Shown in pieces: positions 1 to 47,951 of a DNA stretch of 47,951 nucleotides. Positions within the stretch are counted from its first letter, which is position 1. Each line of letters begins with the position of its first letter. The position numbers and the translations under genes were made by a program. The stretch comes from an uncultured Alphaproteobacteria bacterium (GTDB taxonomy: Bacteria > Pseudomonadota > Alphaproteobacteria > HIMB59 > GCA-002718135): contig CACPNW010000008.1 of NCBI GenBank assembly GCA_902635455.1, forward strand, positions 1 to 47,951. The letters are read 5' to 3'. The notes beneath the pieces were generated by a model. It ran no database searches, had not been told where the DNA came from, and saw only the letters and a program-made list of their open reading frames with translations.

Positions 1-160
1 TGAATGCTTCTGTTTTCAAGAACAAACTCTAAAATCTGGTGAAAGTAAGATATTTACAATGGTATTTTATATTGATTCTTCTTTAGATTCAGACTGGTAT
101 TTTGATAATTTAAAAGAACTTGTATTCACATACGAATTTTCAGAATATAAAAGTTTATAA
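1..160 (+). CDS. ctaG: Cytochrome c oxidase assembly protein CtaG/Cox11, 3' end
   Basis: Only the last ~52 codons are present; the gene enters from the left edge in the frame starting at base 2 and stops with TAA at 158-160. The visible protein begins ECFCFQEQTLKSGE, the CFCF-x-EQ-x-L-x-x-GE motif typical of the C-terminal beta-domain of Cox11/CtaG. That protein is a periplasm-facing, membrane-anchored copper chaperone that loads the CuB site of cytochrome c oxidase subunit I. The copper-binding CFCF cysteines are visible. The next gene starts about 20 bases downstream on the same strand. The call rests on this motif and the C-terminal length, since the N-terminal membrane anchor lies outside the window. 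Confidence 0.85.
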   Translation, partial: ECFCFQEQTLKSGESKIFTMVFYIDSSLDSDWYFDNLKELVFTYEFSEYKSL

Positions 161-181
161 ATAGAATTTAACTTTTGTTTG

Positions 182-853
182 ATGAGATTAAAAAAGAAAT
201 TATTAAAAAATATTATTGTCCAAAATATTCTTGGTATATTAACTGCTGTATATATATTAATTGTTCGAGTAACCTCGCGAATAAATATTGTAAACCAATC
301 CTCTCCAGATTATTTTTGGAAAAATAATAAACCATTTATTTTGGCTTTTTGGCATAGTCAATTAATGATGATTAGTTTTTGTTGGAAGTCAAAATATGGG
401 ATCAACATTTTAGCATCTGGCCATAGTGATGGTCGTTTCGGTGCTATTGTTGGCAAATATTTTAAACTAAAAAATATACCTACATATGTAGATGGTCAGA
501 ATAAAAATATCAGACTTATTTACAATTTACTTAAAAATAATAAATATATTGGAATAACACCAGATGGTCCAAGAGGACCAAAAGAAAAAGCTTCAAGCGG
601 TATTATTAAAATATCAAAAGCAACGCAAGTGCCTATAATAGCATTAGGCTTTGATTCTACCTCAAATAAAAAACTTGGTTCGTGGGATTCGTTTTTGCTT
701 ACTTATCCATTTTCAAAATGTTGTTATGTGTGGAGTGATCCAATTTTAATTCCAAATGATATAAAAGATAATGAAATACAAAAGTATCAAAACCTAATAG
801 AATCAGAAATAAATAAATGCATTGAAGCTGCAAAAGGAAAATTAAGTGTATAG
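182..853 (+). CDS. DUF374 lysophospholipid acyltransferase family protein
   Basis: About 223 residues of the DUF374 family, membrane-associated acyltransferases that in Proteobacteria usually lie beside Kdo and lipid A genes. Visible motifs are FWHSQLMM near residue 57, SGHSDGRFG near residue 80, and ITPDGPRGPKEKASSG near residue 125, the PDGPRGP signature being the family hallmark. A hydrophobic N-terminal segment (about residues 9-30) would anchor it to the inner membrane. An in-frame TTG lies directly before the ATG at 182; I prefer the ATG. It overlaps waaA by 8 bases, so it is probably co-translated with the lipid A run waaA-lpxK-acyltransferase. The acyl acceptor cannot be told from sequence. 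Confidence 0.85.
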   Translation: MRLKKKLLKNIIVQNILGILTAVYILIVRVTSRINIVNQSSPDYFWKNNKPFILAFWHSQLMMISFCWKSKYGINILASGHSDGRFGAIVGKYFKLKNIPTYVDGQNKNIRLIYNLLKNNKYIGITPDGPRGPKEKASSGIIKISKATQVPIIALGFDSTSNKKLGSWDSFLLTYPFSKCCYVWSDPILIPNDIKDNEIQKYQNLIESEINKCIEAAKGKLSV

Positions 854-2078
854 ATTGTACCAGCTTTTATCTATTATTATAGTGCCGATAATTTTAATTA
901 ATACATATTTAAGAATTTTTAAAAACAAAGAAGACAAAACGCGCTTTAGAGAGCGGTTTGGTAAACCTTCGGTTAAAAGGCCTAAAAATAAAGTGATTTG
1001 GATTCATGCTACAAGTGTTGGAGAATTTAAATCAATCCACACAATAATAGAGGCTTATCACTCAAAATATTCTATTTTAGTAACAACAACTACAAAAAGT
1101 GCCGCTGATTATGCGGTAAAAAACTACACTAACCAAATTATACATCAGTACGCACCTTTTGATGTAACGACTTGGATAAATAAATTTATTCATTACTGGA
1201 AACCAGAACTTATTTTATGGATAGAATCTGATCTTTGGCCAAATACCTTATCAATAATTAAAAAAAGTAAAATAAATTGTCTGCTATTAAATGCTAGGAT
1301 TTCACCTAAATCATATGCTAGATGGAAATTAATTAAAAATTATTATAATGAATTATTGCAAACTTTTTCAATAATATTTGCACAAAGTATAAATGATCAG
1401 CAAAGATTACAAAAATTATCTGACAAAAAAATCCAATACATAGGAAATTTAAAATTATCTAATATTCAACAAAATCAAAAAATAAATTTTGAGAAAAATA
1501 ATTCTTTAATAACAATTATGTTTGCCAGCACTCATGTAGGTGAGGAAAATCAGATTTTAATATTAATTAAAAATTTAAAAAATAAATATAAAAATTTAAA
1601 ATTTTATTTAGCTCCTAGACATCCAGAAAGAGCAGGTGATATCAGCAAATTGTATGCACAACATAATATTGAAAATATTTTAGAAAGTCATTTAAATAAA
1701 AATCAAGATACAGTAATAATTGATACTTTTGGAAAATTACCTAGTTACTTTAATTTTAGTGATATAGTTTTTTTAGGTGGTTCTTTAACAAACAATGGAG
1801 GTCACAATCCTATTGAACCAGCTATGTATAATTGTGCAGTTATTTCAGGAAATAATGTGTTTAACTGGCAGAATATTTATGATGAGATGGTTAATGAAAA
1901 CTCATGTTATTTAATTAATAATATTGAAAAATTACAAGAAATCATTGAAGTTTTTATTAATGATAGAAAAAAGCTCAATAAATATAAGAAAAATGCTTCA
2001 AACTTTGCTAATAATGTTTTTTTTGATAAAAAAACATTAAATCAAGTAATAAATGAAAACTTAATTTTAAATGCTTAA
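846..2078 (+). CDS. waaA: 3-deoxy-D-manno-octulosonic acid (Kdo) transferase WaaA
   Basis: A 410-residue GT30 glycosyltransferase that moves Kdo from CMP-Kdo to the lipid A precursor at the inner membrane. The start is GTG, overlapping the previous gene by 8 bases. After an N-terminal membrane anchor comes WIHATSVGEFKS, whose Glu60 matches the catalytic Glu of the family. Then come NARIS, FASTHVGEE, LAPRHPERA and the CMP-binding FLGGSLTNNGGHNPIEPA. Length is typical. Together with lpxK and two acyltransferases it shows that the cell makes a Kdo-lipid A outer membrane. Whether it adds one or two Kdo residues cannot be read from the sequence. Confidence 0.95.
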   Translation: MYRLYQLLSIIIVPIILINTYLRIFKNKEDKTRFRERFGKPSVKRPKNKVIWIHATSVGEFKSIHTIIEAYHSKYSILVTTTTKSAADYAVKNYTNQIIHQYAPFDVTTWINKFIHYWKPELILWIESDLWPNTLSIIKKSKINCLLLNARISPKSYARWKLIKNYYNELLQTFSIIFAQSINDQQRLQKLSDKKIQYIGNLKLSNIQQNQKINFEKNNSLITIMFASTHVGEENQILILIKNLKNKYKNLKFYLAPRHPERAGDISKLYAQHNIENILESHLNKNQDTVIIDTFGKLPSYFNFSDIVFLGGSLTNNGGHNPIEPAMYNCAVISGNNVFNWQNIYDEMVNENSCYLINNIEKLQEIIEVFINDRKKLNKYKKNASNFANNVFFDKKTLNQVINENLILNA

Positions 2079-3060
2079 GGCTCCAAAATTTTGGTATTTA
2101 AAAAGAGATACGTATTTATCTAATTCTCTTTATCCACTTTCATTAATATTTAGGCTTGGAACAAAATTAAGAAGTATAATAAGTAAAGAAAAAAACTCTG
2201 AGCTTCCAATAATTTGTGTTGGAAATATTGTTGTTGGTGGTGCTGGTAAAACACCTGTTTCTCTAAAAATTGGTAAAATACTTCTTAAATCAGGATATTC
2301 ACCACATTTTGTTTCAAAGGGTTATGCAGGAATTGAAAAAAATAATACTTTGGTCAAGCCTTGGCATTCAGCACAAAGTGTTGGGGACGAATCTCTATTA
2401 TTGTCTGAAATTGCTCCTACTTGGATTGGAATAAATAGAAACCGATCTTTTAAACTAGCAAAAGAAAAAGGTGCTGATTGTATAATTATGGATGATGGTT
2501 TTCAAAATCCAACTATAAAGAAAGATTTTTCAATTATTGTTATAAACGGTGAACAAGAATTTGGTAATACTAGAGTAATGCCTTCAGGGCCTTTAAGAGA
2601 AAGCATTAACAGAGGTTTATCAAGAACAAATTTAATTATAGTTATAGGTAATATATCAGAAAAATTAAAAAATAAAATTCCTCCCAAGATTCCTTTAGTC
2701 AAAGCTTCATTTGCTATTAATAATGAAAATAAAATTTTTAAAGGGCAAAAAATTACTGCTTTTGCAGGTATTGCTTATCCTGAAAAATTTTTTAATTCCT
2801 TAAGAAATCAAGGTGCTAAAATTGTTAAGGAGATTATATATCCAGACCATCATATTTTTGTTGAGAATGATCTTCTTGATCTTGCAGAACATGCAAATAA
2901 GAGTCAATCAATACTGGTCACTACAAAAAAAGATTATGTTCGTATTCCTAAAATATACAGATCTTTAGTTAACACTCTCGAAGGTGAAATTGAATTTGAG
3001 GATGAAAAATTATTTTTAGAATTTTTGATAAAAGCAATAAAAAAAAAATTAATAAATTAA
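2071..3060 (+). CDS. lpxK: Tetraacyldisaccharide 4'-kinase LpxK
   Basis: A 329-residue LpxK that phosphorylates the 4' position of the tetraacyldisaccharide-1-phosphate lipid A precursor at the inner membrane. The Walker A-like P-loop is GNIVVGGAGKTP at residues 51-62. Other family marks are SKGYAG (usually SRGYGG), VGDE, the DDGFQ motif at residues 141-145, MPSGPLRE and TTKKDYVRIP near the C-terminus. The ATG overlaps the waaA stop by 8 bases. Only one base separates it from the following acyltransferase, so the four genes form one tight lipid A operon. Confidence 0.95.
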   Translation: MLKAPKFWYLKRDTYLSNSLYPLSLIFRLGTKLRSIISKEKNSELPIICVGNIVVGGAGKTPVSLKIGKILLKSGYSPHFVSKGYAGIEKNNTLVKPWHSAQSVGDESLLLSEIAPTWIGINRNRSFKLAKEKGADCIIMDDGFQNPTIKKDFSIIVINGEQEFGNTRVMPSGPLRESINRGLSRTNLIIVIGNISEKLKNKIPPKIPLVKASFAINNENKIFKGQKITAFAGIAYPEKFFNSLRNQGAKIVKEIIYPDHHIFVENDLLDLAEHANKSQSILVTTKKDYVRIPKIYRSLVNTLEGEIEFEDEKLFLEFLIKAIKKKLIN

Positions 3061-3061
3061 T

Positions 3062-3940
3062 ATGAGAATTTTTTTTCAGAATTTAGTTTATTTAGTTGAG
3101 TTTTTATTACTTAAGATAATTTTTTTTTTGTTAAATATTTTTCCTATTAGTTTCGTTTCAAAATTTGGTGGCATTTTATTTATGACTTTTGGGCAATTAA
3201 CAAATAGTCACAAAACAGCTATTCAAAATTGCACGCAGGTTTTTCAAAATATGGAAAATAAAAAGATTAAGAAAATTGTTCTAAAAAGTTGGGAAAATTT
3301 AGGCCGAACAATTTTTGAACTAATAAAATTAAAAAAAATCACTGCTAATAAAAATAATATTAATATAAGTGGATTGCAAAATATTGATAAAATAATTAAA
3401 AATAAAATACCTGCTATATATTTTGGAATCCATCAATCAAATTGGGAAATTTGTGTTCCCTTACTAGATAAAATGGATATTAAAGTGGGTGCTATTTATA
3501 GACATATTAATAATGCTTTTGTCGATCAATTTGTGCTTAATCAAAGAAATTTAGCTCTTACAACAAATTTTAGTTTTTATACTCCAAAAGGAAAAAAAAG
3601 CGCTAAAGACGTGATCGAAAATGTTAAAAAAAATAATTCAGTTTTTTTATTAATAGATCAAAAAGATTCTGCTGGTGAAGAAATAATTTTTTTTAATAAA
3701 CCAATCAAAACTCAAACAGGTTTTTTAAAAATTGCTAGAAAATATAAAATACCGATAGTGCCTATGGAGAATAAAAGATTGGGCAATGGTAAATTTTTAA
3801 TTAATTTTCATAAACCTTTTTATAATAACCAAGTTGAAATTTCTGATAAAGATATGATGATCAAAATTCATAAAATTATAGAAAAATGGATATTAGAAAA
3901 TCCACAACAATGGTTATGGCAACATAATAGATTTAATTAG
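3062..3940 (+). CDS. LpxL/HtrB-type lipid A late acyltransferase
   Basis: A 292-residue membrane acyltransferase of the LpxL/LpxM (HtrB/MsbB) superfamily, expected to add a secondary acyl chain to Kdo2-lipid A. The N-terminus is strongly hydrophobic. The catalytic H-x4-E motif is seen as GIHQSNWEI near residue 121. Further along are a KDSAGEEIIFFNKPIKTQTG segment and an IPIVPMENKR segment, as in the family, and the C-terminus ENPQQWLWQHNRF is a strong LpxL hallmark. It follows lpxK by one base. Its last 8 bases overlap the 3' end of the convergent xseA gene. Acyl-chain specificity is not evident, so I give no symbol. Confidence 0.9.
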   Translation: MRIFFQNLVYLVEFLLLKIIFFLLNIFPISFVSKFGGILFMTFGQLTNSHKTAIQNCTQVFQNMENKKIKKIVLKSWENLGRTIFELIKLKKITANKNNINISGLQNIDKIIKNKIPAIYFGIHQSNWEICVPLLDKMDIKVGAIYRHINNAFVDQFVLNQRNLALTTNFSFYTPKGKKSAKDVIENVKKNNSVFLLIDQKDSAGEEIIFFNKPIKTQTGFLKIARKYKIPIVPMENKRLGNGKFLINFHKPFYNNQVEISDKDMMIKIHKIIEKWILENPQQWLWQHNRFN

Positions 3941-5264
3941 TTTTTTTAACAATTAACTCAAGTTCACCCTCATATAATTTTGCTTTAATACTTCGCCCCT
4001 TATGAGTTTTAATTGATCTTTTTATTATTTTATTATTATCGGTTAAAATCGAATAACCCTTATTTAAATTAGCATGAATAGAGTTTGACTTTAATAAACG
4101 TGATAGTTTAGTTATTATATCTTTTGATAAATTTTGTTTTTCAATAATATTTTTATTTAAATCTTTATGCAAATTATTTAAAAGTATTTTATTTGAATCT
4201 AGTTTTACAATTGGTGGCTTAATAAACTTATTGATATTTTTAATTAGTAAATTATTTTTTTCAAATTGACTTTGAAATTCTTTATTAATATTCAAAAAAT
4301 TTTTTTCTACTTTTTCTCTAAATATATCAATAATTTTATTTGGTGCCTTTAAAAGTTTTTTAAAATTCTCTAAATAATTTTTTTCAATTTTTGATTTGGT
4401 GTCTATCAAATAATTTATTCTTTCACCAATAGATTTAACTGATTTCACTAATTCTGTTCTAACTGGAACTATTTTTTCAGCTGCTGCAGTAGGAGTAGAG
4501 GCTCTTAAATCAGAAACATAATCTATTATGGTAGTATCTGTTTCATGTCCAATTGCAGATACAATAGGAATTGATGATTCAAAAACAGCCATTGCTATAT
4601 TTTCACTGTTAAAAGTCATTAAATCCTCTGTGCTTCCACCTCCTCTAGCAATTATAATAACATCAGGCTGATCTTTTTTTTCAAAACTATTAAAACCTTT
4701 AATAGCTTTAATAATAGACATTTCAGCTTCAGTACCCTGCACAGCAGACGGCCACAAATCTATATCAATCAAAAATCTTTCTTTAATTTTGTTAATTATA
4801 TCGTGAATAACTGATCCATTGGGCGATGTAATTATTCCTATTTTTTTTGGGATCAAAGGTAAATTTTTTTTATACTTTTCATCAAAAATTCCTTTTGTTT
4901 TTAATTTTTTCTTTCTATCTTCAATTAGTTTTAATAATGCACCCTCTCCCTCTAATTCTATTTTATCTATATCAAGTTGATAAGTGGTTTTATATTTAGA
5001 CCAAGTTGTAATTTTCCCTGTTGCAATAACTTGCATCCCTAATTCAGGATTAAATAATAAATTTTTCATCTTTTGACTCCATACTACACAACTTAATATA
5101 GATTGATCATCTTTCAAAGTCATATACAGTTGTCCTTTAGATGCATTTTTAATTTCAGATATTTCTCCAGAAATACGAACATAATTAAAATTATTTTCAA
5201 TTAAATCTTTAATTTGAAAATTAAATTGTGAAACTTTGTATTCAGGAATGTTAAGGGTGTTCAT
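3933..5264 (-). CDS. xseA: Exodeoxyribonuclease VII large subunit XseA
   Basis: A 443-residue cytoplasmic nuclease subunit that, with XseB, degrades single-stranded DNA. The N-terminal OB-fold is seen as VRISGEISEIKNASKGQLYM, followed by LKDDQSILSCVVW. The central catalytic domain has IGIITSPNGSVIHDI, IIIARGGGSTEDLMTF, the strongly conserved PIVSAIGHETDTTI and DLRASTPTAAAE. A long Lys-rich coiled-coil region follows, then a short C-terminal domain ending LNKGYSILTD and beyond. Its start overlaps the tadA stop by 4 bases (ATGA), so the two are translationally coupled. xseB is not in the window. Confidence 0.95.
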   Translation of the reverse strand: MNTLNIPEYKVSQFNFQIKDLIENNFNYVRISGEISEIKNASKGQLYMTLKDDQSILSCVVWSQKMKNLLFNPELGMQVIATGKITTWSKYKTTYQLDIDKIELEGEGALLKLIEDRKKKLKTKGIFDEKYKKNLPLIPKKIGIITSPNGSVIHDIINKIKERFLIDIDLWPSAVQGTEAEMSIIKAIKGFNSFEKKDQPDVIIIARGGGSTEDLMTFNSENIAMAVFESSIPIVSAIGHETDTTIIDYVSDLRASTPTAAAEKIVPVRTELVKSVKSIGERINYLIDTKSKIEKNYLENFKKLLKAPNKIIDIFREKVEKNFLNINKEFQSQFEKNNLLIKNINKFIKPPIVKLDSNKILLNNLHKDLNKNIIEKQNLSKDIITKLSRLLKSNSIHANLNKGYSILTDNNKIIKRSIKTHKGRSIKAKLYEGELELIVKKTN

Positions 5265-5710
5265 TTTCTTTGTTTAAGAAAAAAATCTTTTAGTAATTTT
5301 TTACTTTGTCTTTCTTGAATTCCACCATAAACCTCGGGTGAAAATCCTTTAAAATTATTATTAGAATTCAGTTTTTCTAGACCGTCTGATTTTTCACTAT
5401 ATGCACCGAAATAGATAGTCCTAATGTGTACTTCGCTAATAGCTGCCGAACACATAATACATGGCTCAAGAGTAATAAATAAAGTGGTGTTTTGTAAATA
5501 CTTAGTTTTGAGTTTTTTACATGCTTTAATAATAATTACTAGTTCACAATGATTAATGGCATTAGAAGAACTATTTATTCTGTTGTGCCCGCGAGAAATA
5601 ATATTTTGTGAATAATTATCAATTAATACCCCACCAATAGGAACTTCATTATTTTTTAGTGCTTTTTTAGCCTCTTTAATAGCCTCTCCCATAAAATAAT
5701 CTATTTTCAT
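5261..5710 (-). CDS. tadA: tRNA-specific adenosine deaminase TadA
   Basis: A 149-residue zinc-dependent cytidine-deaminase-fold enzyme, expected to convert adenosine 34 of tRNA-Arg(ACG) to inosine. The active site has His54 and Glu56 in the sequence NHCE, and the zinc-binding PCIMC at residues 83-87. Family members normally read HAE, so the Cys55 between zinc ligand and proton shuttle is unusual. N-terminal VPIGGVLI and the GHNRIN segment fit TadA. It is the first gene of a tadA-xseA pair and is divergent from the neighbouring hydrolase with only about 10 bases between the longest ORFs. A guanine or cytosine deaminase of the same fold is less likely given length and context. Confidence 0.88.
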   Translation of the reverse strand: MKIDYFMGEAIKEAKKALKNNEVPIGGVLIDNYSQNIISRGHNRINSSSNAINHCELVIIIKACKKLKTKYLQNTTLFITLEPCIMCSAAISEVHIRTIYFGAYSEKSDGLEKLNSNNNFKGFSPEVYGGIQERQSKKLLKDFFLKQRK

Positions 5711-5720
5711 TTAGTCAATC

Positions 5721-6452
5721 ATGTTAAATAATTATATTAACATTATAATGAAAAAACCATTAATTGGAATTACTCTTGATAGTCAAAAAAAGGGAAATTA
5801 TTCTAAATTTCCATGGTATGCTTTGAGACAAAACTACTTAGACTCTATTTTTGAATTTGGTGGTATACCATTCCCTCTTTTCCATAATATTAATTCGATA
5901 AATGAATTATCTAACAAAATAGATGCTATAGTTATTACCGGTGGGGATTTTGATATTGATCCTAGTTTATATGGCAAAAAAAACATAGGGAGTAGAAAGA
6001 TAAAAAATAGTAGAACCCAGTTTGAAATAAAAATTTTTAAAAAGTTTTTAAAAAATCAAAAACCAATTTTAGGAATATGTGGGGGTCAACAATTAATAAA
6101 CATTGCCTGTGGTGGAACATTAATTCAAGATATAAAAAAAGAAAAAAAAAGCAAAATAAATCATGAACAAAAAAATCCAAGAAATCAAACTAGTCACTCA
6201 ATAATTATAAAAAAAAATACAAAACTTATTAAAATTACTAAAAAAAACAAAATTCAAGTAAATAGTGCCCATCATCAATCAGTGGATAAACTTGGTAAAA
6301 ATCTTATTACAAGTGCGGTAGGAGAAGATAGCATTGTTGAAGCAATTGAGCACACATATCATCCCTGGTGCTTAGGAGTACAATGGCATCCAGAGTTTTT
6401 AATTACTACCTATGATAAATTGTTATTTAAAAATTTTATTAATTCTATTTAA
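5721..6452 (+). CDS. Class I glutamine amidotransferase-like gamma-glutamyl hydrolase (peptidase C26, PuuD-like)
   Basis: A 243-residue protein of the C26 family, cytoplasmic enzymes that hydrolyse gamma-glutamyl bonds such as in gamma-glutamyl-GABA. The nucleophile elbow is LGICGGQQLIN with Cys120. The His-Glu pair is in LGVQWHPEF near the C-terminus, and VITGGDFDIDP matches the family's GGxDxxP motif. The longest frame starts at 5721. The ATG at 5748 (MKKPLIGITLD) matches the usual family start better and leaves room for a promoter shared with divergent tadA. No polyamine genes lie nearby, so the true substrate is open. Confidence 0.85.
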   Translation: MLNNYINIIMKKPLIGITLDSQKKGNYSKFPWYALRQNYLDSIFEFGGIPFPLFHNINSINELSNKIDAIVITGGDFDIDPSLYGKKNIGSRKIKNSRTQFEIKIFKKFLKNQKPILGICGGQQLINIACGGTLIQDIKKEKKSKINHEQKNPRNQTSHSIIIKKNTKLIKITKKNKIQVNSAHHQSVDKLGKNLITSAVGEDSIVEAIEHTYHPWCLGVQWHPEFLITTYDKLLFKNFINSI

Positions 6453-6457
6453 TAATA

Positions 6458-7141
6458 ATGAGAATTGCTAAATATATTGCAAATGCAGGAATATGCTCAA
6501 GAAGGGACGCAGAAAAGTTAATTGAAAAAAAAGAGGTAAAAGTTAATGGAATATTATGTACTCATCCCAGTTTAAAAATTACTGAAAAAGATAAAGTATA
6601 CGTTTTTGGAAAAATTTTAAAGAGTAATGATAAATTAAGAATTTGGAAGCTTTATAAACCAGTAAAATATATTTGTACAAACAAAGATCCAAAAAAACGG
6701 AAAACGATTTATGATTTAGTGCCAAAAAATTATCCTAGAGTAATTAGTATTGGAAGATTAGATTTTATGAGTGAAGGGCTAATATTGCTAACAAACAAAG
6801 GTGATTTTGCAAGAAAACTAGAATTACCTTCATCTAATTTTGAACGAATATACAGGGTTTGCATTCGTGGAAAAGTTGAAAAAGAATCAATAAAGAAAAT
6901 TAATTCAGGCATAGTAGTAAATAAGGTTCATTATAATAAAATAAAAATTTCTATAGAAAAATTTTCTAAACCTTATTCTTGGCTTGTAATAAAATTAAAA
7001 GAAGGAAAAAATAGAGAAATCAGGAATATTTTTGATTATTTTTCTTTGAAAATTGTCAAATTAATTAGAATTCAATATGGCCCATATAAATTATCTAATT
7101 TAAAAAAGGGTGAAATTTCAGAAATAAAAATTAGTAAGTAA
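6458..7141 (+). CDS. RsuA/RluB-family rRNA pseudouridine synthase
   Basis: A 227-residue pseudouridine synthase. The N-terminal S4 RNA-binding domain (about residues 1-45) reads MRIAKYIANAGICSRRDAE, typical of RluB/RsuA. The catalytic motif SIGRLDFMSEGLILLTNKG carries Asp102, the residue that attacks the target uridine. The C-terminal LKEGKNREIRNIF is the conserved KEGKNRQIRRM-like motif. RluB modifies 23S rRNA near U2605; RsuA modifies 16S U516. The S4 start and the neighbouring rsmD favour RluB, as this pair is common in alphaproteobacteria, but I cannot decide with certainty. It is one base from rsmD. Confidence 0.88.
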   Translation: MRIAKYIANAGICSRRDAEKLIEKKEVKVNGILCTHPSLKITEKDKVYVFGKILKSNDKLRIWKLYKPVKYICTNKDPKKRKTIYDLVPKNYPRVISIGRLDFMSEGLILLTNKGDFARKLELPSSNFERIYRVCIRGKVEKESIKKINSGIVVNKVHYNKIKISIEKFSKPYSWLVIKLKEGKNREIRNIFDYFSLKIVKLIRIQYGPYKLSNLKKGEISEIKISK

Positions 7142-7142
7142 A

Positions 7143-7709
7143 ATGATAAAAATAATAGGTGGAAGACTAAAAAGATCAAATCTATTCGTTCCAAACAATT
7201 TAGTTAGACCAACATCGGCAATGAAAAGAGAAGCTATTTTCTCTATTTTAGAAAGCTATGCATTAAAAAATTCAATAGATCTCTATAATAAAAAGAGTGC
7301 TATCGATTTATTTGCAGGTTCAGGATCTTTAGGAATTGAGGCTATATCAAGAGGAATTAGCAAAGTTTTTTTTTATGAAAACAATTCTAAAGTATTAGAT
7401 GTATTAGAAAAAAATTGTAAAAAAATAATTAAGAAAAATAATTACCAAATAATTAAAGCTGATATCATGCGAGTTGCAATTAGTAAAAATGAATTACCTG
7501 TATCATTGATTTTTATAGATCCTCCATATAAAAAGTATGATATTGAATCTATATTAGAAAATATAGTTACTAATAATATATTAGAAAATTATTCAATAAT
7601 TATTTTAGAAACTGAAAAAAATGAGGTTGTAAAACTTAATAAAAGTTTAAAGATATTTAAAAAAAAAACATTTGGCAAAACTTTACTAAGTTTTATTAAG
7701 CTACTTTAA
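7143..7709 (+). CDS. rsmD: 16S rRNA (guanine-966 N2)-methyltransferase RsmD
   Basis: A 188-residue SAM-dependent methyltransferase acting on G966 of 16S rRNA during 30S assembly. Visible motifs are the N-terminal IIGGRLKRSNL, the substrate-side VRPTSAMKREAIFSIL, the SAM-binding DLFAGSGSLGIEA at residues 55-67 and the catalytic DPPY at residues 126-129. It begins one base after the pseudouridine synthase, so the two rRNA-modification genes share a transcript. Its last 9 bases overlap the 3' end of the convergent pgi gene, with no room for a separate terminator. Confidence 0.94.
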   Translation: MIKIIGGRLKRSNLFVPNNLVRPTSAMKREAIFSILESYALKNSIDLYNKKSAIDLFAGSGSLGIEAISRGISKVFFYENNSKVLDVLEKNCKKIIKKNNYQIIKADIMRVAISKNELPVSLIFIDPPYKKYDIESILENIVTNNILENYSIIILETEKNEVVKLNKSLKIFKKKTFGKTLLSFIKLL

Positions 7710-8921
7710 TAAGTATTCTTTAGTTAGTACTTTTCCTTCTTCAACTGCAGGTTGATCAAAAGGATTGACATCAAAATATAAACAAGCAGCTATTGTCTCA
7801 ATTATACTTAAGGCCATTAAAGAACCAATCGAAAAAGCATTAATTTTAGGTAAATGAATATTTCTAATTTTAAAACCATTATTAATAAATGTTTGAATTG
7901 TAGCTTGTTGTTCAGCTTCCATTAAGTCACCCATTTTTTTATTTATAAGATATTCAACCCCAGCATCTCGCATTGTGTCATTATTGATTTTAAGCCCTTT
8001 GTTGTAATGATCAGTAGTAATAAAAGTAAAAAATTTATCTGATGGACCTTGTAAATATAATTGAAGCTGACTATGTTGATCGGTAGTACCAACAGAATGA
8101 ATTGGTGTAATGCCTTTTTTATCCTTTCCAATACTTTCAGCCCATAGTTGTAAATACCATTTTCCAAAAAAATATAAATTATCAGAGTATGTCATTAAAA
8201 TGCTTGAAGAAAAATCAGTATTCACTTGATCTTTAAATAATCTAGCAAGTCTAAAACATTCATAATGAGGATAATTATTGATAATTTCTTTAGCTCCATT
8301 ATGTATTTCAGTCGTATCTAGTCCTGCAAGAATAGCTGGAACTATTCCAACATTTGAAAAAACAGAGTATCGACCCCCAATATCTTTATTATGCTCAAGT
8401 AACATCGATTGATTTTTTTTAGCTATATTAAACAAAGGGGACGATTTAAATTCAGTTATAAATAAAAAATTTGAGTATAAATCTTCAAGCATATTGTATT
8501 CAGAAGCAATCTGAATTACTGCACCTAGTTGAGATAATGTTTCAGGAGTTGATCCAGATTTTGAAATTACGACAAATCCTATGTCTTTTATATTGAAACT
8601 TCTTAAAGATTTTTCAAAATTTATTGGATCAATATTATCATAAAAATAAATATTTTTATCAAAACTTTTATCTAGAATATTAACCAATGCTCTAGCACCA
8701 AGATTAGAGCCACCTGTCCCTAAAACAACAAACTTTTTTTTATCTTTTGCGAATCTTTGGGTTTTAGTAATTGTTTCGTTCAACAAATTATTATCAAATA
8801 CTATATTCAAAGCTTTTAATTCTTTAATAACAGAGTCAATTTTTTGATCTAGAAGCTTATATTTATTTTCAAAATCAGAATTTTTAATATCTTGGGTGTT
8901 ATGATAATTTAATTTTATCAT
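7701..8921 (-). CDS. pgi: Glucose-6-phosphate isomerase, short form
   Basis: A 406-residue phosphoglucose isomerase interconverting glucose-6-phosphate and fructose-6-phosphate. SIS-domain motifs are plain: VVLGTGGSNLGARAL, VISKSGSTPETLSQLG and GGRYSVFSNVGIVPAILAG. TTDQHSQLQLYLQGP and the C-terminal QPAVEEGKVLTKEY hold the other conserved active-site positions. It is much shorter than the ~550-residue E. coli form but near the shorter type found in streamlined alphaproteobacteria. It is the last gene of the xylB-to-pgi reverse run, six bases after the DUF3035 lipoprotein gene. That places a central sugar enzyme downstream of the xylose genes. Confidence 0.93.
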   Translation of the reverse strand: MIKLNYHNTQDIKNSDFENKYKLLDQKIDSVIKELKALNIVFDNNLLNETITKTQRFAKDKKKFVVLGTGGSNLGARALVNILDKSFDKNIYFYDNIDPINFEKSLRSFNIKDIGFVVISKSGSTPETLSQLGAVIQIASEYNMLEDLYSNFLFITEFKSSPLFNIAKKNQSMLLEHNKDIGGRYSVFSNVGIVPAILAGLDTTEIHNGAKEIINNYPHYECFRLARLFKDQVNTDFSSSILMTYSDNLYFFGKWYLQLWAESIGKDKKGITPIHSVGTTDQHSQLQLYLQGPSDKFFTFITTDHYNKGLKINNDTMRDAGVEYLINKKMGDLMEAEQQATIQTFINNGFKIRNIHLPKINAFSIGSLMALSIIETIAACLYFDVNPFDQPAVEEGKVLTKEYLLK

Positions 8922-8927
8922 TATGAT

Positions 8928-9482
8928 TTAAAAAAAGAAAAATCTTTTTTTCTTTTTTTGTTTTGGTTCCTCTTTTTTTTCAATGCTATCTTCAATAATT
9001 ATTTCACTTTCTTCACTTAATTTTTTGCCTTCTAAAATTAATTTACGAATTCTTTCTGACTCCTCTATTGCATTTAAAATTTCTTTATCATTTTTCCATT
9101 TTTTTTCAAAAAACCCTTTTGAATTTATTTCACCAGCAAAATCTTCATCTATTGTAGTCCTAATTTTTGGGTCAACTTCATTAACTTCTGCAGATTCAAT
9201 TATTTGATTCATTGTAGAAATATTTTCTTGATTATTTTCAACATTTTCATCTAATCCAAATAAAATTTCTTCAGCAAGTTCTTTTTCAACATTTTGAATA
9301 TTCTTTTTTTCAAGTTGTTCAGGGGGCAGTAAATTAAAATTTGGAGGTATTACTAAAGGTGGATTTTCAATTACTTCAAATTCATCTAAACTCTTCCTTG
9401 TGACCCCTGCGCTTTCCCTTACTTTAGAACAAGAGACTAAAAGTAATTGAAAGGCTAAAATAATAAATAAAAAAATTTTCAT
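8928..9482 (-). CDS. DUF3035 lipoprotein
   Basis: A 184-residue predicted lipoprotein. A 15-residue hydrophobic signal ends in the lipobox LVSC, so Cys19 would be lipidated. The mature start SLDEFEVIENPPLVIPPNF followed by LLPP matches the DUF3035 pattern (DEF-x-V-x-x-x-PL-x-PPdf-x-LPPP) found beside lspA in alphaproteobacteria. The middle is acidic and low complexity (Glu/Asn rich). The tail is a basic KQKKKKRFFFF. Function is unknown; outer-membrane biogenesis has been suggested for the family by context only. It sits five bases after lspA, whose product is the peptidase that would process it. Confidence 0.82.
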   Translation of the reverse strand: MKIFLFIILAFQLLLVSCSKVRESAGVTRKSLDEFEVIENPPLVIPPNFNLLPPEQLEKKNIQNVEKELAEEILFGLDENVENNQENISTMNQIIESAEVNEVDPKIRTTIDEDFAGEINSKGFFEKKWKNDKEILNAIEESERIRKLILEGKKLSEESEIIIEDSIEKKEEPKQKKKKRFFFF

Positions 9483-9487
9483 TAAGA

Positions 9488-9934
9488 CTATTTTTTAATT
9501 TTTCTAAAAAAACTGCTTAATATCATCATAATTCCTAAAGTTATATAAATATCTGCAAAATTAAAAGCAGGCCAGTAAAGACCCCTATAATTCAAATAAA
9601 TAAAATCTATTACATATCCGTTTAATATCCTATCAATTATATTAGAAATGGCTCCACTTATAATTATTAAAAGTCCCATTTTTTCTATTTTGTCAGAAGA
9701 GCTTATCATTAAATAGTATATAAAAATAACAACTAATAACCCTATAACGACCAAGATCCATGGTGAAATCAAACCTGCAAATAAACCAAATGAAACACCA
9801 AAATTATGAATATGTGTTAAATCTAAAAAAAATGTCAATGGTATAAAAGTATTTAAATCAATCAATTCATAAACAATTTTTTTTGATATAAAATCGAAAA
9901 AAATTAAAATTAAAAATATAATAAATTTATTCAA
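9488..9934 (-). CDS. lspA: Lipoprotein signal peptidase II LspA
   Basis: A 148-residue inner-membrane aspartyl protease that cleaves signal peptides of prolipoproteins after lipid attachment to Cys. Four membrane segments are apparent. The conserved boxes are HIHNFGVSFGLF, SNIIDRILNGYVIDFI and FNFADIYITLG. By alignment with characterised LspA, the catalytic pair should be Asp110 and Asp128. Its start overlaps the ileS stop by 4 bases. The ribF-ileS-lspA-DUF3035 order is the standard alphaproteobacterial arrangement, which confirms the call. Confidence 0.95.
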   Translation of the reverse strand: MNKFIIFLILIFFDFISKKIVYELIDLNTFIPLTFFLDLTHIHNFGVSFGLFAGLISPWILVVIGLLVVIFIYYLMISSSDKIEKMGLLIIISGAISNIIDRILNGYVIDFIYLNYRGLYWPAFNFADIYITLGIMMILSSFFRKIKK

Positions 9935-12714
9935 TTTGTAGCACTAATAGTTTCATTACAACGTTTGCAAATCTCACCATTAATTAGTTTAGTGTCATAT
10001 TTCCAACATCTATGACATTTATCTCCATGATTTTTTGCAACTTTGACAGATACATTTTTAACATCTTCTAAACTAAAACCATCTAAACCTTCTTTAAAAG
10101 CATGAAGGGTTGCTGATGAGGTTATTGCTATTTCTTTAAAATCAATATTATTTAATTTATCTAAGTGAATATCCTCAACATAAATATCTATATGAGCCTC
10201 TAAACTAGATCCAATAACTTTTTCAACTCGTTTTTTTTCTAATGCACCTGTAACTACTTTGCGTATCTGTTTAGCAAGATTCCATTTATCATTAATATCT
10301 GAGTTAAAATAACTTTCTTTTGCACTTAAAAAATCCTGAAGATGTATGCTTTCAATATTTCCTCTGGATTTCCAAGCCTCTTCACAAGTAAATGATAAAA
10401 AAGGAGCTAACCATCTAACCATAAAATTGAAAATTATATCTAACAAACTTCTTGCTGACCTTCTTTTTTCTGACTTTTCACTATCACAATAAATAGAATC
10501 TTTTCTTATATCAAAATAGAAGGCAGATAAATCATTTGAACAAAAATTTAATAAAGTAGTAAACATCAAGTGAAAATTAAAGTTATCTATACAATCTTTT
10601 ACTACTTTATCTACCTCCCATAAACGATGTAAAATATATTTTTCTAATTCTGGAAATTTATCTTCATTTATTTTTTCAATATCTTTAAACTCATTTAAGT
10701 TACCAATTAGATATCTGAAAGTATTTCTTATACGTCTATATGAATCTGATTGAGATTGTAAAATTGAATTATCAAGTTTTAAATCATCATAATAATCCGA
10801 CGCAACAACCCATAATCTTAATATATCAGCTCCATATTTCTTAAGTATATCATCTGGAGAAATGACGTTACCTAAAGATTTAGACATTTTTCTGCCTTTG
10901 CCATCAACTACAAAACCATGTGTCAAAACACTTTCATAAGGAGCTCGACCCCTTGTACCTGAAGACTCTAGCAAAGAAGAGTGAAACCAACCTCTATGCT
11001 GGTCACTGCCTTCTAAATACATTGATGCGGGCCATTTTAGATCTGTTCGTTTTTCTAAACAAAATGCATGGGTGGAACCACTATCAAACCAAACTTCAAC
11101 AATATCCTTTAACTGCTCATATTCATCTATGGGGTAATCATTTTCCAAAAATCGTTTTGGATCCTCAGTGAACCAGGTATCACTCCCTTCTTTTTCATAA
11201 ATATTAGCTATGCGATCAATTAATTTAATATCTCTTATAGGTTGACCAGTTTTTTTATTAATAAACAAGGGTAAAGGCACTCCCCAAACTCGCTGTCTTG
11301 AAATACACCAATCAGGCCTTGTCTCTATCATAGATCTTAATCTTGTTTTACTCTGTGAAGGATAAAAAATAGTTTTATCAATTGATTGGAGTGCAATTTT
11401 TCTTAAATTCTTTTTTTCCATAGAAATAAACCACTGCGGTGTATTTCTATAAATCAAAGGTGCTTTTGATCTCCAAGAATGTGGATAGCTGTGTCGAAGT
11501 TTGCCTTTGTGAATTAATTTTTTAAATTCGATTAATTTTTCAGATATTTTATCATCAACCTTATAAACATGTTCTCCCTCAAAACCCTTTGCATGATGAT
11601 TATATTTACCATCATCTAAAACAGTTTGAACAATATCTACATTATTTTTAATTCCTAAATGATAATCATCATCACCATGAGCTGGTGCTATGTGAACTAT
11701 CCCAGTACCTTGATCTAAGTTTACAAAATCAGCATGAAATGGTTTTACTATAAATTTATAACCTATTTTTTTAAAAGGATGCTCACATTCGCAGGTGTCT
11801 AAATCCTTTCCTTTGAATTTTTTAATTAGGTTGTATTTAATAATCCCTACTTCTTCACTAACCTTTTTAACAAGATCTGATGCTAAAATTAGTTTTTCAC
11901 CAACACTTACCAAACTTGAATCATCAACTTCATTAACCTCAATTAAGCTATAATCAATTTCAGAGTTGTAAGCTAAGGCTCTATTTCCCGGTATTGTCCA
12001 TGGTGTTGTAGTCCAAATTACAATATTTGAATTTACGAGTTCCTCAATATTTGATTTTAAAATTAAAAATTTTACATAAATAGTGGTTGATGTGTGATCT
12101 TCATATTCAACTTCTGCGTCAGCAAGTGCAGTTTTTTCAACTACTGACCACAAAACAGGTCTAGCGCCTTTGTATAAACTTTCATCTAATAAAAATTTTC
12201 CTAATTCTCTTACAATTTGAGCTTCTGCTTCATTGGACATTGTTAAATAAGGATTTTTCCAATCGCCTTCAACTCCTAGTCTCCTAAATTCTTTTTTTTG
12301 AATATCTATCCATTTTTCAGCAAATTCTCGGCACTCTTTTCTAAACTGAACTATTGGAACATCATCTTTATTTTTGCCCTTTTTTCTATACTCTTCTTCT
12401 ATCTTCCATTCAATTGGTAAGCCATGACAATCCCATCCAGGTACATATATAGAATCTTTTCCTGACATTTGTTGAGTACGAACAATCACATCTTTTAAAA
12501 TTTTATTTAATGCAGTTCCCATATGAATGTGTCCATTGGCATATGGGGGCCCATCATGAAGAACAAATTTTTCTCTTCCTTTAGATTTTTCTCTAAGTTT
12601 TAAAAAAATTTTTTCTTTATCCCACTCCTCTAAAATTTTAGGTTCTTTTTGAGGAAGGTTTGCTCTCATCTCAAAAGTTGTTTTAGGTAAAAAAATTGTA
12701 TCTTTATATTCCAT
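9931..12714 (-). CDS. ileS: Isoleucyl-tRNA synthetase
   Basis: A 927-residue class I aminoacyl-tRNA synthetase charging tRNA-Ile. The HIGH-type motif is GHIHMG at residues 61-66, after HDGPPYANG. The editing (CP1) domain shows WTTTPWTIPGNRALA near residues 234-248, and WCISRQRVWGVPLP begins near residue 469. The KMSKS loop is residues 609-613. A C-terminal zinc ribbon has Cys900, Cys903, Cys916 and Cys919. Length and domain order match the bacterial type-1 enzyme. The ATG follows the ribF stop directly. No antibiotic-resistant (IleS2) features are apparent. Confidence 0.97.
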   Translation of the reverse strand: MEYKDTIFLPKTTFEMRANLPQKEPKILEEWDKEKIFLKLREKSKGREKFVLHDGPPYANGHIHMGTALNKILKDVIVRTQQMSGKDSIYVPGWDCHGLPIEWKIEEEYRKKGKNKDDVPIVQFRKECREFAEKWIDIQKKEFRRLGVEGDWKNPYLTMSNEAEAQIVRELGKFLLDESLYKGARPVLWSVVEKTALADAEVEYEDHTSTTIYVKFLILKSNIEELVNSNIVIWTTTPWTIPGNRALAYNSEIDYSLIEVNEVDDSSLVSVGEKLILASDLVKKVSEEVGIIKYNLIKKFKGKDLDTCECEHPFKKIGYKFIVKPFHADFVNLDQGTGIVHIAPAHGDDDYHLGIKNNVDIVQTVLDDGKYNHHAKGFEGEHVYKVDDKISEKLIEFKKLIHKGKLRHSYPHSWRSKAPLIYRNTPQWFISMEKKNLRKIALQSIDKTIFYPSQSKTRLRSMIETRPDWCISRQRVWGVPLPLFINKKTGQPIRDIKLIDRIANIYEKEGSDTWFTEDPKRFLENDYPIDEYEQLKDIVEVWFDSGSTHAFCLEKRTDLKWPASMYLEGSDQHRGWFHSSLLESSGTRGRAPYESVLTHGFVVDGKGRKMSKSLGNVISPDDILKKYGADILRLWVVASDYYDDLKLDNSILQSQSDSYRRIRNTFRYLIGNLNEFKDIEKINEDKFPELEKYILHRLWEVDKVVKDCIDNFNFHLMFTTLLNFCSNDLSAFYFDIRKDSIYCDSEKSEKRRSARSLLDIIFNFMVRWLAPFLSFTCEEAWKSRGNIESIHLQDFLSAKESYFNSDINDKWNLAKQIRKVVTGALEKKRVEKVIGSSLEAHIDIYVEDIHLDKLNNIDFKEIAITSSATLHAFKEGLDGFSLEDVKNVSVKVAKNHGDKCHRCWKYDTKLINGEICKRCNETISATN

Positions 12715-13647
12715 TTATTTTCTTAGATGATAATCTTTAGTAATTTTAATATCTTTATTAATTTGTTTAATCAATAAATCAAAGTTTTCAAATTTCTTTT
12801 CACCCCTAATAAATGCAAGGAATTCAACAGTCAAATAGTTACCGTAGATATCTCTATCAAAATCAAATAGATGAGCTTCTAGCAACAATTTTTCTCCTTC
12901 TACAGTAGGTCTTATACCAAAATTAGCTATACCTTTATAATTTTTATTTTCAAATTTTACATTAACAGCATAGACACCTCTTAATGGATATATTTCATCA
13001 TGAGGCATTATATTAGCAGTTGGAAAATTCATTTTTCTAGCCCTTTTATCTCCATGAATAACTTCTCCTTCCATACTCCATGGTCGACCCAAGAATAAAT
13101 TTACTTCTTCCATTTTTCCCTGTCTTATACATTCTCTAATAGCAGTCGATGAATATGGTTCTTCATTTTTAGAATTTATAATTGGTTCAATTATTTCTAA
13201 ATGAAATCCATGAATTTTTGCATGTTCAAAAAGCAAATTTGTGTTACCTTTTCTATCTTTACCAAAATGAAAATCATAACCTACCATTAATTTTTCAACC
13301 TTTAATTGATTAACTATAATCCTTTTTATAAAATCCAAAGGAGAGAGATTTGAAAGAGCCTCATCAAATTGTAAACAAAAGTAATGATCAATACCTAAGT
13401 TTGAGAAAATAGATCGTTTTTTTTCTTCAGAAAGAATTTGATACCGATCTAATTCACGAGAAAAAAATTGTCTTGGATGCGGTGTAAAACTTAAAATAGC
13501 TGAGGGTTTATTTAATTTTTTAGATTCTTTAACTAAAGAATTAATAATTTGTTGGTGACCTAAATGAATACCATCAAAATTTCCTATTGCTAAATGAAAT
13601 AAATGACCTTCAACTTTGCTTTCCAAGTTAATATTATGAGTCTGCAC
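12715..13647 (-). CDS. ribF: Bifunctional riboflavin kinase / FAD synthetase RibF
   Basis: A 310-residue bifunctional enzyme making FMN from riboflavin and FAD from FMN. The N-terminal nucleotidyltransferase domain has AIGNFDGIHLGHQ, LMVGYDFHFGKDRKGN and YSSTAIRECI. The C-terminal kinase domain has KMNFPTANI, LRGVYAV and KGIANFGIRPT. The start codon is GTG, and its G is the last base of the xylA stop (TAGTG on the reverse strand). Translation is therefore probably coupled to xylose isomerase. FMN supply is relevant to the FMN oxidase encoded far upstream, but that is only a remark on pathway need. Confidence 0.95.
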   Translation of the reverse strand: MQTHNINLESKVEGHLFHLAIGNFDGIHLGHQQIINSLVKESKKLNKPSAILSFTPHPRQFFSRELDRYQILSEEKKRSIFSNLGIDHYFCLQFDEALSNLSPLDFIKRIIVNQLKVEKLMVGYDFHFGKDRKGNTNLLFEHAKIHGFHLEIIEPIINSKNEEPYSSTAIRECIRQGKMEEVNLFLGRPWSMEGEVIHGDKRARKMNFPTANIMPHDEIYPLRGVYAVNVKFENKNYKGIANFGIRPTVEGEKLLLEAHLFDFDRDIYGNYLTVEFLAFIRGEKKFENFDLLIKQINKDIKITKDYHLRK

Positions 13648-14960
13648 TAAATATATTTGTTTAAAATATTTTCTAAATATTCCTGTTGTCCAGATTTAGG
13701 GGCTGGCTCAATTTTTTCACTAATGACTTTATTGGCAATTGATTCTAAGCTTCCTTCATTGCTATGAATAAATTTACCAAGATCATGATCCCATTTTTTG
13801 TAACGATTTTGAATATAATTTGACAATTCTTTATCATTAATTATTTTTTCTACAGCAATTAATGCTCGTCCAGCTACATCCATTCCACCAATATGAGCAT
13901 AAAATAAATCTTCAGGATCTATGGACTGTCTTCTTATTTTAGCATCAAAATTTAATCCACCTTGTTTAAAACCTCCATTAGAAAATATGAAATAAAAAGG
14001 CATTAATAATTCTAGAGGACTATTTGGAAACTGATCAGTATCCCACCCCAATAAGGTGTCTCCTCTATTTATATCTATGCTTCCTAAAGCATTATTAGCA
14101 ATTGCATATGCAATTTCATGTTCAAAATTATGACCTGATAATGTTGCGTGGTTAACTTCAATATTTAATTTTATTTCACCTTCAAGCCCTGCTTTTCTAA
14201 TTAGAGCCAAACATGAAGCAGAGTCAAAATCATATTGATGCTTAGTTGGTTCGTGTGGTTTTGGTTCTAACAATATCTGTCCCTTAAATCCAATTTTATG
14301 TTTATGATTAACAACTAATTCTAAAAAACGAGCAAGATTATCCATTTCTAATTTCATGTTGGTATTTAAAATTGTTTCGTAGCCTTCTCTCCCGCCCCAC
14401 AAAACGTAATTTTGACCTCCTAGTCTCATTGTTGCTTCCATACAATCTTTTACTTGAGCAGCTTTATAAGCAAAAACTTCTGGATCTGGATTTGTTGAAG
14501 CACCTGCCATGTACCTTTTATGAGAAAAAGCATTTGCTGTTCCCCAGAGTAATTTTACTTTACTTTTACTTAATTTTTTTTCCATTAAATCTATAATATG
14601 AAAAAAGTTTTTTTGTGTTTCTAAGTAAGTATTGCCTTCAGGAGAAATATCTCTGTCATGAAAACAAAAATATGGAGTAGTAATTTTATCAAAAAAATCA
14701 AAGGCTTCATCTAATTTTTCCTCTGCCTTTTCAATTGGATCTCCTTTTTGCATCCAAGGTCTTTCAAGTGTTGGACCTCCAAATGGATCTAGTCCTGGCC
14801 AAGTAAAAGTATGCCAATAACAAGTTGCAAATCTTAGCTGCTCCTTCATTGATTTACCTAAAACTATTTTATTTTCATCATAAAATTTAAAGCTTAAAGG
14901 ATTTTCACTATCCTTGCCTTCAAATTTAATCTTATCTATTTTTTTAAAGTAATCCGACAT
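13647..14960 (-). CDS. xylA: D-xylose isomerase XylA
   Basis: A 437-residue class II xylose isomerase converting D-xylose to D-xylulose with two divalent metals. The start region YWHTFTWPGLDPFGGPT and the active-site FHDRDISPEG are present, with His101 and Asp104 at the same numbers as the E. coli enzyme. LLWGTANAFSHKRYMAGA, WGGREGYETILNTN, EPKPHEPTKHQYD, NIEVNHATLSGH and DINRGDTLLGWDTDQFP carry the metal ligands. It lies 13 bases after xylB and overlaps ribF by one base. No XylR-type regulator is present. Xylose is probably brought in by one of the CUT2 importers in the window. Confidence 0.97.
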   Translation of the reverse strand: MSDYFKKIDKIKFEGKDSENPLSFKFYDENKIVLGKSMKEQLRFATCYWHTFTWPGLDPFGGPTLERPWMQKGDPIEKAEEKLDEAFDFFDKITTPYFCFHDRDISPEGNTYLETQKNFFHIIDLMEKKLSKSKVKLLWGTANAFSHKRYMAGASTNPDPEVFAYKAAQVKDCMEATMRLGGQNYVLWGGREGYETILNTNMKLEMDNLARFLELVVNHKHKIGFKGQILLEPKPHEPTKHQYDFDSASCLALIRKAGLEGEIKLNIEVNHATLSGHNFEHEIAYAIANNALGSIDINRGDTLLGWDTDQFPNSPLELLMPFYFIFSNGGFKQGGLNFDAKIRRQSIDPEDLFYAHIGGMDVAGRALIAVEKIINDKELSNYIQNRYKKWDHDLGKFIHSNEGSLESIANKVISEKIEPAPKSGQQEYLENILNKYI

Positions 14961-14973
14961 TTTAATAATTAAT

Positions 14974-16452
14974 TTATAATAGTTTATCGGCTATTTGCAA
15001 ATTTGTTGATACAATTTCTAGCCACTTTTTGTATCTTTTATCTAAAATATTGGATAATTGCTCATTTATATGGGTTTCTTTTTTAATTGGCATCTTTTTG
15101 AATACTTCTTTTTTAGAAAAATTATTTGTAGCCATCATTGCTAATCTTGCCACGCCTAATGAAGGCCCTAAATTTGAATCTTCACCTATAATTATTTTCT
15201 TGTTAATTGCTGAGCTAATAAAATTAGCCCAAAATTCACTTTTAGAACCTCCACCTACTATATAGGTTTCTTCTGTTTTATTATTTATTTCTTCAATGAT
15301 TTCATAACCATTTTTAATTCCAAAAGTTACACCTTCTAACACAGCATAAAGCATAGCTGATTTAGTAGTTGAAGTATTTATTTGATGAAAAGAACCTCTG
15401 ATATTTGAATTGTTGTGTGGTGTTCTTTCGCCACTTAGATAAGGTAAAAAATATGGCGTATTATTCTCTTGTAAAATATTTAAACAATAATCCTCAATAT
15501 GCTCAAAACTTTTATTTATATTAAGACCTAAAGTATTGCTAATCCAATCAATACAATTAGTTGCACTAAGCATAACTGACATATGATGCCATGTATTTGG
15601 TAAACAATGACAAAAAGAGTGAACTGCTTTTTTTGCATTAGAACTATAATTTACTGAAGGAGAAAAATAAACGCCTGATGTACCAAGAGATATAACAGAT
15701 TGATTAAAATGTATAACACCTGATCCAGCTGCTCCAGCTGCCTGATCTCCAGCACCACCAGCTATTATTACATTACTTTTAAAACCAATTTTTTTTGCTA
15801 GTTTTTTATCAACATAAGTAGAACATTCTGAACCTTCAACTAATTTTGGCATATTATCTAAACTAATAGAAGTAAGGTTTAAAAGATCTGATGACCAGTT
15901 TCTATTTTTTACGTTAAGCCAAAGTGTTCCAGAAGCATCAGACATATCAGTAACAAAATCCCCTGATAATCTAAATCTTAAATAATCTTTAGGTAGTAAA
16001 ATTTTGTATATTTTTTTAAAAATTTCAGGTTCATTCTTTTTAATCCATAAAATCTTTGGTGCAGTGAAACCTGGCATTGCTAAGTTACCCGACTCTTCTT
16101 CTATATTTGGGTAAATAGAAGTCATTTCAATACATTCTTTCATTGATCTTGTATCATTCCATAAAATACAATTTCTAAGTACATTAAAATTTTTATCAAT
16201 TAACGTTGCTCCATGCATTTGGCCTGAGATTGCTAATGAATCAACTATTTCAAATTCTTTAGGTTTTTGTTGTCTAATTTTTTCAAAACACAAAAAAGTT
16301 GCCGTAATCCATACTTCTGGATTTTGTTCATAATATCCATTCTTAGGATTAAGCAATTCAATAGGTTCGGTATGAGAAGCTAATGTCTTTTGATCTGAGT
16401 TAATCAAAATTGTTTTTACAGAAGAAGTGCCTAAATCAATACCAATAAACAT
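14974..16452 (-). CDS. xylB: Xylulokinase XylB
   Basis: A 492-residue FGGY-family kinase phosphorylating D-xylulose to xylulose 5-phosphate for the pentose phosphate pathway. The N-terminal phosphate-binding motif is FIGIDLGTSSVKTILI. The xylulokinase-type substrate motif ISGQMHG lies near residue 82. The middle has IIAGGAGDQAAGAAGSG with the catalytic Asp, and the C-terminal half has VGGGSKSEFW. Pairing with xylA settles the substrate within the FGGY family. It is the first gene of the xylB-xylA-ribF-ileS-lspA-DUF3035-pgi run, so a promoter is expected in the 66-base gap to the divergent EamA gene. Confidence 0.94.
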   Translation of the reverse strand: MFIGIDLGTSSVKTILINSDQKTLASHTEPIELLNPKNGYYEQNPEVWITATFLCFEKIRQQKPKEFEIVDSLAISGQMHGATLIDKNFNVLRNCILWNDTRSMKECIEMTSIYPNIEEESGNLAMPGFTAPKILWIKKNEPEIFKKIYKILLPKDYLRFRLSGDFVTDMSDASGTLWLNVKNRNWSSDLLNLTSISLDNMPKLVEGSECSTYVDKKLAKKIGFKSNVIIAGGAGDQAAGAAGSGVIHFNQSVISLGTSGVYFSPSVNYSSNAKKAVHSFCHCLPNTWHHMSVMLSATNCIDWISNTLGLNINKSFEHIEDYCLNILQENNTPYFLPYLSGERTPHNNSNIRGSFHQINTSTTKSAMLYAVLEGVTFGIKNGYEIIEEINNKTEETYIVGGGSKSEFWANFISSAINKKIIIGEDSNLGPSLGVARLAMMATNNFSKKEVFKKMPIKKETHINEQLSNILDKRYKKWLEIVSTNLQIADKLL

Positions 16453-16518
16453 AATAGTTACTATTAAACTATAAACAATATAAGTGTAAAGAATATCAAA
16501 ATTTATATTAAAATTAAA

Positions 16519-17388
16519 ATGAAAATATTATTGATCGGAATTTTACTAGTTTGTCTTAACACATTTTCTGGATCAACCTTTGATGCTATTACTAAATATT
16601 TAAGTGTTAATAATTATCAATGGTACCATTACTATTCAATTGGAGGAACAGTAGCTATTTTCTTTTTGATGATTTTTTTAAATTTTGTAGGAGGTATTAA
16701 AAAACACATAATCCTAAAACAAAGAAGCTATTATTTATTACCTATTTTTAGAGGTATTTTTTTTATTCCAATATTACTAATCGTATTTTTATCACTTAAA
16801 CACATTCCAATAAATATTTTTACAATGCTTTTAATGACTTCACCTTTTTTTCTTCTAATATTTGCAAAAGTAATTTTAGATGAGAAACTTAATTTTATAA
16901 GTTGGATGGCAATCTCTATTGGCTTTTGTGGAGTTTTGATTGTTTTAAGGCCTGATACATCTAATCTAAATATATTTATTTTTTTAATTTTGTTTGTTGC
17001 CATTTATAATGCTTTTAATTTTACTATAGTAAGTAAATATTCTCACATAGCATCGTCCTATGGTTTTACTTTTTATCAATATGTACCATTTATAATTTTT
17101 TCATATATATTTTTTATTTTTGATCCATTTATTCCTTCTTTAAAAGAGCTGTTACTATTTTCACTTTCAGGAACAATTGTTATGATCTCTATGTGGGCTT
17201 GGAATGCAGCTTATCATATTGCAGGAAAATATAGCAGTATAATCAGTCCATTTTTCTTTACACAAATTGTATGGGGAACCCTGTATGGAAGAATTTTTTT
17301 TGGGGAAAAGTTTGATTCAATCGCATTTATAGGAATAATTATAATAATTATTTCTGGAAGTATTGCTATATATAATCGTAATAAATAA
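16519..17388 (+). CDS. EamA/DMT-family transporter
   Basis: A 289-residue inner-membrane protein with about ten hydrophobic segments arranged as two EamA repeats. The first repeat ends near FCGVLIVLRPDTSNL. The second closes with IVWGTLYGRIFFGEKFDSIAFIGIIIIIISG, the typical end of DMT-superfamily exporters and importers (nucleotide sugar, amino acid or metabolite carriers). It is divergent from xylB across 66 bases and 51 bases before a glyoxalase gene on the same strand. The substrate cannot be read from sequence. Confidence 0.85.
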   Translation: MKILLIGILLVCLNTFSGSTFDAITKYLSVNNYQWYHYYSIGGTVAIFFLMIFLNFVGGIKKHIILKQRSYYLLPIFRGIFFIPILLIVFLSLKHIPINIFTMLLMTSPFFLLIFAKVILDEKLNFISWMAISIGFCGVLIVLRPDTSNLNIFIFLILFVAIYNAFNFTIVSKYSHIASSYGFTFYQYVPFIIFSYIFFIFDPFIPSLKELLLFSLSGTIVMISMWAWNAAYHIAGKYSSIISPFFFTQIVWGTLYGRIFFGEKFDSIAFIGIIIIIISGSIAIYNRNK

Positions 17389-17439
17389 TCTATAGATAGT
17401 ATGAAATTTATATTTTATAATTATTAGAAAGTTTATTTT

Positions 17440-17865
17440 ATGAAGTACTTGCACACAATGGTTAGAGTTACAAATATTCAAGAATCACTTGATTTTTATT
17501 GCAACAAACTCGGTTTAAAGGAAGTTAGAAGAAGAGAAAGCGAGAAAGGTAGATTCACTCTTATTTTTTTAGCAGCAGAGAATAGTGATGAAAAAACTGG
17601 CTTAATTGAATTAACTTATAATTGGGACCCAGAAAAATACACAGGTGGGAGAAATTTTGGACATCTTGCATATAGTGTTAAAAATATTTATGAAACTTGT
17701 AAAATGTTAATGGATAAAGGAGTAATTATAAATAGACCTCCACGAGATGGTCATATGGCATTCATTCGCTCACCAGATGGCATCTCTATTGAAATTATAC
17801 AAGAAGGTGACTCTCTGCCATTAAAAGAGCCTTGGAAATCGATGGAAAATTCTGGAACATGGTAA
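17440..17865 (+). CDS. gloA: Lactoylglutathione lyase (glyoxalase I)
   Basis: A 141-residue VOC-family protein that turns the hemithioacetal of methylglyoxal and glutathione into S-lactoylglutathione. The four expected metal ligands are present: His5 (KYLHTMVRV), Glu57 (GLIELTYNW), His75 (NFGHLAYSV) and Glu118 (SIEIIQEG). Other marks are SLDFYCNKLGLKEVRR and RDGHMAFIRSPDG. The set is that of the GloA subfamily rather than a generic VOC protein. It sits between sugar-catabolism genes, fitting detoxification of methylglyoxal made from triose phosphates. It converges on the Gfo/Idh gene with a 21-base AT-rich gap. Confidence 0.92.
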   Translation: MKYLHTMVRVTNIQESLDFYCNKLGLKEVRRRESEKGRFTLIFLAAENSDEKTGLIELTYNWDPEKYTGGRNFGHLAYSVKNIYETCKMLMDKGVIINRPPRDGHMAFIRSPDGISIEIIQEGDSLPLKEPWKSMENSGTW

Positions 17866-17886
17866 ATTGTGATTAATAAAAAAAAA

Positions 17887-19035
17887 TTATTTTTTAATTA
17901 TTTTTTCAATTTCATTATCTAGAAATAGTTTAGTCTTTTCGCAAGTTGTCCTAAGTTTTAAATTTTTATTTTGTTCAGCAGATTTAACTGTAGTATCCAG
18001 CATATCTAAAACATGTAATACAAGCTTTTCATTACATCTATGAATCTGTTTGTTTTCTATTGAATAAATCATTTCTGCTAAACCTACACCTCTGTAATTT
18101 GCGTTTGTTGGAGCCTCATTAGATCTTCCACTTTGATTAAATATATTTGTTTTTCCTAATATCATATTCTCTGTACTATGTTCTTCCCATTCTCCACCCT
18201 CTGTTAAAGATACTTTAATAGGCCCTCCAAACATATTTGGGTCCGGACCTATAATTGAACCCTTTGTTCCAAAAAAATCCATAAAATTTGATTCATGATT
18301 AATAACATCAAATGATAGAAATCCCTGGATAAGAGCGTTGTTATGAAATTCTATAATAATATAATATGAAGTTGGTATCTCAACTTTAAAATCTTTACCT
18401 TTTTTTGGCCCATCTCCAATATTTCTGTATTTACTAACAGTAGTTGCGTATGCTCTGATGTTTTTAGCTGGCCCTAAAAGATTAACTAACATCGTATAAT
18501 AATATGGTCCCATATCAAGAATGGGTCCTCCTCCTTCCACAAACCATGGTTCTGGATTAGGATGCCAAGATTGAACCCCAGGGAATGCAAAAGTAAAATT
18601 ACCTAATTTAATATCACCAACCTCACCACTATCTATTATTTTTTTTGTTAATTGCCCACCACCACCTAAAAAAGTATCCGGCGCATTACCTAAATATAGA
18701 TTTTTAGATTTAGCTAATTCAATTAATTCTTTCCCTTGCTCATAATTTATTGAAAGAGGTTTTTCACAATAAGAGTGCTTTCCTGAAAGAAGAGTCTTTT
18801 TTATTGTTTCATAATGTGAAGTGGGATTAGTTAAATTTAATATTATATCTATGTCTGAATCGTTTAATAATTCATCAACTTGTTTTGATTTTATATTATA
18901 TTCTTCTGCACATTTTTTAGCAGCCTTAATACTAATATCTGCGCAAACTGTTATGTTAATATTATTAAAATAGTCACGACTCCTGAAGTAAGTTTCAGAT
19001 ATATGACCACAACCGATTAAACCAATATTTAACAT
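17887..19035 (-). CDS. Gfo/Idh/MocA-family sugar oxidoreductase
   Basis: A 382-residue NAD(P)-dependent oxidoreductase. The Rossmann motif IGCGHI is at residues 7-12, followed by the catalytic-Lys motif CEKPLS (Lys92). The C-terminal domain has GGGPILDMGPYYYTMLVNLLGP, where Tyr stands at the position often held by His in inositol dehydrogenases. The family oxidises or reduces sugars, inositols and their derivatives. It is the last gene of the reverse operon: binding protein, permease, ATPase, PhyH, Gfo/Idh. It probably acts on the imported sugar, whose identity is unknown. Confidence 0.85.
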   Translation of the reverse strand: MLNIGLIGCGHISETYFRSRDYFNNINITVCADISIKAAKKCAEEYNIKSKQVDELLNDSDIDIILNLTNPTSHYETIKKTLLSGKHSYCEKPLSINYEQGKELIELAKSKNLYLGNAPDTFLGGGGQLTKKIIDSGEVGDIKLGNFTFAFPGVQSWHPNPEPWFVEGGGPILDMGPYYYTMLVNLLGPAKNIRAYATTVSKYRNIGDGPKKGKDFKVEIPTSYYIIIEFHNNALIQGFLSFDVINHESNFMDFFGTKGSIIGPDPNMFGGPIKVSLTEGGEWEEHSTENMILGKTNIFNQSGRSNEAPTNANYRGVGLAEMIYSIENKQIHRCNEKLVLHVLDMLDTTVKSAEQNKNLKLRTTCEKTKLFLDNEIEKIIKK

Positions 19036-19054
19036 AAATTATAATATTTTTATT

Positions 19055-19906
19055 TTAGTTTTTTACCTTATAACCAATTCCAATATCATTCACACTTTTA
19101 CTAGTATCCATCAATTTAGGATATTCATAATTAAAGCCTAATAATTGTTTCACTCTATCTGAGCAATTATCCTTAAAATTTTTATCTAAATAAGTAACTA
19201 AGTCTTCAACAGGTTTTACATACTTTGGTAAAAATTCAATCAATAAGGCAGCTCTTTGATGTTCAGATTTATTAGGCATTGCTCCATGCCAACAATTACC
19301 ATTAAAAAAAACTAAATCCCCAGGATTAGCAACCATTTGTTGTAAATTTGAGAAATCATCTTTTTTTGTTGGATATCTTAAATCTTTTTGAGAACCTGGA
19401 TAATAAGCAGTTGCTCCCGATTGTTCAGAACAGATATCAAGCGGAATAGTTGCTTGACAATTTTGAGGAAAAGAAGAATTTATACCTAAAGGGAATGTTT
19501 CTTGTTTATATAAATCCCAATATGGGTAATCAATGTGTGGTTCCTGACCAGGAGCACCGGGAAGTAAACGACTAGCACAATATGAACCACAGATAAATTC
19601 TGTTCCCAAAAACTTAGCCATCAAATCAAAAATAATATCATTGGTAATTAAATCTGAAAAAATATGACCTTTACCAAACAAATTCCAAACCCGTTGTTGT
19701 AAATGAATTTTGCCAGATGCTTCAGCTTCTGCATTAAAATGTGTTTCTTTTTGATCTTGTTTACTAGCAAACTCATTTACAATCTCTCTAGCCTCATTAA
19801 TTTTATCAATAAGAAAAACCTCTTTAAATACAACAACTCCACTTCCAACTAGAAGTTCATCAAATATCCTTTTTTGATCAGTATAATTTTTGTCTAATTC
19901 CAGCAT
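19055..19906 (-). CDS. PhyH-family Fe(II)/2-oxoglutarate dioxygenase
   Basis: A 283-residue member of the phytanoyl-CoA dioxygenase (PhyH) family. The metal-binding facial triad is visible: His124-x-Asp126 in EPHIDYPYW and His207 in GNCWHGAMPN. Arg218 is the likely 2-oxoglutarate anchor. These residues suggest an active oxygenase. Bacterial members hydroxylate a wide range of small molecules. It lies 18 bases before the Gfo/Idh gene and 51 bases after the ATPase gene of a sugar importer, so a role on the imported sugar or a derivative is likely. No closer function can be named. Confidence 0.85.
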   Translation of the reverse strand: MLELDKNYTDQKRIFDELLVGSGVVVFKEVFLIDKINEAREIVNEFASKQDQKETHFNAEAEASGKIHLQQRVWNLFGKGHIFSDLITNDIIFDLMAKFLGTEFICGSYCASRLLPGAPGQEPHIDYPYWDLYKQETFPLGINSSFPQNCQATIPLDICSEQSGATAYYPGSQKDLRYPTKKDDFSNLQQMVANPGDLVFFNGNCWHGAMPNKSEHQRAALLIEFLPKYVKPVEDLVTYLDKNFKDNCSDRVKQLLGFNYEYPKLMDTSKSVNDIGIGYKVKN

Positions 19907-19957
19907 TTATATAAATTGATTTGATATAAGATAATTATTTAGTCAACAAAAATTTTT

Positions 19958-20740
19958 CTAAGCACCTAATTCGTCCCTTAGATCTCCTATTTCTGTTCCT
20001 CCAGCCATTAATTTTTTAATATCATCACCACCAAGTTCTTCTGCAAGACCTTTACCAATAACCTCACCAAGACTTAAAAAAGTATAGCGATCCGCTATCA
20101 ATCGTGCATGAATTTCATTGTGTGTTATTAATATAATTGCAATGTGGCCTAATTTTTGAACTCTTTTAATAGTTTTTAAAACTTCCATTTGTTGTTTTTG
20201 TCCTAACGCTGATGTTGGCTCATCAAGAATTAAAATTTTAGCTCCAAAATAAATAGCTCTAGCTATGGCCAAAGTTTGTCTTTGACCTCCTGACATAGTT
20301 CCCACAGCTTGAGTTGGATCAGAAATATTAATACCTATCTTTGCCATTTCTTCTATTGTAATATTATCCATCTCTTTCATTTGCATAATTCCAAACGCTC
20401 CTGGTCCTTTTTTAATTTCTCGACCAAGAAAAAAATTTCTTGTTACCGAAGTAAGGGCATTTAAAGCTAAGTCTTGATAAACAGTACCTATACCGGCATC
20501 TGTTGCTTGTCTTGGAGTAGAAAATTTTCCTTCTTTACCATCAATAATTATTGATCCAGAAGTAGCAGGGTGAACTCCAGCTAAAACTTTTATCAATGTA
20601 GATTTGCCTGCTCCGTTATCACCAAGAAGAGCATGAACTTCTCCAGGATAAACATCTAATGAAACGCCATTCAAAGCTGTAAAATTACCGAATCTTTTTA
20701 CAAGATTTTTAATTTCTATTAATGGTATTTTTTTATTCAC
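19958..20740 (-). CDS. CUT2-type sugar ABC transporter, half-size ATP-binding protein
   Basis: A 260-residue single-domain ATPase. Walker A is GDNGAGKST (residues 40-48), the signature is MSGGQRQTLAIARAI, and Walker B is ILILDEPTSALG. Most CUT2 importers such as RbsA and XylG have two fused ATPase domains. This half-size form resembles FrcA of the rhizobial fructose importer and would work as a homodimer. It starts two bases after the permease gene stops. The second CUT2 importer in the window (ATPase at 29820-31319) has the full two-domain form, so the two systems are not recent duplicates. Confidence 0.92.
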   Translation of the reverse strand: MNKKIPLIEIKNLVKRFGNFTALNGVSLDVYPGEVHALLGDNGAGKSTLIKVLAGVHPATSGSIIIDGKEGKFSTPRQATDAGIGTVYQDLALNALTSVTRNFFLGREIKKGPGAFGIMQMKEMDNITIEEMAKIGINISDPTQAVGTMSGGQRQTLAIARAIYFGAKILILDEPTSALGQKQQMEVLKTIKRVQKLGHIAIILITHNEIHARLIADRYTFLSLGEVIGKGLAEELGGDDIKKLMAGGTEIGDLRDELGA

Positions 20741-20742
20741 TA

Positions 20743-22335
20743 TTAAACACTTCCCATAATTCTTTTTCGAATATTTTCATTTGTTAAAGCTGCTGTTACA
20801 AGAACAGCTCCTAAAAATACCCTATAAAAAGAACCATCAATACCTGGAATATAAAAGAATGCCTCCTTGGCTATTCCAAAAATAATTGTTCCTAAAATAA
20901 TTCCTCCTATAGTTCCAAAACCGCCTGTTAAAACTACACCTCCAATAACTGCAGCAGCTATTGCTTCTAACTCCTTTAAATTTCCTTTAGCAGTATCAGC
21001 AGTATTTACTTCAAATACTTGACAAGCAGCAAACATTGTTGCGCAGAAAGCAGTAAACATAAAAAGAGAAATTTTAACTTTATTTGTTGGAACACCATTT
21101 GCTTGTGCTGCACTTAAATTACCTCCAGTAGAATATATCCAGTTACCTGCTTGTGTTCTACTAAGAATAAAATAACAAGCTAAAGCTATAAGGAACCAAA
21201 TCATTAAACAAGAATACATTCCTTTGGCAAATTGATTTCCATATAAATTAACATTCCAATCTGCAGTATAATAAAGCCAACTAAAAACTGGCTCCATAAT
21301 ATCTCCACCAAAAAAATTCGCAACTGGTCTAGCTGTTATAATTGTATCTATATAAGCTTTTGCAATGTCTAAATCAGTGACTGCCTTTGCGGCAACAGCT
21401 GGAACATCAACTCCTGCTTCAATTTTTTTTGTTAATATTTCAACCATTGATTCATTCCCTGATTTTTTCGCACCTTCAAGTGATTTTTCTAATGTGCCAA
21501 TCATTTTCTTAGCTGCTAGAATAGTCTTATTTGCAGCTACTTTTTCATTAACATATGTTAGGTTTTCTGTAATCTTTGCTATAGTATGTGCTGGAACAGT
21601 ACTTAAAATTTCTAATAGTTGATCATTAGGCAGAGCTTTTGCAGCGTCTCTCTCCATTTCTCCATGACCAGGTACATTAATAATATTTTTAATATCAGGA
21701 AGATCGGTAACAGTTGTTGAACCAGCGGTTTGATCAGGGGCTCTATTAAAAGCTCTGTAAGATACTTCAGTTACCCCTCTTAAAAAAAACAAACCACCTA
21801 ATGTAACTATAAATGATGCAATACCACTTTTTACAATTAAAAATCCTTGAAACCAACCAAAGGCTAATGTGAAACATAATGTTATCAATATGGCTGTTAA
21901 GGGGGATACATTTGTTATTTCCAATATTTTTAAACCTTCAAAATGGAAGCCACCTTTGAAAGAGATATAAGGTATAACTATTGCAAATCCCCATTTTAGT
22001 ATCATAGCCATACAACCACCTGCAAAACCAATCATAGAACCAACAGATAAATCAAATTCCCCAGCAATTATAAGCATCCCAGCTGCAAGAGCTACAATAC
22101 CAAGTTGAGCTATAACTCTAAAATTATTTCGAATTCCCAGAGCATTAAATCCTTCACCTGAAAAAGGATTAAGAGAAAATTCTCCTTCAGGTATTGAGAA
22201 GTATCCGAGCATAGCGAAAAGTATAAGCATAACTCCTAATGGCCCTATTTCTGGTCTAGAAAAAATTGGGCTGTACCATTTTTTATCAGCTTGCCTATCT
22301 GATTCCTGTCTTTGAGTTTGCTGACTAGAGTTCAT
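20743..22335 (-). CDS. CUT2-type sugar ABC transporter permease with large soluble insert
   Basis: A 530-residue inner-membrane permease of the RbsC/FrcC/XylH family, much longer than the usual 320-400 residues. The conserved LIIAGEFDLSVGSMIGFAGG is near residues 88-107, and the C-terminal half has IAAAVIGGVVLTGGFGTIGG. Between about residues 195 and 345 there is a hydrophilic, Ala/Lys-rich, probably helical stretch. It contains APDQTAGSTTVTDLPD at its start, and predicted helices such as KKMIGTLEKSLEGAKKSGNE. It follows the TM segment SFIVTLGGLFFLRG and is probably periplasmic. The gene lies 55 bases after the binding-protein gene, with a stem-loop between. Confidence 0.9.
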   Translation of the reverse strand: MNSSQQTQRQESDRQADKKWYSPIFSRPEIGPLGVMLILFAMLGYFSIPEGEFSLNPFSGEGFNALGIRNNFRVIAQLGIVALAAGMLIIAGEFDLSVGSMIGFAGGCMAMILKWGFAIVIPYISFKGGFHFEGLKILEITNVSPLTAILITLCFTLAFGWFQGFLIVKSGIASFIVTLGGLFFLRGVTEVSYRAFNRAPDQTAGSTTVTDLPDIKNIINVPGHGEMERDAAKALPNDQLLEILSTVPAHTIAKITENLTYVNEKVAANKTILAAKKMIGTLEKSLEGAKKSGNESMVEILTKKIEAGVDVPAVAAKAVTDLDIAKAYIDTIITARPVANFFGGDIMEPVFSWLYYTADWNVNLYGNQFAKGMYSCLMIWFLIALACYFILSRTQAGNWIYSTGGNLSAAQANGVPTNKVKISLFMFTAFCATMFAACQVFEVNTADTAKGNLKELEAIAAAVIGGVVLTGGFGTIGGIILGTIIFGIAKEAFFYIPGIDGSFYRVFLGAVLVTAALTNENIRKRIMGSV

Positions 22336-22354
22336 TTATTTCACAATTTAAAAA

Positions 22355-22375
22355 AGGGCCACTTAAAGTGGCCCT
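22355..22375 (-). terminator. Stem-loop between sugar-binding-protein and permease genes
   Basis: A perfect 9-bp stem, AGGGCCACT / AGTGGCCCT, with a 3-base loop lies 15 bases past the binding-protein stop. On the reverse strand it is followed by a run of T (T5-6), the form of a rho-independent terminator. Because the permease and ATPase genes continue on the same strand, it probably acts as a partial terminator or 3' end stabiliser that keeps binding-protein mRNA in excess. Confidence 0.75.
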
Positions 22376-22390
22376 AAAATTTAAGATTAA

Positions 22391-23296
22391 TTATCTATCA
22401 ATTCCTGCTAAAGCAGCAACTGAAGATGCGTTAGACTTATCAACGAAGCCTGGTCCTGAAGGGATGTTAGCTCCTGGAAGAAGTCCAGCACTGTTGTTAT
22501 ATAAGTGCAATACTATGATTGGCATATAACCTTGTAAACGTTGTTGTTGATCTATAGTGAAAGACACTCTTCCAGCATTGATTAAATCCATAACAGCAGG
22601 ACTTAAATCAAAACAAGAATGATGAACTGTCATACCAAGATCAGCTACAGCTTTATCAACAGCTTCACAAACGTGAGGTCCAACTGAAAGAATTGCATCA
22701 ACATCTGAGTTAGCTTGTAATGCAGCAGTTGCACGAGTTTGAATAGTTGCAGGGTCAGAAGTAGTATCAGTGAATTCCATAGGAACACTTTCTCCATATC
22801 CTTCACATCTATCAACTAGAGCTGTGTTATAAGCTTCTTGAATCATACAAAGTGCTTTTGTTGCTCCTTCTGCTTTTGCACGCTTACCTGCAGATTGACC
22901 AGCAAGATACTCAGGCTGACCAACATGCATTAATGCACCAAGAGCAGCAGAGTTTTCTAGTCCTGAGTTCATAGTGATAACAGGAATACCTGCAGCAACT
23001 GCAGCTTTAATAGCTGGACCCAAAGCATCAGGATCAGGTAATGAAATTACCATTCCGTCAGGTTGAGTAGCAGCTGCAGCTTGAATAGAGCTTGCCATAT
23101 CAGCCATGTCAGCAGAAGGGTTATAGATGTATTCAAAATCAGCACCGATTGCTCGAGCCGCATCTTCCCCACCTTTTTGAACAACTGGCCAGAAAGGGTC
23201 TTTACCTTCACCGTGAGTAACCATAACGTATCTCTCAGCAAAAGCTGTGCCTGTAGTAAATACTACAGCCATTATTATCATAAGAAATTTTCTCAT
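22391..23296 (-). CDS. CUT2-type sugar ABC transporter, periplasmic binding protein
   Basis: A 301-residue RbsB-like binding protein. The signal peptide (MRKFLMIIMAVVFTTGTAFA) is probably cleaved after Ala20. The mature domain shows the family pattern: VTHGEGKDPFWPVVQKGGED, PDGMVISLPDPDALG, AAGIPVITMNSG, then a second lobe with DAILSVGPHVCEAVDKAV. The gene has a strong AGGAGG site four bases before the ATG. It is visibly richer in G+C than its neighbours, probably from Ala-rich composition and high expression. It heads the operon with permease, ATPase, PhyH and Gfo/Idh. The sugar is unknown; with xylAB nearby, xylose is one option. Confidence 0.92.
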   Translation of the reverse strand: MRKFLMIIMAVVFTTGTAFAERYVMVTHGEGKDPFWPVVQKGGEDAARAIGADFEYIYNPSADMADMASSIQAAAATQPDGMVISLPDPDALGPAIKAAVAAGIPVITMNSGLENSAALGALMHVGQPEYLAGQSAGKRAKAEGATKALCMIQEAYNTALVDRCEGYGESVPMEFTDTTSDPATIQTRATAALQANSDVDAILSVGPHVCEAVDKAVADLGMTVHHSCFDLSPAVMDLINAGRVSFTIDQQQRLQGYMPIIVLHLYNNSAGLLPGANIPSGPGFVDKSNASSVAALAGIDR

Positions 23297-23490
23297 GTTT
23301 CCTCCTAATAATTATTAAATTCATCTATAATTCTGATGTTTTTCAAATCAAGAGCAAAAATAGAAAATCAACTTATTGATGGTGATAAATTTGAGATGAT
23401 TATATTAATCCAATAATATTAGTAAATATTGACTTAAAAAATTCGAATATTGATTAAATAATTTTGATTTTATAAAAATTACTAGGTAAA
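23297..23490. promoter_or_regulatory. Divergent promoter region, longest gene-free stretch
   Basis: A 194-base AT-rich gap between the divergent binding-protein and TIM-barrel isomerase genes. On the forward strand a TTGACT at 23429-23434 resembles a -35 box, with a weak GATTAA 17 bases later. A small inverted repeat ATCAA-CTTA-TTGAT lies at 23367-23380. Both could be chance in such AT-rich sequence. No small ORF or RNA gene is apparent. Confidence 0.4.
23301..23306 (-). promoter_or_regulatory. Strong Shine-Dalgarno site of the binding protein gene
   Basis: AGGAGG on the reverse strand, four bases before the ATG at 23296. Full-consensus sites are rare in this window; this one fits the high demand for periplasmic binding protein and fixes the start. 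Confidence 0.8.
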
Positions 23491-24477
23491 ATGATAAATA
23501 TGAAACAAAAGTTTGGAGCAGGTATATGGCATTTTGCTACATATGTAGATAGATATAATACTGAGGGATACGGAGAGCCAAAGAGTGTTCTAGATGCTAT
23601 TCAATTAGCCGGTAAAGTCAAAGACCTTTCAGTTGTTGATATAAATTTTCCATATTTTGGAGGTTCGTTTTCAAATCAACAAATAAAAAATGAACTTCAT
23701 GAAGTAGAACTTGAAGTGATCGGTATCACCCCAGAAATTTACACAAAGGAATTCAGAAAAGGTGCTTTTACTAATCCTGATCCAGGTATTCGTAATAGAG
23801 CACATGAATTAATTACTGAAGCTTGTGAAGCAGTAAGATTTTTTGATGCTGCTTATGTTAAGCTTTGGCCAGGGCAAGATGGTTGGGATTACCCTTTTCA
23901 AGTTGATCATGGAACCTTATGGAAAAATTCGATGGACGGTGTAGCAAGGTTGGCTAGTGAAAACCCAGATCTAAAATTTGTTATTGAGTACAAACCGCGT
24001 GAACCAAGAGTTAAGATGAGTTACGACTCTGTTTCTAGAACTTTGCTGGGTATAGAAAAAATAGGTCTGCCAAATATTGGAATATTACTTGATTTTGGTC
24101 ATGCTATTTACGGTGGTGAATCAGCTGCTGACTCAGCACAGCTAGCAATTGACTATGGGCGCCTATTTGGGATGGATGTAAATGATAACTATAGATCTTG
24201 GGATGATGATTTAATTGCAGGTAGCTTACATCCTATAGAAATCTTTGAATTTTTTTACGTACTTAGAAAGAATAATTGGGAAGGAGTTTGGCAACTTGAT
24301 CAATTTCCATTTAGAGAAGATAGTGTGCAGATGGCCAACCAAGCTATAGATTTTTTAAAATCGATTGAGAAAGCTTTGGATGATTTGGATATGAAAGCTC
24401 TTCAAGAAGCTCAATCAAATCATGATGCAATGAAAGCACTTAAAATTGCTCAAAAAGCACTTTATAAATTTTTATAG
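23491..24477 (+). CDS. TIM-barrel sugar (phosphate) isomerase/epimerase
   Basis: A 328-residue protein of the xylose-isomerase-like TIM-barrel superfamily (AP endonuclease 2 type). Likely metal and substrate residues lie in [52 protein letters not shown] and [11 protein letters not shown]. The Glu, Asp, His and Asp/Glu positions fit the usual metal-site pattern. Members interconvert ketoses and aldoses or epimerise ketoses. An ATG at 23500 is an alternative start. It is divergent from a sugar-binding-protein gene and ends three bases from the convergent GlpK-like kinase gene. It may feed that kinase and the split transketolase; the exact sugar is not known. Confidence 0.8.
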
Positions 24478-24480
24478 AAA

Positions 24481-25953
24481 TTATTTTTTTATATAATGTT
24501 TTAATAAAACATTTTTCCATTCATAATAAAAATTAATATCTCTACTGTCCTTAATTGGAGAGTATGAAATATATTTCTGTTTAAATTTTTTGATATCTTT
24601 TAGACTTGAAAAAATATTCATTCCTAATAAACCCATAATCACAGAGCCATATGAAGACATGTCTTGAAAGTTAGCTATAAAAATTTTTCTTTGAAGAATA
24701 TTTGCAAGAAATTGTATAAAATCCTTATTGCTTGTCATTCCTCCATCAATAAAAATATCATTATATCTTATTTTTTTGTTTTTTTCTAAATCATCGAGGT
24801 AATCCTTAATCTGAAAAGCAATTGACTCTAGAGATGCCCTAATAATATGTTTTTTGTTAGCTGATGGTGTTAACCCATATATCATAGCTTTACTATCTGG
24901 AAGCCAATGCGGAGAACTTAATCCAACGAATGCAGGAATAACAATTACACCATTTGAATTTTCAACTTCTTTAAATACTTTATTAGTTTCTTCCACTTTA
25001 TTGATTATTTTAAGGTTATCTTTTAACCAAGTTACTGTTGCTCCAGCATAATTGATTAGACATTCATAAGAATAAAAGGGTTTGCTTTTAAAAACAAAAG
25101 ATAACGTTGTTATAATATTTTTTTTATGAATAAATTTGCTTCCAATATTTGTTAATATTGATGAACCAGTTCCGATTGTTATTTTTGAATTACCTATATT
25201 AAAGCATTGATTAGCAAAAATAGAAGATTGAGAGTCTCCAATAATACCCGTTATAGCTATAGGCTTTTTTAAAATACCGTTAATATCAGTGTATCCAAAA
25301 ATAGATGAGCTTTCTTTGACTTCTGGTAGCTTTTTTAAATTTAATTTAAATATTTTTTGTAATTGTTTGCTCCATTTAAGAGAATTAATATTAAAAAAAA
25401 GCGTCCTTGAAGCATTTGTAAAATCAGTAAAGTAAGATTTTTGGTTTGTTAATCTATAAATTAAATAAGTGTCTATTGTTCCAAACAATGCTGTACCATT
25501 TTTAAGTTTATTTCTAATACTTCGTTTTTCTTGCATCAAATGTATTAATTTGGAAGCTGGAAAATATGTATCTAATGTTAATCCAGTCTTACTTTTAATA
25601 AAATTTACATTTTTTTTTGACTTATTGATTTTATCACATATTTTTTGCCCTCTTCTACACTGCCATACTATAGCGTTATGTAATGGCTTTCCTGATTTGG
25701 TATCAAAAATTACAAATGTTTCTCTCTGATTAGTTATGCTTAAAAAGAGTTTTTGTTTATATTTTATTTTTTTTGAAATCTTTTTTACTAAGTTTAAAAC
25801 ATTATTGTAAATCTCATTTGCATCATGTTCAACAAATCCAGATTTTTTTTGGATTTGTTTATGCAATTTTGAAGCTTTCTGTAATAATTTTAACTTATTA
25901 TTGTATAAAAAAACTGTTGTTGATGATGTACTCTGATCTAGAGAGATATACAT
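24481..25953 (-). CDS. GlpK-like FGGY carbohydrate kinase with altered substrate site
   Basis: A 490-residue FGGY kinase closest in pattern to glycerol kinase. It has LDQSTSSTTVFL, GFVEHDANEIY, TNQRETFVIFD (Arg77-Glu78), IVWQCRRG, LTLDTYFPASK (Tyr130), TNASRTLFFNI and ASLESIAFQIKDYLDD. The catalytic Asp240 is kept in IGDSQSS. The Gln that follows it in E. coli GlpK is Ser241 here, and GlpK's EGAVF segment reads ECLIN. These changes at glycerol-contact positions argue for another substrate. It follows the transketolase C half by one base, so its product is probably the transketolase substrate. Apulose kinase is a candidate; plain glycerol kinase is less likely because no glpD or glpF is present. 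Confidence 0.8.
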   Translation of the reverse strand: MYISLDQSTSSTTVFLYNNKLKLLQKASKLHKQIQKKSGFVEHDANEIYNNVLNLVKKISKKIKYKQKLFLSITNQRETFVIFDTKSGKPLHNAIVWQCRRGQKICDKINKSKKNVNFIKSKTGLTLDTYFPASKLIHLMQEKRSIRNKLKNGTALFGTIDTYLIYRLTNQKSYFTDFTNASRTLFFNINSLKWSKQLQKIFKLNLKKLPEVKESSSIFGYTDINGILKKPIAITGIIGDSQSSIFANQCFNIGNSKITIGTGSSILTNIGSKFIHKKNIITTLSFVFKSKPFYSYECLINYAGATVTWLKDNLKIINKVEETNKVFKEVENSNGVIVIPAFVGLSSPHWLPDSKAMIYGLTPSANKKHIIRASLESIAFQIKDYLDDLEKNKKIRYNDIFIDGGMTSNKDFIQFLANILQRKIFIANFQDMSSYGSVIMGLLGMNIFSSLKDIKKFKQKYISYSPIKDSRDINFYYEWKNVLLKHYIKK

Positions 25954-25954
25954 T

Positions 25955-26887
25955 TTATTTTATTAAATTCTCAGCAATACTTGCTAGCTTTGCTGGTGAC
26001 ATATTATAATGATCCAATACATCCGATTGAGAGCCATTAATCATATATTCATCGGGGAAACCTATAATTTTAAATGGAATCTTGATATTATGCTGAGAGA
26101 TTATACTTGCGCATTTTTCACCCAGTCCTCCACTTTCACTATGTTCTTCAACACTAATTATTGCTTTAACTTTAGATAAACTCTCTATTAATAAATCATC
26201 ATCAAATGGTTTTAATGTATGTATATTTATATGAGAAGAATAAATGTTTTTTTTATGTAAAATCTCAGTTGCTAATAAAGCTCTTTGAGCCGTCTCTCCT
26301 GTTGTAACAAATAAGATATCTTTTCCTTCATTAATTTTAATTCCTTTTCCAATTATAAATGAAGTATCATCATTATGAATTTTAAGCATAGGTTTTTTTC
26401 CAAAACGTATAAATAAAGGCTTTGAATAATTAACAGCATTAATAATTGAATGTCTAGTTTCAAAATTATCAGCAGGAACTAAGATATCTATATTATTTAT
26501 AGCTCTCAAAACTGCTATGTCATGAATTGAATGATGTGTTGATCCTAATTGTCCATAACTAATACCTGCACTAATCCCTACCAATGTGACTGGATAATTG
26601 GAATATGCAATATCATTTTTAATTTGTTCTAAAGATCTTGCAGTTAAAAAACTTGAAGGAGAAACACCAAATACCTTTTTCCCAGCTGACGATAATCCAG
26701 CACATATCCCAACTAAATTTTGTTCAGCTATACCTACTTCTATTATCTGATCTGGAAGTTCTTTGCCAAAATTTGTAAGCTTACCCGAACCTCTGGAATC
26801 ACTAGTTACTACTATTATGTCTTTATCTTTTTTTGCTAAATCTAAAAGAGTTTCAGCAAAAACCTCTAAATTTGCTTTTTCTATCAT
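25955..26887 (-). CDS. Transketolase, C-terminal half (pyrimidine-binding and C-terminal domains)
   Basis: A 310-residue subunit carrying the transketolase pyrimidine-binding and C-terminal domains. Visible are VVTSDSRGSGKLTNFGKELP, QIIEVGIAEQNLVGICAGLS (its Glu activates thiamine diphosphate), STHHSIHDIAVLRAI and VEEHSESGGLGE. It overlaps the N-half gene by 4 bases (ATGA), so the halves are made together and should form an active enzyme. Split transketolases are common in sugar-specific operons, where they act on a dedicated keto-sugar phosphate. The ABC importer upstream and kinase downstream support that. A 1-deoxyxylulose-5-phosphate synthase role is unlikely given the split form and context. 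Confidence 0.88.
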   Translation of the reverse strand: MIEKANLEVFAETLLDLAKKDKDIIVVTSDSRGSGKLTNFGKELPDQIIEVGIAEQNLVGICAGLSSAGKKVFGVSPSSFLTARSLEQIKNDIAYSNYPVTLVGISAGISYGQLGSTHHSIHDIAVLRAINNIDILVPADNFETRHSIINAVNYSKPLFIRFGKKPMLKIHNDDTSFIIGKGIKINEGKDILFVTTGETAQRALLATEILHKKNIYSSHINIHTLKPFDDDLLIESLSKVKAIISVEEHSESGGLGEKCASIISQHNIKIPFKIIGFPDEYMINGSQSDVLDHYNMSPAKLASIAENLIK

Positions 26888-27714
26888 TGAATTAACTTTT
26901 CTTGTTCTAAATTTAATTCTTCTAAAGCAAGTTTATACTCTTCATCATTAGGAACTCTATGATGCCAACTAACTACATTTTCAATGAAACTTATTCCTTT
27001 TCCTTTAGAAGTATTTGCTATGATTAAATTTGGTTTTTCAGACTCAAAAGGAATAGTTTTAAAAATATTATCTAATTCTTCAACTGAATTTCCATTTATT
27101 TCTTTTACAGAAAAACCAAAAGCTTTAAACTTGTCTGCCAAAGGTTCTATAGGATTTACTTCTTCTGTGCTTCCTGTTATTTGTAATCTATTTCTATCAA
27201 TAATAACTACTAAATTGTCTAGTTTATATTTACTTGCAGATGTTAGAGCTTCCCAAACAGAACCTTCACTTAGTTCTCCATCTCCTAGAAGAGTGTAAAC
27301 TTTAAAGGACTTATTATCTAACTTAAATCCAATTCCTATACCAACTGCTACAGATAAACCATGACCTAATGCACCAGTATTATGCTCAATTCCATTAACT
27401 TTTTTTGTAGGATGGCCAATAAAATGAGAATTAAATTTATTTAAAGATTTTAATTCTGATTTATCAAAAAATTCTTTATCACAAAGAACAGTATATAGAG
27501 CCTCAACTGAATGGCCTTTACTTTGAATATACCTGTTTCTATCAGTGTTGTTAAAATTTTGAGGATTTATATTTAATACCTTATTATAAAGTACGTTTAA
27601 TATATCTATACATGAAAGACTTCCTGCTGTGTGACCAGCTTTTCCATTATAAATGATTTCTAGTATTGTTTTTCTATATTCAATAGATTTTAATTGCAGA
27701 TCTTTGAGATTCAT
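26884..27714 (-). CDS. Transketolase, N-terminal half (thiamine diphosphate-binding domain)
   Basis: A 276-residue subunit with the transketolase ThDP-binding domain. It has GHTAGSLSCIDIL (residues 27-39), SKGHS (65-69) and GALGHGLS (114-121). The metal/ThDP motif GDGELSEG starts at residue 144, with the downstream Asn in VVIIDRNRLQ. A conserved His is in WHHRVPN near the C-terminus. Together with the next gene it makes a full transketolase transferring a two-carbon ketol unit. It starts 72 bases after the binding-protein gene, behind a strong stem-loop, so its expression is likely lower than that of the binding protein. Confidence 0.88.
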   Translation of the reverse strand: MNLKDLQLKSIEYRKTILEIIYNGKAGHTAGSLSCIDILNVLYNKVLNINPQNFNNTDRNRYIQSKGHSVEALYTVLCDKEFFDKSELKSLNKFNSHFIGHPTKKVNGIEHNTGALGHGLSVAVGIGIGFKLDNKSFKVYTLLGDGELSEGSVWEALTSASKYKLDNLVVIIDRNRLQITGSTEEVNPIEPLADKFKAFGFSVKEINGNSVEELDNIFKTIPFESEKPNLIIANTSKGKGISFIENVVSWHHRVPNDEEYKLALEELNLEQEKLIQ

Positions 27715-27730
27715 TTTTTATATTATAAAT

Positions 27731-27761
27731 AAATACAAGCGAAATTAATTCGCTTGTATTT
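27731..27761 (-). terminator. 13-bp perfect stem-loop after the RbsB-like gene
   Basis: Arms of 13 bases (AAATACAAGCGAA and its exact complement) with a 5-base loop, 25 bases past the binding-protein stop. On the reverse strand no clean T run follows, so RNA processing or stabilisation of the upstream message is as likely as termination. It is placed like the stem-loops behind the other two binding-protein genes. Confidence 0.7.
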
Positions 27762-27786
27762 TTGGTTTTTAAATTTTGTAATTTAA

Positions 27787-28710
<924 letters not shown>

Positions 28711-28714
28711 TTAA

Positions 28715-28720
28715 CCTCCT
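28715..28720 (-). promoter_or_regulatory. Strong Shine-Dalgarno site of the RbsB-like gene
   Basis: AGGAGG on the reverse strand, four bases before the ATG at 28710. It matches the site in front of the other complete binding-protein gene and confirms the start. Confidence 0.8.
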
Positions 28721-28726
28721 AATTTT

Positions 28727-28763
28727 AGTTTAAAATTTAAACTGATATTAAGTTAACTGATAA
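28727..28763. promoter_or_regulatory. Palindrome and direct repeats before the RbsB-like gene
   Basis: A perfect palindrome AGTTTAAA-A-TTTAAACT (28727-28743) lies just upstream of the Shine-Dalgarno site. Next to it AACTGATA occurs twice (28740-28747 and 28756-28763), 16 bases apart. The gap between permease and binding-protein genes (96 bases) is long for this operon, so an internal promoter or operator is plausible. The AT-rich base makes chance repeats common. Confidence 0.3.
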
Positions 28764-28806
28764 GAGAAAAAAAATCGAGAAGAAAGTATTAAAAAATACT
28801 CAGTTT

Positions 28807-29814
28807 TTAGTCATCTTTTTCAATAAATTTGGTTTGAAGCTGGTCTATCATAACAGCCAGCACTATTATTGAACCCATTATAACCTTTTGCCAAAATGAA
28901 CTAACTCCTTCTAAAATCATTCCATTACTAAGGACGCCGATTACAAATGCCCCAATAATAGTTCCACCAATAGATCCCCTACCTCCCATTAATGAAGTTC
29001 CGCCAAGAACAACTGCGGCAATAGCATTGAGTTCCCAGGTAGTTCCTGTAGCTGGATGTGATGATATAAGTTGTGATGTTACTATAACCCCAACTACACC
29101 CGCACAAAAACCTGATAGCCCATAAGTTAAAAGTGTTACACCATTAACATTTACACCAGATAAATTTGCTGCTTTAGTATTTCCTCCTATTGCATACATA
29201 TGCCTACCAAATTTAGTTCTTGTAGTTAGGAATACTGCTATTAAAGCTAAAATAAACATGACCCATATTGTATAAGGTAAGGACAAAAAAGTTCCTGAAC
29301 CAATTAGTGGAAAACCAGTATTATTTAATTCTTCTTTTCCAATTAGATTTGGAAAAGTAGCTCCATCATTGATTAGTAACGCAAAGCCTCTTGCAACATA
29401 GAGCATACCTAACGTAGCTATAAATGGTGCCACACTGAATCTAGTGATTATAAAACCGTTAATGCATCCAAAAATAAAACCTACTATTACACTTATAATA
29501 ACAATAACCCATATCTCAAAATATATAACAACATTTAAAAATTCTATTACAAGACCTTTATCAATTAAAAGCCCTGCTATCATTCCACATAAACCAACAA
29601 TTGAACCAACTGAAAGATCAATTCCAGATGTTAATATTACAAATGTCATTCCAATAGCTAGTATTGCATTGATTGCAACATGTTTAGTCAGGATAATTAA
29701 ATTTGTAGATGACAAAAAAGCATCAGCCGTGAAAGCAAAAAATGAAAATATAAAAATTAATGCTATAAAAGCTCTTAGTTTAAATAATGCAGCTTTAATT
29801 GTCATACCTTTCAT
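28807..29814 (-). CDS. RbsC-like sugar ABC transporter permease
   Basis: A 335-residue CUT2 permease of normal length with 8-10 membrane segments. Conserved marks are MTFVILTSGIDLSVGSIVGL, APFIATLGMLYVARG, AIGGNTKAANLSGV and AIAAVVLGGTSLMGGRGSIGGT. An ATG four codons in (at 29803) could also start it. It lies between the two-domain ATPase gene (5 bases upstream) and the binding-protein gene. Unlike the permease at 20743-22335 it has no soluble insert. Confidence 0.93.
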   Translation of the reverse strand: MKGMTIKAALFKLRAFIALIFIFSFFAFTADAFLSSTNLIILTKHVAINAILAIGMTFVILTSGIDLSVGSIVGLCGMIAGLLIDKGLVIEFLNVVIYFEIWVIVIISVIVGFIFGCINGFIITRFSVAPFIATLGMLYVARGFALLINDGATFPNLIGKEELNNTGFPLIGSGTFLSLPYTIWVMFILALIAVFLTTRTKFGRHMYAIGGNTKAANLSGVNVNGVTLLTYGLSGFCAGVVGVIVTSQLISSHPATGTTWELNAIAAVVLGGTSLMGGRGSIGGTIIGAFVIGVLSNGMILEGVSSFWQKVIMGSIIVLAVMIDQLQTKFIEKDD

Positions 29815-29819
29815 AAAAA

Positions 29820-31319
29820 CTATCCTTGTGAATGTTTTACTAAACTATCCTCTGTTAGTTCAGATCCTGTTAATTCTTTTGTAATTTTGCCTTTAGCAAG
29901 AACTAAAACTCGATCAGCGACTGCTAAAACTTCTTTTATTTCTGATGACACAAAAATAATTGACAAACCTTTTTCTGCTAATTTTTTCATAATATAAAAA
30001 ATTTCTTGTTTGGCACCTATATCAACTCCTCTTGTTGGCTCATCCAACATCAATAATTTTGGATTTGTTTCTAGAGCTTTAGCAATTACAACTTTTTGCT
30101 GATTTCCTCCACTTAAAGAAGTTATTAAATTATCTGAGTTTGATACCTTAATTCCTAAATAATCAATTGCTTTATTAACTGCACTTCTTTCTTGGTTTGA
30201 ATTTAAGAAAAAATCACTAATTTTTTTAGATATTTTTGATAGCAAAGTATTTGATAAAACTGATAAACATTGAACTAGACCTTGGCCTTGCCTATCTTCT
30301 GGAACAAGCACTATACCTTTGCTTATCCTTTTTGAAATTGATGTCTGAGATAGTTTGTTATTTTCTAAGTATATTGATCCATCAAAATCTTTTATTAATC
30401 CCATAATAATTTCTAATAATTCAGTTCTGCCACTACCCATCAAACCATAAAAACTAAGTATCTCTCCTGATTTTGAATTAAAAGATATATTATCAAGTAA
30501 AAATTCTTCAGATTTTGATTTTTTTAAATAAATAGATTTTGCTTCAATTACTTTATTTCCTATTTTTGCTTGGCTATCATTTACAGATTCAAAACTTCTC
30601 TTTCCTACCATTTGTTCTGTAATCCAAGGTATATCAATTTTACTAATTTGTTCTTCACAGATAAATTTACTATCTCTTAATACTGTAATGACATCTCCAA
30701 TTTGCATTATTTCTTCCAATTTATGAGAAATATAAATTATTGTTACGCCTTGATTTGTAAGCTCTTTAATAACATCAAATAATACTGAGGCTTCATTTTT
30801 ACTTAAAGCAGAACTAGGTTCGTCCATAATTAGTATTTGAGTTTTCTTTTGTAAGGCCTTAGCTATTTCAACAATTTGTTGCTGTCCAATTCTAAGACTT
30901 TCCAAACGACTATTTGGATTAATATCTTGTTTTAATTTTAACATTAATTCCTTTGTTAAGCTTATTTGTTTATTAACATTTATTGTTTTATGAGAGTTAA
31001 GAATTTCATTAGCAATAAAAATATTTTCATGCACACTTAAATTAGGAAAAAAATTTAATTCTTGATGAATAATTCCAATTGAATTTTCTTCTGCGTCTTT
31101 AGTAGAATTAATTTCTAAAATTTTATTATTAAGAAACAGTTCTCCTGAAGTTTGCTTTTCTACACCAGATAATATTTTCATTAAAGTAGATTTTCCTGCT
31201 CCATTTTCACCAACTAAAACATTAACTTTTGCTTTATATACGTTAAAATTAACACTATCTAATGCAACTACTCCTGGGTAAACTTTATTAATGTTTTTTG
31301 CTTCAAGTATTTTTTCCAT
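29820..31319 (-). CDS. RbsA-like sugar ABC transporter, two-domain ATPase
   Basis: A 499-residue ATPase with two fused ABC domains. The first has Walker A GENGAGKST (residues 37-45), signature LRIGQQQIVEIAKAL and Walker B ILIMDEPSSALSK. The second has a degenerate P-loop-like GLMGSGRTELL, VPEDRQGQGLV, LSGGNQQKVVIAKAL and LLMLDEPTRGVDIGAK. This asymmetry is normal for RbsA, XylG and MglA. It starts four bases after the DUF2291 gene. It powers the permease encoded just downstream. Confidence 0.94.
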   Translation of the reverse strand: MEKILEAKNINKVYPGVVALDSVNFNVYKAKVNVLVGENGAGKSTLMKILSGVEKQTSGELFLNNKILEINSTKDAEENSIGIIHQELNFFPNLSVHENIFIANEILNSHKTINVNKQISLTKELMLKLKQDINPNSRLESLRIGQQQIVEIAKALQKKTQILIMDEPSSALSKNEASVLFDVIKELTNQGVTIIYISHKLEEIMQIGDVITVLRDSKFICEEQISKIDIPWITEQMVGKRSFESVNDSQAKIGNKVIEAKSIYLKKSKSEEFLLDNISFNSKSGEILSFYGLMGSGRTELLEIIMGLIKDFDGSIYLENNKLSQTSISKRISKGIVLVPEDRQGQGLVQCLSVLSNTLLSKISKKISDFFLNSNQERSAVNKAIDYLGIKVSNSDNLITSLSGGNQQKVVIAKALETNPKLLMLDEPTRGVDIGAKQEIFYIMKKLAEKGLSIIFVSSEIKEVLAVADRVLVLAKGKITKELTGSELTEDSLVKHSQG

Positions 31320-31323
31320 GATG

Positions 31324-31977
31324 TTAATTTAAAAAATCAATGTTCGTAGGAGTGATGTAAATTTTATCATTTCTATCAAAGGTTATTGCTCCTTCAAAGT
31401 TTATTTTTTTTCCTGTAATTTCTTTTAAATTTAAGGGACCTATTATTTCATTTAACACCCTAACTTTTATAACTCGTGAAACATCTGCAAAATCTAATTG
31501 ATTGACAAAATCATTAAATTTAATAAATTTTACAGCATCTCTTATAGAGTCCTTTTTAATAACTGGACCAATAGTTATATAAATTTCAGCATCATATTCT
31601 TTTTCTAATTTTATACCTAAAGTTCCTACTCGGGATTTTTTATTAAGCGACTCAACTTCCGCTTTGCCATGTACCATAAAACTAAAACTTCCAGTACCGG
31701 AGCGATGACCATATTTTTCTTCAGCTAACTCTTGATTCTTGAAAAGCTCATCTAATATAAATGTAATTTCTTCACTATCATTATGAATAGTGGTACGAAT
31801 TTTTGAATCCCAAATATTCTCAACATATGATACGGGATCAAAACCTTTTTTAATTAGTTCATCTTCTTCAACAGTTCTAATAACCGAAGCAAAGAAATAT
31901 GAGTATAAAAGAAAAATAAAAAGTATTATTATAAGTGAAAATAATAATAAATTGTTTAGAAAAAATTTATTAAGCAT
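31324..31977 (-). CDS. DUF2291 membrane-anchored periplasmic protein
   Basis: A 217-residue protein matching the DUF2291 pattern: GFDPVSYVENIWDSKI, then KYGHRSGTGSFSFMVHGKAEV, ITIGPVIKKDSIRDAVKFIKF and NQLDFADVSR. One N-terminal membrane segment (about residues 9-30) would hold the rest in the periplasm. No lipobox Cys is present, although the family is often labelled lipoprotein. DUF2291 genes recur beside CUT2 sugar importers, as here directly before the ATPase gene. An accessory role in transport or ligand handling is inferred from context only. Confidence 0.8.
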   Translation of the reverse strand: MLNKFFLNNLLLFSLIIILFIFLLYSYFFASVIRTVEEDELIKKGFDPVSYVENIWDSKIRTTIHNDSEEITFILDELFKNQELAEEKYGHRSGTGSFSFMVHGKAEVESLNKKSRVGTLGIKLEKEYDAEIYITIGPVIKKDSIRDAVKFIKFNDFVNQLDFADVSRVIKVRVLNEIIGPLNLKEITGKKINFEGAITFDRNDKIYITPTNIDFLN

Positions 31978-32021
31978 ACTTACTCATTTTAAACATATTT
32001 ATACTAATCACCTTTTGTTTA

Positions 32022-33866
32022 TCAAACACCTTTTCTTTGTTTCTTTTTTCCATCTACAAAGTCCTCATATGCAGTTTTATTCTCATTAGTTGAATGAACC
32101 TCTAGTGTTGGACTTTCCCAAAATGCACTTCCTTCTAACCATTCATAGCCATGAGTTTCAATACAAATAACATAGGTTTTTTTGGATTTTTTAGCTCTCT
32201 TAAAAGCAGCTTCTAAGTCAGAAACAGATTTTACAGTTTCAGCATTTGCTCCCATACTCTTAGCATGAGCCTCAAAATCAACAAATTGCATATTTGTTGC
32301 ACCTGCTGCCCTTAAGTTGCAAAGGTACTCTTTTCCTCCTTTGGCTAATTGCAAACGATTAATAACCATATGACCACCATTATCACAAACAATTATAATC
32401 AATTTTTTGTCATAAAGAATAGAACTATAAATATCACTGTTATGTAGTAAGTAAGACCCATCTCCAACAAAAACAATAACATCCTGTTCTGGTTTTGCCA
32501 TTTTAATTCCTAATGCGCCAGAAATTTCATAACCCATACAACTAAAACCCCATTCTGTTTCAAAAGTATTAAGTTGTTTTGGTTTCCAAATTTGAACAAC
32601 TTCACCAACTAAACCTCCAGCTGCAGTAACAACAATATCAGATACATCTGCATTCCTGTAAATGGCTCCAACAGCATGAGCATAGGATGGCGTTTCTTGA
32701 TTAGTAGGTCCACAATTTTTTTCAACGTATGCATCCCATTTTTCTCTTTCTTTTACAGCTCGTTGATACCAAGAATTAGGGGCTTTCCAATCTCCAAGAG
32801 CATCTGACAGTTCTTTAAGTCCTATTTTTGCATCACTAATTATTGGAATTGCACGATGTTTAGTAACATCAAACCTTGCTGTATTTATCGAAACCAATTG
32901 AAATTTTGGATTTTGAAAATTTGTCCAAGATCCAGTTGTAAAATCACCAAGTTTTGTTCCTATTGCAATAGCCATATCTGTATCTTTAGATAAGCTATTT
33001 GAAGACCCTTCTCCTAAACAACCAATTGCCCCAATATAGTATGGGTCATCTTTCTGCATACAGCCTATACCCATTACTGTTGGAGTTACAGGTATGTTAT
33101 GTTTTTTTGCAAAAGCAGATAGTTCTTTTTCTGCTTCTGAGTATAATACACCTCCACCAGCTACAATTAATGGCTGTTGCGATTCTTTAATTTTTTCTGC
33201 AGCTTTTGTGATTTCTCTTTGGTCAGGATTTATTTGCCTAATAACATGAATTTTTTCTTCAAAAAATATCTCAGGATAATCAAAAGCTTCACCTTGAACA
33301 TCCTGTGACATAGAAATTGTTGCAGGACCACATTCAGCTGGATCTAACATAATTTGTATAGCTTGCGGCAAAGATGATAAAATTTGTTCCGGTCTAGTAA
33401 TTCTATCAAAATATTTAGAAACAAATTTAAAAGAATCATTTTGTGTCTCAGTTGGAGAATTAAAATTTTCTACTTGTTGAAGAACTGGATCTGGAAATCT
33501 GCTTGCAAAAGTATCGCCTGGTAATAAAAGTAGTGGCAAACGATTGCTTAATGCAACTGCTGCGGCTGTAACCATATTTGTTGAACCTGGTCCTACTGAA
33601 GATGTTGCAATAAATATTTGTTTTCTTCGCATTGCTCTTGCATATCCTATTCCAGTAAGAGCCATATTTTGCTCATGATGACCTCGATATCCTGGTAAAT
33701 CAGATTTAAATTCTTCCATTGCTTGACCCAAACAAGCTACATTTCCATGACCATATATTCCAAAGGCGCCGGGGAATAATGGTACTTTTTTTCCATCAAT
33801 TATTGTTTTCTGTGAAATTAAATGCTTAAAAAGTGCGTGGGCACAAGACATCTTTTGTGTTTTCAT
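32022..33866 (-). CDS. iolD: IolD-like thiamine diphosphate enzyme (trihydroxycyclohexanedione hydrolase family)
   Basis: A 614-residue three-domain ThDP enzyme with the close pattern of IolD, which opens the ring of 3D-(3,5/4)-trihydroxycyclohexane-1,2-dione in myo-inositol breakdown. Marks are FGIYGHGNVACLGQAM, GYRGHHEQNMAL (Glu65, the likely ThDP activator), SSVGPGSTNMVTAAA, LLLLPGDTFASRFPDPVLQQ, YFDRITRPEQIL and CGPATISMSQDVQGEAFDYP. A C-terminal ThDP site has FVGDGSYLLHNSD. An AGGAG site precedes the ATG. None of iolB, iolC, iolE or iolG is recognised nearby, so the substrate may differ. It is the first gene of the operon leading into DUF2291-ABC-transketolase-kinase. Confidence 0.82.
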   Translation of the reverse strand: MKTQKMSCAHALFKHLISQKTIIDGKKVPLFPGAFGIYGHGNVACLGQAMEEFKSDLPGYRGHHEQNMALTGIGYARAMRRKQIFIATSSVGPGSTNMVTAAAVALSNRLPLLLLPGDTFASRFPDPVLQQVENFNSPTETQNDSFKFVSKYFDRITRPEQILSSLPQAIQIMLDPAECGPATISMSQDVQGEAFDYPEIFFEEKIHVIRQINPDQREITKAAEKIKESQQPLIVAGGGVLYSEAEKELSAFAKKHNIPVTPTVMGIGCMQKDDPYYIGAIGCLGEGSSNSLSKDTDMAIAIGTKLGDFTTGSWTNFQNPKFQLVSINTARFDVTKHRAIPIISDAKIGLKELSDALGDWKAPNSWYQRAVKEREKWDAYVEKNCGPTNQETPSYAHAVGAIYRNADVSDIVVTAAGGLVGEVVQIWKPKQLNTFETEWGFSCMGYEISGALGIKMAKPEQDVIVFVGDGSYLLHNSDIYSSILYDKKLIIIVCDNGGHMVINRLQLAKGGKEYLCNLRAAGATNMQFVDFEAHAKSMGANAETVKSVSDLEAAFKRAKKSKKTYVICIETHGYEWLEGSAFWESPTLEVHSTNENKTAYEDFVDGKKKQRKGV

Positions 33867-33870
33867 AATT

Positions 33871-33875
33871 CTCCT
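33871..33875 (-). promoter_or_regulatory. Shine-Dalgarno site of the IolD-like gene
   Basis: AGGAG on the reverse strand, four bases before the ATG at 33866, in the 133-base divergent gap to the 2-hydroxyacid dehydrogenase gene. It supports this start. The same gap holds an inverted repeat AGATTT-AAG-AAATCT at 33942-33956 that could be an operator. Confidence 0.65.
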
Positions 33876-33999
33876 AAATACTTAAAATACTATTATAACA
33901 ATAAACTTATTTCTAGAATAAAATTAATATAAAGTATTATAAGATTTAAGAAATCTAAACATTTAATTATGAAATTTATTAGAGTATGAGCAAAATATT

Positions 34000-34971
34000 A
34001 TGAAAATAGCAATCATTGGCTCTATTCACCAATCTGGGCTTAATATACTTAAAGAAAACAATTTTGATATTTTAGAAATTGTAAATTTAGAAATTAATTC
34101 TTTAAAAAAAGAATTACAAGAAGTTGATGGTATTGTTTTACGTACTGCAGAACTAAAAGAAAATGTTTTATCAAAATGTAAAAATTTAAAAATTATTGCA
34201 AGACATGGAGTTGGTTATGACAATGTAGATATAAAATTCCTTAATAAGAACAATATAGCTCTTGGTATTACCGGGACTTCAAATGCAGTCAGTGTAGCTG
34301 AACACGTTATGACAATGTTTTTATATTTAGCAAAAAAAATTAATATTTCTGACTCATTAGTTAAAAAAGGTGATTTTATTAAAAAAAATACACTTCCTTC
34401 TTTTTTTGAACTTTATAATAAAAATATTCTTATTTTAGGCTTTGGAAGAATTGGAAGAGAGCTAGCAAAAAGATGTTTGAGTTTTGATACAAAGGTTTAT
34501 GTTTTTGATCCGTTTATCGATAATGAAATAATTAAACAACATAATTGTATTCCTATAGAAAGTAAGGAAGAAGGTATAAGAGTTGCAGACTATATAAGTA
34601 TTCATATGCCTTTAAATGAGAAAACTAAAAATTTTATTTCTTATGATGAGTTTAAAATTTCAAAAAATAATTTAATTTTAGTTAATACAGCTCGAGGAGG
34701 CATAATAAATGAAGAGGCTTTGTTTCAAGCTTTAAAAAGTAAAAGTATTCTTGGTGCTGGTTTAGATGTTTTTGAAAATGAGCCACCAATTAAAAACCAT
34801 CCTCTTTTATCCTTAAATAATATTCTTTTAACGCCTCACAATGCAGCTCTTACACTTGAGTGCAGAACACGAATGTCAATTGAAGCTTGCGAGAATATTA
34901 TATATTTTTTAAATAAAAATAGAAAATTAAATGATAAAAATATAGTTAACAGTAATTTAATAAAATCATAA
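34000..34971 (+). CDS. D-isomer-specific 2-hydroxyacid dehydrogenase
   Basis: A 323-residue NAD(P)-dependent dehydrogenase of the 3-phosphoglycerate/glyoxylate/hydroxypyruvate reductase family. ARHGVGYDNVDIKFL and the nucleotide-binding ILGFGRIGRELAKR (Rossmann Gly at 147, 149, 152) are clear. Catalytic Arg232 (VNTARGGIIN), Glu261 (ENEPP) and His280 (TPHNA) are all present. It has no ACT or other regulatory domain, so it is a simple 2-ketoacid reductase rather than full-length SerA. It is divergent from the IolD-like gene and ends directly against the Rieske-like gene on the other strand. Substrate is not evident; hydroxypyruvate or glyoxylate are usual. Confidence 0.88.
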   Translation: MKIAIIGSIHQSGLNILKENNFDILEIVNLEINSLKKELQEVDGIVLRTAELKENVLSKCKNLKIIARHGVGYDNVDIKFLNKNNIALGITGTSNAVSVAEHVMTMFLYLAKKINISDSLVKKGDFIKKNTLPSFFELYNKNILILGFGRIGRELAKRCLSFDTKVYVFDPFIDNEIIKQHNCIPIESKEEGIRVADYISIHMPLNEKTKNFISYDEFKISKNNLILVNTARGGIINEEALFQALKSKSILGAGLDVFENEPPIKNHPLLSLNNILLTPHNAALTLECRTRMSIEACENIIYFLNKNRKLNDKNIVNSNLIKS

Positions 34972-35292
34972 TTAAAGGTTTAAAAAAATATCATCTTCTT
35001 CTTCAGTAACATCATATATTTTTAGAGGAGGTAAATCTAGATCACTTATTGGATCTCCAGAGACAATACTAAAAGTATTACCACAACTAGCACATTCAAG
35101 CTCTTCACCTTCAATATTGGCCTCACTTAAAAAAGCTTGCTCTTCGCAATAACAATGTCCCTGAGTTGCAAAGAAGCCACTTTCAAGATGAAAAATAGCA
35201 TAATCTATTTCTTCATGTTCAAAATTTTCAACACTTCCTACTTCTATATCATCAACTTCTCCAATGTGAATATTTTCTATTTCTTCATTCAT
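34972..35292 (-). CDS. Rieske-fold ferredoxin-like protein with four Cys in place of Cys2His2
   Basis: A 106-residue acidic protein whose layout matches small Rieske ferredoxins of the MocE/NirD type. After an acidic N-terminus (about 35 residues) comes FATQGHCYCEEQAFLSEA, then ELECASCGNTFSIVSGDP, then LPPLKIYDVTEEEDDIFLNL. In a Rieske protein the ligands are C-x-H and C-x2-H; here the same positions read Cys47-x-Cys49 and Cys67-x2-Cys70. All four ligands would be Cys, predicting a plant-type [2Fe-2S] centre, or zinc. It follows the FMN oxidase gene by 59 bases on the same strand and may serve as electron carrier for an enzyme nearby. Confidence 0.7.
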   Translation of the reverse strand: MNEEIENIHIGEVDDIEVGSVENFEHEEIDYAIFHLESGFFATQGHCYCEEQAFLSEANIEGEELECASCGNTFSIVSGDPISDLDLPPLKIYDVTEEEDDIFLNL

Positions 35293-35351
35293 AAAAAAAT
35301 TTTAGAATAAATTTCAATGATAATAAATAATTATTTTCAAAAATTTGTTAA

Positions 35352-36506
35352 TTATCTAAATCTTATATTTTTTCTAGAAAGCTGATCTAGACTGCTAATA
35401 CCCATTAGTTTCATATCTCTCTCAATTTCATCACGTAAATTAGTCATTGCTTTTTCTACCCCTTTTTGGCCACCGGCAGCAAGTGCATATAAATACATTC
35501 TACCTCCAGAACATGCTTTGGCACCAAGAGAAAGTGCTTTTAGTACATGAGTGCCTCTTCTGATACCGCCTTCACAAATAACATCAACTTTATCTCCTAC
35601 CGCATCAACAATTTCAGATAATTGGTCAAATGGAGATCTAGATCCATCAAGTTGACGTCCACCATGATTTGATAACATAATTGCTGTGGCACCGACATCA
35701 ACAGCTTTTTTTGCATCATCCACAGACATAATGCCTTTAATAGCAAATTGTTTGCCCCAATTTTTATTTATTTCTTCAACGCCTTTCCAGTCCAATGAAT
35801 TATCAAGCATTTTTGTAAAATAATCTCCAATGCTTGTCATAACACTAGTACCTGCATCAATATGATTTTTTAAATTACTAAGTTCCCATTTTGGTTTTGT
35901 ATAATAATCAAAAACCCATTTAGGATGAATAGCAAAACTCATAAAACTTGAAAAACTTAACTTCATAGGTATTGTAAAGCCTGTATATAAATCTCTTTCT
36001 CTATTTCCTCCAACTGCAGTATCTACCGTTACACACATAGCTTCAAAATTAGAATTTTTACACCTTTCTATCAAATCTTTATTTAAACCTTTATCTTTGT
36101 GCACATATAGTTGAAATAATTTTGGAGTTGTTACTAGTTCAGAAATTTCTTCAATACTTGCTGTGCCAAGAGACGAAACGCCAAACATGGTTCCTAGTTT
36201 TTCAGCAGCTTTAGCAACAGCAATTTCTCCTTCATAATGAAATAATCTTTGTAAAGCTGTTGGAGCACAATAAAGAGGCATTTTTAGCTTTTGACCCATT
36301 ACAGTAGTTGTCATGTCTACATTATCAATTCCGGCTAATACATTTGGAACAAGATCACAGGTATTATAAGCTTCAGTATTACGTTTATAAGTAATTTCAT
36401 CATCGGCAGCTCCATCAATATAATGAAATATTGGACCTGGTAGCCTTTGTTTAGCTAATTTTCTAAAATCTTTTGTATTATGACAGTTCTTAATGCTTCC
36501 AAACAT
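35352..36506 (-). CDS. FMN-dependent alpha-hydroxyacid oxidase/dehydrogenase (L-lactate dehydrogenase-like)
   Basis: A 384-residue FMN enzyme of the LldD/glycolate oxidase/mandelate dehydrogenase family. FMN- and substrate-binding marks are FHYIDGAADDE near the start, MPLYCAPTALQRLFHYEGE and FGVSSLGTASIEE. FQLYVHKDKG, VTVDTAVGGNRERD and the catalytic His281 in SNHGGRQLDGSR (with Arg284) follow. The family oxidises L-2-hydroxyacids to 2-ketoacids. It overlaps the FAH hydrolase gene by one base (TAATG). Since such hydrolases can yield pyruvate plus L-lactate, L-lactate to pyruvate is the likely reaction. Glycolate or mandelate remain possible. Confidence 0.88.
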   Translation of the reverse strand: MFGSIKNCHNTKDFRKLAKQRLPGPIFHYIDGAADDEITYKRNTEAYNTCDLVPNVLAGIDNVDMTTTVMGQKLKMPLYCAPTALQRLFHYEGEIAVAKAAEKLGTMFGVSSLGTASIEEISELVTTPKLFQLYVHKDKGLNKDLIERCKNSNFEAMCVTVDTAVGGNRERDLYTGFTIPMKLSFSSFMSFAIHPKWVFDYYTKPKWELSNLKNHIDAGTSVMTSIGDYFTKMLDNSLDWKGVEEINKNWGKQFAIKGIMSVDDAKKAVDVGATAIMLSNHGGRQLDGSRSPFDQLSEIVDAVGDKVDVICEGGIRRGTHVLKALSLGAKACSGGRMYLYALAAGGQKGVEKAMTNLRDEIERDMKLMGISSLDQLSRKNIRFR

Positions 36507-37354
36507 TAAGCGGATACAGTTTTTTGCTTTTGTTCTCCTAAACCCTCAATACCAAGACGCATTTCATCGCCTGGCTTTAACCATACTTGCGGATTTAGGC
36601 CCATTCCAACTCCTGGCGGCGTTCCGGTTGAAATTATATCTCCTGGTTGTAGTGACATAAACTTACTTAGGTAACTTACAAGAAAGTTTACTCCATATAC
36701 CATTGTATTTGTTGAACCATCTTGCATTCTTTTTCCATTTAAATCTAGCCATAATTTTAAATTTTGTGGATCTTCTATTTCATCTTTTGTTACAATGTAT
36801 GGTCCAATAGGACCAAAAGTATCACAAGACTTGCCTTTGACCCATTGCCCAGAATGTTCAATTTGAAATTTTCTTTCACTTAAATCATTTACAACACAAT
36901 AACCTGCAATATGAGACTGAGATTCATTTTCATTTATATATTTTGTTTCCTTCCCAATAATAACCCCTAGCTCGACTTCCCAATCTGATTTTGTAGAATT
37001 TTTTGGTATTTCAATATCATCGTTTGGGCCGACTACAGCACTAGTTGCTTTAAAAAAAATAATTGGCTCAGGTGGAACCTGCTGTCCAGTTTCTTCAGCG
37101 TGATCAGCGTAATTTAATCCAATACATATAAATTTTCCAATAGATTCTTTACTTAAGCATGGCGCAATACTATCTATTTTTTCAACAATAGGTAAAGAGT
37201 TTAAATCTGATGAATTCAACGAATTTAATTTCTCAATATTAATTGTTTTATTATTCCAATCATCAACTAAAGTAGAGGCGTTTCGAATTTTATTTTCTAA
37301 ATCCAAAATCCCAGGCTTAACTTCATTGTTTAATCTATATCTTAAAAGTTTCAT
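36506..37354 (-). CDS. FAH-family hydrolase, probably 2,4-diketo-3-deoxy-sugar-acid hydrolase
   Basis: About 282 residues of the fumarylacetoacetate hydrolase fold. I start it at the ATG whose A is shared with the SDR stop (TAATG). This gives MKLLRYRLNNEVKPGILD, the usual family start; an ATG 12 bases upstream also exists. Key segments are FICIGLNYADHAEETG, SDWEVELGVIIGKE (metal ligands), YCVVNDLSER, GKSCDTFGPIGPY and DIISTGTPPGVGMGL. The same subtype includes ureidoglycolate-lyase-like proteins and the hydrolase that cuts 2,4-diketo-3-deoxy-L-fuconate or -rhamnonate to pyruvate and L-lactate. Neighbouring SDR, dehydratase and lactate-type oxidase favour the latter. Confidence 0.85.
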   Translation of the reverse strand: MKLLRYRLNNEVKPGILDLENKIRNASTLVDDWNNKTINIEKLNSLNSSDLNSLPIVEKIDSIAPCLSKESIGKFICIGLNYADHAEETGQQVPPEPIIFFKATSAVVGPNDDIEIPKNSTKSDWEVELGVIIGKETKYINENESQSHIAGYCVVNDLSERKFQIEHSGQWVKGKSCDTFGPIGPYIVTKDEIEDPQNLKLWLDLNGKRMQDGSTNTMVYGVNFLVSYLSKFMSLQPGDIISTGTPPGVGMGLNPQVWLKPGDEMRLGIEGLGEQKQKTVSA

Positions 37355-38091
37355 TATAAAGTCCATCCTCCATCTATCAAGTTTAAAGTACCAGTGACAA
37401 AATCTGATTCATCACTAGCTAAATAAACTGCTAAAGACGCTATCTCTTCAGGTTGAGCTAACCTTCCCATAGCCTGTCTATTTATAAAATCTTTCCTAGC
37501 CTGAATAGGATCATCAGCCATTGCAACTCTACCTTCCCATGACGGTGTTTCTACAGTTCCAGGAAGTATCGCGTTACATCTTATACCTTGTTTTACATAA
37601 TCAGCTGCCATAGCTTTAACAAAACCATTCAATGCAGCTTTAGTTGTACCATAAATAAATCTATTAGGAGCTCCTTTAACATTAGAAGCTGCTGAAGATA
37701 CAATTATAATATTACCTTTATTTTTCTTAAGCATTTTAGGTAAAAGATTCTTTGACATTAAGTATGCAGAATAAATATTAATATTAATTGAATTATAAAA
37801 TTCTTCAGAATCACATTCTAAAATTGTTCCATGATGCACAAATCCAACTGCATGAAATAATATATCGACTTCATTTATAGTTTCGCAAAATTTTTCAACA
37901 CTTTCCTTATTTGTTGCATCTAAAACGCTTGTACTCAAATTTTGATTAATATTATCTAAATCTTGAATTTTTTCTGAATTCACATCAGTAGCCAACACTT
38001 CAGCTCCTTCTCTTGCAAAAGCAAGTGCTACAGCTTTTCCGATTCCTTGAGCAGCAGCCGTTACAATAATTTTTCTATTTTTTAATCTCAT
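37354..38091 (-). CDS. Short-chain dehydrogenase, 2-keto-3-deoxy-L-fuconate dehydrogenase-like
   Basis: A 245-residue SDR. The cofactor motif is TAAAQGIGKA (residues 11-20). ATDVNSE after strand 2 suggests NAD preference. The catalytic set is Ser132/133, Tyr147 and Lys151 (YGTTK). Distinctive stretches are VGFVHHGTILECD, SSAASNVKGAPNRFIYGTTK, GIRCNAILPGTVETPS and MGRLAQPEEIASLAVYLASDES. These recall 2-keto-3-deoxy-L-fuconate dehydrogenase and the related short 3-hydroxybutyrate dehydrogenase (DHRS6-type). It would oxidise C4 of a 2-keto-3-deoxy acid to the diketo acid used by the next enzyme. Its stop overlaps the FAH start. Confidence 0.85.
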   Translation of the reverse strand: MRLKNRKIIVTAAAQGIGKAVALAFAREGAEVLATDVNSEKIQDLDNINQNLSTSVLDATNKESVEKFCETINEVDILFHAVGFVHHGTILECDSEEFYNSININIYSAYLMSKNLLPKMLKKNKGNIIIVSSAASNVKGAPNRFIYGTTKAALNGFVKAMAADYVKQGIRCNAILPGTVETPSWEGRVAMADDPIQARKDFINRQAMGRLAQPEEIASLAVYLASDESDFVTGTLNLIDGGWTL

Positions 38092-38197
38092 TTTTTAAAG
38101 AAGTCATGTTTTGGTATATGAAGTTTTAGCAGATTGTCGAGTCATTTCAATTAAATATACATCGTTATTTTGATTAATTTTTTTTAACATTTGTAAA

Positions 38198-39304
38198 TTA
38201 TATTTTTTCAAAAGTGCAATTATCAATAAAATCCCAATCAAGATCTATTCCCAAACCAGGTGAATTAGGTAAATAAGCATACCCTTCTTTAACCTGAATA
38301 GATTCTTTTAAACCAAAATTAAAATAATCATAAGGAACCAAAACTTCAAAAAATTCTGAATTTTTAATTGCAGCACAACAATGCAAATTAACTAATTCAA
38401 GCGGATGATAAATTGCTGTATGTATTTCACAATGTACTCCAAAACTTTCAGCAAGATGGGCTGTTTTAAGAGTAGCTGTAATACCACCACTCCAAGAAAC
38501 ATCAGCCCTTACCATATCTACAACTCTTGAAGATATGCATTCAGCAACACTATATGGATGTTTTGATATTACTTCAGTTCCAATAATTGGAATATCAAGT
38601 ATTCGAGTTAATTCACGAAGATTATGAAAGTTTTCATCAAACAAAGGCTCTTCATACCAATAATAGTTTAATTTTTCTAACTCCCTGCCAAACCTTAAAG
38701 CTTCTTCAAATGTATATGGTGCAACTGGATCACTCATCAATTTAAAACCCTTGCCAACAGCTTCTCTTACCTTTTTATGCGCGTCTAAATCAAATTCATA
38801 ATTTCCAGGAGGGTGTAATTTATATGCTTGGAAGCCTTTTTCTTTATATTCACATGCCTCTTTTGCATAAGCCTCTGGAGATTCTAGTACAAGAGAGCTT
38901 CCATATATTGGAACTTTATCTCTATAAGCACCTATATATTTATATAATGGTTGGTTGGCCTGTAGCGATGAAAGAAGCCAACAATTAATATCAAATGGTC
39001 CATAGCTATAAATTGGTGCATGATTCCACCATCTATCTGCCATCCTATATTCATGCCAATGTTTCTCTCTGTATAGTGGGTCACGACCTATAAAAAATGG
39101 CTTAAAAATACTATTGGCAATCTCTCCAGCCATTTTGGCTCCTCTTCCTGCAAATCCAAAAGTTGAACTGGTTAACCCTTCATCAGTATGAAAGGTTATA
39201 ACAAGAAACTCTAAATCAGATTTTTTTCCATCACGCATTTCTGAGTCCTTCATAACTTGATTTGCATGACGGCACATTCTAATTTCAATGTTGGTGATTT
39301 TCAT
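38198..39304 (-). CDS. Enolase-superfamily (mandelate racemase subgroup) sugar-acid dehydratase
   Basis: A 368-residue enolase-superfamily protein with N-terminal capping domain and (beta/alpha)8 barrel. Metal ligands are Asp192 (MSDPVAPY), Glu218/219 (WYEEPL) and Glu244 (IGTEV). The His295-Asp268 catalytic pair (EIHTAIYH, VRADVSW) places it in the mandelate racemase subgroup. At the end of the second strand it has Lys162-x-His164 (YKLHPPG) instead of the common Lys-x-Lys, so its stereospecificity may differ. Typical members dehydrate aldonates to 2-keto-3-deoxy acids. It is shorter than L-fuconate dehydratase (~440). A 106-base gap precedes the SDR gene; the CoA-transferase gene ends 6 bases upstream. 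Confidence 0.86.
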   Translation of the reverse strand: MKITNIEIRMCRHANQVMKDSEMRDGKKSDLEFLVITFHTDEGLTSSTFGFAGRGAKMAGEIANSIFKPFFIGRDPLYREKHWHEYRMADRWWNHAPIYSYGPFDINCWLLSSLQANQPLYKYIGAYRDKVPIYGSSLVLESPEAYAKEACEYKEKGFQAYKLHPPGNYEFDLDAHKKVREAVGKGFKLMSDPVAPYTFEEALRFGRELEKLNYYWYEEPLFDENFHNLRELTRILDIPIIGTEVISKHPYSVAECISSRVVDMVRADVSWSGGITATLKTAHLAESFGVHCEIHTAIYHPLELVNLHCCAAIKNSEFFEVLVPYDYFNFGLKESIQVKEGYAYLPNSPGLGIDLDWDFIDNCTFEKI

Positions 39305-39310
39305 AATAAT

Positions 39311-40465
39311 TTAAAGAGAAAACTCTTCTGAAATTTGTTTAGTATGTTGACCAATAACTGGAGCTGCTCTTTCTGATTTGTATATTTCATTATTAAATCT
39401 AATTGGACATCTAAGAGTTTCAATATCCAAACCATCAAATCTTTTTATCCTTTGAATCATGTCTAAAACTTTAAATCCATCATTTTTCATCATCTTGTCC
39501 CATTCTAAAACTTCTGCACACCATATGTCTGCAGGTTGTAGTATGTCAAGCCAGTGTTGAGTTTTATTTTTAATTATCCAATTTCCGATAAGTTTTTTAA
39601 TCTCATCTCGTTTTGTGAACCATTCTTTCTGATCAGTAAAACCTTTGATACTTTCCAATTGTATTAACTCACCTAATTTAGGAACAGGAGTCATGGCAAT
39701 AGCTATATATCCATCTTCAGTTTTATAAATACCATAAGGTGCTGATAAATAAGCATGGGCATTATTATATGAGCTCCTAACAGGTTTTCTATTTCCATCG
39801 TTTAGATAAGTTGTGAGAACTTCAAATTGAAAGTCAAGCAAGGCTTCCATAAGACTTGTTTCTACATAAGAACCTTTTTGGGTTTTTATTGACTTTATCA
39901 ATGCTGATAGAATGCCTTCGACTAAGTAGTGACCAGCAAGCATATCTGCAGCAGCAAGTCCCATTGGTGTTGGCGCTTCACCACCATTGCCATTTAGCCA
40001 CACTAGTCCTGATCTTGATTGAGCTAATAAATCCTGTCCAGGCAAATCTTTCCAAGGTCCCTCAGTACCATAACCACTTATAGTACCATAAACTATTCTT
40101 GGGTTGATTTTATTAACTGTTTCGTAATCAAGTCCAATACGCTCAATAACTCCTGGTCTAAAATTTTGAGTAATGACATCAGCCTTTGAAATTAGTTTTT
40201 TTATTTTATTTATATCTTCGGTGCTCTTAAGATTTGCTGCAAAACTTTCTTTATTTCTATTTATTGCATGAAATAAAGTGCTATCGCCTTCAAGATCTGT
40301 GTCACTTATATATAAATTTCTGCATAAATCTCCCACCTCAGGCCTTTCTATCTTTATTACTCTTGCCCCAAGATCGGATAGCCTTAAACCAGCTACTGGT
40401 CCTGATAAAAATTGACTGAACTCCAAAACAATTAATCCATCTAATGGTCTGCTATTTGTTGACAT
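39311..40465 (-). CDS. Class III CoA-transferase (CaiB/BaiF family)
   Basis: About 384 residues of a family III CoA-transferase, which moves CoA between organic acids through an aspartyl-CoA intermediate. The start PLDGLIVLEFSQFLSGPVAG and DLGARVIKIERPEVGD form the usual N-terminal CoA site. QNFRPGVIERIGLDYETV and ISGYGTEGPWKDLPGQDLLAQSRSG follow, the last with the catalytic Asp in GQDLLAQ. ATPMGLAAADMLAGHYLVEG completes it. A TTG five codons upstream is in frame; I choose the ATG at 40465. The gene overlaps the upstream binding-protein-like gene by 14 bases, so coupling is tight. The acid partner is unknown. Confidence 0.88.
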   Translation of the reverse strand: MSTNSRPLDGLIVLEFSQFLSGPVAGLRLSDLGARVIKIERPEVGDLCRNLYISDTDLEGDSTLFHAINRNKESFAANLKSTEDINKIKKLISKADVITQNFRPGVIERIGLDYETVNKINPRIVYGTISGYGTEGPWKDLPGQDLLAQSRSGLVWLNGNGGEAPTPMGLAAADMLAGHYLVEGILSALIKSIKTQKGSYVETSLMEALLDFQFEVLTTYLNDGNRKPVRSSYNNAHAYLSAPYGIYKTEDGYIAIAMTPVPKLGELIQLESIKGFTDQKEWFTKRDEIKKLIGNWIIKNKTQHWLDILQPADIWCAEVLEWDKMMKNDGFKVLDMIQRIKRFDGLDIETLRCPIRFNNEIYKSERAAPVIGQHTKQISEEFSL

Positions 40466-41597
40466 ACATACTCTTTTCAAATTCTTTAATTAATTTATCA
40501 ATTACTATGTCGCTTCCTTGGTCATGTTTTAAATAATCATTTATTATAGTACCAGCAATGTCTTGAAAATACATATATCCGTCAAATCTTGGTCTTAACC
40601 ATGATTTTTCTAGCGTTTCAAGTGTATCTATAAAAAAATTATTACAATCTTCATTTAAATTTTTATCTTTCCAGGCCTTAATATTTCCAGGCTGACCTCC
40701 AGAATAATAAAATAAATTTTTTTGACAATTCTCAGATGCTATCCAAAATGTATATTCAATTGCTAAATCAATATGTTTTGAATTTTTAGAAATAGCAAGA
40801 CCAGTTCCTCCAAGTTGAGAGCCTTTGCAATTATATAAATTTTCATCAAAAGAAGGTATATTCGAGAAATGTATCAAATGGTTCTTAAAATTATTTCTAG
40901 AATAATTTGAATAACCATATAGCAATGGACAATAAATTTTATCATCTTGTGTTGATAAATAATCAAGAACATTAATTGGATTCATTTCCAAACATTTAGT
41001 TGGAACCAAATTTGCAAGTCTTTTCATCATTTTTAAAATAGTAATTCCTATTGATCTATCTATTAGTTTTTCATTATCATTATAAATAGCAGAGCCAATA
41101 TTTGCTGCTATAGTATTAAAGCTTGAAATTGCATCAATTGGTTTAATTGGCCACAACACAAGTGATTTTTCAGCAAGCTTAATAACTTCCTCAAAAGTAA
41201 GAGGTAATTCATTTATAAATTTTTTATTATATGCAGCTACAGGTGCAGCAGCATCTATAGCTAGAGCATACTGATGGTTGTTAAAATTATAACTTTCATG
41301 TGACTTGCCAACAGAATTTTTAAATAATTCAGATAATTGATTTTTATATTCTTCATAATCGTCAAGTTCTAACAGCAAGTTTTTTCTTGAAGCTTCACCT
41401 ACATGCGGATGATCAATTACCATTAAATCATATTCAAAAGCCATGTTTTCTATAGGTCGATCAGCAAATGCTTGTAATGGTCTTTTATCCCATTCAATTT
41501 TTATTTCAGGATATTTTTGATTAAACTTCTTTGCAGTAGCTACCATCGGATCAAAACCCCTTGGATGATCCCAGCTAATTCCTTTTAATTGGATCAT
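40452..41597 (-). CDS. Extracellular solute-binding protein homologue without signal peptide
   Basis: A 381-residue protein with the look of a family 1 (MalE-like) solute-binding protein: ISWDHPRGFDPMVATAKKFNQ, DLMVIDHPHVGEASRKN, YALAIDAAAPVAAYNKKF and LGGTGLAISKNSKHIDLAIEY. Yet it begins MIQLKGISWDHP with no hydrophobic signal. An in-frame stop (the TAA of the MaoC gene) lies directly before the ATG, so no longer start is possible. The product should stay in the cytoplasm. It sits between a MaoC gene and a CoA-transferase gene it overlaps. A carrier, sensor or enzyme built on the binding-protein fold is possible; no function is known to me. Confidence 0.75.
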   Translation of the reverse strand: MIQLKGISWDHPRGFDPMVATAKKFNQKYPEIKIEWDKRPLQAFADRPIENMAFEYDLMVIDHPHVGEASRKNLLLELDDYEEYKNQLSELFKNSVGKSHESYNFNNHQYALAIDAAAPVAAYNKKFINELPLTFEEVIKLAEKSLVLWPIKPIDAISSFNTIAANIGSAIYNDNEKLIDRSIGITILKMMKRLANLVPTKCLEMNPINVLDYLSTQDDKIYCPLLYGYSNYSRNNFKNHLIHFSNIPSFDENLYNCKGSQLGGTGLAISKNSKHIDLAIEYTFWIASENCQKNLFYYSGGQPGNIKAWKDKNLNEDCNNFFIDTLETLEKSWLRPRFDGYMYFQDIAGTIINDYLKHDQGSDIVIDKLIKEFEKSMYVNK

Positions 41598-42155
41598 TTA
41601 TTTTTTTTTAATTTTATCTTTAAATTTTGCAGGTTGTTTATAGAGAACCGAATGTAAATGTTCACAATAAAGTACTATTTCTCCTTTTCCTTTAAAAACT
41701 TCATAGCTAGTTCTTACTAAACCCATTTTTTTATATTTAGGTTTTTTTTCTATATTGGTGCGAATTGTATAAATCGTATCACCTATAAATACTGGTTTAA
41801 TAAATCTTAATTTATCATATCCATAACTAAAAGAATTCACACAGTTAGTAGCTACTAAACCTAAACCATAAGAAAATACCATAGCACCAGCAATTAATCT
41901 TTTATTGAACATTCCTTCTTTTTTAGCAAATATTTCATCACCAACATATGGATGCATATCTAAAACCATGCAATTAAACTGCATGGCTTCACCTTCTGAT
42001 ATAGTTCTTCTTATTGATCTAATTTTATGTCCAATAATCACATCTTCATAAAACCAGTTTTCTGAATTCCATACAGGTATTTCACCATGATCTTTAGGCA
42101 TGTCTTTTGGGTTAGTGGTTTCTATTCCAACAGTTGGTTTATGTTTGCTATTCAT
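41598..42155 (-). CDS. MaoC-family dehydratase/hydratase, long form
   Basis: A 185-residue hot-dog-fold protein of the MaoC family. The hydratase motif appears as [19 protein letters not shown] near residue 65, with an Asp and His at catalytic-like positions. [15 protein letters not shown] and the hot-dog strand [14 protein letters not shown] follow. About 40 residues precede the fold. MaoC enzymes hydrate enoyl-CoA or dehydrate hydroxyacyl-CoA, so a link with the CoA-transferase two genes downstream is natural. A second MaoC gene lies divergent 53 bases away; both share the VFIGDTI stretch, so they may act as a pair or heterodimer. Confidence 0.82.
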
Positions 42156-42208
42156 TATAAAATGATATTAAATGATAATTATAATAATTAAAATTAGAAT
42201 TTATCAAT

Positions 42209-42655
42209 ATGGCAGAAATAGAACTGTATTTTGAAGATTATAACATTGGTGATGAAAGAACTACTTTAGGTAGAACCATTACTGAAACAGATATTGTTAT
42301 GCATGCAATGCATTCGGGTGATTTTTATCCTCACCATGTTGATGCTGAATTTGCAAAAAAAGGCCCTTTTGGTCAAAGAATTGCTCAATTTAGTTGTACG
42401 TTTTCTATAGGAATAGCCTTAACTGCTGAAATAGTAAATAAAAGAGCTTTTACATATGGTTTTGAAAGACTTCGTTTTCCTAATCCAGTTTTTATAGGAG
42501 ATACAATTCATACTAAAGTCACTATAAAAGAAAAAAAAGATGATCCAAAAAGACCTCAGTATGGACAAGTTGTGGAGGCTTGTGAAATTATTAATCAAAA
42601 AGATAAGGTAGTTTGTTATTCAGAACATATTTTATTAGTAGAAAGAAAAAAATAA
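42209..42655 (+). CDS. MaoC-family dehydratase/hydratase, short form
   Basis: A 148-residue single hot-dog MaoC protein. Visible are LYFEDYNIGDERTTLGRTITETDIVMHAMHSGDF, shown here as the N-terminal strand region. Then come FYPHHVDAEFAKKGPFGQRI with the hydratase-type His and Asp, and [17 protein letters not shown]. It is the only forward-strand gene in the 35-48 kb stretch. It faces away from the longer MaoC gene and converges on the RraA-like gene (3-base gap). It probably draws on a promoter in the 53-base divergent gap, where AATGATA is repeated 10 bases apart. Substrate unknown, presumably an acyl-CoA. Confidence 0.84.
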   Translation: MAEIELYFEDYNIGDERTTLGRTITETDIVMHAMHSGDFYPHHVDAEFAKKGPFGQRIAQFSCTFSIGIALTAEIVNKRAFTYGFERLRFPNPVFIGDTIHTKVTIKEKKDDPKRPQYGQVVEACEIINQKDKVVCYSEHILLVERKK

Positions 42656-42658
42656 AAC

Positions 42659-43312
42659 TTAAAACACACTATACTTAAGATAAGCTTTTTGAGGATCCAT
42701 CCCCTCCCTAATAGCTTTTCTAATTTCACTTTCAGTTGATATTAATTTTTCAGATTTAATGAGAATTTCTTCAGCTTTATCTTTAGGAATAATTACCACT
42801 CCATCAATATCTGCCATTACATAATCATCATTATGTATTTTTGTGTTTCCAATTGTAACAGTTTGCTCTAATTTAGTTGGTGACCAATATGATACAACAT
42901 CTCTTGGAGTATAAAAATTACACCAAACAGGAAAATCAATATTTAAAATAAATTCTAAATCTCTGCAACCACCATCAATTATACAGCCTCTTACTCCTTT
43001 ATTTTGAAGAGTTTCAGCAGATAACTCTCCCATTAGAGCAATCTCTTGATTATTTGGCTGGCAAACTATTATTTTATCTCTAGGGGCTTTAGATAAAAAT
43101 CCAGTCCAAGCCAATAAACTTTCATGGTGAGTGAGTTTTGTATTAATTTCTCCTTCTATTGTAAATATTTGCCCGCTAATTTTATAGTTTTTTTTAGTTG
43201 GATTAATTGAAGATGGCAGAGTAAAATCTTTTATTTCCATATCTCTCATTACATCATGAATCACACTACTAAAACATTGCTGAAAACGATCTGATATTTC
43301 TACTGAATTCAT
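42659..43312 (-). CDS. RraA-fold class II aldolase/decarboxylase (HMG aldolase-like)
   Basis: A 217-residue protein of the RraA/4-hydroxy-4-methyl-2-oxoglutarate aldolase fold. The metal and pyruvate site of true aldolases is kept: GELSAE (Gly95) and, about 20 residues on, GGCRDLEFI with Arg117-Asp118 and Glu120. This matches the G-x20-R-D-x2-E/D pattern, so it is more likely an aldolase or oxaloacetate decarboxylase than the RNase E inhibitor RraA. Old databases call such proteins menaquinone methyltransferases, which is wrong. Its start overlaps the importer ATPase stop by 4 bases, so it belongs to the CUT1 operon. Confidence 0.82.
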   Translation of the reverse strand: MNSVEISDRFQQCFSSVIHDVMRDMEIKDFTLPSSINPTKKNYKISGQIFTIEGEINTKLTHHESLLAWTGFLSKAPRDKIIVCQPNNQEIALMGELSAETLQNKGVRGCIIDGGCRDLEFILNIDFPVWCNFYTPRDVVSYWSPTKLEQTVTIGNTKIHNDDYVMADIDGVVIIPKDKAEEILIKSEKLISTESEIRKAIREGMDPQKAYLKYSVF

Positions 43313-44406
43313 TTAATAACTTTTTCTGTATCTTTATCAAATATATGAATTTTATTTAAGTTAATTGAAAATTCAATTTTTTGTCCAATTTTAATTTCTC
43401 TTTGATTATACATTCTACTAATAATTTCTTTGTTATTTAATTTTATAAATATCTGGGTTTCAGTGCCTAAGGGCTCAACAAGATCTATGTTTTTTTCAAA
43501 ATTCCAAATATTTTCAGATGAGTTAGATGATATTGTAGGAGTAATATCTTCGGGTCTAATACCTATTATTACATTTTCTTTCTTAGACAAATAATCAAAT
43601 TTAGATTCTGGACAAGGCATTAAAATATTTTCATCTAGTTCAAAAAATAATTTTGCATCTTTTTTGATAATATTTGCAGTTAAAATATTCATAGGTGGAC
43701 TTCCAATAAAAGTTGCAACAAAAACATTAACCGGATTATTAAAAACATCAATTGGGCTGCCTATCTGTTCAATATAGCCATCTTTCATAATAATAATTCT
43801 ATCTGCTAACGTCATTGCCTCAACTTGATCATGTGTTACGTAAACTATCGTTGTTTGTAATTTTTGATGAAGTTTTTTAATTTCAGTTCTCATTTGTGTT
43901 CTCAACTTTGCATCTAAATTAGATAAAGGCTCATCAAAAAGAAAGGCATCTGGGCGCCTTACTATTGCTCTGCCCATAGCTACTCTTTGTCTTTGGCCGC
44001 CTGAAAGTTGAGAAGGTTTACGTTTTTGTAATTCTTGCAAACCAAGTATTTGAACGGCTTCTTTAACCCTTTCTTCAATTTCCTTTTTATCAACTTTTGC
44101 TATTTTTAGACTAAAGCCTAAATTTTCTTCAACAGTCATATGCGGGTATAAAGCATAATTCTGAAAAACCATTGATACATTTCTATCTTTAGGATCTTTT
44201 TCATTTACCAATTGATCATCAATAAATATTTCACCTCCAGTTATTTCTTCTAAACCAGCAATCATCCTTAAAGTAGTTGATTTTCCACAACCTGATGGGC
44301 CAACTAAAACTAAAAATTCATTATGTGGAATAAATAAATCCATATTTTGTACAGCAATTACGTCACCATATTTTTTTGTAAGATTTTTTAATTCAACATT
44401 TGCCAT
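43309..44406 (-). CDS. CUT1 sugar ABC transporter ATPase (MalK/UgpC type)
   Basis: A 365-residue ATPase. Walker A is GPSGCGKST (residues 36-44), Q-loop VFQNYALYPHMTV, signature LSGGQRQRVAMGRAI and Walker B AFLFDEPLSNLDAKLR; the H-loop His is in VYVTHDQVEAM. A C-terminal OB-type (TOBE) regulatory domain of about 120 residues, with IGIRPEDI, is typical of MalK/UgpC proteins. It is one base from the permease gene upstream and overlaps the aldolase gene downstream. In some bacteria one such ATPase serves several importers; this one is in a full operon. Confidence 0.94.
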   Translation of the reverse strand: MANVELKNLTKKYGDVIAVQNMDLFIPHNEFLVLVGPSGCGKSTTLRMIAGLEEITGGEIFIDDQLVNEKDPKDRNVSMVFQNYALYPHMTVEENLGFSLKIAKVDKKEIEERVKEAVQILGLQELQKRKPSQLSGGQRQRVAMGRAIVRRPDAFLFDEPLSNLDAKLRTQMRTEIKKLHQKLQTTIVYVTHDQVEAMTLADRIIIMKDGYIEQIGSPIDVFNNPVNVFVATFIGSPPMNILTANIIKKDAKLFFELDENILMPCPESKFDYLSKKENVIIGIRPEDITPTISSNSSENIWNFEKNIDLVEPLGTETQIFIKLNNKEIISRMYNQREIKIGQKIEFSINLNKIHIFDKDTEKVIK

Positions 44407-44407
44407 A

Positions 44408-45247
44408 CTATCCTTTCACACCTCCAAATGTCAGTCCAGAAACTAAATGTTTTTGAACTATAAAGGTTAATATTACTGCAGGTACTATCATTACAACTGC
44501 TATAGCACACATACCTGCCCAATTTATTGTAAATTCATCCAAATAGTCCATCATTCCTATAGGCAAAGTTTTAGAATGAACAGTTCTAGTTATAATAGAC
44601 GCTAAAGCATATTCATTCCATGAAAGTAAAAAAGCAAATATTGCTGCTGCTCCGATCCCTGGGCCTGCAAGAGGTAGTTCTACATTCCAAAAAGCTTGTA
44701 ATCTTGTGCAACCATCAGTTCTGGCTACTTCAGACATTTCTTTAGGAATTTGTCTGAAAAATCCATCAGTTAACCATATTGTAAACGGAACATTCATCGC
44801 AACATAAACTAAAATAACGCCAAAAGATGTATTTATAATTCCTATTTTGGCAAATAAAATAAAAAGGGGTAAGCTTAATGAAATACCTGGTACAGCTCTT
44901 GCAAGCATTAATCCCAGAAAAATTTTGTTTTTACCTTTAAAATTAAATCTTGCAAAAGCATATCCTCCCATCATACCAATTGTAATAGCTATAACAGTGC
45001 TTACTGAAGAAATTATTACTGAATTCATTAAATATTTAAATGCAGGTACCGATACGTAACCATTAATACTGAACATTTGTGTAAACTGATGAATTGTCCA
45101 TCTATCTGGTATCCAATTAGCAGGCTTTGCTAATATTTCTGGATTAGGCCGAAAAGCACTAACAAAAATCCAAATTCCCGGCATACAAATTAATATTAGT
45201 AGAAACATTACTAAGAACCAAAAAGATATTTTTTTTATTTGTTTCAT
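44408..45247 (-). CDS. CUT1 sugar ABC transporter permease (MalG type)
   Basis: A 279-residue inner-membrane permease with six membrane segments. The EAA loop that contacts the ATPase reads EVARTDGCTRLQAFWNVELPLAGPG near residue 177, beginning after FFRQIPKEMS. FVSAFRPNPEIL after the first segment is typical of MalG-like subunits. It overlaps the MalF-type gene by one base and precedes the ATPase gene by one, so the importer subunits are translated in series. Confidence 0.93.
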   Translation of the reverse strand: MKQIKKISFWFLVMFLLILICMPGIWIFVSAFRPNPEILAKPANWIPDRWTIHQFTQMFSINGYVSVPAFKYLMNSVIISSVSTVIAITIGMMGGYAFARFNFKGKNKIFLGLMLARAVPGISLSLPLFILFAKIGIINTSFGVILVYVAMNVPFTIWLTDGFFRQIPKEMSEVARTDGCTRLQAFWNVELPLAGPGIGAAAIFAFLLSWNEYALASIITRTVHSKTLPIGMMDYLDEFTINWAGMCAIAVVMIVPAVILTFIVQKHLVSGLTFGGVKG

Positions 45248-46137
45248 TATTGTTGTCCTAATTCTCGTCTTGCTGCTACAAGTTTAGTAAAGAAATAATA
45301 AGTAAAGGCTATTGATAATATTATTGAAACGTAAGACATAGCATTTGCAAAACCCATATTTGCATCTTTATAGCCTATCCTTGCTATCATTGTCCAAAGT
45401 AGCTCTGTTCTCATTGCCGGTCCTCCACCTGTCATAATATGAACGATATCATAAGCTCTTCCAACATCCAGTGATCTGATTGTTAAAGCAATAAATATAA
45501 ATGGCATTAAAAATGGAAGGGTAATATTCTTAAATACTTGCCAGCTATTGCAACCATCCACACGCGCAGCTTCAATAGGATCTCTTGGAATTCCCAAAAG
45601 ACCAGCTAATAACAAAATAGCAAAAATAGATGTGTTTGCCCAAATTTCTGCAATCATAATTGACCCCATTGCAAGGTATTTATCAATTAACCATGGTATT
45701 GCTGACTCATAACCAAATAAATACAAAAAATTGTTAAGCAAACCAATATTATCATTAAAAATATATTTCCATTGGAAACCAACTAAAATCGGTGAAAACA
45801 TCATTGGAAACATCATGATAGTTCTTAAAGTTCTTTGGCCCCATGTAATTTTATTTATTAAAAGGGCTATACCGAGACCAAATAATAACTCAAGATTTAG
45901 TACGACTGCTAAAAATAATATTGTTCTTCCAAAAGCAGCCCAAAATTTTACATTATCAATTAATCGTTCATAATTTCTAAGACCAACAAAATTATAAAGA
46001 CTATCAGGACGTGTTAATTTGTAAGAAGTAAAGCTAGTATAAAAAGAAAATAATAGGGGTATTATTATTACAAAGCCAATTGCTAATATTGAAGGTAGTA
46101 ATAATAAAGCAGGACTGCTAAAAAATTTTCTATTCAT
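45247..46137 (-). CDS. CUT1 sugar ABC transporter permease (MalF type)
   Basis: A 296-residue inner-membrane permease with six membrane segments. It has FYTSFTSYKLTRPDSL after the first segment, GLRNYERLIDN, then the EAA loop EAARVDGCNSWQVFKNITLP near residue 190, and MTGGGPAMRTELL, typical of MalF/UgpA-type subunits. It lacks the large periplasmic loop of E. coli MalF, as is normal outside enterobacteria. It starts directly after the Gfo/Idh gene. Confidence 0.93.
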   Translation of the reverse strand: MNRKFFSSPALLLLPSILAIGFVIIIPLLFSFYTSFTSYKLTRPDSLYNFVGLRNYERLIDNVKFWAAFGRTILFLAVVLNLELLFGLGIALLINKITWGQRTLRTIMMFPMMFSPILVGFQWKYIFNDNIGLLNNFLYLFGYESAIPWLIDKYLAMGSIMIAEIWANTSIFAILLLAGLLGIPRDPIEAARVDGCNSWQVFKNITLPFLMPFIFIALTIRSLDVGRAYDIVHIMTGGGPAMRTELLWTMIARIGYKDANMGFANAMSYVSIILSIAFTYYFFTKLVAARRELGQQ

Positions 46138-47217
46138 TTAATCTGCGTAAGTTATTTTTAATCCTCCTGATTGACTTGATATGCCACAAGAATCAACAAT
46201 AGCCATTGTATCAATAGAGTCATCTATTGATGTAATTAATTTATCGTCTTCACCATTTTTAAATCTTTGCATATTAGCCATTACTCCAATAAAAGCATCA
46301 GGAAACCATTTACCTTTAATATCAAATTTAACCCAATCCGTATTTTCAGTAATGATTTCTAATTCTTCAGGTTCCCCGTTCGGGTAATCCAACAAAAGAC
46401 CTAAAGTCATTTTTGCAGCACCTTTAGTACCTTCCAATCTAATATATGCATCTTGATTTTTTCTTCCAAAAGAGTGACAGTGATTTATTGTCATACAACA
46501 TCTGATTTGATCTCCATAATTAAAAATAGCACTTGTTCTGCAGTCTGCTAATTCATTTACTTTAGGATGTTTTACAGATTGACAATATAAACTTTTAGGA
46601 TTGCCTAAAACTGATCGTATCCAATCAATATAGTGAATTGAGTGCAATGGCACTTCTACGCGATCTAGTGTTTTTAAAAAAGGCCACAATTCCCAAGGGG
46701 TGTGAACATTTACATGAACTTCAAGTTCTACCAATTCTCCCAAAAGATTGTTTTTAATTGCTTCATATACAGGAAGCATAATTGGGCTAAATCTTAATTG
46801 AAAATTCATACTTGCTTTAATGTTTTTTTGATGACAAATTTTTCTAATTTGATTTCCCTCTTCCAAAGACCTACCAAGTGGTTTTTGAAAAATTGCGTAA
46901 ATATTTTCAGGGAGTTTTTCTACAGTTTCTAATAAATTTGCAGGTGGTAGCGCTAAATCGAAAACACAATCTTTGTTTTCAAATGACTCTTCAAGAGAAC
47001 TATAAACTTTATTAATTTCATATTCTTTAGCCAAAGAATTAGCTTTTTCTGTATCTATGTCATATAAACCAGATACACTAAAACCTGCTTTTTTATATGC
47101 TGGAAGATGTGCATCTTTAACTATTCCACCAGTACCTATAATTGTAATTGGGTTTTTTTTACTTGGCATTGGCCAAGTTTGACTCAAATTTTTTATATCT
47201 TCTTCTTGGTTACTCAT
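46138..47217 (-). CDS. Gfo/Idh/MocA-family oxidoreductase
   Basis: A 359-residue NAD(P)-dependent oxidoreductase. The Rossmann motif IIGTGGIVKDAHLPAY begins near residue 26. The family EKP motif reads FQKPLG with Lys112. PLHSIHYIDWIRSVLG holds the His-x3-Asp-like catalytic region. It is distinct from the Gfo/Idh gene at 17887-19035. It stands between the binding-protein and permease genes of the CUT1 importer, so it probably oxidises the imported sugar or sugar acid as the first catabolic step. Substrate unknown. Confidence 0.86.
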   Translation of the reverse strand: MSNQEEDIKNLSQTWPMPSKKNPITIIGTGGIVKDAHLPAYKKAGFSVSGLYDIDTEKANSLAKEYEINKVYSSLEESFENKDCVFDLALPPANLLETVEKLPENIYAIFQKPLGRSLEEGNQIRKICHQKNIKASMNFQLRFSPIMLPVYEAIKNNLLGELVELEVHVNVHTPWELWPFLKTLDRVEVPLHSIHYIDWIRSVLGNPKSLYCQSVKHPKVNELADCRTSAIFNYGDQIRCCMTINHCHSFGRKNQDAYIRLEGTKGAAKMTLGLLLDYPNGEPEELEIITENTDWVKFDIKGKWFPDAFIGVMANMQRFKNGEDDKLITSIDDSIDTMAIVDSCGISSQSGGLKITYAD

Positions 47218-47236
47218 AAAAAAAATAGATTAAATT

Positions 47237-47268
47237 TTAGCTACCCCTTCATTACTAGGGGTAGCTAA
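47237..47268 (-). terminator. Stem-loop after the CUT1 binding-protein gene
   Basis: A perfect 12-bp stem (core AGCTACCCCT / AGGGGTAGCT) with an 8-base loop, 11 bases past the binding-protein stop. On the reverse strand a T-rich stretch follows only after about 12 bases. As with the other two importers it divides the binding-protein gene from the rest of its operon, and probably acts as attenuator or mRNA stabiliser. Confidence 0.72.
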
Positions 47269-47279
47269 TTTAAAGAGGC

Positions 47280-47951
47280 TTAGTAATAACCAGCGTCTTG
47301 CATTAAATAGTCTGTTTCTTTAGCTGCAGCATCTAGTGCTTCCTTAACTGTCTTATCACCCACTATTGCAGCTTGCAATTCAGGGAAAATAATATTTGAA
47401 AAAGGAATCCACTCAGGAATTAGTGGAGGTGTAAATGCGTCTTCTGCCATTGAAGCTTTGAATGTTGAGAAAAGATCACTCATGAACGCATTTCCTTCAG
47501 CATTCATTTCACTTGCAATATCATCCCAAACTCTACTCATAGTTGGAAGTTTTCCTCCTCTAGCTTCATGCATTTGAGCTTCATGGTTAGTTAGTATCCA
47601 AATCAACGAAGCTGCTGCTTCTAGATTTTCATCAGGACAACCATTAAGAATTGAATAAGTATGAGAACCTGACCAGCCCCCTCTTTTTCCTCCTGATCCC
47701 ATTGGAAATCTAACTAGCCCTACATCACCGCCGATTTTTGAGTCAGCGCTATTGAAGTATGCACCCCAACCTCCCCAATCAAGGTTAAGAGCAACTGTTC
47801 CACTAGCAAATCCAAGACCAGTTTCATCCCAAAGATAATTTAAAACACCAGCAGGTACTGCTTGAGCATTGTATAAATCAACAAACCATTGAAGTGCTCT
47901 TTGACCAGCTTCATTGTTAAAAGTTGGTCGCCATTGATCATCAAACAATGC
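47280..47951 (-). CDS. CUT1 sugar ABC transporter binding protein, 3' part
   Basis: The last 223 residues or so of a family 1 solute-binding protein; the 5' part lies beyond the right edge. The frame is open through the last base. The TTG at 47948 that could be read as a start is an internal Leu codon. Visible are RPTFNNEAGQRALQWFVDLY, ALNLDWGGWGAYF, GGKRGGWSGSHTYSILNGCP and ETDYLMQDAGYY at the end. These fit binding proteins for oligosaccharides or polyols in CUT1 systems. Base composition is richer in G+C than its neighbours, like the other binding-protein genes. It is the upstream gene of the operon running left. Confidence 0.9.
   Translation of the reverse strand, partial: ALFDDQWRPTFNNEAGQRALQWFVDLYNAQAVPAGVLNYLWDETGLGFASGTVALNLDWGGWGAYFNSADSKIGGDVGLVRFPMGSGGKRGGWSGSHTYSILNGCPDENLEAAASLIWILTNHEAQMHEARGGKLPTMSRVWDDIASEMNAEGNAFMSDLFSTFKASMAEDAFTPPLIPEWIPFSNIIFPELQAAIVGDKTVKEALDAAAKETDYLMQDAGYY

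Follow-up and report, generated by a model that had tools for sequence, protein, structure and literature searches.

The window analysed here is the entire contig CACPNW010000008.1 (47,951 bases), from an assembly of 1.14 Mb that is 68% complete. All of the genes named in an earlier note on this DNA were found by profile matches, those from the importer to the FMN oxidase on the minus strand, where every feature given below lies unless stated otherwise. The overlapping joints described there were recovered at five places (1 to 14 bases each), and a second MaoC gene (148 aa, 42209-42655, plus strand) is indeed divergent within the minus-strand block. The Cys4 Rieske-like ferredoxin gene had been placed inside 35352-47951 and is actually beyond that interval, at 34972-35292.

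Reading the region as one block proved too simple, since CaiB, the class III CoA-transferase, is absent from 23 of the 51 genomes that hold the FAH hydrolase. It divides into a core (SDR, FAH hydrolase, FMN lactate dehydrogenase, and ferredoxin) and a variable cassette (enolase, CaiB, a signal-less binding-protein-fold protein designated SBPcyt, two MaoC genes, RraA, CUT1 importer, and Gfo/Idh). Some relatives keep the core without the cassette. In the relatives opened, the genes of the block are clustered in the same general order with some insertions and moves: additional genes separate the two MaoC genes in two genomes (G035 and G055), and in several relatives Gfo/Idh lies beyond the binding protein, on its far side. 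Given this clustering, the gene grouping exceeds chance. CaiB orthologues were counted in 31 of 101 genomes, the window's own included, and FAH accompanied them in 28 of the 31; the contigs of the remaining 3 end before FAH. No case of CoA genes apart from sugar-acid genes was seen, which upholds the proposal that the two belong together.

Core genes

The 106-residue ferredoxin has CxC...CxxC visible in its sequence and gave NCBIfam HcaC/MocE-type matches below cut-off; its gene adjoins LldD in loci both with and without the cassette. The LldD-family protein (35352-36506), an FMN-dependent L-lactate dehydrogenase-like enzyme, matched FMN_dh (PF01070) at 428.7 bits and the NCBIfam L-lactate dehydrogenase model at 295 bits, under the cut-off of 376. 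The next gene (36506-37354) encodes an FAA_hydrolase protein resembling the L-2,4-diketo-3-deoxy-fuconate/rhamnonate hydrolases FucG/LRA6. Its top PDB match was 8gsr, an L-2,4-diketo-3-deoxyrhamnonate hydrolase (276 bits; the runner-up scored 199), and it scored 370.6 bits against the NCBIfam equivalog NF053535, under the cut-off of 500. Judged by sequence, the locus appears to hold the FAH-family 2,4-diketo-3-deoxy acid hydrolase that is a feature of the diketo branch.

The SDR (37354-38091) resembles L-2-keto-3-deoxyfuconate 4-dehydrogenase (FucF). The nearest solved structures are BDH2 and L-KDF dehydrogenase (2ag5, then 8y4j/8xwk/8y11). Residues R144, T179, R188, and R210 each stand 4 positions before their counterparts in the characterised enzyme (Arg148, Thr183, Arg192, and Arg214), and these R-T-R-R ligand residues, the four positions compared, occur in 59 of 59 alignment rows.

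The core is the final section of the known non-phosphorylating L-fucose/L-rhamnose route, an assignment with good support. The region had been put forward as an undescribed pathway. As a whole that fails, because the SDR, FAH hydrolase, and lactate oxidation constitute a known route end; it stands for the CoA part, which is real and undescribed in the literature searched, while the CoA step itself is proposed from the genes.

Cassette genes

A gap of 106 bases (38092-38197) marks the site at which relatives carry an L-fuconate dehydratase gene (FucD) that is missing here. In all 20 relatives' loci that cover this site, FucD stands between the enolase and SDR genes, and the relatives' protein matched L-fuconate dehydratase structures at 466 bits. 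In the window's own assembly no FucD orthologue was found, merely a 24% identical fragment match; because that assembly is 68% complete, FucD could sit in an assembly gap. The adjacent gene (38198-39304; MR_MLE_C, PF13378) encodes a candidate enolase-superfamily acid-sugar dehydratase-like protein of 368 residues whose top PDB match was 1rvk, an "isomerase/lactonizing enzyme" (171 bits). This protein may perform the dehydration. Among 19 whole genomes, FucD and the CoA module occurred together in 11 and the module without FucD in 8. Another enolase was present in 4 of these 8 and neither enolase in the other 4; UxaA-like genes (named by eye) adjoin FAH in two of the FucD-less genomes, including one that has neither enolase. 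As FucD stands alongside the module in all 20 spanning loci and in 11 of the 19 genomes, the module is often not the sole dehydratase.

CaiB (39311-40465) was recognised by CoA_transf_3 (PF02515, 318 bits) and by PDB alignments. An Asp at residue 173 of the query used, which we read from these alignments as the catalytic Asp of class III CoA-transferases, is kept in 142 of 142 alignment rows. The CaiB and FAH query proteins were taken from 40462 and 37351, each one codon after the ATG.

Hot-dog MaoC (R)-hydratases carry a catalytic Asp/His pair motif. In the plus-strand protein (MaoC148; PF01575; nearest PDB entry 4ffu, 197 bits) the pair is intact, D38 and H43 being kept in all 78 rows. The 185-residue hot-dog protein with a MaoC profile match (MaoC185, 41598-42155) departs from the motif: Val occupies the His position (D-x-H-P-Y-V) in 84 of 84 rows, and a His stands two residues past the Asp instead. 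MaoC148 was found in all 19 whole genomes searched, and in 43 of 80 loci it lay within the same stretch as CaiB and SBPcyt. In some homologous loci a crotonase, identified by Pfam, replaces MaoC. The two have unrelated folds and common CoA-thioester hydration chemistry. On the SBPcyt tree, well-supported branches force four or more switches of the hydratase label from MaoC to crotonase or back. The encoding of CaiB beside MaoC148 or crotonase in homologous loci fits a carnitine-type gene pairing, and on one plasmid a CoA ligase gene follows the module's gene trio.

SBPcyt (40452-41597; SBP_bac_1, PF01547) has a binding-protein fold and, judged from its modelled N-terminus, no export signal. 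In its predicted model (pLDDT 90.4) the first strand comprises residues 2-9 of the window protein, which leaves no room for a signal peptide, and the fold matched 1eu8 (Z 37.8, rmsd 2.6, 368 residues). For the homologues, start codons were picked by script to fit the query. In every one of the 80 loci kept, CaiB lies within 300 bp of SBPcyt, and among 14 plasmid loci opened it is the next gene in 12. In a phylum sample of 22 SBPcyt places, CaiB was next in 18 and a crotonase stood between in one (19/22). The other 3 had a UxuA-type dehydratase and no CaiB within the stretch fetched, so there is no strict link between SBPcyt and CoA. SBPcyt reaches Bacteroidota and Streptomyces, was detected at 1e-40 in only 18 of 398 sampled genomes, and in some loci lies near the non-ABC carriers RhaT or MFS. 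Identity among relatives is 78-83% for CaiB, 81-91% for the MaoC genes, and 48-66% for SBPcyt, a variability that is odd for a core subunit.

The remaining cassette genes encode an RraA-like aldolase/decarboxylase (42659-43312; PF03737), the CUT1 importer ATPase (43309-44406; PF00005, PF17912), two permeases (44408-45247 and 45247-46137; PF00528), a candidate Gfo/Idh-type sugar dehydrogenase (46138-47217; PF01408), and a CUT1 periplasmic binding protein (47280-47951; PF01547) cut off by the contig end. The importer end is truncated because the window is the whole contig. The second permease has 62-66% identical counterparts in four loci (L021, L023, L025, and L026). The Gfo/Idh protein had no match at 1e-10 among PDB sequences; its gene also occurs in small operons of two other families (L139 and L147), where a regulator, amidohydrolase, mutarotase, Gfo/Idh, CaiB, SBPcyt, and MaoC148 are grouped. 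Mutarotase and lactonase genes are absent from the block, whose contig ends within the importer. A mutarotase-like gene (match below cut-off) lies past the importer in 12 relatives' loci, and a fuconolactonase-like amidohydrolase (below cut-off) is found in homologous loci elsewhere, some of which have fucosidases.

Proposed route and its alternatives

The best explanation, to which we give somewhat less than an even chance, is catabolism of a 6-deoxy-L-hexose with a CoA-cycling dehydration module in which SBPcyt holds the substrate for CaiB. The sugar, L-fucose or one of its near stereoisomers (L-rhamnose, for example), would enter through the CUT1 importer. A dehydrogenase, probably the Gfo/Idh protein, would convert the sugar to a lactone, and ring opening would give the aldonate. 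Loss of water would yield the 2-keto-3-deoxy acid, the SDR would oxidise this at C4, and the FAH hydrolase would cut the resulting diketo acid into pyruvate and L-lactate, the latter being turned into pyruvate by the FMN enzyme. The CoA genes, which recur as a separate module, would act within this pathway. CaiB would transfer CoA onto the aldonate, MaoC148 (crotonase in other bacteria) would dehydrate the aldonyl CoA thioester, and CaiB would hand the CoA of the product on to another substrate molecule, in the manner of CaiB and CaiD acting on L-carnitine. Overall, this CoA-cycling dehydration would replace or parallel the enolase-type fuconate dehydratase missing from this assembly, and SBPcyt would be a cytosolic sugar-binding fold presenting the polyhydroxy acid to CaiB. 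Gene content, active-site residues, co-occurrence, and the lack of space for a signal peptide are observations; which sugar is used, the CoA chemistry as a whole, and what SBPcyt does are proposals. It is possible, if rather doubtful, that CaiB works with a sugar-binding protein domesticated for the cytosol and with either a hot-dog or a crotonase hydratase as a new CoA-cycling system in three phyla, which would dehydrate aldonates by another means than the metal-dependent dehydratases of the enolase and IlvD types.

The frequent company of FucD (20 of 20 spanning loci, 11 of 19 genomes) could also mean that the module epimerises, making L-fuconate from a stereoisomer unusable by FucD through dehydration and rehydration of the aldonyl-CoA or inversion at C2, and so widening the sugar range. 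Aldose-epimerase genes within module loci and the description of CaiD as a carnitine racemase as well (PMC2131755) are in keeping with this; however, the module occurs without a FucD orthologue in 8 of 19 genomes and in the window's incomplete assembly, and we regard epimerisation as unlikely. It is less likely still that the module acts later in the pathway, on a short acid that the pathway yields, and is placed among sugar genes only for co-regulation. CaiB relatives do include succinate-, oxalate-, and mesaconate-linked transferases, but a sugar-binding-fold partner next to CaiB in 80 of 80 loci suggests a sugar-like substrate, and the 23 FAH-holding genomes without CaiB should yield the same products.

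The earlier note had favoured a branched, methylated, or acylated sugar acid, with the CoA enzymes handling that part and the sugar-acid enzymes the rest. The RraA-type aldolase in the locus would suit this, as would two genes near the relatives' importer, one MetE-like (11 loci) and one epimerase-like (12 loci). On the other hand, the L139 and L147 operons have no recognised gene removing a methyl or acyl group, and elsewhere the companions are mutarotase, fuconolactonase-like amidohydrolase, fuconate dehydratase, and sometimes fucosidase. With a core that ends the known L-fucose/L-rhamnose route and fuconate dehydratase in relatives, a 6-deoxy-L-hexose is likelier, and the branched substrate seems improbable. 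Despite the clear CUT1 binding-protein fold of SBPcyt, it is hardly credible that this protein serves an importer in the usual way, reaching the periplasm by an unrecognised route and standing beside CaiB by accident: its first strand begins at residue 2, a separate binding-protein gene adjoins the importer, SBPcyt is kept in loci with RhaT or MFS carriers, and CaiB is adjacent in 80 of 80 loci.

If the CoA reading of the module is true, sugar-acid dehydration, usually credited to metal enzymes, can also depend on CoA, and signal-less "extracellular solute-binding proteins" of one family get a cytosolic role. Transporter annotations would need correcting, because the annotated plasmid records opened name SBPcyt as part of an importer. 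A further suggestion is that in small-genome marine bacteria the front ends for fucose-type sugars are interchangeable and lead into a single SDR-hydrolase-lactate oxidation core.

Comparison with known systems

The diketo-hydrolase branch outlined in PMC11199699 comprises FucM, FucA, FucB, FucC, FucF, and FucG, together with LRA5/LRA6. The window has in common with that non-phosphorylating L-fucose/L-rhamnose pathway an SDR with L-KDFDH residues, an LRA6/FucG-type FAH hydrolase, and an FMN enzyme of the lactate dehydrogenase family, and relatives further share FucC (FucD) and a mutarotase-like gene. In contrast, the window adds CaiB, SBPcyt, and MaoC genes, lacks fuconate dehydratase, and has Gfo/Idh in place of FucA.

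A non-phosphorylating fucose operon with GH29 is reported for Candidatus Indicimonas (AEGEAN169), a marine alphaproteobacterial group (PMC11366302). Three opened genomes of the window's genus have a locus in which GH29 is accompanied by FucD and by lactonase-like and mutarotase-like genes, and we infer that it corresponds to the published operon. In those genomes it lies on another contig, and it differs further in its CUT2 importer and in lacking CaiB, SBPcyt, and MaoC.

SBPcyt has its full-length fold in common with CUT1 periplasmic sugar-binding proteins (1eu8; SmoF, 7ofy), whereas its identity to them is 13-19% among the rows listed, it has no signal-peptide room, it is linked to CaiB, and an ABC importer is not always nearby. 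In the enterobacterial carnitine system, as described in PMC2131755, CaiB/CaiD/CaiC carry out CoA-thioester dehydration with cycling of CoA, and the ligase CaiC serves carnitine. Common to both are a class III CoA-transferase and a hydratase, and one of the homologous loci also has a ligase gene. The system proposed here differs in its MaoC or crotonase, its presumed polyhydroxy acid substrate, and its cytosolic partner with a binding-protein fold.

Core and cassette in the genomes compared

All the genes named in the earlier note were found at 35352-47951, on the minus strand apart from one plus-strand MaoC gene, and the finding was sound as an observation while its interpretation was right in part. 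The Rieske-like ferredoxin is indeed present, but at 34972-35292, just outside the block; it has four Cys (CxC...CxxC) as opposed to two Cys and two His, and adjoins the FMN-dependent lactate dehydrogenase gene (lldD) both in relatives that have the neighboring cassette and in those that lack it. Window positions 25955-34971 form an adjacent sugar locus with CUT2 importer genes, the N-terminal half of a transketolase, a D-2-hydroxyacid dehydrogenase and a TPP enzyme that looks IolD-like by eye; the dehydrogenase and the TPP enzyme remain beside the core genes in relatives. Because the window is one entire contig of a 1.14-Mb assembly that is 68% complete, the gene for the importer's own binding protein is incomplete.

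We compared the window's genome with those of 100 relatives, 101 in all. Of these, 51 had the FAH hydrolase gene and 31 an orthologue of the class III CoA-transferase CaiB. The two were together in 28 genomes, the hydrolase occurred without CaiB in 23, and CaiB was alone in three, in each of which the contig stops before the hydrolase gene. SBPcyt, the signal-less protein with a binding-protein fold (40452-41597), was found at high score in 30 genomes (29 intact, one broken), every one a CaiB holder; the search returned 78 genomes at its default limit, the uncounted matches being short stretches at 24-28%. The sole CaiB genome without SBPcyt was G054, where a contig end falls. MaoC148 (42209-42655, plus strand) was present in 29 genomes, all holding CaiB. 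In the broken case (L048 of G021), stop codons split SBPcyt, with both MaoC genes and CaiB seemingly intact; the split may be an assembly error.

We opened the loci of 22 of the 30 CaiB-holding relatives and of 15 of the 23 genomes with the hydrolase and no CaiB, one of which (L063) was too short to judge. Beyond the SDR gene, all 14 judgeable cassette-free loci carried three divergent genes (c19, c20 and c21; epimerase-, GalT- and SufE-like by eye from their sequences), with an extra gene intervening before the SDR in one. The locus is therefore a core (SDR, FAH hydrolase, LldD and ferredoxin) carrying a variable cassette (enolase, CaiB, SBPcyt, the two MaoC proteins, RraA, CUT1 importer and Gfo/Idh), and the single block proposed earlier gives way to two units. 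The proposal that the CoA genes go with the sugar-acid genes is borne out by the CaiB counts; chance adjacency is ruled out by the co-occurrence in the genomes and loci compared.

Back end and front ends of the pathway

The nearest solved structures to the SDR were BDH2 and then L-2-keto-3-deoxyfuconate 4-dehydrogenase. In an alignment that left out rows below 45% identity, SDR residues R144, T179, R188 and R210 stand exactly four below Arg148, Thr183, Arg192 and Arg214 in the characterised dehydrogenase, where the three arginines hold the substrate carboxyl group (PMC11199699). The FAH hydrolase was nearest to 8gsr, an L-2,4-diketo-3-deoxyrhamnonate hydrolase, and the FMN enzyme falls within the L-lactate dehydrogenase family. 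Together the three enzymes would convert the 2-keto-3-deoxy acid of fucose or rhamnose to pyruvate and L-lactate, and the L-lactate to a second pyruvate. Judged from these likenesses, the back end is very probably of the fucose/rhamnose type; the two sugars are indistinguishable here because their routes yield an identical diketo acid (PMC11199699). Taken whole, the pathway varies on one already known and is not the undescribed pathway of the earlier note. What does stand as undescribed is the CoA module inside it (CaiB, SBPcyt and MaoC148 or a crotonase): the literature searched held no description of a CoA-transferase, binding protein and hydratase combined with sugar-acid genes. PMC11378808 and PMC9007349 were likewise uninformative. 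Nor did the literature yield a relevant paper for the S. meliloti locus names; such genes in S. meliloti are probably linked to fucose.

In all 20 opened loci of relatives that span this site, a gene for a 433-residue protein separates the gene of the 368-residue enolase from that of the SDR. The protein matched L-fuconate dehydratase (FucD) structures at 466 bits, with higher matches to 4ip4 (493 bits) and human enolase superfamily member 1 (488). The corresponding interval in the window is only 106 bases, and a FucD orthologue was not found in the window's own incomplete assembly. An L-rhamnose-mutarotase-like gene lies by the importer in 12 relatives' loci. Also by the importer are a MetE-like (methionine-synthase-type) gene in 11 loci (e.g. 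L046 101-1126) and an epimerase-like gene in 12 (e.g. L040 18070-19029).

A separate GH29 fucosidase locus occurs within the window's genus and is similar to a fucose operon described in Candidatus Indicimonas (PMC11366302). GH29 was above the cut-off in 19 of the 101 genomes, of which 15 lack CaiB; five loci from these 19 genomes were opened. Three from CaiB-free genomes (G053, G023 and G028) have FucD, lactonase-like and mutarotase-like genes with a CUT2 importer; in two CaiB holders (G019 and G021) the stretch as fetched is without FucD or lactonase. We infer that the GH29 locus and the cassette locus are alternative front ends feeding one core.

Spread of the CoA module

A single-sequence scan of the contigs of named genomes gave no relative; an alignment-based scan gave at least 566 confirmed. 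Of these we kept the closest 80 loci, which are not independent since they are the closest and mostly Rhizobiales. SBPcyt and CaiB were at most 300 bases apart in all 80. The same stretch in these closest 80 held MaoC185 in 61, a lactonase in 59, MaoC148 in 43, Gfo in 42, a mutarotase in 40, SDR in 25, FAH in three and FucD in one, counts affected by the many stretches that stop at contig ends.

In an even sample of the phylum (398 genomes), SBPcyt occurred in 18 genomes at 22 places. CaiB was adjacent at 18 of these, separated by a crotonase at one, and missing from the stretch at three (L183 5926-8402, L184 and L185). At these three places a UxuA-type mannonate dehydratase adjoins SBPcyt (Pfam check of one); signal-less binding proteins may thus go with sugar-acid dehydration of several kinds. 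An RraA-like gene is also near SBPcyt in each. In two other families (L139 and L147), genes for a regulator, amidohydrolase, mutarotase, Gfo/Idh, CaiB, SBPcyt and MaoC148 stand in series, adjoined in L139 by a CUT1 importer.

SBPcyt homologues were also found in 145 plasmid records, with a top identity of 40%; CaiB was directly next to SBPcyt in 12 of the 14 plasmid loci opened, one gene off in one and two off in another. In two Bacteroidota plasmids the module has CaiB twice and is joined by a second binding protein and a RhaT-type symporter; a Methylobacterium and a Streptomyces plasmid carry it with MFS carriers. The second binding protein (L022 18670-19794 and L024 18445-19674) is 14-15% identical to the first, apparently without a signal, and adjoins the second CaiB. 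The CoA module thus recurs across a wide range, but thinly.

Possible roles of the module

The structure model of SBPcyt (pLDDT 90.4) aligned over 368 residues with 1eu8, a trehalose/maltose binding protein (Z 37.8, rmsd 2.6). Its first strand is predicted to start at residue 2, which would leave no room for a signal peptide; this start and the non-ABC carrier contexts (viewed 12-15 kb to each side) rule it out as an importer subunit. Arg, His, Trp and Tyr are frequent among its conserved residues, a composition that would suit a putative acidic, sugar-like ligand. SBPcyt is more variable than CaiB and the MaoC proteins, though not the sole fast gene, as strong variation is likewise seen in RraA (64-71%) and Gfo/Idh (53-89%). 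We lean towards SBPcyt being the partner of CaiB.

All 19 whole genomes checked for FucD (20 were chosen, L114 being left out) have FAH and MaoC148 with the module; FucD is present in 11 and a second enolase in 14. Four (G101, G103, G107 and G108) had neither at the limits used, and UxaA-like genes adjoin FAH in L156 (G103) and L159 (G104). Other dehydratases may serve in such genomes. The argument that absence of FucD proves the module to be the dehydratase was weakly supported in these 19 genomes, given the second enolases and UxaA-like genes. Since FucD is often found alongside the module and other dehydratases occur, the module could run as a second route in parallel, could epimerise or could serve another stereoisomer. 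Epimerisation, one of the roles with which this coexistence fits, seems unlikely to us.

The chemistry that the module's enzymes share bears on the preferred reading, dehydration. The Asp of CaiB is kept in 142/142 rows and the Asp/His pair of MaoC148 in 78/78, with rows below 45% identity or 85% coverage left out. MaoC185 (41598-42155, minus strand) has D-x-H-P-Y-V in 84/84 rows (limits of 55% identity and 85% coverage); the usual catalytic His is gone and another His stands at Asp+2. It may be a hot-dog protein of a different sort or one with a regulatory role. Several loci have a Pfam-checked crotonase-fold enoyl-CoA hydratase in the position of MaoC. In a 33-row SBPcyt tree with weak deep forks and long branches (L178 and L151), the crotonase label (8 rows) takes four changes, each of which well-supported branches force; the label was read from the neighborhood, and L028 has a MaoC148-like gene in addition. 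The reaction usually shared by the two folds is the addition of water to, or its removal from, a CoA thioester.

CaiB and the hydratase would extend a carnitine-like CoA scheme to aldonates, and CoA-cycling dehydration of aldonates is, by this analogy, a tentative reading that we put somewhat short of even. In the carnitine pathway, CaiB and CaiD act in this way on CoA thioesters and the ligase CaiC supplies the CoA derivatives (PMC2131755). Like CaiC in that system, an AMP-binding ligase gene is present in one homologous module locus.
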